From: Armatimonadota bacterium
Lineage (GTDB): Bacteria > Armatimonadota > Zipacnadia > UBA1398 > JAKPQA01
Direction of reading: 5' to 3'
Length of the DNA: 59,186 nucleotides
Assembly (NCBI GenBank): GCA_029547025.1
Contig: JAKPQA010000302.1
Coordinates: forward strand, 1-59,186
Part shown: positions 1-59,186 of the stretch, piece after piece
How the letters are laid out: every line of letters begins with the position of its first letter
Position numbering within the stretch: position 1 is the stretch's first letter
Translations under genes and position numbers: made by a program
The notes under the pieces: model-generated
Database searches by the model: none
Told to the model about the DNA's origin: nothing
What the model saw: the letters and a program-made list of their open reading frames with translations, nothing else

Positions 1-556
1 CGGGCTTGATGCGCTCGAGCTGCTGGACACGGATGTCCTCGACGTAGAACTTCTCCTTGACCAGGCGGATGGTCGTCTCGGCCTCCATTGCGGCCTGCTC
101 CGCGAGTTCCTTGGCTTTCTCCTGCACATTTCCAATCGCCATGTACAGCGAGTCGAACTTGTCCTGAGGGCTGTCGAGGTCGTCGAGCTTCTTGCCGAGG
201 ATCTCCCAGAGCGTGTCGTAGACGGTAATCGGTGGGACACCCATGAACGTGCCCTCGCGCGGCGTGGCGTACTTGGTGGCGAAGGGCTGCAGCTGTTCCT
301 GGATGCCCGGTACCACCTCATTCTTGACTTTGGTGAATGCGTCGGCGATGGGCTGGATCTCCTCGGTAGGCCTCGTAAAGTCAATGTAGGTTGTCCGGAT
401 GGACTCCACGGCTTCCCGATTCTCGGCCCAGAGGGCCACGATGGCCTCGCAGTCCTTCGTTGCCTCCTCAGGCGTGATGGCGGCGTGCGCGAGGGAAACT
501 GAGCACCCCACGATGGCGAGCAGTGCATAGATGCGACCTGTACCAAGCGACCCCAA
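1..556 (-). CDS. Secreted protein of unknown function (3' end outside window)
   Basis: An open frame runs from about 619 leftwards off the window edge on the minus strand. I prefer the TTG at 556-554 because GGGAGG lies 8 bases upstream and the product then begins with a standard signal peptide (short N-region, hydrophobic IYALLAIVGCSVSLA, likely cleavage after AHA). An in-frame ATG at 619-617 would add 21 residues and has a poorer ribosome site. The visible mature part (about 160 residues) is mostly helical and charged, with heptad-like stretches (ATKDCEAIVALWAENREAV; QEKAKELAEQAAMEAETT). I recognise no family. It is transcribed divergently from gyrB. Cell location: periplasm or outside. Only the N-terminal portion can be read. 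Confidence 0.6.
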   Translation of the reverse strand, partial: MGSLGTGRIYALLAIVGCSVSLAHAAITPEEATKDCEAIVALWAENREAVESIRTTYIDFTRPTEEIQPIADAFTKVKNEVVPGIQEQLQPFATKYATPREGTFMGVPPITVYDTLWEILGKKLDDLDSPQDKFDSLYMAIGNVQEKAKELAEQAAMEAETTIRLVKEKFYVEDIRVQQLERIKP

Positions 557-756
557 ACCCGACGCCTCCCTCTCACGAGCAGGCTTGCCGACAGCTCCGG
601 TCGTGCAGTGTTCGGGCATGGCACTGAGGTGACCTCTCGGCTCGGCGAGACCGGAGGTGGGATCTGGCTTCCCGATGACCGAGTTGGGTCCCAGAGTCCG
701 GCGGGCTCAGCGCCGCGGAATCGCGTCAGAATGCGGCTTGAGGGCTGCCAGGTGCA

Positions 757-785
757 TTGACGCCGGGCCTCCGATTTGGTACACT
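757..785 (+). promoter_or_regulatory. Sigma-70-type promoter of gyrB
   Basis: TTGACG (757-762), a 17-base spacer and TACACT (780-785) form a near-consensus promoter. Transcription would start near 792, giving a leader of about 32 bases before the gyrB ATG at 824. It also rules out the upstream in-frame ATG at 776, which would lie before the transcription start. Confidence 0.75.
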
Positions 786-823
786 TGGTAGGTTTGAGCG
801 CTTTGTCCTTTCGGGGGTTCAGA

Positions 824-2848
824 ATGGCAAGTAACGGCTACGATGCGGACCAAATCAAGGTCCTCCGGGGCCTGTCTCCTGTCCGCGAGCGGCCGGCGAT
901 GTACATCGGCGACACGGGTTCCTACGGGGTTCACCACATCCTCTTCGAGGTCGTAGACAACTCCATCGACGAGTGCCTGGCTGGCCGCTGCGACACGATC
1001 GATGTTGTCATTCATAGTGATGGCAGCGTGAGCGGCACCGACAATGGGTGCGGCATTCCAGTTGACATGCACCCGGAGGAAAAGCGGCCCGGAGTCGAGG
1101 TCGTGCTGACCACGCTCCACGCAGGCAGCAAGTTCGGTGGAGGCGGCTACAAGGTCTCCGGCGGCCTCCACGGCGTCGGCGTTTCGTGCACCAACGCGCT
1201 GTCCGAATGGCTCGAGGTGCGGGTGCGGCGCGAGGGCAGTGAGCACGTGCAGCGGTATGAGCGGGGCGTGCCGAAGACTAAGCTTGAAGTGGTGGGGAAG
1301 GCAAAGGGCACCGGAACCATGATCCGGTTCAAGCCCGACCCCGAGATCTTCGAGGTCACCGAGTTTGACTACGAGGTGATCGCGCGCCGGCTGAGGGAGC
1401 TTGCCTATCTGACCGGCGGGGCCACGATCAGCCTGGCAGACGAGCGCACGGGCAAGCGCGAGTCGTTCTCCTACAAGGGCGGCATCGCTGAGTATGTGAA
1501 AACCCTGAATCGCAATAAGGGAGTGCTGCATCGGACGCCAGTGCTCATCGCGGCCGAGCGCGACAGCATTGGTATCGAGGTGGCTATCCAGTATAACGAC
1601 GGATATGCCGAACAGGTACTCTCTTTTGCGAACTTCATCAATACACGAGAAGGCGGCACGCACGTCAGCGGCTTCCGCACGGCCCTCACGCGAACCGTCA
1701 ACCAGTATGGCCGCAAGCTTGGGGTGCTAAAGGAGAAGGATCCAAACCTCTCCGGCGACGATGTCCGCGAGGGCCTGTGCGCGGTGGTCAGCGTGAAGCT
1801 GCTCAACCCGCAGTTTGAGGGTCAGACCAAGGCAAAGCTGGGTAACAGCGAGGTTGAGGGTATCGTCAACTCGGTGGTGGGTGAGAAGCTCTCGGAGTGG
1901 TTCGAGGAGCATCCGGCCGAGGCCAAGCGCATTATCAGCCAGGCGCAGGTGGCGCAGCGGGCGCGCGATGCGGCCCGAAAGGCCAGCGACCTCATCAAGC
2001 GCAAGTCGGCGCTCGAGAGTGGTTCGATGCCCGGGAAGCTCTGGGACTGCTCGTCGCGCAAGCGTGAGGAGTGTGAGGTCTTCCTCGTCGAGGGTGATAG
2101 CGCGGCGGGGAGCGCCAAGAGCGCTCGCGACGCGCGTTTTCAGGCGATCCTTCCCCTGGGTGGCAAGCCCCTGACCGTGGAGAAGGCGCGCATCGACAAA
2201 GTGCTCAGCCACGAGGTGTTGGGGACCATCATCTCGGCTCTGGGGACTGGGATCACCGCCCACTCCAACGGGAATGGCAAGGCCGAGGCTCAGGAGGAGC
2301 TCGGCGAAGAGCCGCAGGACGAAGGCGACGGCGAGGGCGAGGCGCAACCCGGGACCGCCGGGGAAGCTGATGGGCCCGACAACGGGACAATGGATCTGTC
2401 GAAACTGCGCTATGAACGGGTCATCATCATGGCCGACGCCGACTCGGACGGCCTTCACATTCGGACTCTGCTCCTGAACTTCTTCTTCCGGTACATGCAG
2501 CCGTTGATCACCCACGGGCATGTCTACATCGCGCGCCCGCCCTTGTTTCGGGTCAAGCATGGCCGCGAGATTGACTACGCCTGGTCTGAGGAAGAGCTGA
2601 ACCGCCTCTTGGAGCGGACGTCGCCGCGCGGGCGGCAGGTATCGCGCTTCAAGGGTCTGGGCGAGATGGATGCCGAGGACCTGGCTCTGACGACGATGGA
2701 CATCGCGACCCGGCGGATCTCGCGGGTGACCATCGACGACTGTGTAATGGCTGACGACCTGTTTGTGACGCTGTTGGGCGAGAAGGTCGAGCCACGGCGG
2801 GAGTTCATTGCGACCCACGCCAAGGAAGTCCGCAATCTCGACTTCTAG
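824..2848 (+). CDS. gyrB: DNA gyrase (topoisomerase II) subunit B
   Basis: The 674-aa ATPase subunit of the type IIA topoisomerase; with GyrA it uses ATP to supercoil DNA. GHKL ATPase residues are in the usual places: E42 and N46 in FEVVDNSIDE, D73 and G75 in TDNGCGIP, and the GLHGVG lid. The transducer QTKAKLGN motif follows, then the TOPRIM domain with VFLVEGDSAAGSAK and the metal-binding DADSD, and a C-terminal tail with RFKGLGEMD. Start chosen at 824 because the promoter places the RNA start near 792. Odd: about 45 extra residues (roughly 478-522), rich in Glu, Gly and Asp, interrupt TOPRIM between LGTGI and DLSKLRYER. gyrA follows after 117 bases on the same strand. A topoisomerase IV ParE role cannot be excluded, since only one gene pair is visible. 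Confidence 0.96.
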   Translation: MASNGYDADQIKVLRGLSPVRERPAMYIGDTGSYGVHHILFEVVDNSIDECLAGRCDTIDVVIHSDGSVSGTDNGCGIPVDMHPEEKRPGVEVVLTTLHAGSKFGGGGYKVSGGLHGVGVSCTNALSEWLEVRVRREGSEHVQRYERGVPKTKLEVVGKAKGTGTMIRFKPDPEIFEVTEFDYEVIARRLRELAYLTGGATISLADERTGKRESFSYKGGIAEYVKTLNRNKGVLHRTPVLIAAERDSIGIEVAIQYNDGYAEQVLSFANFINTREGGTHVSGFRTALTRTVNQYGRKLGVLKEKDPNLSGDDVREGLCAVVSVKLLNPQFEGQTKAKLGNSEVEGIVNSVVGEKLSEWFEEHPAEAKRIISQAQVAQRARDAARKASDLIKRKSALESGSMPGKLWDCSSRKREECEVFLVEGDSAAGSAKSARDARFQAILPLGGKPLTVEKARIDKVLSHEVLGTIISALGTGITAHSNGNGKAEAQEELGEEPQDEGDGEGEAQPGTAGEADGPDNGTMDLSKLRYERVIIMADADSDGLHIRTLLLNFFFRYMQPLITHGHVYIARPPLFRVKHGREIDYAWSEEELNRLLERTSPRGRQVSRFKGLGEMDAEDLALTTMDIATRRISRVTIDDCVMADDLFVTLLGEKVEPRREFIATHAKEVRNLDF

Positions 2849-2965
2849 CCCGCGTCGATACGGGCCATAGCTGCGGCCGGGGCGGCGCGTGTTTGGAGTC
2901 TCCGTCCGGCCACTGCTCTGCTGTTGCCTCTTCGTGATTCGTTCGTATGTTGAGGAGCTCCGACC

Positions 2966-5403
<2,438 letters not shown>

Positions 5404-5404
<1 letters not shown>

Positions 5405-5817
5405 TGCGGTTCGAGGAACTCGAGCACACGGCGGACCTTTCCATTCGGGCGTATGGACGCAGCCTGCCCGACCTCTTCGAGAACTCTGCGCTCGGGATGT
5501 TCTCCCTCATATGGCACCCAACCGATGCGGAGGAGCTCTCCCATACGGCTCACGTCAGGCTGGCGCCCGACGAACCCGCCGCCCTGCTCAGACGCTTCCT
5601 GGCGGAGCTGCTGTTCGTCCATGAGGACCGCGCACTGCTCTTCGCGCGTTTCCATGTCGCCCTGCCTCCGTGCGGCCCGCTCGAGTGCGAGGCGGAGGGT
5701 GTTCCCATTGCCGGCCACGAGCTGCGCTCTCACATCAAGGCCGTCACGTTCCACCGCCTTCAGGTCTGCCAGGACGACAATGGGCTCTGGACGGCGACGT
5801 TGGTGTTCGACACATAG
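5404..5817 (+). CDS. Archease family protein
   Basis: A 137-aa archease. In characterised systems archease helps the RtcB RNA ligase by promoting its guanylylation and altering nucleotide specificity. The family hallmarks are visible: HTADLSIRAYG at 8-18 (metal-site Asp11), the helix LPDLFENSALGMF, the late motif IKAVTFHRLQV, and a C-terminal FDT with the conserved Asp136. It starts with GTG one base inside the gyrA stop, so it is probably translated by coupling from the gyrA message. No rtcB gene is in the window, so the partner must be elsewhere. Family assignment is firm; the role here is inferred. Confidence 0.9.
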
Positions 5818-5830
5818 CCGCAAAAACACA

Positions 5831-5855
5831 GCGGGGCACCGGTAAGGTGCCCCGC
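5831..5855 (-). terminator. Intrinsic terminator of tRNA-Pro (minus strand)
   Basis: A perfect 10-bp stem (GCGGGGCACC / GGTGCCCCGC) with a 5-base loop. Read on the minus strand it is followed by a T-run (the AAAAA at 5822-5826 on plus), so it terminates the tRNA transcript 14 bases beyond the CCA end. It lies just after the archease stop and could also limit read-through from gyrBA, although the plus side has no T-run. Confidence 0.85.
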
Positions 5856-5868
5856 TCAGACTGCCCGA

Positions 5869-5945
5869 TGGTCGGGATGGGCGGACTTGAACCGCCGACC
5901 TTTCGGTCCCGAACCGAACGCGCTACCAAACTGCGCCACATCCCG
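5869..5945 (-). tRNA. tRNA-Pro (anticodon CGG), CCA encoded
   Basis: A complete cloverleaf can be drawn: 7-bp acceptor stem CGGGATG/CATCCCG, D arm GCGC...GCGC, anticodon stem TTCGG/CCGAA with loop TTCGGGA (anticodon CGG), a 5-base variable loop and T arm GGCGG-TTCAAGT-CCGCC. The discriminator A and CCA are encoded (77 bases in all). It decodes the proline codon CCG, which is expected to be heavily used in this GC-rich genome. Confidence 0.96.
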
Positions 5946-5958
5946 ATGTTACGTGCTG

Positions 5959-5987
5959 ATGGTACACTCTCGTGGCGCTCTGGTCAA
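5959..5987 (-). promoter_or_regulatory. Promoter of tRNA-Pro
   Basis: On the minus strand, TTGACC (5987-5982), a 17-base spacer and TACCAT (5964-5959) precede the tRNA 5' end by 13 bases. Spacing and position fit a sigma-70 tRNA promoter, so the tRNA need not depend on read-through from aroB. The rest of the aroB-tRNA gap (5988-6160) shows nothing else. Confidence 0.7.
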
Positions 5988-6160
5988 CTCACGGCGCCAG
6001 CCGCGTCGGGGCGGTACGGCTCCTCTTGCAGCAGGTCGGCCCCTCCTGGCATGTGCCGATGGCCTCCACGCAGGACGGTATACCCCAGCTCGCGGCTGGT
6101 CCCCTCTGCTCGCCGCGCGGGGGACCTTCCGGACGCCGCTCGCAAGAGGCCCAGCCAGGC

Positions 6161-7255
6161 CTATGCTCGCGGGGGCGCCGCGCTGCGCACGACCTCCTCG
6201 ACCAGTGCCCGCTCGACGCCCGAGACCACATCAACCTCACCGATGCCGCGGCACACCACGAAGCGCAGTCCTTCCGCCCCCGCCTTCTTGTCGAGCTCCA
6301 TCGCCGCAAGGACCTGAACCGGGTCCAGACCCGGAGCACTGGTCGGAAGGCCGGCCGCACGCAGCAGGGCCGTCACCCGGGAGGCATCGTCTTCGGACAG
6401 CAAGCCGAGGCGTACTGACAACTGGCCGGCGCAGACCATACCCACGGAGACAGCCTCACCATGCCGCAGCCTTCGCAGCGCCCCGGCCGTCTCGAAGCCG
6501 TGGCCGAATGTGTGCCCGTAGTTCAGGATCCGGCGCAAGCCCGTCTCCCTCTCATCGGCGGTCACCACCGCTGCCTTGATCCGGCACGATCCCGCTACCA
6601 GGGCCGTCAGAGCGTCGGCGTCGCCGCCGAGCAGCGCATTCAGGTGCTCTTCGATGAATGACAGGTAGGCGGGGTCGCGGATCACCCCGTGCTTGATGGC
6701 CTCGGCCAGGCCCGAACGAAGCTCTCTCGGTGGCAGGGTGCGCAGGACCACCGGGTCGCACACCACGGCAGCCGGCTGAGCAAAGGCGCCGACCAGGTTC
6801 TTCGCAGCCCCCAGATTCACCCCTGTCTTGCCGCCCACCGACGAGTCCACCATGGCCAGCAGTGACGTGGGCACCTGAACGCATGCAAGCCCGCGCAGAA
6901 ACGTGGCTGCAGCAAATCCGCCCAGATCGCCAACGACGCCGCCACCCAGTGCCACCACAACAGAGTCTCTGGTCAGGCGCGCATCGACCATGGTGCCGTA
7001 CAGTCTCTCGAGCGTCCGCAGCGATTTGCTGCGCTCCCCTGAAGCGACCACGTGCGTGCGCACGTCCAGTCCAGCAGAGCAGAGGCTCCCGACGGCGTCC
7101 TTGGCCCACACGCCCCCCACGTTCCGGTCGGTGACAACGAGGGCGCGCCCGTCCCTGGCAACTCCCGCCACTGCTCGGCCGAGCAAAGCAACCTGGCCCG
7201 CGCCCACGCGGATCTCATACGAGCGCGATCCGAGCTCGACACGCACCGTGGTCAA
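6161..7255 (-). CDS. aroB: 3-dehydroquinate synthase
   Basis: A 364-aa AroB converting DAHP to 3-dehydroquinate, the second step of the shikimate pathway (cytoplasmic; NAD and a divalent metal). Diagnostic stretches are GGGVVGDLGGF (NAD-binding loop), PTSLLAMVDSSVGGKTGVN, the metal-site GLAEAIKHG and NYGHTFGHGFE. Start is TTG at 7255 with GGGAGG about 10 bases upstream; the nearby ATG is out of frame. It directly follows the secretin gene, as aroB follows pilQ in many type IVa pilus loci, although the usual intervening aroK is missing here. An attenuator-like hairpin separates it from the pilus genes. Confidence 0.96.
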   Translation of the reverse strand: MTTVRVELGSRSYEIRVGAGQVALLGRAVAGVARDGRALVVTDRNVGGVWAKDAVGSLCSAGLDVRTHVVASGERSKSLRTLERLYGTMVDARLTRDSVVVALGGGVVGDLGGFAAATFLRGLACVQVPTSLLAMVDSSVGGKTGVNLGAAKNLVGAFAQPAAVVCDPVVLRTLPPRELRSGLAEAIKHGVIRDPAYLSFIEEHLNALLGGDADALTALVAGSCRIKAAVVTADERETGLRRILNYGHTFGHGFETAGALRRLRHGEAVSVGMVCAGQLSVRLGLLSEDDASRVTALLRAAGLPTSAPGLDPVQVLAAMELDKKAGAEGLRFVVCRGIGEVDVVSGVERALVEEVVRSAAPPRA

Positions 7256-7282
7256 CGCCGCATGCCTCCCCCTGAAAACAAC

Positions 7283-7309
7283 GATGGGGCGGCGCGGTGC
7301 CGCCCCATC
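7283..7309 (-). terminator. Terminator or attenuator between the secretin gene and aroB
   Basis: A perfect 11-bp stem (GATGGGGCGGC / GCCGCCCCATC) with a 5-base loop; on the minus strand it is followed by GTTGTTTTC. It sits 24 bases after the secretin stop and 27 bases before the aroB start. Partial read-through would set aroB expression from the pil transcript. Confidence 0.75.
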
Positions 7310-7332
7310 GCGTGTGTGCGCCGAACTCGGCG

Positions 7333-9183
7333 CTAGAGCTGCTCGTCGACCGTGAGCTGTGTCGGCATGACCTTGACGGTAATGAAGAACAACAGCTCAC
7401 GCTCGCGCAGGTCGGTGCTCCGGGAGCGGAAGAGGGACCCGATCAGCGGGATCTCCGACAGGAGGGGCACCCGCCCCCTGCTGACGCTGCGGGATCGGTC
7501 GATGACGCCGCCGAGCACGACCGTCTTGCCGTCCGGCACCTGCACAACCGTCTCGATGTACTGCTCGGACTCGGTCGGGATGGAAGTCCCGTTGACGACC
7601 AGCGTCTCGCCCGGAACTGAGATCTCGGGCACCACATACATGGTCACCGAGTTATCCGCATTGATGCGCGGGGTGATGTTGAACATGACGCCGATCTCGA
7701 GTTCGTCGACCTGCTCCAGGCCCTGGATGACATTCCCGAAGGCGTCGCGCGTCAGTGTAGGGATTACCACCGGGACCGTTCGGTACTCGCCAATGAAGGC
7801 GGGGGTCATGTTCTGCGTGATGACCCGTGGCATCTGGAGAACGTCCGCAACGGTCTCGAGCTTGTTCGCCGAGAGTGCCGCCCGGAAATCGCCATTCACG
7901 TAGCCGATCGATAGACTGCCGCCCGTCGTCGCTGCCGGGTTAGACCCGATCTCCACCGTCCCGTCAGTGAAGCTCACCCGGATGGCCTTGCTCTTCGTGT
8001 CGCTCATCGATACATCAGCCACGATAAGCTCTACCGCCACCTGCTTGATCGGCTGATCCAGAATCTCGATGAGCTCGCGGACCTGGTCGATCCCCTGCTG
8101 GGCACCGTGAACAATGACCGAGTTCAGCTCGAGGACGGCCTGGATGCTGTCGACGTCATCCGGGAGCACCAGGTTGCCGCCGCCGCCGTAGCCGCCCCCG
8201 AAGCCGCCGCCGAACCCACCGAGGCCGCCGCCACCAAACCCACCGCCACCCCAGCCACCGCCGCCGCGACCACCAAAGCCCCCACCGCCAAAGTTGCCGC
8301 CACCGCCCCAGCCCCCGAACTGGCCGTAGCCGGCGCCGCCAACTCCGTTGAGCGCGGCCATCCGGTTGATGTTCGCGCTGGCGAACTTCGAGCCACGCAT
8401 GCCCTCGCGGCGGAGAGCGGCCATCTGGGCCTCCTGAAGCGGCCCCAGCCCGCGTGGTCCCGTGCTCACTACGGTGCCACCCACCGCGGCGACAACAGTC
8501 GGCAGGTCCGCATACTTGACCTCGATGACCTCATAATGGCGAGGCTCCTCGGCCTTCTGCTCTCCGCCCGACGCACCCGCGCCAATGGCGTCGGACGCAG
8601 AGCGGATGCCCTCGACCGACCCTTTGGGCTGGAGCTTCAGATCGGGCGCGGCGCTGACGTTCAGCACCTCGGCAGCCCTTCGCAACTCCGGGGCGTCAGA
8701 GGCCGCCACCCCGGTGCCCGCTCTCTCCGCCACGGTCCGGCCCGCCTCGGAGTCCTTCGAGTACACACACAGTATGCCGTTGCGGGTTTCGGAGGCCAGG
8801 CGCAACTCCGGGTTGCCCAGAATCGCCTGAAGCACCTCGTCGGCCGTGGCGCTCGGGATGCTCAGATAGCCAATCTCGCCCTTGACGTCGGCCCCAATCA
8901 TGATGGGCAGCCGGCGCCACTCGGCCACGGCACGCAGGACCTGCGACACGGGCACATCCTGGAGTTCGAGCGAGACGGGCTCATCGCCGAGGCCCTCAAG
9001 ATCGGCGAGGCTGGCCGCCGTGTCGCTGGCGCCGACTGCGGCGGCCGCATCCGCGGCTGCGCCCAACGCCTCCTCATGCTCGAGCCGGACTGCCGTGCCG
9101 GTGGTGTCGCCGGGTACCGCAAGAACCGCCGATGCGGCCACGACGATGAGTAGTGTCGCGAAGCCCCAGAGCTTAAGCTTCAA
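7333..9183 (-). CDS. pilQ: Secretin (PilQ/GspD family outer-membrane pore) with Gly-rich insertion
   Basis: A 616-aa exported protein, the likely outer-membrane channel of the pilus/secretion machine. Start is TTG at 9183-9181 with GGGAGGGG upstream; it gives a clean signal peptide (KLWGFATLLIVVAASAVLAV). Order: an Ala-rich linker, an STN/N0-like domain (66-145), an N1-like domain beginning YEVIEVKYADLP (about 216) interrupted by a Gly/Phe/Trp-rich tract (281-337), then the secretin beta-domain (about 380-606). The family signature is VPLLSEIPLIGSLF near 572-585. Last gene of pilMNOPQ. The closest alternative is GspD; the aroB neighbour and PilM-PilO partners favour PilQ. The 201-base gap upstream (9184-9384) holds only its ribosome site. 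Confidence 0.92.
   Translation of the reverse strand: MKLKLWGFATLLIVVAASAVLAVPGDTTGTAVRLEHEEALGAAADAAAAVGASDTAASLADLEGLGDEPVSLELQDVPVSQVLRAVAEWRRLPIMIGADVKGEIGYLSIPSATADEVLQAILGNPELRLASETRNGILCVYSKDSEAGRTVAERAGTGVAASDAPELRRAAEVLNVSAAPDLKLQPKGSVEGIRSASDAIGAGASGGEQKAEEPRHYEVIEVKYADLPTVVAAVGGTVVSTGPRGLGPLQEAQMAALRREGMRGSKFASANINRMAALNGVGGAGYGQFGGWGGGGNFGGGGFGGRGGGGWGGGGFGGGGLGGFGGGFGGGYGGGGNLVLPDDVDSIQAVLELNSVIVHGAQQGIDQVRELIEILDQPIKQVAVELIVADVSMSDTKSKAIRVSFTDGTVEIGSNPAATTGGSLSIGYVNGDFRAALSANKLETVADVLQMPRVITQNMTPAFIGEYRTVPVVIPTLTRDAFGNVIQGLEQVDELEIGVMFNITPRINADNSVTMYVVPEISVPGETLVVNGTSIPTESEQYIETVVQVPDGKTVVLGGVIDRSRSVSRGRVPLLSEIPLIGSLFRSRSTDLRERELLFFITVKVMPTQLTVDEQL
8173..8343 (-). repeat. Gly-rich coding tract in the secretin
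   Basis: Low-complexity DNA coding secretin residues 281-337, built from GGGG(F/W/N), GGRGGGG and GGFGGG units. It falls inside the N1 ring domain, where a loop would be expected. Aromatic residues (F, W, Y) punctuate the glycine runs. Confidence 0.85.
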
Positions 9184-9384
9184 CGCTCTGACCCCTCCCC
9201 TAGTCCAGCACGAGGAGCCCGTGCCGTGCCTCTCACGAGGGAACGACGCCCGTAACACAACGGTGGCCGGGAGATTCCCGTTCACCCCCGTCGAGAGACC
9301 AATACATCCGCACATATTCCAGCAGAGGCGGCAGCGCACCTTCCGGCGGCTGCCGCCCGATCTCGGCGCCCAAAACAGGGGATG

Positions 9385-10275
9385 CTACCAGCCGCCGCCC
9401 CATCCGCCGCCACCACGGTTGCCGCCCCATCCGCCGCCACCGCGGTTGCCGCCCCAGCTGTTTCCGCCACGGTTCGACGAGTAGCCGCCACCACGGCCAC
9501 CGTAGCCACCGCCTCGGCCGCCATAGCCGCCACCACCGTAGCCGCCACCACCGTAGCCGCCGCCATAGCCGCCGCCACCGTAGCCGCCGCCACCCATCTG
9601 CATCACGTCGGTGTTCATCAGCACGTAACCGCCACCGAAGAGAAGGGCCGCGCTGTAGCCGCCGATGTGCTTGGCCTCGATGACTTCGTACAGGTAATCC
9701 TCGGTCTCCTCTTCGGAGGCTGTTCCGCCCTGCCCACCGGCGCCCGGGCCGGTTCCGCCGCCGGCGCCCAGACCGAGGCCCCCGGATCGGCCGGTGCGTC
9801 CACTCGACGTGCCGCCGCGCCGATTGGTGGTCCCGCCACCCATCATGCCGCTGCCCTGCGCGATCTGCAGCGGCGCGACGCGGTAGACGATCTCGGAGTC
9901 ATCACCGGCAAGGACGCTCTTGCCCTTGCCCTCAGAGGCGCCCTCAGCACGCTTGTTCGTGGCACCCGCCTTGTTCCGGATCGTTAGCCCCCCATCGGCC
10001 TCGACCTTCTCGAGCCCGTACTTGTCCAGGATGAACTGCAGCGCGACGGCCGGGGTGACCTCGCTGAGCAGCACGGTAACGTCCTGGTCACGGACGTCCT
10101 TGGCGAACTCGATCTTGGGGAGCCCGAACTTGGCGATGGCCTGCACGACTTCCTTGAGGCCCTCGTCGTAGCACTTCACTGTGATGAGGTCGTTGCTGGC
10201 CTGAGCGAAGGCAGTTCCGCCGCAGACCAGGAGCCCCACGGCCACCAGTGTGAGACCCGGGAGAAAGCGTCGCAT
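9385..10275 (-). CDS. Short secretin-like periplasmic protein with Gly/Tyr-rich tail
   Basis: A 296-aa protein with a signal peptide (MRRFLPGLTLVAVGLLVCGG, cleavage near AFA) and an STN/N0-like domain (28-100). A Gly/Thr linker (140-185) is followed by YLYEVIEAK at 194-202, which matches YEVIEVK of the neighbouring secretin, and then about 70 residues of GGGGYGGG, GGRGGGY and GGNRGGGGW repeats ending in Trp. It has no secretin beta-domain, so it looks like the N-terminal half of a secretin stopping inside the Gly-rich loop. The ATG at 10275 has GAGGAG 10 bases upstream. It lies between pilP- and pilQ-like genes. A pilotin- or ring-accessory role is inference. Confidence 0.85.
   Translation of the reverse strand: MRRFLPGLTLVAVGLLVCGGTAFAQASNDLITVKCYDEGLKEVVQAIAKFGLPKIEFAKDVRDQDVTVLLSEVTPAVALQFILDKYGLEKVEADGGLTIRNKAGATNKRAEGASEGKGKSVLAGDDSEIVYRVAPLQIAQGSGMMGGGTTNRRGGTSSGRTGRSGGLGLGAGGGTGPGAGGQGGTASEEETEDYLYEVIEAKHIGGYSAALLFGGGYVLMNTDVMQMGGGGYGGGGYGGGYGGGGYGGGGYGGRGGGYGGRGGGYSSNRGGNSWGGNRGGGGWGGNRGGGGWGGGW
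9388..9594 (-). repeat. Gly/Tyr/Trp-rich coding repeat
   Basis: Codes for the C-terminal tail (about residues 228-296) of the short secretin-like protein. Units are GGGGYGGG, then GGRGGGY, then GNRGGGGWG. The near-identical copies suggest slippage-type expansion. Confidence 0.85.
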
Positions 10276-10402
10276 CCCTACACCACTCCTCTTCTCGCCT
10301 CGCGCCGTCCGGCCGAACCGCACGCCGCATACGGCGTGGAAGCACCGCGCGATGCCCCCAAGAGACGGTCGAGCTGCCCTCGGGTTCGCGGCAGCAGTAC
10401 CG

Positions 10403-11374
10403 TCAACCTTCGTTGGCGGTTACGCCCCGCAGGCGCACGACAACATCCTCCGTCGACCCGGTCTCTCGGAGCGACACGGAGTCTGCGCCAATGGCACGCA
10501 CCGTAAACTGGCGACCGCCGGCGCGGATTCGGTCGCCCGGCTTGACAATTCGCCCTACCGGCTTGTCGCCCTCGTACACCTCGATGATCGCGAGCGAAAC
10601 ACCATCATGAAGGATACCGGACACCCTGCGGAACGACCAGTCTGGCGGTTTGCGGGTCACGCGCGGCCCCACGGCCCCCACGCTTTGCGCTCCACCCGCA
10701 ACGACGCGCGGAGCTTCTTCTTGCGATGTGCCCACAACCGGACGGACGGACTCGCCACCGAGCTTCGGCGGTTGGGCGCGCGGGATGGTTGGGTTCGGGA
10801 CAAACCATCCAGCCGGCTGGATGCCGATGGGCTCGGGGCCCGCAAGCACGGGCTGGCGAACCTTCCGTGGCCGGGGGAATCCGCGCTCGGCGAAGACATC
10901 GGCCGGATCGTGCATTGGCAGAGATGCACTCAGGCTAGAACGCTTGGAGGCGAAGGGGTTCTCCTTGAACGGGAACAGTGGGTCACCGAAGTCCGTGACG
11001 GCCAACTGGCCCTGCATCGTTGCCGCGCCCTCTCCGCTCGGGGCTGAGGCGACTGGGGTGCCCGGTGCGCCTGCCGAGCCCGGTGCCGGACTCCCCGAGG
11101 GGGCGGGTGCGCTGCCCGGCGCCGCGGCGGTAGGCGCCGCCTGGGCCGGAGGTCCCGCCGCAGGTAGTGCCTCGCCCTTGGGCGGAGCCCCGGCGACTGA
11201 AAGCCCCGGTGCGCCCGGCTGAGCCTCCGACGGCAGTTGGCTGGTATCGATCCGGTTCTTCTTGAAGAACAAGGTATTGACCGCGAAGAAGCCGCCGACG
11301 GCCGCGATCAAGCACAGGACCACGACGAGCACTGTCTTCCCGGCTCCGGAACCCTTATCGCGCGATTCAGCCAC
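10403..11374 (-). CDS. pilP: PilP/GspC-like inner-membrane linker protein
   Basis: A 323-aa bitopic protein: a short cytoplasmic N-terminus, a transmembrane helix at 13-33, a long Ala/Pro/Gly linker (about 50-115), and a compact C-terminal beta-domain (about 245-318). The beta-domain contains SGILHDGVSLAIIE, VGRIVKPGDRI and FTVRAIGADSVSL. This is the pattern of the GspC homology-region/PilP domain, which docks on the secretin N0 domain and links it to the inner-membrane complex. PilP is normally a lipoprotein of about 175 aa, so the membrane anchor is more GspC-like. Position between pilO and the secretin genes supports the call. Confidence 0.8.
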   Translation of the reverse strand: MAESRDKGSGAGKTVLVVVLCLIAAVGGFFAVNTLFFKKNRIDTSQLPSEAQPGAPGLSVAGAPPKGEALPAAGPPAQAAPTAAAPGSAPAPSGSPAPGSAGAPGTPVASAPSGEGAATMQGQLAVTDFGDPLFPFKENPFASKRSSLSASLPMHDPADVFAERGFPRPRKVRQPVLAGPEPIGIQPAGWFVPNPTIPRAQPPKLGGESVRPVVGTSQEEAPRVVAGGAQSVGAVGPRVTRKPPDWSFRRVSGILHDGVSLAIIEVYEGDKPVGRIVKPGDRIRAGGRQFTVRAIGADSVSLRETGSTEDVVVRLRGVTANEG

Positions 11375-11400
11375 TCATGTCACTCCCAGTACTACGCCGA

Positions 11401-12276
11401 TCACCCGCCGGGCCCCTTGGAGGTCGGGGCCGCCATCGGGGCGGACCCGCCGCCCCCACCACCCATCATCCCGCTGCCCATCATCCCACTGCCCATCATG
11501 CCACCGCCCATGCCGCCGGCGGGGGCGCCGCCTCCGGCGCCTGGTCCAACATTCTGGAGGCTCTCGGGCGCAATGTCGGGCATCTCGTAGATCGACACAT
11601 CGAAGGCGGCCGTCAGCATCTGGCCATCCGTGTCCGCTTGGGGTGTGATGGTCACGTTACGGATAGCAAGAAGCCTCGGGAAACTGCCGAGCCGCCGGAA
11701 GAGATTGAGGATCTGGGCGAACCCCCCCCGGACCGTGAACCGGCCGGTAAAGGTCACGGGGCCGGGAGAGGAGCCGATGCCCGACACCGAGAGCGCATCG
11801 GCCGGGACGGTGGGCGAGACCAGCGTGCAACCGGTTGCCGCAAAGAAGTTGAAAAGAAGCGTAGGCAGATCCTCGCGGCTCTCGTAGATGTAGTCCATCT
11901 GGAGCGCCTGCTCGCCGGTGATCTCGGACGTGATGCCCGAGTCGCCGAAGGTCGCGAGAACGCCCGTGGGTTTGAAGGCCGAGCCCCAGCGCTGGTTCTG
12001 CCAGAATGGGTTGCCCGCGATCAGGGGCATCTTGTTGGTCTTGAACCAGACCCAGTCCTTGGATGCCAGGCGCTTGTCTTGGGCCGCTTTGCGCTTCTCG
12101 GCTTCGTACCGCTCCTTGTTGGCGATCTCGGCTTCGGCGGCCTGAATGGCTGCCTGGGCGTCGGCCACCCGCTTGGTCTGCGGCTCGATCAGCATCCGGA
12201 ACCCGCCATAGCCGAGCCCGCCACCGATGATCAGGCCGAGGATCAGCACCATCCACCATCTAAGCTTCTTCTTCAT
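11401..12276 (-). CDS. pilO: PilO-like alignment-complex protein
   Basis: A 291-aa bitopic protein. N-terminal transmembrane helix (about 7-28) after MKKKLRWW, a coiled-coil (33-70: ADAQAAIQAAEAEIANKE), then an alpha/beta domain with the typical PilO strand-loop (VTFTGRFTVRGGFAQILNLF, followed by RLLAIRNVTI). It would pair with PilN around PilM below the secretin. Odd: a Gly/Met tail (244-278) with GMMGSGMMGSGMMGGGG, absent from ordinary PilO. Fourth in pilMNOPQ order from the other end, directly after pilN. Confidence 0.87.
   Translation of the reverse strand: MKKKLRWWMVLILGLIIGGGLGYGGFRMLIEPQTKRVADAQAAIQAAEAEIANKERYEAEKRKAAQDKRLASKDWVWFKTNKMPLIAGNPFWQNQRWGSAFKPTGVLATFGDSGITSEITGEQALQMDYIYESREDLPTLLFNFFAATGCTLVSPTVPADALSVSGIGSSPGPVTFTGRFTVRGGFAQILNLFRRLGSFPRLLAIRNVTITPQADTDGQMLTAAFDVSIYEMPDIAPESLQNVGPGAGGGAPAGGMGGGMMGSGMMGSGMMGGGGGGSAPMAAPTSKGPGG
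11443..11547 (-). repeat. Gly/Met-rich coding repeat in pilO
   Basis: Codes for residues about 244-278 of the PilO-like protein, including tandem GSGMM units. The same composition occurs in the neighbouring pilN gene. Confidence 0.8.
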
Positions 12277-12372
12277 GACAGTCGGCCATCATTCCTAAGA
12301 GTACCGTCGCGCCGGCGCGCTCCGCTGGATCGGCCGGCCCTGCCCGTCGGGTGCAGGCGCCCAGGGAGGAGT

Positions 12373-13593
12373 CTACTCGTCGCCGCCGCCTCCGCCGCCC
12401 TTGCCGAGTCCCCGCGTGCCCTTAGTGCTCTCCTCGTCGCTGTCACCGCCGCCGCCAGACGGGGGTGCGCCGCCCCCGCCTCCCATGGGTGCCCCCATCA
12501 TGCCCATACCTCCCGCCGGGGCGGCCGCGGCCGGCGCGGCAGCCTTGACGGGCTCGAGAGCGATGGGATTGGCCAGGGTGGCCGTGAAGGTGAATGTCAT
12601 CGGGGCCTCCTGCACGATACCCGGAGCCACCGTCCGCCATGAGGACCATCCGCTGCCGTTTCCGACGAGGTTCAGGAGCGCGGCTAGAGGCGTGGAGGCG
12701 GACCCGCCGCCTCCTCCGGCGCCGCCGCCCATGCCCGGGCCCATGCCCATGCCCGGGCCCATGCCACCCGACCCCATTCCCGGTCCCATGCCCATGGCTC
12801 CGGGCGGCATGCCGGACCCCATCCCGCCGGGGCCCATGCCCATGGGGCCCATCGCGCCTCCGGGCCTTCCACCGCCACCAGCTGCGGCACCGGACATGCT
12901 GATCGTCCAGTTGCTGGTGAACAGAGGAGTCCGCGGGAGTCCGGTGGTGACGTTGTCTTCGGACCACAAAGGTTCGGTGCCGCTCCCCTGACTGGGTAGT
13001 CCTGCGGGGTCAGGCGGTGGCACCTGCAGACGCTCGAGGTTCTTGCAGAACTGGACGGCTGTTTCAAAGTTGGGGATTACGCACGAGAACCGGACGGTAT
13101 CATCGGCACCGGTGCCGCCTCCCGAGCTGCCCCCACCCATCATCCCCATGCCCATGCTCATGCCGCCCATCCCAGGGCCCATGCCGCCCATTCCGCCCAT
13201 GCCCGGCCCCATGCCTCCGCCGCCTCCGGCAGGCGTGATGGAGAAGCTCGTGAGGGTGATCTCATCCCAGATGTAGCGCGACACTGCCTCTAGGACATCG
13301 GCGTAGCGCGCGTTGATGGTCTCGAACTGCCGGCAGAACTTGGCCAAGTTCAGCACGGGCTCAATGCCGGCACGGATCTGGTCGGCTTCGGCTTTGATCT
13401 GCTTGACGGCGTTGGCCTGTGCCTCCTTGTCGGCCTTCTCCTGTTCGAGAGCGTCGGCTTTGGCTTTGGTCTGCATGCCGAGGAACAACACGCCGACTAC
13501 CACGAGCCCCACGAGCGCGAACATGGCCAGGATGGTCAGCTTGGTGCGCTTCCACCCTGAATGCCACCGCGGCAGGAGGTTGATCTTCTGCAA
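12373..13593 (-). CDS. pilN: PilN-like alignment-complex protein with Gly/Met-rich insertions
   Basis: A 406-aa protein, about twice the usual PilN length. It opens with the PilN signature INLLP (4-8), which binds the PilM groove, followed by a transmembrane helix (18-40), a coiled-coil (42-75) and a periplasmic ferredoxin-like fold split by insertions. Three low-complexity blocks rich in Gly and Met lie at 122-160, 238-298 and 361-406 (GPGMGGMGGM, MGMGPGMG). The recognisable fold strands are around 109-120 (ITLTSFSI), 167-190 and 325-345. TTG start with GAGGAG 10 bases upstream. It follows pilM after 203 bases and precedes pilO. The gap holds a CCGTTCGAACGG palindrome (13763-13774) of unknown use. 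Confidence 0.88.
   Translation of the reverse strand: MQKINLLPRWHSGWKRTKLTILAMFALVGLVVVGVLFLGMQTKAKADALEQEKADKEAQANAVKQIKAEADQIRAGIEPVLNLAKFCRQFETINARYADVLEAVSRYIWDEITLTSFSITPAGGGGGMGPGMGGMGGMGPGMGGMSMGMGMMGGGSSGGGTGADDTVRFSCVIPNFETAVQFCKNLERLQVPPPDPAGLPSQGSGTEPLWSEDNVTTGLPRTPLFTSNWTISMSGAAAGGGGRPGGAMGPMGMGPGGMGSGMPPGAMGMGPGMGSGGMGPGMGMGPGMGGGAGGGGGSASTPLAALLNLVGNGSGWSSWRTVAPGIVQEAPMTFTFTATLANPIALEPVKAAAPAAAAPAGGMGMMGAPMGGGGGAPPSGGGGDSDEESTKGTRGLGKGGGGGGDE
12700..12882 (-). repeat. Gly/Met-rich coding repeat in pilN (central)
   Basis: Codes for residues about 238-298: repeated MGMGPG and GPGMG units. Occasional Pro residues keep it unstructured. Confidence 0.82.
13114..13230 (-). repeat. Gly/Met-rich coding repeat in pilN (N-proximal)
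   Basis: Codes for residues about 122-160, repeats of GPGMGGM ending in MSMGMGMMGGG. It interrupts the first beta-hairpin of the periplasmic domain. Confidence 0.82.
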
Positions 13594-13796
13594 CCGGTGC
13601 TCACTCCTCTGCCAGGCTCACGCGCAGCGGGCCCCAACCGCTCTCGCCTGGCGCCGAACCCACCGGGGTGTCGGCACTACTTCAGGCCATGATGTAACGT
13701 TCGGACGATGAGCACGGCTCGCCTTCCGCCCCGGCTCTTTTGGGCGCGCGTTTTTGTGCCAACCGTTCGAACGGCGACTCCTGTTCACCGATCCGC

Positions 13797-15173
13797 TCAG
13801 TACCAGGGATGGAGCCCGGCACCGACGGCGACCGCCATGATCGGCGCAATGTCTGCCAGGTACTCCTCGTCGTAGCCCGCACCGGGATCGATGGCGACGG
13901 AAGCAAATGGGTCACCGATCTCGGTGGGGATGCCCAGTTCCATCTCAACAAACGTGGCGATGTTCTTGACCCGGGCGGACCCACCGATGAGGATCACACG
14001 CTCGACATCGATGTCATCGTGCCGGGAGCGATAGTACTCGACCGAGCGCCGGATTTCGGCCGCGAGCTCGGCGACCACGGGTTTGATCGCGTCCGAGACC
14101 TGTTGCCGCGTCACATCCGGATCCTGCCCGTCGACGGCGGCGGCCTCGGCGCCCAGGTCGCCCATCTCAATCTGATCGACGCCCGTCAGCGTGGGCTCGT
14201 CGGCCATGTCGGGCTCGCCGAAGATCGGTCCGTCGACGGTGTCAACGAAGGCCGGCGCGGCGGCGTCCGGGCCGAAGACGGGTCCCTCGGCGGTGTCGAT
14301 CATGGTGCTGCCTGTGGGCCGGATGGGCTGCCGCCCGCCCACCTCGGGCTCCGTATCCAGGCTCCGGATGGCCATGTCGCGGACATCGCCCCAGTCCTCG
14401 GGTTGGGGTCGGGCGCCGCCGGAGTCGAGGGTAACGATGGCCCAATCGTGCTTGAGCTGCTGGGCCTCGTCCGACTCGACGATGAAAGCCTGGCCCAGAG
14501 CGCTGGTCAGCGTATCGCCGGCCAAGGGCAGGCCTCGGTTGAAGCGGAGCCAGTCGTTCTGGATGATGCTGATATCGGTGAGCTCAGCGCCAATGTTGAC
14601 GATGGCGGTGCAGCGCTCCTTGGCCACGTGGGCGGGGGCACTGACGAGAGCGCGGCCGGCCGCGAAGGGCTGAGCGTCGATGGCGGCGGGCTCGAGCTTG
14701 GCGGCGTTGAGGATCCGTAGATACTTCTCGCAGTTCTCGTCCTTGAGAACGGTGATGGTGACTTCCATGTTGGGGCTGGTGGGATCGGCGTCAGGCCCCT
14801 GGTAGATCGAATAGCTGATGGATTCCTTTGCCTGCTCGCGCGGGAAAGGAAGGTGGCGCTCGAGGTCCCACTTCATGGCGTTGCGCAGCTCGTTGAGCGT
14901 CATTCGTGGGACTTCGGTGACGCGGATGACCATGTCGGCCTGGCCGCCCACCGAGATGACGGCCTTCTTGGCGCTAAACCCGTTGCTGCGGAGCATGTCG
15001 GTCAGCGCGGCACTGACGGCGTCGGGGTCGATGACGACGCCGTTGGCGATGGTACCCGGCGGCGTCTCCTTGACGGCCGCCCGGGTCAGCACGGTCCCTT
15101 CGCGGCCGGCGACGAGTTCGACGGCCTTCATGTAGTGGGATCCCAGGTCAATGCCGATGATCGCGTTTGCCAT
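13797..15173 (-). CDS. pilM: PilM-like actin-fold ATPase
   Basis: A 458-aa cytoplasmic protein of the FtsA/PilM actin-like family. The phosphate-1 loop is IGIDLGSHYMKAVEL (6-20), the phosphate-2 region CTAIVNIGAELTDISII, and the late adenosine loop VILIGGSARVKNIATF. It binds the PilN INLLP tail and links the inner-membrane ring to the motor. Longer than typical PilM (about 350 aa): an acidic insert at roughly 265-345 carries two imperfect copies of DTAEGPVFGPD / DTVDGPIFGEPD. Start ATG with a weak GGGTG site. First gene of pilMNOPQ. The 248-base leader (15174-15421) contains no clear promoter, so it may be read from the genes upstream. Confidence 0.92.
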   Translation of the reverse strand: MANAIIGIDLGSHYMKAVELVAGREGTVLTRAAVKETPPGTIANGVVIDPDAVSAALTDMLRSNGFSAKKAVISVGGQADMVIRVTEVPRMTLNELRNAMKWDLERHLPFPREQAKESISYSIYQGPDADPTSPNMEVTITVLKDENCEKYLRILNAAKLEPAAIDAQPFAAGRALVSAPAHVAKERCTAIVNIGAELTDISIIQNDWLRFNRGLPLAGDTLTSALGQAFIVESDEAQQLKHDWAIVTLDSGGARPQPEDWGDVRDMAIRSLDTEPEVGGRQPIRPTGSTMIDTAEGPVFGPDAAAPAFVDTVDGPIFGEPDMADEPTLTGVDQIEMGDLGAEAAAVDGQDPDVTRQQVSDAIKPVVAELAAEIRRSVEYYRSRHDDIDVERVILIGGSARVKNIATFVEMELGIPTEIGDPFASVAIDPGAGYDEEYLADIAPIMAVAVGAGLHPWY

Positions 15174-15421
15174 CCGTATTCACCCTAAAGGCGAAGCCCC
15201 GGCGAGTCTCCCGACGGTCGAACGAAACCGCGACAGGCCCGAGCCGTGCAAGGCCTGCATCGGGATCTTGCTTCACTTTCAAACGCCGGCCGGGGCTCAC
15301 CTCCCTCTTCTTGTTCCTGTCCGGGCAAGTTCTGATTGGGGACTCGGACATGGGGCAGCGCGTGCCCCTCGCCGGGACACGCGCCATTCCACCCCCGCCG
15401 CCTCAACGACACCCGGTCCCG

Positions 15422-18400
15422 CTAGGTTCCAAGGCCCGAGAGATCCACATCCTGCCGGTAGGTCGGAATGGTCCTGGGTGACAGCGCGCCGTAGAAGATG
15501 TCCAGGTCTCCGGGCGCATCGGCGGCGTACCTGCCCTCGTCGGGATCGAAGACGGGAGCGCCGCTCTCCGGATCCACTGGCGTGTGGGGCGCTGCGGTGG
15601 CGTAGAACAGCCAGACGGTCGTCGGGCCCACCACGGTACTCAAGCCACTATCGGTCAGGAAGTCCCGGAATGCCGACAGGTAGACGCCGGCCGGGTCCTG
15701 CAGGCTCCGTGTCCACCACACATAGGGCATGGCGACGGGGGCCACTCGGGACTCGTGAACGTTCCGCTCGAGCGGCACCGCCATGGGACCCGAGTCGGTG
15801 TACTGGTACGGGAACCACGCATCGCCCTTGTCGCGGTCGTTGTCATCGTCGAACATCCAGGTTGGATCGCGCTGGTCATAGGGCGTGTTGTCGTTCGGGT
15901 CGAGCGGCACAGATAGTGTCTGATAGTACAGAGCATGCTGGCCCTGAGTGGTCTTCCGCGTGAAGAGCAGCATGAGCCGCTCAGGTCGAATGAAGTCGAA
16001 CAAGGCATCGGGATCCTGGGCGGACGGATCCAGGACGCTGGCGGGTACGTGGATCACTTCGGGCTCGTCGGTGGTGCGGTCGAAGCCCCAGGGCATGATG
16101 GCCGCCGCCGGCTGTGCCTCGTCGAACGAGCTCGTGGTGAGACGCAGGGCCCGCGCCGTGTAGGTCGCGAGCACTCTCTGGTTCGCGGCGGGAACGGTGG
16201 AGGGGTCCGTCAGCTGCGCCCGGGTCTCGTTGAACCGCACCAGGCCCGCGGCGGGGTCGATCTCGATGGCCTTGACCCCATTCGGGCTCATGGCATACAG
16301 CAGCCCGGTAGCCGGATCCTCGGCGAACGTGTCCCAGGTCTGACCGGCGACATCGGTCCACGCACCTCCCACGAACTCCTGCACGCGGACCTCGATCCAG
16401 TTGCCGCCGGTGGGGTCCCCGGTGTTCGGGTCGTTGTCCCCATCGTCGGCGGCGACGGGCCAGCCCCAGCGCCAGTCGGTGTGTCGGCTGGCGAACACGG
16501 CGGTCTGGGCGGCGCCGGTGGTGGATTCGCCGGCCCCGACAGTCCCTTCGGGCAGGGGCGCGAGCACTTCGTCCTCGGTGGGCACGCGGATCTCTCCTCT
16601 GTGGTCCTCGCGGTCGAAGGGAAGCCGGGGGTCCTCATAGGTGAGCGTGCGGGCCGGGTCGATGGGGCTCGGGGCGTCGAATGGCCCCGCGGCAGTCCTC
16701 GCATACCGCTCGGGGTCGCCGAAGGTGTGGTCGAGGCGCAGGCGCGTGTAGAAGATGTCGTCGTCGCCCTTGCTGAGACTCCGGCCGGCGAACAGGATGC
16801 CGACACACGGCTTGGTCTCGCCGTTGTCGAGATACCGGTCAGCGAACACCCAGGGCTCGGCCGAGAACTCGGTGCCGGAAGCCGTGACTCCGGTCGCGGA
16901 CGGCTCATAGCGCGGGCAGTTCTGGCGCATGAGCCTCAGCTCGACCGGGCCCACCAGCTTGTCGTCACTCAGGTCATCGGCTGTCCCTTCGGTGTCCACC
17001 ACCTTGGCGTAGTAGACGCGCCGGTTGTTGCCGGACCCGGCGTAGTAGAACAGGTAGAGGCCATCGACCAATGGGTCGCCGACGTCGGCGACGAAGGGCC
17101 TGACGCCCTCGGGCCGGTGCGCATCGATGCGGAAGTAGACTTTGTCATCGAAGTCGCCCGCCCGGCTCGCGACCCCAATGTGCTGCTGAACCGCGACCTG
17201 CCCCCCACCTTCCCATTCGGACGACAGCACCCAGGCGAGCACCTCACCGGTCTGGTCGAACGAGGCGCCATAGTGCCGCCAGGACTCCAGGTTGGGGAAA
17301 GCGGGCTCGGGCGGGTTGACGCCCTCCGCAGTGGGGTCCTCGGCGTAGAGCGTGGGCGCCTCGGGCACGAAGACCGGATGGAAGGGATCAGGGGCGGCAG
17401 GCGGGGCCATCTGAGCGTGCCACAGGTTCCAGTTCCTTGGGTACCCTGGATCGCTGGAGCCCGGACGCGGCCGGTTGCTCGAGAACACCATCTCGATCTG
17501 CAGGTCGTCGCGGGTGAAGCTCGGGATGGGCAGATTGCTCATGGTCCCCCGGCCATCAGTGGCCAGGTGCACGATGACGGCGGGGTCGGTCTCGACCCAG
17601 TTCGTGTCCAGGTTGCCGATGTTCGCTCGGTCGACCTGGTTCTGGTCGGCGGGCGTACCCGGGTCGGCCGGGTCCGGAGGGTCAGGAATGTACGGATCGT
17701 AGGGCAGGTTGCCGAAGCCGAACCGCGGCGGCAGCGGCGCTTCGGAGACACGCACCTTCAGCACCGATGACGCCACCGACAGCCAATCGTAGGGCACCGG
17801 GTGGTTTGGGTCCGCCGAGGGCGGGTCATAGACGCCCGGATCGCCCGAGTCGATCGTGTTGACGAAGGCCCATCCATTGCCCGCATAGGTGCCCAGCGGA
17901 GTCATGGGGCCGATGTAGAGGCGGACGTTACCGGCTTCCTCGCCTGGATCGTATGCGAAGCGCGAAGGGAAGTGGGCGAGATCTGGGTTGTCAATGAACA
18001 CACGGCTTGAGGGGACGGACTCGCCGGCCCGCGAGGCCATGAGTGACCAGAGCTGCGGGGTCACGTAGTCGGGTTCCACCCGCTCGGCCGGCATGGTGAC
18101 CCCCAGCTCAGAGCTGTCGCTGGCGAGGTGGGTTGTGACAAAGCCGACCCCCAACTGGCCTCCCCCGCCAGAGGGATCTGGGATCAGTCCCAGCGGCAGG
18201 TTGCCATCGGTGCGGAGGCCGACCTTGCGGTGCGGGGCGTACCCGTAGGGCTCGCCATTGGTGAGCGACTGGTCGTGCCCGACCGTGCCAAAGTCCACGG
18301 TCTCGCTGACCTGTATGACGGTGGCATCCGGCAGGATACGGACGCGCACGGCAAAGCAGCGATAGGGCTCGGACGCCAGCCAGCCGTAGGAGGTCCGCTG

Positions 18401-20947
18401 TTCAACGTCGGAGGCCGTCTCGGCGCCGAACGCGCCGCGGAAGGCTTCGACGTTCTCGCGGTCGAGCCTGCCGTTGCCGTTGGTATCGATGTAGACCCGC
18501 ATCATGTAGGCCTCGTCCTCGGCCACGGATGTTGCAGGCACGGGCAGGGGCCGGCGGTAGTCAATGGCCGGCGTCGAGCGGCGGTTCTGATCGGTGGTAC
18601 CCCATGGCGCCGCCAGCATGCCGGCGTCGTCCTCGTAGAGCATGTAGAAGGGGAGCCGACGATTGTCGTCCGTGTCGCGGCCATCCTCCATAGGCGCCGC
18701 CGTCTCATACAGGAACGGTAGCGTTCCCCCGCTGACGGGCCGGATCTCGGCGGTGGACAGCGGTGACTGGTGCTTCGGTATGGAAATGCTGACCCGGACG
18801 GGCGCCTCGTCGAGCAACCCGTCGATGAGGCCATCCTCGCGTTCCGGTGGTGTGAGGACGCCCGGATCCGTGGGATAGTCGATGTCGAGCTTGCGGTAGT
18901 TCGCCGGCGCAGCCGAGTCCGTTGGGGGGAAGCGGCCGTCCTCGGACAGGTTGGCGTCGGGCGAGCCCCGCCACGGCAGGGTGGTGCCGCCGTCGGTCAG
19001 ATCGGTCCCTCCGTAGGTGCTCAACTGCACGGCCGACTCGGGGATGATCGGATAGTCGGCGTTGGGCACGGTGCGGCCACGGTAGTCACGGCCCTGCACG
19101 CGGTACTCCGTACCCAGGGATCCGGTGACACGGCTCACGATCTGCAGGGGCGCAGCCTCGGCCCGGATGAGCGCCGTGCCGACCGGGGCGATGCTGCCCA
19201 AGTCGACGTGGCTGGCGTTCTCGACGTAAACGCCGGCATTGGTGCCCCATCCGCGCGCCGAATCGGGCACGAACTCGACCATGCGGCCGTGGGTCTTGTC
19301 GAACAGGTCGAGGACGGGCAATGCGAGCCCGCGGTTGACGTCGTCGTCCATCCAGGCGGTGCTACCGGCCGAGTAGCCGTTGAAGGAGTCCTGATAGGGC
19401 GCCGTGTGCACACCGGTGGCCGGGATGCGCGTGAAGAAGCTCCGGTTCCCGTTGGCATAGTTGTACTGGCGCGTCACGTCAGCCAGCGCCCGCGCGTCTC
19501 CGTCGGGTGGGGCATTCTCACGGAAGTTGGCCGGCACGGCCGCGCTGGAGTCGGCGAGGGTCGCCGTCCCCTCTGCAGCATTGCCATAGAAGCTGAAGCG
19601 TCGGGCTGAGTCGCCCCAGACTTCAAGATTCACCGGGTTCGCCACGATGAAATAGTCGCGGGCATCCGCAGCATAGGTGACCTTTTGGCTCGCGGTCCAT
19701 CCGGCGGGTGTGGTTGTCTCGTTGGCCAGGGCGATGACATCGCCCGAGTGGTACGACGTGGCCGTGACGGGAGGATTGGGGATGGTGGGCATCGGCGGGG
19801 TCGTCGGATCGGCCGGGTCGTTGGGATTGGAGTAGAGGTACAGGTCGATGCCCTCGATGGTCCAGTAGCCGGGATCCCAGTAGCGGTCGCGCTCGACCAG
19901 CGGGGCGTCGTAGCCGTCGACAACCCCGTCGGGGGCGCCGGTGAGGCCGCGGCTCCCGCTGCCGGGAGTCCCCGCGCCGGGCCCGAATCGATCGATCGGG
20001 GCCCCGGTGCCCGGGTCGACCTTGAGCATGCCCCCGGCCACCCGGCTCTCCCAGGTGTCGTAGAGCAAAGGCCCGCCACCCCACCAGTTCAGCGCGCTGC
20101 TCCACCACTGGGCGCGGTAGTCCCCGCTGGGCAGCCCGGCAGGAAGAATGCTGAAGCCCGGGCTTGGGGTGAGGTCGACATCGAAGTAGAGGGAGAGCCG
20201 GGTACCCGAGGCTCCGCCGTTCTGGATGATGGTGCTGGCCTGGGCGTTGAGCACGGGGTCCGTATCCATGATCCCGTCGCCGTTGGTGTCGACCGTGTAC
20301 CGGTCGGGCGTACCGTCACTCGGGTACCGGTCGATGAGGTAGTCCATCAGGATCCAGGCCCGCGGGCGCTCTTCAGCGTTGCTCAGCGGCACGAGTCCGC
20401 CGTCGTAAGTGAAGGGGTTGTGGTCGGGGCCCACGAGCCTCAGCACGGCCCAGGAGACGCCCATGAAACCATCCTCGCGGGTTCCATCTCCGTCGAGGTC
20501 GGCAGCACTCCCCGGTGTGTACGCCGGGCTCCCTGGATCGGTGGTATTGACGGTTCCCCAGACGAGGTCCAGGTCGACGTCGATCTTGATGCGCCGCAGG
20601 TCTCCCCATCGAAACACATAGGTGCCCTCGGCGCCGCCGGTGCGGTCCACATCCAGGGTCACCCAGTCGTGGATGAGCGCCGGCAGCGTGTTGCCGCCGG
20701 CCACACCCGTATAGGGGTTCGCGCCGGCGGATGGGTCGGACACCGGCACCCAGGCCGGCCGGTCCGTCACCGTGGCGGGGTTAGGCTGAGCCGGGAGGGC
20801 GGACGGCGCGCGGTAGATAGGCTTCTCGATCGGCTGGAAGTTCATATACCGGATGCGCGCGCTCCCGGGGACCGCCATCATACCCAGAGCCGCCAGGGCG
20901 AGCACCAGGACTCTGGAAGGTCTCATGCCAGTTTTCGGCCGTCCCAT
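15422..20947 (-). CDS. Giant exported protein, 1841 aa, with Ca-binding-like motifs
   Basis: Begins with a signal peptide (MGRPKTGMRPSRVLVLALAALGMMAVPGSA); the ATG at 20947 has GAGGT 9 bases upstream. No enzyme motif seen. The sequence is beta-rich, with many Pro, Asp, Thr and Trp and almost no Lys or Cys. Calcium-binding-like loops: DLDGDGTREDG (about 150), DTNGDGIMDTD (about 220) and DTNGNGRLDREN (about 820). Around 1150-1450 repeats such as VFSSNRPRPGSSDPG and LFAGRSLSKGDDDIFY look like WD40/TolB-like (PD40) propeller blades. Located directly downstream of the 1970-aa protein and the pseudopilin genes, so it is probably exported or displayed by that machine. A PilY1-like tip adhesin or a secreted substrate are both possible. 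Confidence 0.85.
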   Translation of the reverse strand: MGRPKTGMRPSRVLVLALAALGMMAVPGSARIRYMNFQPIEKPIYRAPSALPAQPNPATVTDRPAWVPVSDPSAGANPYTGVAGGNTLPALIHDWVTLDVDRTGGAEGTYVFRWGDLRRIKIDVDLDLVWGTVNTTDPGSPAYTPGSAADLDGDGTREDGFMGVSWAVLRLVGPDHNPFTYDGGLVPLSNAEERPRAWILMDYLIDRYPSDGTPDRYTVDTNGDGIMDTDPVLNAQASTIIQNGGASGTRLSLYFDVDLTPSPGFSILPAGLPSGDYRAQWWSSALNWWGGGPLLYDTWESRVAGGMLKVDPGTGAPIDRFGPGAGTPGSGSRGLTGAPDGVVDGYDAPLVERDRYWDPGYWTIEGIDLYLYSNPNDPADPTTPPMPTIPNPPVTATSYHSGDVIALANETTTPAGWTASQKVTYAADARDYFIVANPVNLEVWGDSARRFSFYGNAAEGTATLADSSAAVPANFRENAPPDGDARALADVTRQYNYANGNRSFFTRIPATGVHTAPYQDSFNGYSAGSTAWMDDDVNRGLALPVLDLFDKTHGRMVEFVPDSARGWGTNAGVYVENASHVDLGSIAPVGTALIRAEAAPLQIVSRVTGSLGTEYRVQGRDYRGRTVPNADYPIIPESAVQLSTYGGTDLTDGGTTLPWRGSPDANLSEDGRFPPTDSAAPANYRKLDIDYPTDPGVLTPPEREDGLIDGLLDEAPVRVSISIPKHQSPLSTAEIRPVSGGTLPFLYETAAPMEDGRDTDDNRRLPFYMLYEDDAGMLAAPWGTTDQNRRSTPAIDYRRPLPVPATSVAEDEAYMMRVYIDTNGNGRLDRENVEAFRGAFGAETASDVEQRTSYGWLASEPYRCFAVRVRILPDATVIQVSETVDFGTVGHDQSLTNGEPYGYAPHRKVGLRTDGNLPLGLIPDPSGGGGQLGVGFVTTHLASDSSELGVTMPAERVEPDYVTPQLWSLMASRAGESVPSSRVFIDNPDLAHFPSRFAYDPGEEAGNVRLYIGPMTPLGTYAGNGWAFVNTIDSGDPGVYDPPSADPNHPVPYDWLSVASSVLKVRVSEAPLPPRFGFGNLPYDPYIPDPPDPADPGTPADQNQVDRANIGNLDTNWVETDPAVIVHLATDGRGTMSNLPIPSFTRDDLQIEMVFSSNRPRPGSSDPGYPRNWNLWHAQMAPPAAPDPFHPVFVPEAPTLYAEDPTAEGVNPPEPAFPNLESWRHYGASFDQTGEVLAWVLSSEWEGGGQVAVQQHIGVASRAGDFDDKVYFRIDAHRPEGVRPFVADVGDPLVDGLYLFYYAGSGNNRRVYYAKVVDTEGTADDLSDDKLVGPVELRLMRQNCPRYEPSATGVTASGTEFSAEPWVFADRYLDNGETKPCVGILFAGRSLSKGDDDIFYTRLRLDHTFGDPERYARTAAGPFDAPSPIDPARTLTYEDPRLPFDREDHRGEIRVPTEDEVLAPLPEGTVGAGESTTGAAQTAVFASRHTDWRWGWPVAADDGDNDPNTGDPTGGNWIEVRVQEFVGGAWTDVAGQTWDTFAEDPATGLLYAMSPNGVKAIEIDPAAGLVRFNETRAQLTDPSTVPAANQRVLATYTARALRLTTSSFDEAQPAAAIMPWGFDRTTDEPEVIHVPASVLDPSAQDPDALFDFIRPERLMLLFTRKTTQGQHALYYQTLSVPLDPNDNTPYDQRDPTWMFDDDNDRDKGDAWFPYQYTDSGPMAVPLERNVHESRVAPVAMPYVWWTRSLQDPAGVYLSAFRDFLTDSGLSTVVGPTTVWLFYATAAPHTPVDPESGAPVFDPDEGRYAADAPGDLDIFYGALSPRTIPTYRQDVDLSGLGT

Positions 20948-21035
20948 GGCTCTCGTACCTCCATCACCCTCACAGGCCCGGTCCGCCGTTCGCGGGCCGG
21001 ATCTGTCACAACGGATCCACATTCAGTCTGGCGCC

Positions 21036-24000
21036 CTAGTAGTGCGACCCCGTGGTGGCGGCCAGAGGCTGAGTCAGGCGGTATGTCGCTGGCCTTCCTT
21101 CGACGGCGGCGGGGCCGATCCACGGGCGTTTGCGGCGCTCGTCGGCGGAGCGATCGGAGGCTGCCGATCCGGGGGCGGGTGGCCACAGGTCTACCTGATC
21201 CCGCGCGGCCCACAGCTGGGCCGCCGCATTGGTCGTGCCATACTTCTCGGGTCGAGGCAGGATCAGCCGCAGCCGGTTGGTGGGTGTAGCCGCGTTCACC
21301 GATGGTGGCACAACGACGAGCACCTCACCCTTGTCCTCGTGGCCGTTGACGATCAGATAGCCTCCTCCGGGCTGGTACTCGACATGGACCGCCCTGAACG
21401 CGGCGTAGGGCGACGCCGGGCGCCCCGTGTAGGGCAGCAGGCCATTGTCCTGGGCGTACAGCTCGCGCAAGGCCACCGCGTACTGCTCGCCCGTGAAGCG
21501 CCACGGGTAGTAGACCGGGTCTCCGGCCGCCAAGGTGGCGTCCACACCCCACTGGTTGAGGCTGAGCCCACCGTGGGCCAGATCGGCGGGACCGCCCAGC
21601 GAGCCAGGCGGGAGTCCGAGGATGGCATAACCCTCGACGTTGGTTCCGGCGGCGGTCATGGAGTAGGTTCCGGTCTCGGGACCGACGGCCGGGAAGTAGG
21701 TCACCGGGTAGAGTCCGTCTTCCTTGATGGGCACGGGCCCATCCATCCGGCTCAGGGAGGCGCAGATCTCGATGAAGTAGGCGGCCTGGTCGGTTCCCAT
21801 GTACCCGGGGTCGAGCCGTCCCTGGATATGGTAGATGCGGTCGAGCTTGCCATAGGGCGCCAGCGTACCGCTGGCCTGGTCCCAGCGATAGATGGTGCTG
21901 AAGGCCCAGTCGATCCGCCCGTCGGGCATCGATCCATCGGGGGCTTCGGGATCGGCGCGGCCGATCTTGACTACCGAGGCTCCCGGGCCCAGCTCGCGCG
22001 GGTACGGGTGGGGGAAACCGTGGGGGCCGTCATAGCTCGCCGGAACGTTCGGGTCGGGCGGATCGGGCGTCCGATTCTGCCCACCCACATCGACGGGCTG
22101 AACGATGGGCGATGTGCTCAATGCATAGTTCGCCACGGCCGCCAGCACGCCGCTGAAGCCCATGGGGTTGTCCGGCCCGCCGAACAGTCCCGGGTTCATC
22201 AGCGGCTTTACAGTGATGAACTCATACTTACCCGCCGTCTTGAGCTGCCCCTGGGCGCCGGTGTCGGGCGTTCCATCGCCGTCGAGATCCACGGGCAGGA
22301 CTTCTTCGCCGGCCGCGGTGGGGTCGATGACGGCCTGGGTTTGATCATAGGCGTAGATGGCCTCGCCGCCCGACTCGTCCAACGGAGGCAATCGGTCGCC
22401 GTCCTCGTTGGTCAGTTGCTCGACCGCGATGATGCGGAAGTTGCCGGTGTCGGCGACGAAGGTCCACTCGCGTAGCACCGGCTCGGGCCCGGAGTAGTCG
22501 TACCAGGCCCACCGGTAGGCATCGTGGGGCTCGCGAATCTGGTGGCTGGCCCCGGGAGGCAGGTTCGGGTAGGCCGGCCCTCCATCGGGCGGCGCGTAGT
22601 CGGGCGTGTCGCGGAAGGCCGCCTCGGCCCCCTGGCCGGATCCCAGGTGGTTCGGATCCCAGCGGTTCTGCAGCATCCAGTCAGCCACGCCGTCCTTGCG
22701 CAACTCGATGACTCGATCGTTGCCGCTGTCGGCCACCAGGTAGTTGTTTGGTTTGCCGGCGTAGTCGAGCGCCAGGACCGATTGGGGGCGCGAGATGCGC
22801 ACCGGCAGTGACACGATGTCGGCGGCATTGCCCGTGGGGTCGCTCACATAGAGATAGCGGGCCGAAGCGACCTCCCAGCTCGGGGAGCCAGCCGCGTCGA
22901 CCGAGAGCACACGGTTGAGGTCGCCGATGACGAGCCCCGAAGTTCCGGCCTCGTAGACCCGGTAGAACCAGTTCCACTGGTTGGCGGCGGCCGCGCGGGG
23001 CGCCACGGAGACGGTGTAGATCCTGCCCCGGCCGACCACGGCCTGTGTGCTGGCGATCCCCTCGCCCGACGTGAGCCCGTTCACGACGCTGAGCAGGTCG
23101 TACGATGGGTTGTGGGGCTGGCCGAGCGCTCCGACCTGATTGGTCCAGTAGGAGACCCAGCCGTTGGCCTCGCCGTCATCGATATACCGGTAGCTGGGCC
23201 ACGGCGGCGAGAGGGTGGTATCCCACGGGACCGACGCGCCGGGCCAGGGCTCGTTGGCTTCGTCATAGTAGACGCTGTCGCGCGGGTCCATGGCGAACAC
23301 CAGCAGCGCCTCGCTCCGCGTGTTGGTCAGCGGGTCTGGGGCATGGGAGTAGGTTACGGGCACGATGGCCTTGTCGCTGGAGATGGTGGGGGAGCCAATG
23401 GCGGAGACCACATAATCGGGCGATGGGTCGGCGGACACACCGTCCATGTCGGCATCACGCACCGGCTCGATGTCGCCCGGGATGCCTGAGGTCGTGTCGC
23501 TGGCGCCGAGGGCATCGATGGTGAACGAGACGATGCCCGTCTCGAAGTCGATGTCGAAGGGCACGATGCCGGGGTTGTTGTCGGCATCGTTGGTGTCGAA
23601 CTCGAGCGGATCATCGACGTCATCGGCATCGGCGATCTGCCCACCGCTATAGCTCGGCCGCGTGATCGGGCCGCTCGCCCTCTTGGTGAGTGCCGGGTAT
23701 TGCCATCGCACGATACGCGGGACCTGGAAGTAGCCCTGATAGACGCGCCACATGTCGGTCCCCGCGGGCGTGGGGTCGTCCTCGGTGGTGGTATCGATCC
23801 ACTGGATGAGGACGCGGCGCCCGGCATGGAGTTCGGAGAACCGAATGGCGTTGCGCTTGGTGTCGACGCTCCAGTTGGCGCCACCCATAGCCAGGATCTC
23901 GGTGCCGTTGAGGGCGTCGAAGACCCGCACGGGCCAGGAGCCCCGCAGTGGGCCCGACGGAGGGGCCACCGGGTCACCGGCGTCGACCGTCAGCGCCGTG

Positions 24001-26948
24001 TTGGTCCGGAATCCGGTGGGGCTGCCCAGCGGCACGGCGAGGTCGTTGACATCCAGTTCGAGCGCAACGGCTCCACCGATGGTGTCGCCACTGCCGGGCG
24101 GGTACTCGGCCGTGAAGGACACAACGGCCGCGCCCTCACCGCAGGCGGGGAAGCCGGTCACTCCGACGGGGGAGTCCTCGGGATCCCAGCCGGCATAGGG
24201 GATGCGGAAGCGATACATGACCCGGTCGACGCCTCGAGTGGCATCCCACGTGGTCGTGGGGTCGAACACCAGCGGGCCTGATCCTCCGACGACGCCAGAC
24301 GCAGGGAAGCCCTGGTCGCGCATGGCCAGCACCATGCCATCCGCCGGACTGGCGGGATCGCGGGCCAGGGGGAGCACGATGACGTTCTCGGGCGACAGCG
24401 CGGGGCCTGAGCCCGGTGATGGTGGGTCGGTGAGCATGAAGCCGGTACCCGGCAGACCGTTATAGATCCACTTCTCGGTGCCGATCTCCATCGGGTTGCC
24501 GCCGCCGCTGGGGCGGATGAACTCGGTGTAGTAGTCGATGGAGACCTTGTCCCCTGCCTCCGGCGGCCAGTTCAGCGCGGCGGGGTAGTTGGCGGGCCGG
24601 TTTGCCGCGTCCGCGACGAAGACGCCGATGACGTGTTGCCCCGCGGGTGCCGTCGGACCGATGGTGCCATCGGTGAACACGAATTGCCAGTCGTTGGTGC
24701 TGGCACCGGGCCCGGGAACCGGGACATCGTTGAACCGCACCGTGAAGGCGAGGTTCGGGTCGAGGGCACAGAACCCGCCCTGGAACCCCGCCCGGCGGTA
24801 CCCGCGCATCAGATACAGGTTCCCGCGGGTGGCCGCCGGCGGCGTCCAGTCCTCGATCACCCGCAGCCGCTCATCCCACACGCGCATGACGTGGGCGCGG
24901 AGCACGCCCACCGATGTGGCCGTGTTCCCGGTCTGCGTGGCGCCAAAGACATAGACCGTCTCATCCATGGCCGTGCCGTTGTTGGGGTCGGGCACGATGC
25001 CGACCACGGCGGGACTGGTGAGGTTCGTGACCACCGTGTCGTCATCGTCGGCCGGCAGGTGCGCCTGGCCCGCGCGCGTGGGCCCGCCGTCGGGCACGTT
25101 GAGGACGAATAGCGCGCCGTCGGAGCTGTCGGTCCCAGCCGTGGTGACATAGGCGACTCCGCGAGCCACGGTGATGCCGGTCACCCAGCCCACGTTGCCC
25201 AGGCCGGCCGGGGGCAAGCTGGCCAGATTGATGGGATTGTTCCCGCCCCATCCCGGGAACTCCAGGCCGGTCACGCCGTCTGCCGACGAGGGGGTGATGA
25301 TGCCGTTGGCGTCGCGGGGCAGCGCCGTAAGTGCCCCGAGCTCGCCGCGCTTCGTGCCCACGAGCACCACATCGGCATGGGTTGCCGTGGTCCCCGAGGT
25401 GAGAGCCACATGCGTGACCGTGACCGGGCAGCTCACCCCGTCCTGGACCCGCCAGACCCAGAGGGCGTCCAGTTCGGGGAAGGCGAGGTTGGTGTAACCG
25501 GCTGCCTGCAGGTCGGCCCACTTGGCGCCATCGTCGGGGTTGAGGTCGCCGTCCATGTCCCGGGCCGGGTCGGCATCGAGGGCCACCAGGACGTCGCCGT
25601 TGCCGCTTGGGTGCGGGAAGACACAAAAAACGGCGCCGCTGGCCAGCACCGGGCTGGGGGCCTGGATGGGCCCGGTGGTCGTGGGATTGACGGCGGCGCC
25701 GATGGTCTCGACGTGTTCGGTGATGAGGTCGAGCCGTTCCGAGATGGTCTCGCGGGCGGCGCTGGTGCGACGCGCGTTCTGGCTGGCCGCACCCCATTCG
25801 TCGGCCCAGTTGACGGCATTGAAGATGAAGTACTGGTCGCCCCGGTAGCGAGACATGCTGAGATTGCTCAGGTCGTCGCCGCAGTAGATGCCCGAGTTGA
25901 TGCCACTGGCGGTGTCGTACGACCGGCCGCCGGTAACGGCGTCGTTGAGCTTACACGACACGTCGCCCGCCACGGCGATAACGGTGCCGGCCCCGTATCG
26001 TCCTGCGGCCACGTAACCGCCGCCGTAGGGCGGGTTGGCCGTCGCGTCGGAGTAGGCGCTGTTCAGGATTACCGGGAACAGCGCGGTCCCGTCGTAGGGG
26101 CTGATGCGGTAGCTCCCGATGTACTTGTCGCCCAAATTGTTGGCCTCGAAGAGCCCCATCCAGAACGGGTAGGACATCAGTGGGTGCAACCGGTCCGGGA
26201 TGATGGCGCGGCCGGTGGCACCCTCGTGGTCGAACTGGAGGGGCGCGAAGAAGCCCTCGGAGGCAAACGGCGTCAGCACGGGATCGCGGTTCGTGAAGAT
26301 GGGGTCCGCGGGGTCCACGGCGGCGGGGTCATTGGCGTCCGGATTGGTGGCCACGCCGTAGTTGGCGCTCAGGACACCGCCGCGGTCGGTCGCCCGCCCG
26401 ACACGGAGCCCCCAGCAGTCATCGATCCATACCTGGCCGCCGGCGTCTACGAGCTGGCGCAGCATGCGCCGGTCCGAGTCCGTGAACGCGGTCATGCGGT
26501 GGTTGGCGATCAGGAGCATGTCGAACCGGGCGAGTTCGGGCAGGTTGGCCTCGTTGAGCACGACTTCCCAATAGGGCCCCATGTTCTTGGTGATGGGCTG
26601 TCCGAGCTGGAGGGAGCCGACCCACGGGTCGCCGCGGACCTGCCAGCGGTCAATGATGTCCTGTGTGACCACCGGAGGCGCCAGCGGGTTGACGAAGTCC
26701 CAGTGGGCTGGCTTGAGGGGCGACTGGTCCAGGATGTACCAGACGTGCGGGTCCGGGTTCTCGAGGTTCGTCGGCCCAGGGGGCCGCGCGTTGTCGTAGC
26801 GCGCCGACGAGACGAGGAGATTCGCGACCTTGATCTGCCGGGTGCGCGACGTGAAGTTGGTCACCTGGCCCCAGGCGCCGGCGTTGAGCCCCACGCAGGT
26901 CAGCATGGTCAGAGCCACCCACGCCGGATAGGGCATCCTGTGCTTCAT
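21036..26948 (-). CDS. Giant exported protein, 1970 aa, Rossmann-like N-domain plus beta-propeller repeats
   Basis: Signal peptide MKHRMPYPAWVALTMLTCVG...AWG. The first 400 residues resemble a glutamine-amidotransferase-like (ThuA/DUF4159-type) fold: FDMLLIANHRMTAF, then RRMLRQLVDAGGQVWIDD, with no catalytic triad evident. The middle (about 430-700) reads like a PQQ/BamB-type propeller (FVLNVPDGGP, VYVFGATQTG). Near 1400-1650 there are NHL-like blades (YLVADSGNDRVIELRKDG, FVADTGNFRIIAVEQL). Calcium-type loops include DMDGDLNPDD and DLDGDGTPDTG. It sits between the K-like pseudopilin and the 1841-aa protein, in one transcription unit. Domain parsing is by eye; function unknown. Confidence 0.85.
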   Translation of the reverse strand: MKHRMPYPAWVALTMLTCVGLNAGAWGQVTNFTSRTRQIKVANLLVSSARYDNARPPGPTNLENPDPHVWYILDQSPLKPAHWDFVNPLAPPVVTQDIIDRWQVRGDPWVGSLQLGQPITKNMGPYWEVVLNEANLPELARFDMLLIANHRMTAFTDSDRRMLRQLVDAGGQVWIDDCWGLRVGRATDRGGVLSANYGVATNPDANDPAAVDPADPIFTNRDPVLTPFASEGFFAPLQFDHEGATGRAIIPDRLHPLMSYPFWMGLFEANNLGDKYIGSYRISPYDGTALFPVILNSAYSDATANPPYGGGYVAAGRYGAGTVIAVAGDVSCKLNDAVTGGRSYDTASGINSGIYCGDDLSNLSMSRYRGDQYFIFNAVNWADEWGAASQNARRTSAARETISERLDLITEHVETIGAAVNPTTTGPIQAPSPVLASGAVFCVFPHPSGNGDVLVALDADPARDMDGDLNPDDGAKWADLQAAGYTNLAFPELDALWVWRVQDGVSCPVTVTHVALTSGTTATHADVVLVGTKRGELGALTALPRDANGIITPSSADGVTGLEFPGWGGNNPINLASLPPAGLGNVGWVTGITVARGVAYVTTAGTDSSDGALFVLNVPDGGPTRAGQAHLPADDDDTVVTNLTSPAVVGIVPDPNNGTAMDETVYVFGATQTGNTATSVGVLRAHVMRVWDERLRVIEDWTPPAATRGNLYLMRGYRRAGFQGGFCALDPNLAFTVRFNDVPVPGPGASTNDWQFVFTDGTIGPTAPAGQHVIGVFVADAANRPANYPAALNWPPEAGDKVSIDYYTEFIRPSGGGNPMEIGTEKWIYNGLPGTGFMLTDPPSPGSGPALSPENVIVLPLARDPASPADGMVLAMRDQGFPASGVVGGSGPLVFDPTTTWDATRGVDRVMYRFRIPYAGWDPEDSPVGVTGFPACGEGAAVVSFTAEYPPGSGDTIGGAVALELDVNDLAVPLGSPTGFRTNTALTVDAGDPVAPPSGPLRGSWPVRVFDALNGTEILAMGGANWSVDTKRNAIRFSELHAGRRVLIQWIDTTTEDDPTPAGTDMWRVYQGYFQVPRIVRWQYPALTKRASGPITRPSYSGGQIADADDVDDPLEFDTNDADNNPGIVPFDIDFETGIVSFTIDALGASDTTSGIPGDIEPVRDADMDGVSADPSPDYVVSAIGSPTISSDKAIVPVTYSHAPDPLTNTRSEALLVFAMDPRDSVYYDEANEPWPGASVPWDTTLSPPWPSYRYIDDGEANGWVSYWTNQVGALGQPHNPSYDLLSVVNGLTSGEGIASTQAVVGRGRIYTVSVAPRAAAANQWNWFYRVYEAGTSGLVIGDLNRVLSVDAAGSPSWEVASARYLYVSDPTGNAADIVSLPVRISRPQSVLALDYAGKPNNYLVADSGNDRVIELRKDGVADWMLQNRWDPNHLGSGQGAEAAFRDTPDYAPPDGGPAYPNLPPGASHQIREPHDAYRWAWYDYSGPEPVLREWTFVADTGNFRIIAVEQLTNEDGDRLPPLDESGGEAIYAYDQTQAVIDPTAAGEEVLPVDLDGDGTPDTGAQGQLKTAGKYEFITVKPLMNPGLFGGPDNPMGFSGVLAAVANYALSTSPIVQPVDVGGQNRTPDPPDPNVPASYDGPHGFPHPYPRELGPGASVVKIGRADPEAPDGSMPDGRIDWAFSTIYRWDQASGTLAPYGKLDRIYHIQGRLDPGYMGTDQAAYFIEICASLSRMDGPVPIKEDGLYPVTYFPAVGPETGTYSMTAAGTNVEGYAILGLPPGSLGGPADLAHGGLSLNQWGVDATLAAGDPVYYPWRFTGEQYAVALRELYAQDNGLLPYTGRPASPYAAFRAVHVEYQPGGGYLIVNGHEDKGEVLVVVPPSVNAATPTNRLRLILPRPEKYGTTNAAAQLWAARDQVDLWPPAPGSAASDRSADERRKRPWIGPAAVEGRPATYRLTQPLAATTGSHY

Positions 26949-27057
26949 AGGAGGTCACACCCCCGCGATCCACAGCCGATCCGCTGAGTCCGCCCCGGCG
27001 GAGTCGACATACCGCTTGGCCCGTCCATTGCCGGAAGCATGGCCCACCGGGCCTCTG

Positions 27058-30000
27058 CTATCCCGCGGGCGGAACCACACTGCCTGTGTAGATCAGGTCG
27101 TCGCTGACCGGAAGGCGCGGGAACCGCGGGAGGTAGTCCCGGGTTCGCACACGGCCATCCGGAGCGGTGTAGGTGTAGAACAGTCTCCGACCCGAGCGCA
27201 GGCCGGGATCGTAGACGTACCGGATCATTCCCCAGTTGGGCGTGCCGGGAGCCGCCCACGGGCCGCTCTGTTCCTTCACGCGATGCTCCGTATCCCACCA
27301 GGACCACTTGTCGCACCAGGCGGCCACGGAGAGGATGTCGGGCATGGTGCTGGGCGCAATCGCACCATTGACGGTCAACCGCATGTTGTAGCGGCGCGAC
27401 TCGATCCAGTCTTCCTGACCACTGAAGTCGAGATCGACATCCGACGGATCCATGACCCCGTCGCCGTTGACATCCTGCTGGGCCCCGGAGGGTGGATAGA
27501 CGTACTCGGCGATGACGCCGTCGCCGTTGCGGTCGATGGCCGCGGCCGATGGGTCGAAGTGGTCGCCCGGTATCACGAAGTAGGTGCCGTTCTGGGCGTA
27601 CATCAGGGCGCTCACGATGGCGTCCATGGGGTAGACCTCGCCCCCGTGGACCAGGCCACTCACCTGCAGCTCCAGGCTCTCGGGCACGGCTGGGTCGTCC
27701 GGTATGGCGTCGATGGGCACGGCGTCCCCGACCCGGGGCTCGATACAGAAGGAGTACAGCTCCAGGGGCTCGCGGAGCGTGGTCGCGGCAGCGATACGGA
27801 AGATGTTGGACTGCCCCACGGCGTCGTCGAAGGGCACGTAGTCGGTTCCCCCGACCCGCAGGGGAATCCGGATGATCTGCACCGCGCCGCTCAGGTACCG
27901 GAAGGGCTGCGGGCCCGTGGCGGCGGGATTCCGGTCGAAGTCATAGGGCGTGTTGTTCACGAACAGGCTGAAAGCGGCTCCCGGCGTCCCCTTCACACGG
28001 AGCTTGAGGAAGATGTCGGCGTTCTCGGCCGTGGAGTCAGCTCGATCATCCCCGTTCCAGTCGTCCACCGCGGTGAAGGAGAACGCTCCCGTGAGCTGAT
28101 CGCCGGCCCGCAGCTCCCAGTGCGAGCGTCCCAGCACGCCCCGCTGGTTTGGGACGATGGGGGCGTTGGTCTGCACCAAGGGCATTAGAACGCGTGTTCC
28201 GTTCACGACCACGCTCTCGCCCGCGAGGAGGGCAATGCGGCTGTTGAGCGCGAGCCCGCGCGCGGTGTCATACTCGCCGAGTGCCGGATCGCGATCGGAC
28301 GGCCGGAGGAGGTTGCCCTCGACGTAGACGTTCCCTTCGGCGATCAGCGTGATGTTGTACTCCCAGTCGGGCCGCAGATCGGGATTGCCGGGTGTGGCGA
28401 GCCGTCCGCTGACCCGCGCGTTGCCGGCCACGTAGATGACGCCATCGCGCGGGTAGTCAATGTAGGCCGTGGTGTCCATGGTACCGTCGCCATCGGCATC
28501 GAGCGGCGCCGTCTGGTCGGGCGTCAGCAGGTCGAACCTGCCGGTGGCCGAGTTCCACGGGATGCGGAAGAACTGAGTGCGGCCTGTGGGATCGGGATGC
28601 AGGCGGACCATGATGTCGGGCACTGCCGGATCATTGCCGAGCGGACCGGCCGACGGGTCTGTGGAGCACCCCAGAGAAGCGGGGGTGTTTGCATCGGCAT
28701 CCAAGAAGATGATCTCGGCGCCCGGCGGCATGTACAGAGGTCCGTACCAGGTGCTGGCATTGGCACCGGCCCCGGTGCGGAGCCACTCCTCTTTCATGGC
28801 CTCGACGTCGGGATTCTGGCGGTCGGTTGGATTGTTGATGAACAAGCTGGTGCCGAAGCCGAGTTGCGCCGTGTTCAGCCGCTGGCCGGCCGGCGCCGGA
28901 TCGGGGTCGCCCGCCACGGGAGCGCCGGTGACATCGAACCACACGCCCGACTCCATGGCGGCCTTCCGCAGGACGCCGTCGCCGTCGCCGTTCGTGCGAT
29001 CGAGCCGGGGCGCGGCCACCCGAATCGCCGCGCGCCCCACCATATGAGGCAAGGGGTAGATGAACCCCAAGTCGTCCATGTACAGCGGCCCAAAGGGGTC
29101 GAAGAAGTAGAACGGGTTGAACAGCGGGTTTGCGATGCCCGGTGCCGAGTACGAGACCTCAGCAACCCCAAGAGCAGCTCCATTGAACCAGAGTTGCGGC
29201 AGCGACATGGCGCCGCCCGGAGGGGCGTTGCGCGTGATGGGACCGGCGATCTGCACGCGCTCTCCGAGCCCCAGGCGTCCTCCCAGGGCCGGGTTGGGCG
29301 CCACCCTTGGGCTGACGGTGGGCTGCTGGTCGAGACGGATCTCCATGGGAACGGGGTTGCTCACGTCGGGCGGGCTCGCCCCGCCGTAGAAGTCCACGCC
29401 CGTGTTCGCGAAGATGCCGCCGTACATGGGCTCGGTTGCGATCTCGTCGGCGCTATCGAGCCCGCCCGAACCGTCGAGGTCGCTGACGTACCCGTTGCCG
29501 TTCAGATCGACCATGGTCGGGGTACCGATGGCCTGTGAGGCGCCAGTGCGGGCTGCGTCGTGGGCCGTGATCAACTGGTCGGTGATGAGGATGGGCAAAT
29601 AGCCCACCGAGAGGCGGTAGACGCCTTCGTTGCCGGGCACGGTGCCCACGGCGACGACGCGGATGTAGTTGGCCATCGGATTGCCACTGAACATCGGCAG
29701 CGGCTGGGCGGCGCCGGCCGCGTTCAGGTAGTCGCTGGGAACATACTCAACCTTGAGCATGGCGCGGCCGCGAAGCGCATCGGCCGTCGGGTCACCGGTG
29801 GGAAGCGGAGCCCCAGCAGTCTGGTCGCCCACTTCAAGTGGCGCCTGGATCTTGACAAAGCCCTCTTCGTGCAGGCCCCGTTCGATCTCGGACTCGCGAT
29901 AGTACGCCAGCACCGAAGGACCGGGCGGTGGAGCCCCCAGATCGTTGGTGTCGAAGGGGTCGTCTGCCGCCCAGTTCGCCAGCCGCAGGTCGGCGCCCAT

Positions 30001-30198
30001 GGGGCTGGTCAGCATCATACGCTGGAACAGGCTGATAGCTCCGTCGGCGCTCTGCTGAGCGGTCAGCACATCGCCCGTGCGCGTGGTGGTGCTCATGGTG
30101 TGGCTGATGACCGCCACGAAGGCGGCGCCCAGGATGGCCATCAGCATGAGCAGTAGCACGGCCAGGACCAAGACCTGACCGGACTCATGCCGGCGCAT
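27058..30198 (-). CDS. Very large GspK/PilX-like pseudopilin
   Basis: About 1046 aa. The N-terminus RRHESGQ followed by the hydrophobic VLVLAVLLLMLMAILGAAFVAVI is the GspK/PilX type: a Gly before the cleavage site and no Glu at +5, then a Ser/Thr-rich helix continuing the pilin stalk. GspK is normally about 325 aa. The enlarged ectodomain carries dockerin-like calcium loops: DLNGNGYVSDLDGSGGLD (near 229), DADGDGTMDTT, DRNGDGVIAEY and DVNGDGVMDPSD (near 908). The start could be ATG at 30198 (GAGGTG 9 bases upstream) or GTG at 30210 (GGGAGG 8 bases upstream). Fifth in the prepilin series, just before the giant proteins. Likely tip of the pseudopilus. Confidence 0.83.
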   Translation of the reverse strand: MRRHESGQVLVLAVLLLMLMAILGAAFVAVISHTMSTTTRTGDVLTAQQSADGAISLFQRMMLTSPMGADLRLANWAADDPFDTNDLGAPPPGPSVLAYYRESEIERGLHEEGFVKIQAPLEVGDQTAGAPLPTGDPTADALRGRAMLKVEYVPSDYLNAAGAAQPLPMFSGNPMANYIRVVAVGTVPGNEGVYRLSVGYLPILITDQLITAHDAARTGASQAIGTPTMVDLNGNGYVSDLDGSGGLDSADEIATEPMYGGIFANTGVDFYGGASPPDVSNPVPMEIRLDQQPTVSPRVAPNPALGGRLGLGERVQIAGPITRNAPPGGAMSLPQLWFNGAALGVAEVSYSAPGIANPLFNPFYFFDPFGPLYMDDLGFIYPLPHMVGRAAIRVAAPRLDRTNGDGDGVLRKAAMESGVWFDVTGAPVAGDPDPAPAGQRLNTAQLGFGTSLFINNPTDRQNPDVEAMKEEWLRTGAGANASTWYGPLYMPPGAEIIFLDADANTPASLGCSTDPSAGPLGNDPAVPDIMVRLHPDPTGRTQFFRIPWNSATGRFDLLTPDQTAPLDADGDGTMDTTAYIDYPRDGVIYVAGNARVSGRLATPGNPDLRPDWEYNITLIAEGNVYVEGNLLRPSDRDPALGEYDTARGLALNSRIALLAGESVVVNGTRVLMPLVQTNAPIVPNQRGVLGRSHWELRAGDQLTGAFSFTAVDDWNGDDRADSTAENADIFLKLRVKGTPGAAFSLFVNNTPYDFDRNPAATGPQPFRYLSGAVQIIRIPLRVGGTDYVPFDDAVGQSNIFRIAAATTLREPLELYSFCIEPRVGDAVPIDAIPDDPAVPESLELQVSGLVHGGEVYPMDAIVSALMYAQNGTYFVIPGDHFDPSAAAIDRNGDGVIAEYVYPPSGAQQDVNGDGVMDPSDVDLDFSGQEDWIESRRYNMRLTVNGAIAPSTMPDILSVAAWCDKWSWWDTEHRVKEQSGPWAAPGTPNWGMIRYVYDPGLRSGRRLFYTYTAPDGRVRTRDYLPRFPRLPVSDDLIYTGSVVPPAG

Positions 30199-30262
30199 TA
30201 CTCTGCGCACCTCACTCGCCTCCCTGCCGCACTTGCCCATGTCGCCGCCCCCACTCCCGTGC

Positions 30263-32278
30263 CTACCGCGGCGAGTTCGACACGCTCAGCTCGCGCCGTA
30301 CGGTGAGCACCTGGGGTTGTCCAGGCTTCCCCGCGTCGTAGACCGCCAAGGTGACCTGCACATCGTTGCGCATCCGGGTCGCATATGTGATGGTGATATC
30401 GTCGCTCTGCGCATAGACCCGGTTGATGTCAGCGAGCGCCATCCCCGCATAGGCCTCCCGCGGCGTGCCCGAACTATCGCGGTAGAACCATCGGAAGTTG
30501 TCGCGGTACTGATACTCGACCACGATCCGCACCAGGCGCGTATCCGGTGGGGACTGCTTATTGAACTCGATGACTCCTGTGATGTCGTTGATCCGGTACT
30601 GGTAGGCGCCCGGTTCGCCGGCGGTGCGTACCATGGTGACCTCGCGAGCGGGATCGTCCAGCGAGAGCAGGCGGACACGCTCGGAGCCCTCAACGACCTT
30701 GTACCGCCGCGGAACGATCACGCCTGGGTCGGGCACCCCGCCGCCCTGGTCGATGGGCTCGAACAACGAGTTGTTGAACGGCCAGACTGCGGGGTCGCGG
30801 TCAAATGTGACCTGGTACTGCACATTGCGCGGCTGCGATGGGTCGAAGGGCGCCAAGCGCCCGATGACCCGGGTCCCGTCGAACTCGGCCGCATCCACGG
30901 TCGAGCGGGCGAACTGCACCGTGCCCGCCACCGTGTTCACCTGAGGCATCAGGCGCAGGTAGTACGGCGGCGGCGTGCCCCCACCACTGACGCGCGATGC
31001 CATCTGGATGATCTTCTCGTTCAAGATGGGCGGGTTCTGGATCTCGCGTGAGTCGGCGAAGTAGAGCAGGCTCAGGTTGTCCCACGGGTCGGCGGGGTCA
31101 TCGGTGGTATCGGTGGCACGGTCGCCGTAGTTCATCAGGTTGATGACCCACGCGGGTGGCGGGTCGTCGGCGTACGTGCCCGGATCATCCGGTCCAGGCA
31201 CCGGGTCCAACATCTGCGTCAGCCACATGCCGTACGACGCCTTGTAGGATGTGGTGTCCCTGGGCGCCTCTGGGGTCGAAGGCCGGTCGGGTTTCGCCGC
31301 GTCGTCGGTGACTGCCTCGGGGACGATAGCCAGGCCGGGCAGCACACCGGGCAGCTCGCCCGTGCCGGTGCCCCACCACTGGGGCTCGTGACGTTCCTCG
31401 CTCGGGTTCCACGCGTACAGCCCGCAATCGGCGTTGCTGGTGGGGGTCAGCGGCTCGGCCAGGTCACGGAACACCGTGCCCAGAGGGCGACTGGATCCGC
31501 CCCAGGTTACCGGCGTGCTATTCATGTAGAAGTAGGGTCCAAATACACTGGTGGGGTAAGCCGCATCATTGGGGTTGGTGACATAGAGGGCCCCATAGAG
31601 GCCCGGATCGTTGAAGGGCGGCTCCCCGAGGTCGAACTCGACACGGTAGAGGACCGCCATGTTCGCGGTGGCCGGATCGGCCAAAGGCCCCATGAGGTTG
31701 GTTCCCGGCAGGGCGATGTATGGGTTCATATAGCCGGTGCGGACCTCCTCGGCCGCATCGGCCCCCCACATGGGTCCCGCAGGTTGGTTGGGCAGCGGGG
31801 CCACGAAGTAGCGGACCACCCTGCCTGTGGGGGTGCCGCCGCCGAAGGGCAACGCGAAGGTTCCTGACGGCCTCACCACGCCGGCAGGACCGGCCGGCGT
31901 CAGATAGAGATCGAGGCGGGAGAGCACGGTGGAGTCGTGACCCTCTGGCAAGTCGGCATCAGTGGTGTCGGGGTCCCAGTCGACCGGAGTGGGGATGACG
32001 AGCTGGGCCTCGGAGATGTCCCGTTCGAGCCGCATCATGACGTTGCCGAGCCGGTCCTGGGCCACGGAGGCCATATTGGTCCGTTCGAGGACCTGGACCG
32101 TCTGGAACATGGGGATGAACAGCAGGCCCATCAGCACGGCCAGGATGACCAGGACCACCAGCATCTCGACCAGGGTGAACCCGGCCCGATGCGTCGAGAC
32201 GGCCCGCGCCGGAAGGGCCAGCCGAGCGCCAAGGCGGCTGTGAAGGATGCCCCACACTGTCTCGCTCAGAACCTTCAC
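30263..32278 (-). CDS. Very large GspJ/PilW-like pseudopilin
   Basis: About 671 aa. Prepilin cleavage motif RAG^FTLVEML (Gly33, Phe34, Glu38 at +5), followed by a hydrophobic helix and LERDISEAQ, typical of GspJ/PilW. The GTG start at 32278 has GGAGGAG about 9 bases upstream. The resulting 33-residue leader is long for a prepilin; a later start is possible but none has a better site. The ectodomain (about 600 aa against about 170 in GspJ) is beta-rich. Near its end is a module TGVIEF followed by VRIVVEYQYRD, echoed in neighbouring proteins. Follows the 276-aa pseudopilin after 94 bases and precedes the K-like gene. Confidence 0.85.
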   Translation of the reverse strand: MKVLSETVWGILHSRLGARLALPARAVSTHRAGFTLVEMLVVLVILAVLMGLLFIPMFQTVQVLERTNMASVAQDRLGNVMMRLERDISEAQLVIPTPVDWDPDTTDADLPEGHDSTVLSRLDLYLTPAGPAGVVRPSGTFALPFGGGTPTGRVVRYFVAPLPNQPAGPMWGADAAEEVRTGYMNPYIALPGTNLMGPLADPATANMAVLYRVEFDLGEPPFNDPGLYGALYVTNPNDAAYPTSVFGPYFYMNSTPVTWGGSSRPLGTVFRDLAEPLTPTSNADCGLYAWNPSEERHEPQWWGTGTGELPGVLPGLAIVPEAVTDDAAKPDRPSTPEAPRDTTSYKASYGMWLTQMLDPVPGPDDPGTYADDPPPAWVINLMNYGDRATDTTDDPADPWDNLSLLYFADSREIQNPPILNEKIIQMASRVSGGGTPPPYYLRLMPQVNTVAGTVQFARSTVDAAEFDGTRVIGRLAPFDPSQPRNVQYQVTFDRDPAVWPFNNSLFEPIDQGGGVPDPGVIVPRRYKVVEGSERVRLLSLDDPAREVTMVRTAGEPGAYQYRINDITGVIEFNKQSPPDTRLVRIVVEYQYRDNFRWFYRDSSGTPREAYAGMALADINRVYAQSDDITITYATRMRNDVQVTLAVYDAGKPGQPQVLTVRRELSVSNSPR

Positions 32279-32372
32279 GGTTGTCGTCTCCTCCAGCCCA
32301 GGGCTGGCCACTCGTCCCGGTTCATGATTACCCGAGCCGGGCCTCGGCCAAACGGCCAGTGCATGCGCGCCA

Positions 32373-33203
32373 TTACCACCAGTCGGCCTCGTTCCGGGGA
32401 AACAGCCATGCCGGGTTCCCCGCGACAACCCAGTCGACGAACCGGTCTTTGACCTCGACACTGCCATTCTTGAACAACACCAGAGTGCGTTCGCGCCGGT
32501 TCTCGCTGGTGTTATCCACCCGATGGTGTGGGCACCACAGGAGGATGGCGTCGCCACTGGGCGAGTAGCGCTGAAGGCCCGGGCACGAGGCATCACCTGT
32601 CACGGGATCGGGTACGGCAAGCCGCGCATCCCAAAGCTGCCTGCGGTATCCCGGGCCGCTCGTGACGGTCGGATCCCGTAGAGGCATGTACTGCCACGAG
32701 GCGGCCTCGCGGTCGTAGTTCTGGTAGCTGCAGTAGTACCAGCTATCGTACCAGTCACGGTAGCTCCGAATGTTGTGTCCACCCGCCGAGTCGTCGATAT
32801 CGACATCGTTGCCGCTGGTGTCCTGCGCCTGCACCTCATAGCACGAGGGGCAGTGGAGGGCGGTCACCGAGTGCAGGTGGCCCGTAGCAGCGAGGATCCA
32901 CAGGCCCGTGCGGTGCGCGGGCTCCCCCCCAGACCAGGTGGGCACATTGTACGCGTCCAGTGTGGGGGTCTCCTCGGCGAACCGCTGGGCTTCGTCGAGG
33001 TCGAAGGGCGGGTATCCCAGCTCATCGGCCTGGTACATCCCGAGGGCCGTGTGGATCATCCGCAACTGGCTCAAGCACTTGAACTGCTCGTGGCTGGAGG
33101 TCAGGTTCTTCACGCTGGCAAAGGTGATGCCGGCCAGCAGGGCCACGATGGCCATGACGACCAGCAGCTCCACCAGCGTCATCCCCGAATGACGGCGATC
33201 CAT
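32373..33203 (-). CDS. Prepilin-like protein (GspG/GspH type)
   Basis: 276 aa with a short leader MDRRHSG^MTLVELLVVM (cleavage after Gly7, Glu12 at +5) and a hydrophobic stalk helix. The post-helix stretch CLSQLRMIHTALGMYQADEL is the conserved pseudopilin helix of the G family. The C-terminus has CPHHR followed by LVLFKNGSVEVK, matching the end of the 232-aa pilin (CPFHR, LVLRLDGSVKAI), so the two share a fold. Start ATG 33203 with GAGGTGG 6 bases upstream. Exported through the inner membrane and processed by the PilD at 36067-36933. Confidence 0.88.
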   Translation of the reverse strand: MDRRHSGMTLVELLVVMAIVALLAGITFASVKNLTSSHEQFKCLSQLRMIHTALGMYQADELGYPPFDLDEAQRFAEETPTLDAYNVPTWSGGEPAHRTGLWILAATGHLHSVTALHCPSCYEVQAQDTSGNDVDIDDSAGGHNIRSYRDWYDSWYYCSYQNYDREAASWQYMPLRDPTVTSGPGYRRQLWDARLAVPDPVTGDASCPGLQRYSPSGDAILLWCPHHRVDNTSENRRERTLVLFKNGSVEVKDRFVDWVVAGNPAWLFPRNEADWW

Positions 33204-33253
33204 GGGTCCCACCTCACTCCAACCGCCCGCGCCAAGACCACGGGTAACGGGGT

Positions 33254-34954
33254 TCACGAGCGGATTGCGAAGCCGTCCACGTCCGCGCACTTGCGCGCAC
33301 CGTTCTCTTCCCAGCACGTCCGCGCTTTGCACGAGATCCCCCGAACGGCGCGGATGCCCTGGCGCGGGTCCGTGGGGTCGAACTCGTGCTTGAGCTCCAC
33401 TTTGTGGCTCCCCACGCCGATCACATGGGTCTCGCCATAGACCCAGCGAATGGCTCCCGTCTCGTCCGCATAGGCATAGTCCACGGCGATGGTGTGCCCG
33501 CCTGCGTCCTGCATGCCTCCCTCGGTATCGGGGGCCGGGTCGGTGGCATTGACACTGAAGAACTGCAGCACCGCCGGCGAACCGAGGATGGTCTCGTCGT
33601 TGAAATACCAGAACTGCTTGATACCGGTCGGGCCGGCCACCGGGTCGATGTAGAGGCGGCCCGATGCGCTGGCCATGCGGGCGAAGCTCTCGGGCGCTAG
33701 ATGCAGCTCCCGCGCCCAGCCGCCCTGGGCCCGGTAGTAGATCCGGACGGGGATGGGGAGCGGCGGCAGCGATGAGTCAAACTCGATACTGCCCCCGACG
33801 TAGTCCACGTCGGTGATCCCCGATCCCGGGGTGAATACCTGGCCATCGGCCTTGCTGACCGCGATAACCGGCTCCGGGATGTGGGTGTAACCGGCGCCAT
33901 CCACCAAACCCTCATCGCTCACGACGAACCCCGTCGGCAGCTTGACCGTCCGCGTGTCCGTCGCCGGGATCAGTGCGTCGACGTAGAGGATGTCGGGAAT
34001 GTCGAAGTCCATGATCAGTGAGTCGGGCTCGCGTGGGTCGGTGATGGAGTTCTCGAACCCGGTTCGTCGGTGCGATTGGATCTCGTAGGTCATGGCCAGG
34101 AGCGAACCCACTTCGGCCTCCTGGCTCGTCAGACGCACAATGCCGAGGGAGCGATCGCTGGCGGAGACATTCTGGTCGATGATGGCGCCACCGACCTCGC
34201 GGTACACGGTCAGCGAGTTCGGGACCATATCGCGCCCGGCGGACCACTGCAGCGTACCATCCGTCCCGGGCGCTGCCGTGAAGGCCTGCCCGATGACATC
34301 AACGAGACTGCCACTGTCCAGATAGGTGTAGCACGCGCGGAAGTTGGACACGGCCACTTCGGGCGACTGCGGGAAGGCGATGGTCCCGGTTGCCCAATCG
34401 GTGACCACATACCGAAACGGTCCCTGCGTCGACCAGAGGTCGTTTAGGGTGCCGACCATGGGCACGGGCGTGGGATGGTAGACCCAGGCGGACTCGGGAC
34501 GCACGGGGCCGTACCGCGCCAGATGGGCGACGCTTGCGGCATTGGCGACGGGCACGCGGAACCGCTCACCGACCACCAGTGTAGGAAAGACGAGCGACCG
34601 GGCTCCCGCCGCCTGGCTCGCGAGATGGCTGAACTGGTACACGTCGGTCATGCTGACATCGTGGACCAGGGCATAGCCCTGGGTCAGGTCGGAGGCATCG
34701 ATCGCGATCGCATGGCACACGGCATCGGGCCGCAGCTCAGGCTGGGTGCGCAGCGTCTCGATCATCTGCGACGCCAACTGGGACGCCGCCAGTCGCGTTC
34801 CCTGGCTCGGCATGATGGCCAGGCCGGGGATCAAGACGCGAACGATGGCGAACATGCCCACGGCCAGGATCACCATGGCGACGAGGATCTCCACCAGGCT
34901 CATGCCCGGTGCCGATCGCATGCCCGGTACCGTCTTTCGGCCGCCGACTCCCAT
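33254..34954 (-). CDS. Large GspI/PilV-like pseudopilin
   Basis: 566 aa. After a 17-residue leader, PG^MSLVEILVAMVILAVGMF is the GspI/PilV type N-terminus (Glu at +5, Met-rich start). GspI is usually about 125 aa. The extended beta-rich ectodomain contains at least two copies of a strand pattern in which a Gly-Ser-Ile-Glu-Phe or Gly-Ile-Val-Arg-Leu strand is followed by VRIYYRA or AMTYEI. Two Cys pairs near the C-terminus (CKARTC, then RKC) could form disulfides. ATG 34954 has GGAGGA upstream. Second in the G-I-G-J-K order. Confidence 0.85.
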   Translation of the reverse strand: MGVGGRKTVPGMRSAPGMSLVEILVAMVILAVGMFAIVRVLIPGLAIMPSQGTRLAASQLASQMIETLRTQPELRPDAVCHAIAIDASDLTQGYALVHDVSMTDVYQFSHLASQAAGARSLVFPTLVVGERFRVPVANAASVAHLARYGPVRPESAWVYHPTPVPMVGTLNDLWSTQGPFRYVVTDWATGTIAFPQSPEVAVSNFRACYTYLDSGSLVDVIGQAFTAAPGTDGTLQWSAGRDMVPNSLTVYREVGGAIIDQNVSASDRSLGIVRLTSQEAEVGSLLAMTYEIQSHRRTGFENSITDPREPDSLIMDFDIPDILYVDALIPATDTRTVKLPTGFVVSDEGLVDGAGYTHIPEPVIAVSKADGQVFTPGSGITDVDYVGGSIEFDSSLPPLPIPVRIYYRAQGGWARELHLAPESFARMASASGRLYIDPVAGPTGIKQFWYFNDETILGSPAVLQFFSVNATDPAPDTEGGMQDAGGHTIAVDYAYADETGAIRWVYGETHVIGVGSHKVELKHEFDPTDPRQGIRAVRGISCKARTCWEENGARKCADVDGFAIRS

Positions 34955-35045
34955 TGCTCTCACCGTCCTCCGGCACCCACATCCCACCGGCTCGGTCCGC
35001 AAAGCGCACTCGGCCAAGCGCCCCTCGACGCTCGCCCCGGCCCCA

Positions 35046-35744
35046 CTACTCGGCGGGCTGGGTGGGCCACTTCCCCTCAGCTTCCCACCGAGTCACATCG
35101 TTGGCTTCGTCCTGCATGGCTCTGGGGATGGCCTTGACACTGCCATCCAGGCGCAGGACCAGCTCGGTGTCACCCATACGATGGAAAGGACAGTGGGTGA
35201 TGATGGTGGTCTTGGGCGCCTGGGAGTTGACGAGGAAGGGAAACTCGGTCCACTTCCGTACCGGTGCAGGCACGGGGCCGCCAGACTGAGCGACATCGTA
35301 GTAGAGCGATCGGGGGGCCTCGTAGCCCTCGGGCGTATAGCCCCAGAAGTTGTAGAGCAGCCGGTCTTGGATGTTGGCCGGCACATTGGGGTTGCGCCCT
35401 TCGAAGTCGTAGGCGTAGCTGAAGGCGACGCCGTCGACGAAGTCAGAGGCCGACCGTTCATCTTCCTTGCAGACCATCGGCAGGCTCAGATTGGTCTTCG
35501 TCAGCGCGACCAATCCACCGTAGGGGTTGTAGTTCGCGCCGTCCCACGGCGAGGGCGGGTAGGCGTGGTGGTCCTGGTAGTACTGCCCAAGGGCCACAGC
35601 GATCTGATGGAGATTCGCCGTGCAGGCCCGTTTGGCGCCTTCGGCCATGACCTTGTTGTAGACGGGGAACAGGAAGGCCGCCAGTATGGCGATGATGACG
35701 ATGACCACCAACAGCTCGATGAGCGTGAATCCGCGCATTCTCAT
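35046..35744 (-). CDS. Prepilin/major pseudopilin candidate (GspG/PilA-like)
   Basis: 232 aa, the most typical pilin of the set: leader MRMRG^FTLIELLVVIVIIAILAAF with Glu at +5 and no insertions. The downstream stalk RACTANLHQIAVALGQYYQDH and the YPPSPWDG loop match G-type pseudopilins of Armatimonadota/Planctomycetes style. The C-terminus carries CPFHR and LVLRLDGSV. The start ATG 35744 has GAGGAGG 6 bases upstream, the best ribosome site in the cluster, in line with high expression. First pilin gene after pilD, following a hairpin-containing gap. Candidate for the main filament subunit. Confidence 0.9.
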   Translation of the reverse strand: MRMRGFTLIELLVVIVIIAILAAFLFPVYNKVMAEGAKRACTANLHQIAVALGQYYQDHHAYPPSPWDGANYNPYGGLVALTKTNLSLPMVCKEDERSASDFVDGVAFSYAYDFEGRNPNVPANIQDRLLYNFWGYTPEGYEAPRSLYYDVAQSGGPVPAPVRKWTEFPFLVNSQAPKTTIITHCPFHRMGDTELVLRLDGSVKAIPRAMQDEANDVTRWEAEGKWPTQPAE

Positions 35745-36066
35745 CGCGCGCCTCCTCAATGCCGGGGCCCATGCCCCGCAGCGCCCCGGCGCGTATGCCG
35801 CCGCGGCGCTCTCGGTCGCTTGTTGTCCCTTTCGGCCGCCCGAGTGCGGGCTTCACTGTCTTCCTGAATCGCGCCAAAACTCCTCGTCGAGTACCACTCA
35901 ACCGGGAGGCCGGCTTGGGCCGGCCTCCCGAAGGAGTGCTGCGGGATTCTGAAGCCCTATCTCCCTGCACCGCCACTCGATCCACCACCCGTGACCGCCT
36001 TGGCTTCGGATCTCCCGCACTGAGAGGTTACCCGAATGCGGCGGAGAGCAAACCGGTCGCGTGCAT
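35745..36066 (-). other. 322-base gap between pilD and the first prepilin gene
   Basis: Holds the hairpin at 35903-35930 and a second GC palindrome close to the pilin start (GCCGGGGC / GCCCCGGC, about 35762-35793). I see no good promoter hexamers and no coding frame with family features. It is the longest gap inside the pil gene series and would form the leader of the pilin message. Confidence 0.6.
35903..35930 (-). terminator. Strong hairpin (attenuator or processing site) upstream of the main pilin gene
   Basis: A perfect 12-bp stem (CGGGAGGCCGGC / GCCGGCCTCCCG) with a TTGG/CCAA loop. No T-run follows on either strand, so it is not a textbook terminator. An mRNA-processing or 5'-stabilising element for pilin mRNA is equally plausible. 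Confidence 0.5.
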
Positions 36067-36933
36067 TCAGACGGGGGGCGGGGGGAACAGATAGCCTCTG
36101 ACGGCGTTCGCGATGACGTCACCCCAAAGGATCATCACGGCCAGAGAGACGGCCAGGAATGGCCCGAATGGGATGACGGTGTCCTCTCGCTCCTTGCGGT
36201 GCCAGAGCATCCAGGTGCCACCGATGAGGGCCCCGGCAAAGGCGGCGATGACGATGTAGAGGACGAGCTCGATGCCGGGACCGAGGAACGCCCCCGCAGC
36301 ACCAGTGAGATAGATATCACCAAAGCCCATGGTCTCCTTGCGGAATGCCAGGTCGGCCAGGAACACGAACACGCGCAACCCGATCAGCCCGACCAGGGCG
36401 CCGATCACCGAACGAGGGAGGGCCACAGCGAACTGGCCGCCGGCGGTGGTGACAGGGAACAGCACCATCATCTCGTGTGCCCCGACGGCCAGGCCGTAGA
36501 TGTCGTAGCCGACTCCGGCGACGAGGATGGCAATCCAAAGTGGATGAGGGATGAGGGTGGTCTGCCAGTCGATTACGAATAAGGCGATGAGCGAGGCGAA
36601 GCAGATCCACAGCGCAACGAGCAGCACCGGGCGGCCGGGCCCACAGTAGAAGAACAGGCCCAGAAAGACGAGGCCGGTGATCAGCTCGATCGCCATGTAC
36701 CGGTAGCTGAACCGGGCCCCACAGAAGCGGCAGCGGCTGCGGAGGAGTAGCTGGCTGAGGACGGGGATGAGGTCGCGCGCCAGTATCTCCTTGCCACAGG
36801 ACGTGCAGTGGGAGCGCCCACCCAGGCTCTCGTCCTCGGGCAGGCGGCAGATGGCGACATTCAGGAAGCTCCCGACGCACAGGCCCAGGAGGCCAGAGAA
36901 GGTGGCGAAGACAGCGTAGAGCTGGGGTTCCAT
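36067..36933 (-). CDS. pilD: Prepilin peptidase (leader peptidase / N-methyltransferase)
   Basis: 288 aa, polytopic inner-membrane aspartyl protease that cleaves and methylates prepilins. The N-terminus GLCVGSFLNVAICRLP is diagnostic. The cytoplasmic zinc-binding cysteines are C43, C46, C68 and C71 (CTSC, CRFC). Catalytic aspartates are D122 (IDWQTTLIP) and D206 in GFGD. About eight hydrophobic segments. I chose ATG 36933 because it gives the standard N-terminus, although no good ribosome site precedes it; a GTG about 30 bases upstream is an alternative. It lies between pilC and the prepilin genes it serves. Confidence 0.94.
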   Translation of the reverse strand: MEPQLYAVFATFSGLLGLCVGSFLNVAICRLPEDESLGGRSHCTSCGKEILARDLIPVLSQLLLRSRCRFCGARFSYRYMAIELITGLVFLGLFFYCGPGRPVLLVALWICFASLIALFVIDWQTTLIPHPLWIAILVAGVGYDIYGLAVGAHEMMVLFPVTTAGGQFAVALPRSVIGALVGLIGLRVFVFLADLAFRKETMGFGDIYLTGAAGAFLGPGIELVLYIVIAAFAGALIGGTWMLWHRKEREDTVIPFGPFLAVSLAVMILWGDVIANAVRGYLFPPPPV

Positions 36934-36983
36934 GGCCACGGCGCGCCGTTCGGGCGCGATCACCCCACTCCCTGGCGCATACA

Positions 36984-37013
36984 ACACGGGGCGAGGAGGT
37001 CCTCGCCCCGTGT
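36984..37013 (-). terminator. Strong hairpin between pilC and pilD
   Basis: A perfect 14-bp inverted repeat (ACACGGGGCGAGGA / TCCTCGCCCCGTGT) separated by only two bases. No T-run follows. It could attenuate transcription or protect the upstream message, lowering PilD relative to PilC. Confidence 0.5.
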
Positions 37014-37054
37014 CGCTGCGTTCTCAGACGCCGGCGAGCCGCCGGGCCGCCCGC

Positions 37055-38296
37055 CTACTCGTTCTGGGAAGACAGGCTGTTGATGATCTCAACCAGCGGC
37101 ATGAACATGGCGACGACGATGAATCCAACGACGCCACCGAGGAAAACGATCAACATCGGCTCGATGGCGGCCGTCAGGGAAGCCAGGGCCGTGTCGACCT
37201 CGGACTCGTAGAACTCCGACACCTTAGCCAGCATGGCGTCGAGCGAGCCGGTCTCCTCGCCGATGGAGATCATCTGAACCACCATGGGCGGGAACATGCC
37301 GGAGTTACGCAGGGGCGTGCCGATCTCCTCGCCCTCGCGGACGCTGGCGCGCGCGTCGAGCACGGCCTCGGCGATGATCTCGTTGCCGACAGTGCCGGCC
37401 ACGGTCTCCATGGCCTGGAGGATGGGCACACCACTGCTGAGCAGGGTGGAGAGCGTGGAGGCGAAGCGCGATAGTGCAACTTTGTGGATCAGCTTGCCAA
37501 AGACGGGCAGCTTGAGCTTAACCAGGTCGATGTAGCGGCGCCCAACCTTGGTTCGGCCGAGAAACTTGAGGGCGATGAAGATGATGATGCCCCCAGCCAG
37601 GGCGTAGTACCAGTAGTGGACGAGGAAGTCGCTGGCATCGCGGAGGATGAGGGTCATCTTCGGCATCTTGTCGCGGCCGATGCCGAGTTCGTCGAACAGG
37701 GCCATGAACTTGGGCAGGATGAAGGTCATGAGGAAGAGCACGATGCCGACCGCCGCGATCATAACGATCGTGGGGTAGGTCATGGCGGACTTGACCTTCC
37801 GGCGAAGTTCGAGGTCCTTTTCGAGGAAGACGGCGAGCTTGTTGAGCGTCTCGTCGAGCACGCCGCCGACCTCGCCCGCGCGGACCAGACCGATGGCCAG
37901 GTTCGAGAAGGTTCGAGAGTACTTGGCCATGGCCCCGGACAGCGAGTTACCCCCCTCGACCTCAGCGCGAATGTCGGCGATCATGGCCCTTAGGTTGGGG
38001 TTGGTGGTCTGCTCCTGAAGAACCGAGAGGCAGCGGACCACGGTCACGCCGGCGTTGATCATGGTGGCGAACTGCCGGCAGAACTGGGCCAAGTCGTTGA
38101 GCTTGACGCGCTTGAAGCGCGACATGCCACGTCCCCGGCCTTTGACCACGCCGGTGCCCTTGGTCTTCTGGATCGACGAGACCACATAGCCCTGGTCGAC
38201 CAGGTTAGTGCGCAACGCTTGCTCGCTGTCGGCCTCGATGGTTCCCGTGAACTCGGCACCGCGCGCGTCGCGTACCCGGTACTGGAACACCGCCAT
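37055..38296 (-). CDS. pilC: PilC/GspF-type inner-membrane platform protein
   Basis: 413 aa. Two tandem T2SSF domains, each with the helical motif (LAQFCRQFATMINAGV and LSRFASTLSTLLSSGVP), and three transmembrane segments (IVMIAAVGIVLFLMTFILP, YALAGGIIIFIALKF, and the C-terminal MLIVFLGGVVGFIVVAMF). It couples the PilB/PilT motors to pilin insertion and removal. The start ATG at 38296 gives MAVFQYRVRDARG, the usual family opening. Encoded between pilT and pilD. Confidence 0.95.
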   Translation of the reverse strand: MAVFQYRVRDARGAEFTGTIEADSEQALRTNLVDQGYVVSSIQKTKGTGVVKGRGRGMSRFKRVKLNDLAQFCRQFATMINAGVTVVRCLSVLQEQTTNPNLRAMIADIRAEVEGGNSLSGAMAKYSRTFSNLAIGLVRAGEVGGVLDETLNKLAVFLEKDLELRRKVKSAMTYPTIVMIAAVGIVLFLMTFILPKFMALFDELGIGRDKMPKMTLILRDASDFLVHYWYYALAGGIIIFIALKFLGRTKVGRRYIDLVKLKLPVFGKLIHKVALSRFASTLSTLLSSGVPILQAMETVAGTVGNEIIAEAVLDARASVREGEEIGTPLRNSGMFPPMVVQMISIGEETGSLDAMLAKVSEFYESEVDTALASLTAAIEPMLIVFLGGVVGFIVVAMFMPLVEIINSLSSQNE

Positions 38297-38438
38297 CAGA
38301 CCCACCCCCGCTATGCCGCCCGCGGCCACCCACCGGTGGTCCGCCGGTCGCCACGAAGCGGCTCCTGTACTGACTGTCTACCACCCCAGATGATCCGGCG
38401 CCACCCGGGGTTGGGAGAATGGGCGCCGAACACTCGGC

Positions 38439-39575
38439 CTAGTAGGGCGCGTTGCCGGTGTTCAGCATCTTCTTGAGCTCCTCGGGGTTGACCGAACGCT
38501 CCATGGCATCGTCATAGCTGATCATGCCGCGCTGGTAGAGGTCCCGCAGAGCCTGGTCCATGGTCTGCATGCCAATGTTGGTGCTGGTCTGGATGATGGA
38601 CAGCACCTGATGCGCTTTGGCCTCCCGGATGAGGTTCTTGATGGCCGCGTTGCAGATCATGATCTCGCAGGCAACGGCGCGGCCGCTGGTCCCGGCTCGA
38701 GGTAGCAGCTGCTGGGTGACGACCGCCACCAGGTTGTTGGAGAGCTGGACGCGGATCTGTTCCTGCTGGGCCGCCGGGAACACGTCGATGACTCGGTCGA
38801 CCGTGTCGGCGGCGCTGTTCGTGTGCACGGTGGCGAGCACCAGGTGGCCGGTCTCGGCTGCGGTGATTGCCAGCTGCATCGTGTCGAGGTCACGCATCTC
38901 CCCGACGAGGATGACATCGGGGTCCTCGCGCAGCGCTGCCCGGAGGGCGGCGGCGAATGTCAGGGTGTCCTGGCCCAGCTCGCGCTGGTTGATGATGCTC
39001 ATGCGATGGCCGTGGAGGTACTCGATGGGGTCCTCGATGGTGATGATGTGCTTGCTGGTTTCGCTGTTGATCTGGTTGATCATGGCGGCCAGAGTGGTGG
39101 ACTTCCCGCTGCCCGTAGGGCCGGTGACGAGCACGAGGCCGCGGGGCCGGCGCGCGATGGACTCGAGGATCATCGGCAGCCCGAGTTCGGGAAGGGTGGG
39201 CACTTTGGCCGGGATGAGACGGAAGGCGGCGGCCACGGTGCCGCGGTCGCGGTACACGTTGGTGCGGAACCGCGCGACCCGAGGGATCGAGTAGGAGAGG
39301 TCGAGCTGGAGCTCGGTCTCGAAGCGCTGGATCTGATCGTCGTTGAGGATGTCATAGATCATGCGCTGGGTGACGTTGGGCGTTAGCCGTTCGTAATTGG
39401 CCGTCCGCAGCGCGCCGTCCACCCGAAGGACGGGGGGGACCCCCACGCAGATGTGCAGGTCGGAGGCGTTCTTCTCCACCACCAGGTGGAGCAGCTCGTC
39501 CAGATGGATGTCGTGCACCGGCTTGGGCTGGCTCGGCCCGCGCGGGGGGGTCTGTTTGGCGCCAGACGTGCTCAT
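38439..39575 (-). CDS. pilT: Pilus retraction ATPase PilT
   Basis: 378-aa cytoplasmic hexameric ATPase. Walker A GPTGSGKSTT, Asp box IITIEDPIE, Walker B DVILVGEMRD, His box TGHLVLATVHTN, and the PilT-specific C-terminal AIKNLIREAKAHQ and GMQTMDQAL motifs. These distinguish it from extension ATPases and indicate retractile, type IVa-like filaments rather than a pure type II secretion system. ATG start with GAGGAG 8 bases upstream. Follows pilB by 115 bases. Confidence 0.95.
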   Translation of the reverse strand: MSTSGAKQTPPRGPSQPKPVHDIHLDELLHLVVEKNASDLHICVGVPPVLRVDGALRTANYERLTPNVTQRMIYDILNDDQIQRFETELQLDLSYSIPRVARFRTNVYRDRGTVAAAFRLIPAKVPTLPELGLPMILESIARRPRGLVLVTGPTGSGKSTTLAAMINQINSETSKHIITIEDPIEYLHGHRMSIINQRELGQDTLTFAAALRAALREDPDVILVGEMRDLDTMQLAITAAETGHLVLATVHTNSAADTVDRVIDVFPAAQQEQIRVQLSNNLVAVVTQQLLPRAGTSGRAVACEIMICNAAIKNLIREAKAHQVLSIIQTSTNIGMQTMDQALRDLYQRGMISYDDAMERSVNPEELKKMLNTGNAPY

Positions 39576-39690
39576 CCCGTCAACTCCTCAACCACACCGC
39601 GATATGCCCGGAGCTGGCGGCTGATGTTCACGCGAAGCCACCGCGCGGCGGTTCGCCGGGCGTCCTGTCGCGGGGTCCATCCGCCGACGC

Positions 39691-41460
39691 CTAGTAGACG
39701 CCGGCGGTCATGACCTTCCTGACGAGCTCCTCGACCGTGGTCGTCCCGTTGCAGATCTTGGCGAAGCCGTCTTCGCGGAGGGTTTTCATCCCGTTCGCCC
39801 GCGCGGCCTCATCGATCTCAGAGAGCGGGGCGCGTCGCACGATGAGCTCGGCGAGCTCCCCGTTCATCTCAAACAGCTCGAAGATCCCGACCCGGCCACG
39901 GAACCCGGTGTGGCCGCACTGCTCGCAGCCGCGGCCGTGGTAGAACTTTTGCTCCGGGTCCGGTGGGTTATCGGGATCCCAGCCAAACCCCAGCATCAGA
40001 TCGCGGGGCGGCGTGTACTCCTCCCGGCAGTTCTGGCAGATGCGGCGAACGAGGCGCTGGGCCAGCACACCGATGACCGAGGCTGAGATCAAGAAGGGCT
40101 CCACGCCCATGTCAATGAGCCGGGTGACGGCAGACGGGGCGTTGTTCGTGTGCAGGGTGCTCAACACCAGGTGGCCGGTCAGCGAGGCCTCAATGGCGAT
40201 GTCCGCGGTTTCGAGGTCACGGATCTCACCGACCATGATGATATCCGGGTCCTGCCGCAGGAAGGATCGAAGGGCGTTGGCAAACGTCAGACCCGCCTTG
40301 CGGTTGACCGGCACCTGGGAGATGCCGGGCAGCTGGTACTCGACCGGGTCCTCGATGGTGATAATATTCTTCTCGATAGAGTTGATCTTGTTCAGGATCG
40401 AGTACTGCGTGGTGGTCTTGCCGTGGCCCGTGGGCCCCGTGCTCAGCAGGATGCCGTTGGGCTGGACAATGAGGCGCTCGAGCTGGGCTTGGGTCTCCGG
40501 GAAGAAGCCGAGTTTCTCGAGTCCGATCATGACGGAGCCCTGATCGAGGATCCGAAACACGCACTTCTCACCGTTGGCCGTGGGGATGGTCGAGACCCGG
40601 AGATCGAAGACGCGGCCGTCCATGCGCACACCGACACGGCCGTCCTGCGGGACTCGTTTCTCGGCGATATCCATGTCGGCCATGATCTTCATGCGCGAGA
40701 TCAGGGGCGCGTGGACGTGTTTGGGTGGTGTCATGATCTCACGAAGGTCACCATCCACGCGGTACCGGATTCGCACGTTCCCGCGCTGGGGCTCGATGTG
40801 GACGTCGCTGGCACCCATCTTGATGGCCTGCTTGAGCAGGGTGTTCACAATGCGGATGATGGGCGCGGTGTTGGCCGCTTCCTCGTCGGTGCCTTTGATG
40901 GCGCTGATGTCGGCCACCATACCGATACCGGCGGTGTGGGCCCCGACGCCGGAGGCCGCCCGAGTTGCGGCGATCTCGGCGAAGGCGGTGTCCGTCTCGT
41001 CGGTAGCGGCGGCGACAGCGCCATAGATTCGGCCGCGCATCTCCTCGATCTGCTGGGGCACCCCGAGCATGGGGGTCACGCTGACGCCGGCGCGCCGGCG
41101 GAGTTCGTCGATGTGCTCGATCTCGTCGGGCTCGGCCATGACGAAGACGAGGCCCCCGTCGGGAGCGCGCTTGACGGGTATGGCGTTGACGCGTTCGATC
41201 ACATCATGGGGGACGAGATTGACCACGTCCTCGTCGATGTCGAGGTTGTCGAAGTTCGCCAAGGGGACATCGAGGAGCTCGGCGAGCACGCCGTAGACCT
41301 CGAGGGCTGGCGCGAATCCCGCATCGACGATGACGCGTTCGAGTTTTTGGGATCGGTCGGAGGCTTGGCGCTCCAGTGCCTCCCTCGCCTGCTGCTCGGT
41401 GATGACGCCCCGCTGGATCAGGACGCGAGCCAGGTCACGCCGGCCACGTGGCGCAGCCAT
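39691..41460 (-). CDS. pilB: Pilus extension / secretion ATPase PilB (GspE family)
   Basis: 589 aa. The N-terminal part (about 8-60) is MshEN-like (LARVLIQRGVITEQQAREAL, then a second copy ERVIVDAG), a domain that binds cyclic di-GMP in some relatives; here its key RLG residues are changed, so binding is uncertain. The ATPase core has Walker A GPTGHGKTTT (His instead of the usual Ser), Asp box ITIEDPVEY, Walker B PDIIMVGEIRD and His box THLN-type LSTLHTN. A zinc site CQNC...CEQC lies near 500-530. ATG 41460 has GGAGGT 8 bases upstream; the GTG three codons earlier overlaps the ribosome site. First gene after a strong promoter. Confidence 0.95.
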   Translation of the reverse strand: MAAPRGRRDLARVLIQRGVITEQQAREALERQASDRSQKLERVIVDAGFAPALEVYGVLAELLDVPLANFDNLDIDEDVVNLVPHDVIERVNAIPVKRAPDGGLVFVMAEPDEIEHIDELRRRAGVSVTPMLGVPQQIEEMRGRIYGAVAAATDETDTAFAEIAATRAASGVGAHTAGIGMVADISAIKGTDEEAANTAPIIRIVNTLLKQAIKMGASDVHIEPQRGNVRIRYRVDGDLREIMTPPKHVHAPLISRMKIMADMDIAEKRVPQDGRVGVRMDGRVFDLRVSTIPTANGEKCVFRILDQGSVMIGLEKLGFFPETQAQLERLIVQPNGILLSTGPTGHGKTTTQYSILNKINSIEKNIITIEDPVEYQLPGISQVPVNRKAGLTFANALRSFLRQDPDIIMVGEIRDLETADIAIEASLTGHLVLSTLHTNNAPSAVTRLIDMGVEPFLISASVIGVLAQRLVRRICQNCREEYTPPRDLMLGFGWDPDNPPDPEQKFYHGRGCEQCGHTGFRGRVGIFELFEMNGELAELIVRRAPLSEIDEAARANGMKTLREDGFAKICNGTTTVEELVRKVMTAGVY

Positions 41461-41621
41461 CCTGGGCACCTCCAGGTATACAGTTCAACGCGGACAGCAT
41501 CAGAGCTTCCGCGGGCGCATACGTGTTCAGCGGCGAGCACTTTCTGTGTCCGATGGGCGAACTCCTTGGACTGGATGCCCCAAATGGCAAGCGAGCAGCC
41601 TCGCGGCCGTGGGCAGGAGCG

Positions 41622-41630
41622 ATTATAGCA
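41622..41630 (-). promoter_or_regulatory. Extended -10 promoter of the pilB operon
   Basis: On the minus strand TGC-TATAAT is a perfect extended -10 element, 162 bases upstream of pilB and 54 bases before the GH20-like stop's 3' side. No convincing -35 lies 17 bases further upstream, which extended -10 promoters tolerate. Expected start near 41615 leaves a leader of about 155 bases (41461-41615). I found no known riboswitch consensus in it. Confidence 0.65.
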
Positions 41631-41675
41631 CATGCAGGGGGGCGCGGCCGGCACCTCATCAGCACCCATCTGCAG

Positions 41676-42710
41676 CTATAGGGCGTTCGCGTTCAGCCGG
41701 GGCAGGCACGCCAGGATGACATCGGCGACCGGGCAGTCCTTACCGGTGGTCCGGCCCTGCAGCCGGTCGCGCAGGTCTGGGCTGTTAACACCCCATCCGG
41801 TGAACAGGTAACCCATCATTCGGTCCGTGGGGTCGCGAAGGGCACATTCGAGCAGGGCCTCAGCCGCCTCCACTTTGTTCCAGGTGGCCGGCCATACGCG
41901 GAAGCCCTGCTCCTGGAAGTAGCGCACCGAGGGATAGTCGGCCATGGGTTCGTAGTGCCAGTCACAGATGATGATGTCCTTGGGGATCCGGTCGATCGCC
42001 GCTGCCGTTCCGTTGGCGCTGGCTTCCCACTGGCCGTAGCCGGTGGTGGCGGCATCGAGAAGCCGATCGCCCCACATGAGCATCTCGACACCTCTGCGCT
42101 TGACCAGGAACTCGTGCAGGTCGTTGGTGGTCTGGGCGAAGAGCGCGGCGGGGTCGCCGCCTCGGCAGCGGGGGCACTGGTCGCTCGCGATGAGGAAGAC
42201 TTCATCCATTCCCACGTGGAAGGCGTCGGCATGGAATGCGCTGAGGATCTCGTCGATGAGCTCGAAGACCACGGTGTTCACCTGGGGGTGCTGGGGGCAC
42301 CAGCTCCGGCAGTAGATGCCGGGGTTGTCGAGTGGGATCTGTGGCGTCTCGTCGAACTCGGGATGCTTGGCAAGCAAAGGAAACGTCACGTCTGCCCACG
42401 ACTGGTGGCCCAGGCAGTTGAAGAGGGGGATCAGTCGGACGCCTTCGCCCTCGCAAGTGGCCGCAAGGTCGGCCGCCGCCTCGGCGGTCAGCGTGCCGTT
42501 TGATAGTTCGGGATGGGACTGGAACTGGAAGCTGTAGTTCACCTCAGCGATCACGGTGTTGATGCCCATGGGAGCCAGCACATCGACGACCAGCCGCTTG
42601 AGATCGTCCGCGGCCTCGGGGCTACCGACGCTGATGTGTAGGCCGCGCCACGGGCGCGCTGGCGGCGCGGTGATCGAGAGGCCGGTGCAGCACAGCAGAA
42701 GAGCGGTCAT
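41676..42710 (-). CDS. Secreted GH20-like beta-N-acetylhexosaminidase
   Basis: 344 aa with a signal-like N-terminus (MTALLLCCTGLSITAPPA). The (beta/alpha)8 features of family GH20 are visible: NTVIAEVNYSFQF, IPLFNCLGHQSW, and the catalytic Asp-Glu pair D169-E170 in HVGMDEVF. Late aromatic residues (WGD, WHYEPM, WPATWNK) fit the sugar pocket. It would remove terminal GlcNAc/GalNAc by substrate-assisted catalysis. The N-terminal GH20b domain is absent. ATG 42710 has GGAGGT 5 bases upstream. Last gene of the ahcY-glycosyltransferase-kinase group, ending just before the pilB promoter. Confidence 0.8.
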   Translation of the reverse strand: MTALLLCCTGLSITAPPARPWRGLHISVGSPEAADDLKRLVVDVLAPMGINTVIAEVNYSFQFQSHPELSNGTLTAEAAADLAATCEGEGVRLIPLFNCLGHQSWADVTFPLLAKHPEFDETPQIPLDNPGIYCRSWCPQHPQVNTVVFELIDEILSAFHADAFHVGMDEVFLIASDQCPRCRGGDPAALFAQTTNDLHEFLVKRRGVEMLMWGDRLLDAATTGYGQWEASANGTAAAIDRIPKDIIICDWHYEPMADYPSVRYFQEQGFRVWPATWNKVEAAEALLECALRDPTDRMMGYLFTGWGVNSPDLRDRLQGRTTGKDCPVADVILACLPRLNANAL

Positions 42711-42738
42711 GTCGCACCTCCGGAGCGCGGGCGGGCCG

Positions 42739-43716
42739 CTATGCGGCCGTTGCGGCCAACGACTGGGCTGTGGCCAAGTCGGGCATCGCGGGGATGGCCC
42801 CCTTCTTGGTTGTGGCCAACGCGCCAACGGCGTTGGCGAACGTGAACGCCTCGCGTAGGTCGTGCTCCCCCAGCTCAGCGATGCCAGACGGTTCGGCATT
42901 GGCCAGCAGCCAGTGCAGTGCGCCGGCGACGAAGCCGTCGCCGGCCCCGGTCGTATCGACGGTGTCGACCCGGAAGCCGGGCAGATCGACGTGGGCCCCA
43001 TGATTCCAGACGGCGCAGCCCGACGCTCCGCGGGTCACGGCTACCAGGCTGGGGCCCATGTCCAGCAGCGCTCTCGCTCCGGCGGCGATGTCATGGGTGC
43101 CCAGAAGGAATGTGAGTTCTTCTTCGCACACTTTCACCACATCGGCTTCGGGTATGCCGGCGAGCATCTCCGCCCTGGCGTGGCCGGCCGTATCCCACAG
43201 CGACATGCGGAGATTGGGGTCGTAGGAGATCAGCAGGCCGGCAGCCCTCGCGACCGCGATGGCGTGCGTGGTGGCGGACCGGGAGGGTTCGGAGATCCGC
43301 GTGATGGAGCCAAAGTGGAAGGCCCGGGCGTCGCGGATGAGTGTTTCGTCGATCTCATCGGGGCGGAGCATCATGTCGGCGCTTGGGTCGCGGTAGAAGA
43401 GGAAGTCCCGTTCGCCGTCAGCCATGAGCGAGACAAAGGCGAGTCCGGTCTTGACCACGGGGTCGAAGACCATGGACGCGGTACTGACTCCAGCGGCCGC
43501 GAACGTGTCAGCCAGGAAGCGGCCGAATGGGTCATCGCCGACTTTGCCCATGAAGGCGCTGGAGGTCCCGAGGCGCGCCAGCGCCACAGCCACGTTGGCC
43601 GGAGCCCCACCCGGAGCCTTCTCGAACCCCGGGGCGCCGGCCAGGTCGACGCCCGACCGTTGGGAGACGAAATCGATCAGAGCCTCACCCAGACAGACGA
43701 CCTGCGCCAAGTTCAT
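42739..43716 (-). CDS. PfkB-family sugar kinase (fructokinase-like)
   Basis: 325 aa. Ribokinase/PfkB hallmarks: PGGAPANVAVALARLG (substrate loop), and GAGDGFVAGAL with the catalytic base D260 and anion hole. The opening VVCLGEALIDFV and the FEKAPGGAPAN motif resemble bacterial fructokinases (EC 2.7.1.4); substrate is inferred. ATG 43716 with GGGAG three bases upstream (short spacing). It starts 8 bases after the glycosyltransferase stop, so the two are co-transcribed, with the hexosaminidase downstream. Confidence 0.88.
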   Translation of the reverse strand: MNLAQVVCLGEALIDFVSQRSGVDLAGAPGFEKAPGGAPANVAVALARLGTSSAFMGKVGDDPFGRFLADTFAAAGVSTASMVFDPVVKTGLAFVSLMADGERDFLFYRDPSADMMLRPDEIDETLIRDARAFHFGSITRISEPSRSATTHAIAVARAAGLLISYDPNLRMSLWDTAGHARAEMLAGIPEADVVKVCEEELTFLLGTHDIAAGARALLDMGPSLVAVTRGASGCAVWNHGAHVDLPGFRVDTVDTTGAGDGFVAGALHWLLANAEPSGIAELGEHDLREAFTFANAVGALATTKKGAIPAMPDLATAQSLAATAA

Positions 43717-43724
43717 CGACTCCC

Positions 43725-45542
43725 TCAAGAACCATGCAGGCGCCGCTTCCGCAGTGCGGCAGGCGCTTCGAGGAGGAACTGCCAGAAGAACCGGGCGATG
43801 GCGAGCAGCCGCCCGACGCGTTTGGGGTCGTGCCCGATGCGCCACAGGAACTCGCCCCAGCACCTGCGCACCCACTCCGGCGCGCGCTGGACATGCCCCG
43901 CGATGACGTCGAAGCTGCCGCCGACGCCGATGCACACTGGCACGCCTAGCTTCTCCGCATGACGGGCGATCCACTTCTCCTGGGCCGGAAGGCCCATGGC
44001 GACAAACAGCACATGGGGTCGCGCGGCGGCAATGGACGTGACCAGTTCGTCCTCTTTGGCGCGATCGAAGTAGCCGTGGGCCGTCCCGGCGACCCGCAGG
44101 CCGGGGTACCGTGTCGCGAGCCGGGCGGCGGCCTCATCGGCCACTCCGGGCTTCGCGCCAAACAGGAACACGCTGAAGCCCTTGGCGGCAGCCATCTCGC
44201 AGATGTGATAGACCAAGTCGCACCCGGAGACACGGTGGTGGAAGGGCTCGTCGAGCAAGCGGGCGGCGAGCACCACCCCGGCCCCATCGGGTGTCACCAG
44301 CGCCGCGTCGGCGACGATGCGCCCGAACTCCTCGTCCTCCCGGGCACGCAGCACCCCGCCTGCATCGAGGGTGACGATCAGGTGCGGGCCCCCCTCAGCG
44401 ATGAACCTCTCGATGCGCGACAGCGTGGTCGGGACGTCGAGCCGGTCCACCCAGACGCCGAGGATGCAGACGCGATCACGGCCGCCGACGTGCGGCGCCA
44501 GTTCGCGCTTCCCACCACACACCACCTGGAAGCCGACGTAGAACAGGAAAAGACCCGCGAGGGCGACGGCGGCTGCGAGGAGGGCCTGGACCCAAGGCGG
44601 CAGGTGGCGCAGCCACGCGACGGTCAGCCCCGCGGAGCAGAGGTAGGCGTGCCAGCACAGGAGGAACGCCACCGCGCGAGGGGGATTCATCCCACGCCGG
44701 ACGAACAGCTCGAGGAACGAGGGCCATTCGCGATCGGGCCGAATGCCGCGGGCCCCGCGGGCCCTTCCGGCCGCATAGGCGAGGAGCGTCCCGGCGACGG
44801 GCGCGCCCAAGACGACCAGCGGGATGACCAGGAAGACGAAACCAGGGCCCTTCAGGGCCCCCAGGACGGTGACGGCTGCCAGCCACGCACCGACAGCGAG
44901 GGAGGCTCCGCCGCCGAACCGGAACTCGGGCACGACCAGGGCGGCCAGTGTGTAGGGCGCGAGGCCCCCAACGAGGATCAGGCACAGGTGGCGCGCGGCC
45001 GAGGCCGCCTCAGACGCATCGGCCACCAACAGGCCCGCTGCGAGCAGAGCCAGCCCCGAGAGGGTTCCGACGCCGGACACCAGCCCCTCGCCCCGGTTGG
45101 CCAGTAGGATCAGGAGCGTCACGGCCGACATCCAGAGAGCCGAGAGGACCGCCGCTGACGATCCGAGGTCGACAGTCTGCCCGCCGAGGCGCACTTGGAC
45201 CCCGATCGCCAGACCGCAGCCCACCAGCGCCGGGCCCGACGCCAGCGCGCAGGCCCAGCGGAGCAGGCGCCCCGCCGAGAGAGAGAGCCGCTCGGCCACG
45301 TTCCCCACGAGGACGAAGGCTGTGCCGAGCGCTACCAGGCCCAGGGCGACGTTGCCCGGGAGAGCACTCCCGACGGCCAGGAGGCCGGCCGTGAGGGCGC
45401 ACCAGCAGGTCATGCCGCCCAGCGGGACGCGTTCAGCCGTTCGGCGTGAGATGCGCCCGCCGGCGCAGGCCCTCGCGCCCAACAGGCTCAGCAGAGCCGA
45501 GACCGCCAGCGGCACGCCAACGGCCAGTCCCGGGCTGCTCAT
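43725..45542 (-). CDS. Fusion: degenerate WecA/MraY-like membrane domain + WecG/TagA-type glycosyltransferase
   Basis: About 605 aa. Residues 1-340 form around ten hydrophobic helices laid out like WecA/MraY phosphoglycosyltransferases, but the catalytic motifs are lost: the DD pair is NVAE (81-84), NxxDGxDG is ANRGEG (148-153), and the HxHH loop is DREWPSF (270-276). From about 356 a WecG/TagA/CpsF domain is intact: VTLDAGG, VTPDGAGVV (catalytic Asp), FLFGAKPGV, MGLPAQEKW, and RAPEWV near the end. It probably adds a sugar to an undecaprenyl-linked intermediate for a surface glycan. GTG 45554 is an alternative start. Lies 63 bases after ahcY. Confidence 0.85.
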   Translation of the reverse strand: MSSPGLAVGVPLAVSALLSLLGARACAGGRISRRTAERVPLGGMTCWCALTAGLLAVGSALPGNVALGLVALGTAFVLVGNVAERLSLSAGRLLRWACALASGPALVGCGLAIGVQVRLGGQTVDLGSSAAVLSALWMSAVTLLILLANRGEGLVSGVGTLSGLALLAAGLLVADASEAASAARHLCLILVGGLAPYTLAALVVPEFRFGGGASLAVGAWLAAVTVLGALKGPGFVFLVIPLVVLGAPVAGTLLAYAAGRARGARGIRPDREWPSFLELFVRRGMNPPRAVAFLLCWHAYLCSAGLTVAWLRHLPPWVQALLAAAVALAGLFLFYVGFQVVCGGKRELAPHVGGRDRVCILGVWVDRLDVPTTLSRIERFIAEGGPHLIVTLDAGGVLRAREDEEFGRIVADAALVTPDGAGVVLAARLLDEPFHHRVSGCDLVYHICEMAAAKGFSVFLFGAKPGVADEAAARLATRYPGLRVAGTAHGYFDRAKEDELVTSIAAARPHVLFVAMGLPAQEKWIARHAEKLGVPVCIGVGGSFDVIAGHVQRAPEWVRRCWGEFLWRIGHDPKRVGRLLAIARFFWQFLLEAPAALRKRRLHGS

Positions 45543-45605
45543 GCCACCACTCACTCATCTTGCCAGTATGGATAGCCGGGAACAGGTCCCCCTCAGGGGC
45601 GCACA

Positions 45606-46880
<1,275 letters not shown>

Positions 46881-46920
46881 CTATCCGGTGGCGGTGAACG
46901 CCCACCCAGCGTAAGAGGCC

Positions 46921-46949
46921 AGTATAGGCAGGGCCCAAGGGGTGGTCAA
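46921..46949 (-). promoter_or_regulatory. Promoter of ahcY and the following glycan genes
   Basis: On the minus strand TTGACC (46949-46944), a 17-base spacer and TATACT (46926-46921). Start near 46914 gives a leader of only about 37 bases, too short for an SAH riboswitch. The remaining part of the 261-base ahcY-sulfatase gap (46950-47138) shows no convincing plus-strand promoter. Confidence 0.75.
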
Positions 46950-47138
46950 ACGGCGAGGCGAGGCCGCGCAGGGCCATGATGCTCTCGGGGGGGGCTCCGC
47001 GTACGCGGAAACGGCCGCAGGCTGGCCGGACGCCAGTTGGCGGGGGCCCACCAGTGCCTGAGGAGGCTCAAAGCCTGGCGGAAGAACCCAGTGAGCGTGG
47101 GAGGCGCCCTGTGGTCGGCTGCGGAAGCCGGTCACACC

Positions 47139-48599
47139 ATGTTTGTGCCGGATCTCGATGTGCCGCGGACCCGCTTCTCGCGCCGCGACCTGCTGCGCGG
47201 CCTGGCGGGCCTGTCGCTGGCAGTCGAAGCCGCCGGGGCGGCGAACGCCCAGGAGGAGACCATGCCGGAACGCCCCAGTTTCGTGCTCTTTTACACCGAC
47301 GACCAGGGGTACGGGGATCTCGGGTGCATGGGTGCGGTCGACCTGTCCACGCCCCACCTCGACTCGCTCGCTGCATCGGGCGCGCTGCTGAGGCAGTGGT
47401 ACTCGAACTCGCCCGTGTGCTCGCCCTCGCGAGCGTCGGTGCTGACGGGGCGCTATCCGTTCCACGCCGGCGTGCGGTCGATCCTCGGCGGCCACCGGCA
47501 GGCCACGGGGCTGCCGCCGACGGTGCCCACGATCGCGGAGGCGCTGAAGCCCCTGGGCTACCACACGGCGATGGTCGGCAAGTGGCACCTTGGTGTGGCC
47601 GAAGAGTTCCGCCCGCACCACCACGGGTTCGATGAGTGGTACGGCTTCCTCGCCGGGTGCATCGACTACTACTCCCACATCTTCTACTGGGGCGGCCAGC
47701 CGGTTCATGACCTGTGGGACAACAATCGCGAGGTCTGGGACAATGGTCGCTACTTCACCGACGTGGTCGGCGAGCGGGCGGTGGGTTACATCGATCGGGT
47801 AGCCCCGACGGGTGACCCGTTCTTTCTCTATGTCCCCTTTAGCGCGCCGCACTACCCCATGCACGCGCCCGCCCGGTACCTCGACCGTTTTCCCGGCTTG
47901 CCGTGGGAGCGGCGCATCATGGCGGCCATGCTGGCGGCCGTCGATGACGCCGTCGGCGCCGTGCTCGCCGCGCTGGAGCGCCACGGGCGGCGCGGGAACA
48001 CATTCGTCTACTTCCAGAGCGACAACGGCCCCTCGCGCGAGTCCCGGAACTGGCTCGATGACACGATGACGCCATACCATGGCGGCACCGCAGGCGCGCT
48101 GCGGGGACACAAGTTCAGCCTCTTCGAGGGGGGCATCCGCGTGCCGGCGCTGTGCTCCTGGCCGGCCCGGATCCCCGCGGGTCAGGTCATCGAGCAGCCG
48201 GGCGCGGCGATGGACGTGTTCCCCACGTTCCTGCGAGCCGCCGGAGGAGACCCGGCGGCCTACAAGCTCGACGGGCGCGACTTCCTGCCGCTGGTCACGG
48301 ACGGAGCCGCCTCGGCGCACGAAGCGCTCTTCCTCGAGATGGACCAGCAGACCGCCGTGCGGCGCGGTCCATGGAAGCTGGTGCTCAACGGCCAGCTCGT
48401 CGAAGACGAGCCCCCCGCAGCCGAAGTGCACCTGGCGAACCTGGAGGACGACCCGGGCGAGCGGACCAACCTGGCTGAACGGCTGCCTGAGCTGGCTGCA
48501 GAGCTTCGCCAGCAGGCTCTGCAGTGGCGCGAGGGCGTGGAGGCCCACTGGCGCAGCACGTGGCAGCCCATGGCCCGGCCGGCAACGGGCCATGGGTAG
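47139..48599 (+). CDS. Tat-exported sulfatase (arylsulfatase family)
   Basis: 486 aa. N-terminal twin-arginine signal RFSRRDLLRGLAG (R15-R16) with a hydrophobic core ending in ANA. The sulfatase fold follows: YTDDQGYGDLGC (metal Asp pair), the formylglycine motif CSPSRASVLTGRYP with C94 to be oxidised, GKWHLG, the SDNGPSRESR metal site and a C-terminal DDPGERTNLAERLP strand typical of the family. It hydrolyses sulfate esters, probably on polysaccharides, outside the cytoplasm. A Cys-type enzyme, so it needs an FGE or anSME maturase, not seen here. I chose ATG 47139 for the Tat signal; an upstream TTG (47037) is possible. The ribosome site is weak. Confidence 0.9.
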   Translation: MFVPDLDVPRTRFSRRDLLRGLAGLSLAVEAAGAANAQEETMPERPSFVLFYTDDQGYGDLGCMGAVDLSTPHLDSLAASGALLRQWYSNSPVCSPSRASVLTGRYPFHAGVRSILGGHRQATGLPPTVPTIAEALKPLGYHTAMVGKWHLGVAEEFRPHHHGFDEWYGFLAGCIDYYSHIFYWGGQPVHDLWDNNREVWDNGRYFTDVVGERAVGYIDRVAPTGDPFFLYVPFSAPHYPMHAPARYLDRFPGLPWERRIMAAMLAAVDDAVGAVLAALERHGRRGNTFVYFQSDNGPSRESRNWLDDTMTPYHGGTAGALRGHKFSLFEGGIRVPALCSWPARIPAGQVIEQPGAAMDVFPTFLRAAGGDPAAYKLDGRDFLPLVTDGAASAHEALFLEMDQQTAVRRGPWKLVLNGQLVEDEPPAAEVHLANLEDDPGERTNLAERLPELAAELRQQALQWREGVEAHWRSTWQPMARPATGHG

Positions 48600-48639
48600 C
48601 GGCGAGGGACGAGAGAGCAGGGGGTGGCCCGCGCCTGCC

Positions 48640-51162
48640 CTACCCTTTCACCAGGTTCAGACCATCGACGACATATGCTGCCGGAGCCTGGCGAACAGCG
48701 ATGTCGCGGGTCTCTCCCGGCAACAGGCACACATAGTTGTCGCCAAACACGGGCCACTCGGCATCGTCCTCAGGCTCGACCCACACCAGTAGCGCCACGG
48801 CGCCGCCGCCATTGTGCAGAGTGATGCCCTGACCGGTCGGTGTGAGCTCGACTCGTGTGGCTGGCAGACTCAGCAGCGGCGATAGCTCTGGCGCGGGAGC
48901 CCAGGTGAACAGGTACTCGTTTGGGGTGGTCTCGAGGCCATCGCGGGTTCGGAGTGTCAGCCGCAGCAACGCGACATCGGCGAAGCTCGGGTCGGGCTCC
49001 CACTCGAACTCCCCTCCCTGGGTGCAAGCACAGGGCTCGGCGGTCACCCTCAGGACGCGCTCGGACAGCAGGGCCCCATCCATGCCGTGGAGCCGTGCGA
49101 CCAACTCGACGGGCGCGGCATCGGCTAGCGAGTTCGAGACGAACAAGGTGCAGGCGACCCTTCGCTGTTCGTGCCGGGCGATGGTGTCGTAGCGGGCCGA
49201 TGCGTGAAGGGGTTCGTAGGCTTTCCTGACCCAGAAGTAGGCGGGCCGAGGCTGGCCGAGCCAGTCCAGGCTGTTGGTGCACGACGCGTTGGGCCAGCTC
49301 TCGTTGTACTGCCAGGGCGAGGTACCGCTGCAGCGCCACTTTCGCCGCCGGTTGGCCTCGATGGCGTAACGGAGTCCCTCGGCCTGGATGAACTGGCTCG
49401 CGCGCACATGGGTGGGGAGGTCGTGCAGGGTTCCAAACATGGCACCGAGGCGATCCGCGTTGATCCACCATGCGCCGTGATGGGTCCAGATCTCGTTGGT
49501 GGCATCGGGGGGCCACACGCGTTCGGCCGAGACGAAGCGCGGGTAGGCCCTGAGGCGCGCGGCGCCCTCAACGCCGAACTCGCTGTGCAGCAGGGCATCC
49601 ATGCCGTTGTACAGCCTGTAGTGGTCGTAGAGCCCGCCGTAGGTCCACGGCCCGTGCACATCGTGCATCTTCCCCAGGCGTTCCAGCGAGGCGTTGGCCG
49701 ATGGGCCGCTGGCGCTGGTGGGCAGGTAGACGCGGTCTGGGTCGAGTCGCTCCACGCAGTCCTTGAGTACGGCCAGGGCCGGGTGCTTGCTGTCCAGTGG
49801 GGTCCAGTCGGCATGCATCAGCTCGTTGCCGCCACACCACAGCACCAAGCTGGCGTGGTTGCGCCGCTGAGGGATCATCGCCTCGGCGTGCCGGACGGCC
49901 ATGTTCAGGTAGTCGCTGTCGCGCGGGGGCTCGTTGTCGATGCCCGAGGACGACTGGCAGAAGGACTGCCAGACCATGATACCGGCCTCGTCGCACAGGT
50001 CGTAGAACAGCTCGCGCTCAAGCAGCCCCCCACCCCACACGCGGAGCAGCGTGACGTGCGCCTCCTTCACGAGCTCGAGCCAGCGGTGGTACTTCTCGGG
50101 GCTCTGGCGGCGGTAGAGGTGATGGATGGGGGCCCAGTTCCAGCCCTTGATGAAGATGCGGCGCCCGTTCACCTCGATGACGTAGGGCAACGCACCCGCT
50201 GGGGCGCTGTCGTTGGTGATCATCCGCACCCGGCGGAAGCCGATGCGCGTCGACCGCTCGTCGGCGGCGCCGGGGATCTGGATCCACGCGCAAACCGTGT
50301 ACAGTGGCTGGTCGCCGTGCCCGTTGGGCCACCAGAGCTGCGGGTGGTCGACGGACAGGGTTGCCGTGACCGTATGCTCACCGGGCTGGGCCTCGAAGGG
50401 TAGGGTGGCTTCCGTCACGATGCCTTCACCGCCCCGGATGACCACACGGGCCGCCCCCGAAGCCGCGCGGCTGGCCGAGTAGGCCACCTCGACCGTGACC
50501 TGGGCCGAGCCCAGGTCGTCGGACATTACTGGTCGCGCCCACAGGCCGGTGATGCGCAGGCCGGTGTCGCGCACGAGTTCCACACTCCCCCAGAGGCCCA
50601 GTGGGACCAGGCGGGTGCACCAGTCCCATCCGTAGGCGAAGCGCGGCTTCCATGTGCGGACTCGCGAGGTCCAGCCGATCTGCCACTGCTCATCGGGGGC
50701 CCGATCGACCACGACCGTCAGCCTGTTCGGCGCGTCGGCGCGGAGCTGTTCGGTGACGTCGACCTCGAAAGGAATGAAGGCGCCCTCGTGCTCGGCAAGC
50801 TTCTGCCCGTTCAGGTGCACGTGAGCGTGGTAGTCGACACCGTGGAAGACGAGGGTCCACCGGGCCGGCGAGCCCTGCCGGAGCTCCTCGGGCACCTCGA
50901 GCACGCGCGCGTAGATCCAGTCGCGGTCCCAGGTCCACTCGCAGGCGCGGCTCTGGAGCTCGTAGTAGGGATCGGGGATCACGCCCTGGTCGAGGAGGTC
51001 ATCCTGCACGCTGCCGGGCACCGTGGCCGGACGCCAGCCCGGCCCGCCCGGCTCCAGGTCCTGGGCCTTGGCCCAGATCCACTCGTTGGGTAGTCGGCTC
51101 TGAATCCACCAACCAGCGCCGTCCAGTGAGATGCGATGCACTGTCGTGTTGGGGTCGGGCAT
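48640..51162 (-). CDS. GH2 family glycosidase, beta-mannosidase-like
   Basis: 840 aa without a signal peptide, so probably cytoplasmic. Domains: N-terminal jelly-roll (GVDYHAHVHLNGQKL, about 110-125), Ig-like domain (about 190-300), then the TIM barrel. Catalytic residues: acid/base E447 in LWCGGNELM, nucleophile E528 in HSEFGVEG. FIKGWNWAPIHHL and RVWGGGLLE are beta-mannosidase-type barrel strands. The product likely removes terminal beta-mannose; other GH2 specificities cannot be excluded. ATG 51162 has GGAG 6 bases upstream. It starts 53 bases after the methyltransferase stop on the same strand. Convergent with the sulfatase (40-base gap). Confidence 0.88.
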   Translation of the reverse strand: MPDPNTTVHRISLDGAGWWIQSRLPNEWIWAKAQDLEPGGPGWRPATVPGSVQDDLLDQGVIPDPYYELQSRACEWTWDRDWIYARVLEVPEELRQGSPARWTLVFHGVDYHAHVHLNGQKLAEHEGAFIPFEVDVTEQLRADAPNRLTVVVDRAPDEQWQIGWTSRVRTWKPRFAYGWDWCTRLVPLGLWGSVELVRDTGLRITGLWARPVMSDDLGSAQVTVEVAYSASRAASGAARVVIRGGEGIVTEATLPFEAQPGEHTVTATLSVDHPQLWWPNGHGDQPLYTVCAWIQIPGAADERSTRIGFRRVRMITNDSAPAGALPYVIEVNGRRIFIKGWNWAPIHHLYRRQSPEKYHRWLELVKEAHVTLLRVWGGGLLERELFYDLCDEAGIMVWQSFCQSSSGIDNEPPRDSDYLNMAVRHAEAMIPQRRNHASLVLWCGGNELMHADWTPLDSKHPALAVLKDCVERLDPDRVYLPTSASGPSANASLERLGKMHDVHGPWTYGGLYDHYRLYNGMDALLHSEFGVEGAARLRAYPRFVSAERVWPPDATNEIWTHHGAWWINADRLGAMFGTLHDLPTHVRASQFIQAEGLRYAIEANRRRKWRCSGTSPWQYNESWPNASCTNSLDWLGQPRPAYFWVRKAYEPLHASARYDTIARHEQRRVACTLFVSNSLADAAPVELVARLHGMDGALLSERVLRVTAEPCACTQGGEFEWEPDPSFADVALLRLTLRTRDGLETTPNEYLFTWAPAPELSPLLSLPATRVELTPTGQGITLHNGGGAVALLVWVEPEDDAEWPVFGDNYVCLLPGETRDIAVRQAPAAYVVDGLNLVKG

Positions 51163-51215
51163 GGGAGACTCCGTTCGTCGATGGGAAGCTCGGGCGCCTG
51201 CGGTGGCGACACGCG

Positions 51216-53732
51216 TCAGCGTTCGCCCCCGAGCCCGCGAGGTCCTGGCTGTGCGAGCCGTCGTATCTCGGGCCACGCAACGGCAAGGGCGTTGTGGGCG
51301 TGCGCCTCGCGCAGCGCGCCGCTCCGCTCGGCCTCGCGGTAGAGCCAGTAGGCCAGGGCGATGACGCCCTCCTCGGCCGGGCAGCCGGCCGCAGTGTAGC
51401 CTTCGGCCGCCGCGACTGGGCCGCCCGCGACGACCTGCTGGCCCAGCGACAGCGTGAGGACGCGCAGGTCCGCATCATCGGCGATGCCCTCCACCGTCGA
51501 TCGCAGGTAGGCATCAACCGCTTCGGCGATGGCGGCGAGCACGTCGCCGATTGCCACGGGCTGGCCGTCCTCGCGTGTCACGCGGCTGTGGGCGGTGAAG
51601 ACCGCCATGCCGGGGCCGATGGCCGCCTGGGCGAGATCGACCGGCGGAGTGCCTGCCCGCACCAGGGCCTCCAGCGCCAGGGGCACCTCCCGCATCAGTG
51701 CCTCGTGGCACTGGTCCCATGTCGTGGCCGGTGCGCCGTCCTGTCTTGGCCGGCAAGCCAGTATGACAGCCGAGGCCAGCGCGTTGGTCCCGTAGGCGAG
51801 GCTGCGCGACTGGCGCTCACTTCGCAGCGGCCACGCGGCGGTGATGCGCAGCCCGGCGCCCACGATGGCCCCGAGCATGGCCTCCCAGCCTGCGGATGCG
51901 CCACTGGCGCCGCCTGATGCCGCGGCGGGCTTGAGGCCGTAGTAGAGAACGAGCGGGAACCGGTCGTCGTGCGCCTCGCGAAGCCGCGCTAGGGCCTCAG
52001 CCATCCCGCGCTCAAAGTGGCTGTGGGCATCGGGGAGGTCGCGGAAGGGCGAGGCGACGAGCTCATTGGCCTTGCTGGCCTGGTCCGTGCCGCAGAGACG
52101 GATGAGGGTCTCGCCCAACGATCGCTGCAGCCACACGAGGAAGAACTCGGAGAGATCGGCATACTCGATGTTGTCGTAGTAGGGCGGGTCGGTGCAGATG
52201 ACCGCCCGTGTTCCAGGCGGCCGCGGTGCCGTGGCATCGGCGACATAGGCTTGGCCAGCGGGGGTGCGGGCCGGGAGTCCGGCCACACCGTCCGCCACCC
52301 ACTCGATGTGGTGGGCGAAGCTGCCGACCGAGTATGAGAGTGGGTTGGTCTCGACGTAGTCCCAGACCATGGGCAGCGCGTGGCGCGCGAAAGTGTCTCG
52401 GACGCCCTCGATCCGGTGGATCCAGCTACAGAGCGTCGAGTTCCAGTCGGCCAACTTGTCGACGGCGAACGCGAGGTAGATGGCGAGGGCATCGCCATAT
52501 GCTCGCGCATCGGCCTCGCACCGCCCCACGGCCGCGGCATCGGCGATGGCAAGTCTGCGGGCTTCGCCCACCAGACTGCTGAACGTCTCGAGGGCCACGA
52601 GCTGCCGCGGGCTGAAGAGGTCGCCGAATGTCTCCATGCCGTAGAGCGGCATGCTCACCCGGCACTTGCCCTCGAGTGGGCGATCGGGTCGCCATGTGGG
52701 CTGGGCCAGGCCCGCAGCTTCCTCGTGGGTCGGATCGGGCGCCAGGTAGATCCTCCGGCCTCGCCCCTCGGCGATGGTACACATCAGCCGGGTGCCCATG
52801 CGGCCGGCCTGTGCCTCGGCCCGTACGTGGGCCAGTGAGAGGGGCGCATTGCAGACGAGGCAGTGCCCGCCCAGGCGGCTGATCGTGCCCGCTGGCGCGC
52901 AGCCTGACTCCGCGCCGATGCGGAAGCCATAGCCGCCCTTCCCGTCGAGCACGGGCTGCACCCACGCCGGCTTGGCGTGCTTCGACGAAAGACAAAAGCT
53001 GCGGACGAGCGGCGCCTGGGCGCCGCATGCTGGGTTCGGGCACGGAACCGTCCGCGCCCAAAGCCAGCCGACCACTGGCACCGTTTCGTCGCCGATTACG
53101 GCTCCGGGGAAAAGGTGGCCAATGCGCTCGGAAGCGCGTTCGCGCATCCACCGGCCGTAGTGCCGAGTGTCGTCTGCGAGGGCCGATGCCTGTGGCCAGG
53201 GGGCGGGCGCGTTCGCGCCGTGTCGCACGGGTGCTCGCCCGGCGAAACGCGGGGGTATCTCGATCAGCGACTTGGTGATCAGCACCGGTACGGGGTTCAG
53301 GTCTGTCCCCACCGCGTTCAGCCCCAGCCGGTGGGCTTCCAGGGGGATGGAACCGCCGCCGCAGAAGGGGTCCAGCACCGTGGGAGGACTTCCGTCGCAG
53401 CTCCGGAGGATCTCGGCTCGGGCGTCCGCCAGAAGCTTCGCATCGGTGGCGCTACGCCACGATGAGAGCTCGGCCACAAGGTTCAGCAGCCGTGCTCGCT
53501 CGGCCTCCTGGCTCCCGAGTGTCGGGAACTCGTCGGGCCGCTCAGACGGGTCGTCGACCAGTTGGGCGAACAGCACGGCCCGGCAGACGGCGAGCGGACG
53601 GCGCGCCCACCACAAGTGCACGGTGGCTGGATGCCCGCGGCGCGGCACCGACTTCTCGTGCGCGGCAGCTGCGTTGATGGCCTCAATGGGAAGGGCCACC
53701 TCAATGAGCTTCCGCCGTACCCCGTGGGCCAC
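51216..53732 (-). CDS. DUF1156-type DNA methyltransferase (N6-adenine/N4-cytosine)
   Basis: 838 aa. N-terminal DUF1156 region: RKLIEVALPIEAINAAAAHEK and HLWWARRPLAVCRAVLFAQ (about 6-60). SAM-binding motif I is LDPFCGGGSIPLEA (about 119-132), catalytic motif IV DPPYYDNIEYADLSEFF (about 513-529). A Cys-rich segment (CPNPACG, CLVC; about 229-292) could bind zinc. The GTG at 53732 has AAGGAG 6 bases upstream; the ATG at 53762 adds 10 residues with no ribosome site. Relatives occur both as orphans and in anti-phage islands with DUF499 and helicase genes; no such partner is in this window. Target sequence unknown. Confidence 0.88.
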   Translation of the reverse strand: MAHGVRRKLIEVALPIEAINAAAAHEKSVPRRGHPATVHLWWARRPLAVCRAVLFAQLVDDPSERPDEFPTLGSQEAERARLLNLVAELSSWRSATDAKLLADARAEILRSCDGSPPTVLDPFCGGGSIPLEAHRLGLNAVGTDLNPVPVLITKSLIEIPPRFAGRAPVRHGANAPAPWPQASALADDTRHYGRWMRERASERIGHLFPGAVIGDETVPVVGWLWARTVPCPNPACGAQAPLVRSFCLSSKHAKPAWVQPVLDGKGGYGFRIGAESGCAPAGTISRLGGHCLVCNAPLSLAHVRAEAQAGRMGTRLMCTIAEGRGRRIYLAPDPTHEEAAGLAQPTWRPDRPLEGKCRVSMPLYGMETFGDLFSPRQLVALETFSSLVGEARRLAIADAAAVGRCEADARAYGDALAIYLAFAVDKLADWNSTLCSWIHRIEGVRDTFARHALPMVWDYVETNPLSYSVGSFAHHIEWVADGVAGLPARTPAGQAYVADATAPRPPGTRAVICTDPPYYDNIEYADLSEFFLVWLQRSLGETLIRLCGTDQASKANELVASPFRDLPDAHSHFERGMAEALARLREAHDDRFPLVLYYGLKPAAASGGASGASAGWEAMLGAIVGAGLRITAAWPLRSERQSRSLAYGTNALASAVILACRPRQDGAPATTWDQCHEALMREVPLALEALVRAGTPPVDLAQAAIGPGMAVFTAHSRVTREDGQPVAIGDVLAAIAEAVDAYLRSTVEGIADDADLRVLTLSLGQQVVAGGPVAAAEGYTAAGCPAEEGVIALAYWLYREAERSGALREAHAHNALAVAWPEIRRLAQPGPRGLGGER

Positions 53733-54033
53733 TTGGCTCTCCTTGGCAGATGGTTGTCGCATCAGGGTAGCTCATCTTGGGCGCGCGAAGCCAACTCCGC
53801 ACCGGGGCCCGGGGCATCGCGTTCGCCAGTGTGTGCCGGACGGCGCCGTTCCTCCTCGGCGAGCCTTCGCGGCCCGGCACGGCCCGAGTCGCTTGGGCAA
53901 TCCTCGGAATGACTGATTGGGGAGGACCAGTCGCAGGCCGGTGGGACCCTTTCCGGCCCAAGGCCATTCGTGCGCGCCGCGGTTCATGGTTTGCGGGAGG
54001 AGTATGAACGCCCTGCAGCGGTGGCCGGCCGTC

Positions 54034-54063
54034 TTGACACGGCCGTTCGCGACGCCCTACCCT
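54034..54063 (+). promoter_or_regulatory. Promoter-like sequence on the plus strand, no gene downstream
   Basis: Consensus TTGACA (54034-54039), an 18-base spacer and TACCCT (54058-54063). There is no plus-strand protein gene beyond it, only the hairpin-rich stretch up to the macroglobulin stop codon. It may drive a small RNA starting near 54070. Confidence 0.45.
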
Positions 54064-54069
54064 AGCGTT

Positions 54070-54213
54070 CAGACTGGGGAAGGGGGTGGTCTGGATTAGT
54101 ACTGACATGACCGGTCGAGGTGGCTGTAGGAGCTAGCCTGCGATCTCGACGGTGACCTCCAATCCGATACAGTCACCGTCGCGCGGAGCCGGTTCGCCGG
54201 CTCCGCGCTTCTG
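54070..54213 (+). ncRNA. Candidate structured small RNA
   Basis: About 144 bases after the promoter-like sequence. Three adjacent stems: GTCGAG/CTCGAC enclosing GGCT/AGCC (about 54114-54150); a perfect CGACGGTGAC/GTCACCGTCG stem with a 15-base loop (54147-54181); and a perfect 12-bp GC stem with a TTCG loop (54181-54208) followed by TTCTGATT. The first two stems share CGAC and so are mutually exclusive, as in switching RNAs. No known RNA family recognised. The stems could equally serve the minus-strand message as a 3' end. Confidence 0.3.
54181..54208. terminator. Strong GC hairpin after the sigma/anti-sigma operon
   Basis: A perfect 12-bp stem (GCGCGGAGCCGG / CCGGCTCCGCGC) closed by TTCG on plus and CGAA on minus, starting 15 bases beyond the minus-strand stop codon. 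It lacks a T-run on the minus side; the plus side has TTCTGATT. It probably marks the 3' end of the minus-strand message, or ends a plus-strand small RNA. Confidence 0.55.
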
Positions 54214-54223
54214 ATTCCGGGGG

Positions 54224-59186: not shown

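Follow-up and report, generated by a model that had tools for sequence, protein, structure and literature searches.

In Thermus thermophilus, the gene located between pilO and pilQ encodes PilW, which is presented in one report as a flexible Gly/Pro-rich linker connecting PilQ to PilNO across a wide periplasm, and whose truncation moves the inner density by ~7 nm (PMC13039148). A study on the Thermus secretin further proposes that N1 loops with glycines provide PilQ with the flexibility for Gate 2 opening and closing (PMC5745081). Within another ring machine, GroEL, conserved Gly-Met C-terminal tails are reported to be functionally significant and rich in polyproline II (PMC11978752, PMC12571646). 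The E. coli hofMNOPQ-aroKB cluster has the same gene order, beside aro genes, as the operon analyzed here, but none of its five proteins harbors a Gly tract and it has no short N0 gene; our comparison outside Armatimonadota covered these hof genes only. Finally, in the FG-nucleoporin barrier, aromatic stickers are set in Gly spacers and anchored to a ring channel.

We analyzed a window of 59,186 nucleotides from an uncultured Armatimonadota genome, in which pilM, pilN, pilO and pilP are followed by a short secretin-like gene, a PilQ-like secretin gene and then aroB (6161-7255, identified by sequence). All pilus genes and tracts given below lie on the reverse strand. PilM (13797..15173) scored 191.4 bits with TIGR01175 against a cut-off of 133 and matched PF11104 (1.6e-41). 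PilN (12373..13593), composed of a short cytoplasmic N terminus, a transmembrane (TM) segment and a periplasmic domain, and PilO (11401..12276) were assigned from operon order and phylum-level ortholog profiles. For PilN, nothing exceeded the Pfam or NCBIfam cut-offs, and Pfam gave one chance-level match to another family; for PilO, PF04350 reached 19 bits (1.6e-3), below its cut-off of 22, and the ortholog profile 165 bits. The next protein (10403..11374), with a TM segment, a Pro/Ala linker and a C-terminal domain, occupies the gene position of PilP and of Thermus PilW; it had no Pfam or NCBIfam match, and these searches did not reveal the GspC HR-like domain that PilW is reported to have. 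The secretin (7333..9339) contains N0, N1 with an insert, and a secretin domain (7366-7857; PF00263, 1.2e-37). Its score with the NCBIfam PilQ model TIGR02515 (150.7 bits) is under the curated cut-off of 284.35, and that with the GspD model TIGR02517 (152 bits) under 351.35. We therefore call it PilQ-like, a label that rests on gene order and on V. cholerae PilQ (6w6m) being the top Foldseek match of its model. Platform and motor genes are present in the same window (37097..40878), namely pilC-like (37097-38083), pilT-like (38664-39497) and pilB-like (39718-40878) genes with domain matches, the pilB and pilT labels being given by gene order and length. Thus, an N0 and N1 secretin beside aro genes, PilB/PilT/PilC homologues in the genome and a PilM above its curated cut-off are found together, as in a type IVa alignment complex. 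A plasmid outgroup search with PilM returned six records, from Acinetobacter, Aeromonas and Frondihabitans, and a phage search with the PilM DNA gave no matches.

Using a threshold of 10 Gly in 20 residues for the window, we found every tract listed by a sequence-only reading of this DNA where it had been placed. PilN harbors three: a Gly/Met tract in a loop of the periplasmic domain (13108..13227, residues 123-162; core position 119-121, shared with few relatives), a Gly/Met/Pro tract (12703..12891, residues 235-297) at core position 167, the commonest PilN insertion point, and a Gly/Met tract in the C-terminal tail (12382..12513, residues 361-404). PilO carries one in its C-terminal tail (Gly/Met, 11404..11547, residues 244-291), and the secretin one in the N1 alpha1-beta2 loop (Gly/Phe/Trp, 8176..8346, residues 332-388). 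The short protein (9385..10323) ends in a Gly/Tyr/Trp/Arg tail (9391..9636, residues 230-311), its last residue being Trp, and has a second tract that had been missed (Gly/Ser/Thr, 9724..9855, residues 157-200), located between N0 and the half-N1. The PilP-position protein of the window has no Gly tract. Short tandem units were detected by TRF in several tracts. Across 382,654 bases from this genome, a tract of at least 35 residues occurred in 5 of 269 non-overlapping ORFs of at least 120 codons, compared to 4 of the 5 proteins PilN, PilO, PilP, short protein and secretin, which is beyond chance.

Gly-rich tracts in these trans-envelope pilus proteins are found throughout the Armatimonadota. 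From 98 loci, we removed 18 near-duplicates (PilM identity of at least 95%) and 2 paralogous clusters, leaving 78 non-redundant operons, for which the threshold was lowered to 8 Gly in 20, each ORF was taken from its first ATG/GTG/TTG and only complete ORFs were counted; since the loci are related, counts and statistics across them are not independent. Among complete orthologs, a tract was present in PilN (65/72), PilO (51/69), PilP (45/64, overlooked by the earlier reading), the short protein (53/53) and the secretin (44/48), compared to 13/192 downstream control ORFs. The insertion points are fixed: the C-tail of PilO, a loop and the C-tail of PilN, the linker and C-tail of PilP, the N1 loop of the secretin and the short-protein terminus. 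In the comparison of relatives that the sequence-only reading had proposed, position was kept and length varied, even between close pairs. Relatives lacking all tracts, which it had taken as a sign of neutral expansion, were found only in part: loci L107 and L119 retained the short-protein tract alone, and L090 this tract and a 19-residue PilN tract, indicating that at least one lineage can do without most of them.

We then considered whether the tracts could be the product of neutral repeat expansion, caused by slippage or high GC content. The tandem units, the length variation in close pairs and the stretches of 55 and 60 bases identical between PilN and PilO in L069 and L040, reflecting occasional DNA copying, all fit such an origin. 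However, the dN/dS of the tracts was 0.07-0.22 in ten disjoint pairs, hand-picked from 41 pairs of at least 83% identity, pairs below 83% PilM identity being excluded because silent sites saturate. Furthermore, mean pN in the tracts was 0.006-0.22, compared to 0.29-0.38 in shuffled-and-realigned controls. These substitution patterns show purifying selection on the tracts at the amino acid level. In addition, the dependence on GC was weak (|rho| of at most 0.28, with large tract sets at 45% and 48% GC), the N1 domains of the genome's other secretins lack tracts, insertion points are conserved, and tracts occur in all 20 of the 24 family labels that were sampled. Adjacent Gly codons were identical just 1-3 percentage points above the expectation from codon frequencies. 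Given the dN/dS values and the failure of GC to explain the tracts, we reject neutral expansion: the selection, position and GC tests rule it out as the whole explanation, and we give it hardly any credence, though it may supply the raw length variation.

Two kinds of tract chemistry can be told apart: inner-membrane tracts belong to a Gly/Pro/Met/Ala class and outer-membrane tracts to a Gly/aromatic/Ser/Arg/Gln class. The earlier reading had assigned Met to the inner and aromatics to the outer partners. For aromatics this split was clear, with outer-side tracts richer than inner-side ones in 48/50 loci; for Met it was weaker, inner-side tracts being richer in 36/50. Proline, missed by that reading, is a sharper marker of side than Met (richer on the inner side in 48/50). 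The aromatics of the outer tracts are spaced more evenly than in shuffles. We rejected strict polyglycine-II (GGX) bundles, as no sharp period of 3 was seen, but PPII content could still be present. The inner tails resemble those of GroEL in being Gly/Met C termini in a ring machine, and differ in that GroEL is an unrelated protein of another compartment, that the present tracts have no sharp period of 3 and that nothing here indicates a chaperone role.

The abundance of Met had suggested metal binding. Met makes up 10-12% of the PilN, PilO and PilP tracts and is often closely spaced in those of the window, which would suit binding of copper or silver. Against this, Met content is not conserved as in a Met-rich copper-binding segment: it was at most 2% in the inner-membrane tracts of 9/63 loci, four of which had 0%. 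Moreover, the 17,404 tract residues include 1 His and 3 Cys, and proline distinguishes the sides more consistently. The suggestion therefore found no support; given the variable Met and near-absent His and Cys we reject copper binding, and we regard a role of these tracts in copper or silver binding as very improbable.

Within one genome, the PilN, PilO and PilP tracts share a common sequence dialect. This match was better than that with the nearest relative (PilN to PilO, p = 0.0019; PilO to PilN, p = 6.1e-5; PilN to PilP, p = 5.3e-4), showing that the inner-class tracts of a genome co-evolve. Between the short protein and the secretin, the match did not exceed that with the nearest relative (p = 0.49-0.64), and co-evolution on the outer side is therefore not evident beyond shared ancestry. 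DNA copying between genes was rejected as the source of the dialect: at least 30 identical bases were shared in just 2/48 PilN-PilO pairs, and no such case arose in the nine remaining gene combinations.

The placement of the secretin tract inside N1, already recognized in the sequence-only reading, agrees with both profile and model. Pfam Secretin_N covers residues 393-433, corresponding to positions 30-69 of its 69, the second half only, and in the AlphaFold model N1 beta1-alpha1 (268-286) precedes the tract and beta-beta-alpha (396-427) follows it. The pLDDT of the tracts was <50 in both modelled proteins, the secretin and the short protein, supporting predicted disorder in these two; the AF2 models are of monomers. 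Thermus PilQ, also a T4P secretin, likewise has long Gly-containing insertions in its N1 ring, for which a role as a flexible gate has been proposed, but its gate loops are N1 beta1-alpha1 and beta2-beta3 instead of alpha1-beta2, and it is described with "several" glycines only and with rings N0 to N5, compared to N0 and N1 here (PMC5745081).

The short protein matches, by profile, PilQ N0-N1 of solved structures, and hhalign paired it with the secretin at 99.7%. Together with the AF2 model, this identifies it as N0 and the first half of N1, with a terminal tract at the place occupied in the secretin by the N1 insert; its gene matched no Pfam or NCBIfam family above cut-off. The C-terminal residue was F, W or Y in 37/53 short proteins (Arg in 10), compared to an aromatic in 33/622 control ORFs, and in two proteins without an aromatic end (L038 and L056) another frame leads to one. 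A C-terminal aromatic residue is a feature of outer membrane beta-signals and PDZ ligands. The tail could be a targeting or docking element, with the Gly tract merely as its arm. This would concern only one of the five proteins, however, and the amphipathic strand of a beta-signal was not seen, making this explanation rather improbable.

The earlier view of the tracts as flexible, periplasm-facing segments of one machine is borne out by the predicted disorder in the two modelled proteins, the positional conservation, the purifying selection and the co-evolution. Condensation of the tracts, also raised in that reading, is conceivable. We infer, with the balance about even, that these segments of the type IVa pilus complex are intrinsically disordered and selected, those on the inner side acting as tethers and those at the mouth of the secretin as a soft gate or gasket. 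At the inner membrane, tails and linkers would be flexible tethers that surround the base of the pilus with a weakly sticky sleeve and allow the PilNOP ring to follow the secretin and keep hold of it over a periplasm of variable width. The periplasmic entrance of the secretin ring would be filled by its N1-loop tracts together with the tails of the short protein, this filling yielding to the pilus.

Alternatively, the tracts could be passive entropic spacers, linkers and tails lengthened for a wide periplasm with no specific cohesion or gating, their composition serving solubility and flexibility. This corresponds to the account given of Thermus PilW (PMC13039148) and fits the PilP linker tracts. 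Moreover, tract lengths of PilN, PilO, PilP and the secretin rise together (PilO-PilP, rho = 0.57; PilN-secretin, rho = 0.54), as this explanation predicts from a common periplasm width. However, the sequence shows no partner that the PilO and PilN C-tails or the terminus of the short protein would tether, and a pure spacer should need neither two compartment-specific compositions, nor a genome-specific dialect, nor a C-terminal aromatic residue. We thus consider spacers alone possible but unlikely. Thermus has one tract protein; Armatimonadota have up to five, their chemistry differs by compartment, and the N0/half-N1 gene is additional. A more speculative form of the tether and gate reading, which we find doubtful, posits two low-complexity phases: a Gly/Pro/Met sleeve on PilN, PilO and PilP, and an FG-nucleoporin-like Gly/aromatic plug, built from the secretin N1 loops and a dedicated N0/half-N1 plug protein, that would seal the vestibule yet pass the pilus, differing sticky chemistry preventing the two from mixing. 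The likeness to FG-nucleoporins, here known from sequence and a monomer model, lies in aromatic-Gly repeats within a ring-protein domain (secretin N1), and there is no homology.

Low-complexity tracts are commonly dismissed as noise. Here, they keep their places, experience purifying selection, differ by membrane and, in PilN, PilO and PilP, match within a genome, all in one well-understood machine, and therefore offer a testable example of disorder maintained by selection in a trans-envelope complex of bacteria. They include a pilus operon gene outside the Pfam and NCBIfam families, encoding N0, half an N1 and a Gly tail, with a tract in every complete copy. Overall, these findings bear on the alignment of the machine's inner and outer halves over the periplasm and on the means by which a wide secretin may be kept closed at its periplasmic entrance.

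The window carries, on its minus strand and in this order, pilM, pilN, pilO, a gene at the pilP position and the genes of a short secretin-like protein and of a secretin, followed by aroB (identified by sequence). This gene order resembles that of hofMNOPQ-aroKB in E. coli, whose Hof proteins were searched for Gly-rich tracts and have none. Given this arrangement and the PilB-, PilT- and PilC-type domain matches at 37.1-40.9 kb, the encoded machine is, on sequence grounds, a type IVa-like pilus system. PilM scores over its curated cut-off; the secretin is below that of TIGR02515, and among known folds it matches V. cholerae PilQ best. Upstream of pilM lies a gene (15422-21022) for an 1866-aa protein without a Pfam match, and similar long proteins accompany pilM in L056 and L077, the loci of the two nearest relatives.

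Every tract that the sequence-only reading had described, Gly/Met in PilN and PilO, Gly/Phe/Trp in the N1 domain of the secretin and a Gly/Tyr/Trp tail on the short protein, was found in the window proteins. Because tracts of at least 35 aa occur in only 5 of the 269 ORFs sampled from the source genome (6.3 Mb), a chance origin of the operon tracts is unlikely. Six further secretin genes lie in three clusters of this genome (contigs C42, C115 and C361). N1 of the secretins in these other clusters (loci L074 to L076) harbors no tract, the sole secretin tract there being one of 20 aa close to the N terminus of an L075 secretin. The C115 cluster has its own PilM-, PilB- and PilC-like genes and lacks Gly tracts. 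Another carrier of the inner-side chemistry is a 680-aa PQQ/BamB-like beta-propeller protein on C361 (L153:8586-10628), with Gly/Met tracts made of GGMMGP repeats.

PilM matches placed the relatives in the Armatimonadota (Ca. Zipacnadia, Ca. Hebobacteria, WS1 and Chthonomonadales). Operon regions were taken from these and from 64 named loci, genes were assigned with tract-masked profiles, and removal of near-duplicates left 78 operons. Among complete orthologs, at least one tract was present in 65/72 PilN, 51/69 PilO, 45/64 PilP, 53/53 short proteins and 44/48 secretins, compared to 13/192 downstream control ORFs, although these are not independent events since the loci share ancestry. The loci analysed represent 20 of the 24 family labels, and all of these 20 have at least one tract-bearing operon protein. 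GC content accounts for little of this occurrence. Insertion points are narrow in most secretins (core positions 198-204 of 476) and short proteins (148-155 of 155) and in PilO (C-tail only); in PilN they recur at 156-167 and in the C-tail, and in PilP in the linker and the C-tail. Counting against a functional reading, L107 and L119 retain only the short-protein tract, and L090 only this and a 19-aa PilN tract; these lineages, nearly tract-free save for the short-protein tail, are natural test cases.

The short-protein profile aligns to N0 and the first half of N1 of the secretin (hhalign probability 99.7), and also to PilQ N0-N1 of solved structures. In most orthologs, the tract starts at the site equivalent to the N1 insertion of the secretin, and the chain ends with it. 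AlphaFold modelled N0 (residues 47-117) well, the half-N1 moderately and the tail not at all; in the models of the short protein and of the secretin, the tracts are disordered. Of the 53 orthologs, 37 terminate in F, W or Y and 10 in Arg, compared to an aromatic last residue in 33/622 control ORFs. Among the genes lacking an aromatic end, those of L038 and L056 reach one in another frame, and in L042 and L103 the gene sequence is broken by N. The L038/L056 frame switch, in a GC-rich repeat, is either an assembly error or a real frameshift.

Tract chemistry differs between compartments. In 48 of the 50 loci having both classes, aromatics were higher on the outer side (secretin and short protein), and in 48/50 proline was higher on the inner side (PilN, PilO and PilP); Met favored the inner side in 36 loci and the outer side in 13, with 1 tie. 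The most frequent words between glycines were M, P and A in the inner proteins and Y, F, M and R in the short protein. Tripeptide profiles were more similar within than between loci for PilN-PilO (0.548 versus 0.312), PilN-PilP (0.502 versus 0.316) and PilO-PilP (0.473 versus 0.312), values matched by none of 2000 permutations, and in six directed comparisons these tracts resembled their own-locus partner more closely than the partner gene of the nearest relative (p 0.026 to 6e-5). For short protein and secretin, similarity was 0.268 within versus 0.183 between loci, the own-locus match not being above the nearest relative's (p 0.49-0.64), and no comparison across membrane classes exceeded the nearest relative. 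Peptides common to tracts, up to 28 residues long, mostly have little DNA in common. Within L069 and within L040, however, the PilN tract and the PilO tract have identical stretches of 55 and 60 bases, respectively, which suggests recent gene conversion or copying.

Tract dN/dS was 0.07-0.22 in ten disjoint pairs versus mostly 0.04-0.09 in non-tract regions of the same kind of pairs, indicating that the tracts are somewhat less constrained, yet far from neutral. When tract codons of one partner were shuffled and realigned as a control, mean pN was 0.29-0.38 versus 0.006-0.22 in real tracts. The L045/L082 secretin tract has zero changes, silent ones included, and may be a recently shared stretch.

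In the titles and abstract openings listed for literature on Armatimonadota pili and Gly-rich proteins, and on Gly-rich, Pro-rich, low-complexity or disordered PilQ/secretin segments, this pattern was not found described; subscription journals were thinly covered, and its absence is not proven. The available excerpts on T2SS secretin gates describe central and top gates and nothing on N1 tracts (PMC10550240). The Gly-Met tails of GroEL are an example of how tails like these can be both conserved and functional (PMC11978752, PMC12571646). The inner-side tracts would act as flexible tethers, on the model of Thermus PilW as excerpted (PMC13039148). The outer-side tracts may, if the N1 insert faces the lumen, form a soft gate, in analogy to the glycine-containing N1 loops of Gate 2 in excerpts on Thermus PilQ (PMC5745081).

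Follow-up and report, generated by a model that had tools for sequence, protein, structure and literature searches.

Which filament carries I-, J- and K-like subunits several times larger than is usual, and what could so large a head be good for? The question is raised by a contig of 59,186 nucleotides from an Armatimonadota bacterium (in the following called the window), for which a preliminary description had listed five prepilin-like genes in the order G-I-G-J-K and had taken them for a pseudopilus with a tip of oversized I, J and K subunits. All five genes were found in this order on the minus strand, within start-site uncertainty. We propose, with a probability of about 0.7, that the locus encodes a type IVa minor-pilin set in which three tip-class subunits with large ectodomains would form an enlarged priming and tip-adhesion complex.

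The gene run and its machine

The locus is composed as follows.

39691..41469, minus strand: PilB-type extension ATPase with MshEN domain (TIGR02538, 603 bits, cut-off 676; PF00437; PF05157)
38439..39575, minus strand: PilT-family retraction ATPase (TIGR01420, 502 bits, above the cut-off of 319)
37055..38329, minus strand: PilC/GspF platform protein (PF00482 above cut-off; NF052607 PilC, 433 bits, below its cut-off)
36067..36987, minus strand: prepilin peptidase PilD, an A24 peptidase (PF06750 and PF01478 above cut-off)
35744-27058, minus strand: prepilin-like run in the order G1-I-G2-J-K, adjoining the prepilin peptidase gene
35046..35744, minus strand: G1, GspG/PilA-like prepilin of ordinary size, ~232 aa (PF07963 above cut-off; N-terminal match to TIGR01710)
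33254..34921, minus strand: I, PilV/GspI-like minor pilin, ~555 aa (N-terminal match to TIGR02523 pilV, E 7e-11; PF07963)
32373..33203 (start approximate), minus strand: G2, GspG-like prepilin of ordinary size, ~276 aa (PF07963 above cut-off)
30263..32275, minus strand: J, minor pilin resembling PilW/GspJ, 670 aa (PF07963; GspJ and ComGF models matched at the N terminus)
27058..30240, minus strand: K, minor pilin of the PilX/GspK class, 1060 aa (Glu5 absent; ectodomain predicted to resemble ComZ)
27619..28191, minus strand: nested jelly roll resembling CBM6/CBM35 within K, tentative, residues 684-874 (Z ~8; family-wide segment)
21036..26948, minus strand: D1, Sec-exported protein of giant size, 1970 aa (PQQ/NHL beta-propeller repeats and a DUF4159-like domain; PilY1-like by position)
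15422..21022, minus strand: D2, another secreted protein of giant size, 1866 aa (no accepted family match)
13797..15173, minus strand: PilM (TIGR01175, 191 bits, above the cut-off of 133)
11401..12276, minus strand: PilO-like protein (PF04350, E 0.0016, below cut-off)
7333..9339, minus strand: secretin of the PilQ/GspD type (PF00263, 129.5 bits, above the cut-off of 27.5; TIGR02515 PilQ and TIGR02517 GspD tie, both below cut-off)

The start of gene I is either 34921 or some upstream start codon. Downstream of K the gene run goes on with D1, D2, PilM, the PilO-like protein and the secretin to position 7333, a part that was absent from the preliminary description. One gene between PilM and the PilO-like protein and two between the latter and the secretin were assigned to no family; PilN and PilP were matched by no model in the locus and PilO only weakly (E 0.0016). 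Since PilB and PilC score under the equivalog cut-offs, the machinery is divergent.

Judged by these family matches, pseudopilus is probably the wrong name, and PilB, PilT, PilC, PilD, PilM and the secretin probably make up the cluster of a type IVa pilus: a PilT-family ATPase is encoded in it, PilM, a secretin and a prepilin peptidase lie alongside the pilins, and a separate type II secretion system (T2SS) is found elsewhere in the genome. The latter, on contig C42, has a GspG of 135 bits (cut-off 89) and a GspK of 137 bits (cut-off 130), and also a GspH-like protein, a PilM/GspL-like protein and secretins. The genome's own T2SS, as recognized from its sequence, is an internal control for the enlarged set: the subunit classes and the tip logic of GspI-GspJ-GspK are alike, but the T2SS copies measure 196 aa (GspI-like), 349 aa (GspJ-like) and 486 aa (GspK), and the enlarged set lies beside PilT. 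Because PilT and PilM are present in the locus and the genuine T2SS is separate, the head of a retractable type IVa pilus is more likely, and a T2SS pseudopilus was rejected as the main reading. In a best-hit comparison relatives of PilT were found in 34/40 related loci and in 33/49 named loci.

The cluster could also be a second T2SS-like machine, with the large I-J-K tip serving to drive D1, D2 and further proteins out via the secretin. This would agree with a secretin that fits the GspD and PilQ models about equally well, with the presence of D1 and D2, both large and exported, among the genes of the run and with the proposal that PilY1 is like a T2SS substrate (PMC7541494). We nevertheless regard it as quite improbable, given the PilT-family ATPase and PilM in the locus and the T2SS elsewhere, of which GspG and GspK score over cut-off.

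Sizes, signals and distribution of I, J and K

I, J and K are most readily interpreted as minor pilins of the PilV/PilW/PilX type. With mature lengths of ~549 aa (I), ~638 aa (J) and ~1039 aa (K) they exceed the NCBIfam models of the ordinary classes (GspI/PilV, 101-139; GspJ, 192; GspK, 307 positions) ~4-5-fold, 3.3-fold and 3.4-fold, respectively, and are thus as oversized as had been described. The survey of lengths in relatives, which had been suggested together with this claim, gave medians of 610 aa for I (n = 60), 621 aa for J (n = 61) and 971 aa for K (n = 65) in Armatimonadota loci. Because the large lengths are conserved across these loci, chance or mis-annotation can be excluded.

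The N_methyl model PF07963 matches G1, I, G2 and J above cut-off. The N-terminus of K is a class III-like leader, RRHESG/QVLVLAVLLLMLMAILGAAF; K of the window has no Pfam match and, at E up to 1, no NCBIfam match, the GspK family model NF037980 included. Its presumed pilin identity rests on leader, position and predicted fold, with no curated family behind it. Alignments of the relatives showed that Glu5 is missing in 63/63 K and kept in 55/55 I and 53/53 J. PilX and GspK are likewise without Glu5 and have been proposed to sit uppermost at the tip (PMC7541494), and the K family shares with this class the absence of Glu5 from the mature helix. Of the proposed I-J-K tip with large ectodomains one part is supported, namely the prepilin-type subunits, their large ectodomains, the tip-class signature of K (Glu5) and a ComZ-like model of K (see below); the pseudopilus setting is not.

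Relatives of K were found by profile search in 202/205 Armatimonadota genomes at least 90% complete, relatives of I in 99/101 and relatives of J in 61/61, the last mostly of full length, several being partial or consisting of the N-terminal helix only. The three genes follow one another as I-J-K on a single strand in 58 of 59 loci. When contigs were scanned with the single K sequence no relatives appeared; they were found when the scan was based on an alignment. Among the best 80 of 158 relatives the named loci include records of Fimbriimonadia, Chthonomonas, Zipacnadia/WS1 and Abditibacteriota, and two records bearing other names, Propionibacteriaceae UBA6122 and a Bacillota MAG, which we take to be misassigned bins; a scan of the best 80 of 158 relatives leaves room for occurrence outside the phylum. 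By these searches the enlargement of I, J and K is phylum-wide and near-universal in Armatimonadota.

The absence of a family match for K could be taken to mean that I, J and K have no link to a filament and are surface proteins or enzymes of an ordinary kind, anchored in the membrane. We give this view hardly any credit: the gene order is conserved inside pilus genes throughout the phylum, the proteins have prepilin leaders and the Glu5 pattern described above, the predicted fold of K is pilin-like, and no catalytic domain was found.

Beyond N_methyl and scattered weak hits, no Pfam family was found in 39 K and 53 J relatives and no extra curated domain in I, of which the window protein was scanned; the bulky parts are thus not of the kind counted in the published census of modular pilins, in which the extra module is a recognized domain. 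A search of PDB sequences with K, J and I gave no relative past the pilin helix. NCBIfam also names a prepilin cassette, Verru_Chthon, of which the C and D models align here with the pilin helix alone; it may be a lead to a parallel in some other phylum. A literature search for this cassette or for a carbohydrate-binding minor pilin found no papers. An ectodomain shared by I and J was rejected, their profiles aligning over the first 60 residues only, and comparison of I or J with D gave no significant match. A short motif, V-D...G-x-I-x-F, is enriched over shuffles in both I (40 vs 3.7) and J (25 vs 3.9).

Predicted folds of K and I

The model of K, built from 63 sequences (pTM 0.82, mean pLDDT 69, about one quarter of the residues below 50), has an N-terminal helix of 57 residues at 22-78. 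Among PDB structures ComZ from Thermus thermophilus (PDB 6qvi; PMC6561018) matched it best, with Z 14.3, 272 residues aligned and an rmsd of 4.7, the next rows having Z ~8; Foldseek alone gave no match to K below E 0.001. By this prediction K would have the beta-solenoid inserted into a pilin fold that is characteristic of ComZ. XcpX (GspK) aligned over the span 58..1056 with Z 7.1, which is too low to be safe alone. The alignment spans of ComZ and XcpX together suggest that in K, as modelled, the pilin fold is interrupted by the ectodomain as an insertion.

Many CBM6/CBM35 chains matched K residues 684-872 with a borderline Z of ~8 over 100-110 residues, and the segment is kept family-wide with a length of 160-286 residues; a PDB sequence search gave no support for it. 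We tentatively assign to K a nested jelly roll of the carbohydrate-binding type, a middling Z being one that can also reflect a common arrangement.

The model of I (pTM 0.80) shows an N-terminal helix followed by several beta domains. There was no pseudopilin among the PDB matches listed for it; the best, a domain of a contractile-injection baseplate, has a Z of 6.8 and was set aside as too low for use.

With K as modelled, ComZ shares a pilin fold like that of GspK bearing a large beta-solenoid ectodomain; both have a weak prepilin motif and a gene beside those of other pilins. ComZ is only about half the size of K, and K has in addition the tentative nested jelly-roll segment, the enlarged partners I and J and the giant secreted neighbour. 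Since ComZ is the solved structure closest to K and binds DNA (PMC6561018), the head could serve natural transformation, chiefly as a receptor for DNA, a role that has been proposed for ComZ. ComEC is indeed present in 61/61 Armatimonadota genomes searched, but with 10/14 control genomes also having it, it is too common to discriminate. The difference in size, the conserved giant D and the enlarged I and J, which have no counterpart in the descriptions of ComZ consulted, speak against a DNA receptor, as does the profile search of PDB sequences with K, from which ComZ was absent, a missing match not being proof of no homology. We therefore consider it unlikely, though worth keeping in mind.

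The giant secreted neighbours and the proposed head

K is followed by a frame 1200 aa or more in length in 52 of the 57 loci with room for one and by split or shorter frames rather than one large D in the other five (5/57). Relatives of the N-terminal region of D1 were found in 57/61 Armatimonadota genomes. The D relatives have in common an N-terminal hydrophobic signal; 18/30 members contain the DUF4159-like domain and some contain propeller repeats (NHL, 9/30; PQQ_2, 8/30). In other bacteria the place that D1 has here, after K, is occupied by PilY1, a large Sec-exported propeller protein encoded after PilX, with which D agrees in signals, repeats and position. PF05567, the beta-propeller domain of PilY1, was found in 0/30 D members at E 0.01; the scan of whole genomes with this model says little on absence from the phylum, since it found the domain in 0/61 genomes and also in 0/14 control genomes. 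D1 thus resembles PilY1 by position and architecture only. D2 has no relative in 40 related loci.

The PilV-PilW-PilX-PilY1 complex (PMC7541494) is a close arrangement as well: there, too, minor pilins are clustered with a Sec-exported beta-propeller protein and the PilX-class subunit is without Glu5. Its minor pilins are small, however, and D1 differs by its DUF4159-like N-terminal domain and NHL/PQQ repeats.

For the type IVa pilus proposed here, the adjacent PilD would process the PilV-like I, the PilW-like J and the PilX-like K, which would then join through their N-terminal helices to a priming complex. K would be uppermost, since it has no Glu5 and since no further subunit would be able to stack on its ectodomain. 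At the end of the filament K would hold D1, in the manner modelled for PilX and PilY1 of Myxococcus. By analogy with that system, extension would be primed by the complex, which, once PilB has extended the filament, would become its adhesive head and would be brought back by PilT retraction. The probable ligand is a polymer of a surface or matrix, perhaps a polysaccharide.

Going further, the three enlarged minor pilins and a DUF4159/propeller adhesin replacing PilY1 might constitute a distinct Armatimonadota class of pilus tip, a head of ~4,100 residues that grips polysaccharide and would have either to pass the secretin pore or to stay clear of it. We hold this extension to be possible, though somewhat less likely than not.

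Pili of Armatimonadota have been tied to attachment only in general terms; the Fimbriimonas genome paper reported 79 PulG-like genes and inferred attachment pili (PMC4072686). The main survey of type IV filament evolution omitted the minor pilins, which align poorly (PMC6668835), and a phylum-wide enlargement could therefore be missed. Modular minor pilins, ComZ and PilY1 tips are known already. An earlier description of an Armatimonadota-wide enlarged tip set was not found in open papers, and one may exist elsewhere. If the proposal is correct, the loci offer a natural series for studying the construction of pilus tips and the size of head that a secretin lets through, and a handle on surface attachment in this little-studied phylum.

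The modular pilins PilB and PilC of Streptococcus sanguinis carry a bulky module on a small pilin module and are argued to cap the filament (PMC8179133). For them as for ComZ the argument is a steric one, that they fit only at the tip (PMC6561018; PMC8179133). A pilin module with a bulky extra module is also seen here, in the prepilin N termini of I and J and the predicted beta domains of K and I. In the modular pilins the grafts are recognized domains, whereas in Armatimonadota three pilins are enlarged jointly, with ectodomains that belong to no curated family and are conserved in the phylum. The ectodomain of K exceeds those of ComZ and the modular pilins in size.

Large proteins encoded downstream of K

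The minor-pilin-like gene K is followed by a gene for a giant secreted protein (D1), and this in turn by a second one:
15422-21022, minus strand: D2, secreted protein of 1866 aa, after D1

D2 matched no family at an accepted score, and none of 40 related loci contains a relative, so the protein may be lineage-specific. In some related loci (L113, L116 and L145) the large frame D downstream of K, a relative of D1, is seemingly shortened or in two ORFs, perhaps owing to frameshifts or assembly errors.

A short motif in I and J

Among the relatives of the enlarged minor-pilin-like proteins I (33254-34921) and J (30263-32275) the short motif V-D...G-x-I-x-F is commoner than in shuffles; its position in I and J coincides with weak, non-significant profile matches to D1.

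Prepilin-motif and secretin genes elsewhere in the genome

Genome-wide, the prepilin N_methyl motif has 62 matches in the source genome (G000), the majority of them GspG-like genes of 220-350 aa dispersed through the genome. For Fimbriimonas ginsengisoli 79 PulG-like genes were reported (PMC4072686). On a contig other than that of the window (C361, 15000-34900; locus L168) three secretin genes lie near one another, which possibly belong to a further secretion or pilus system.
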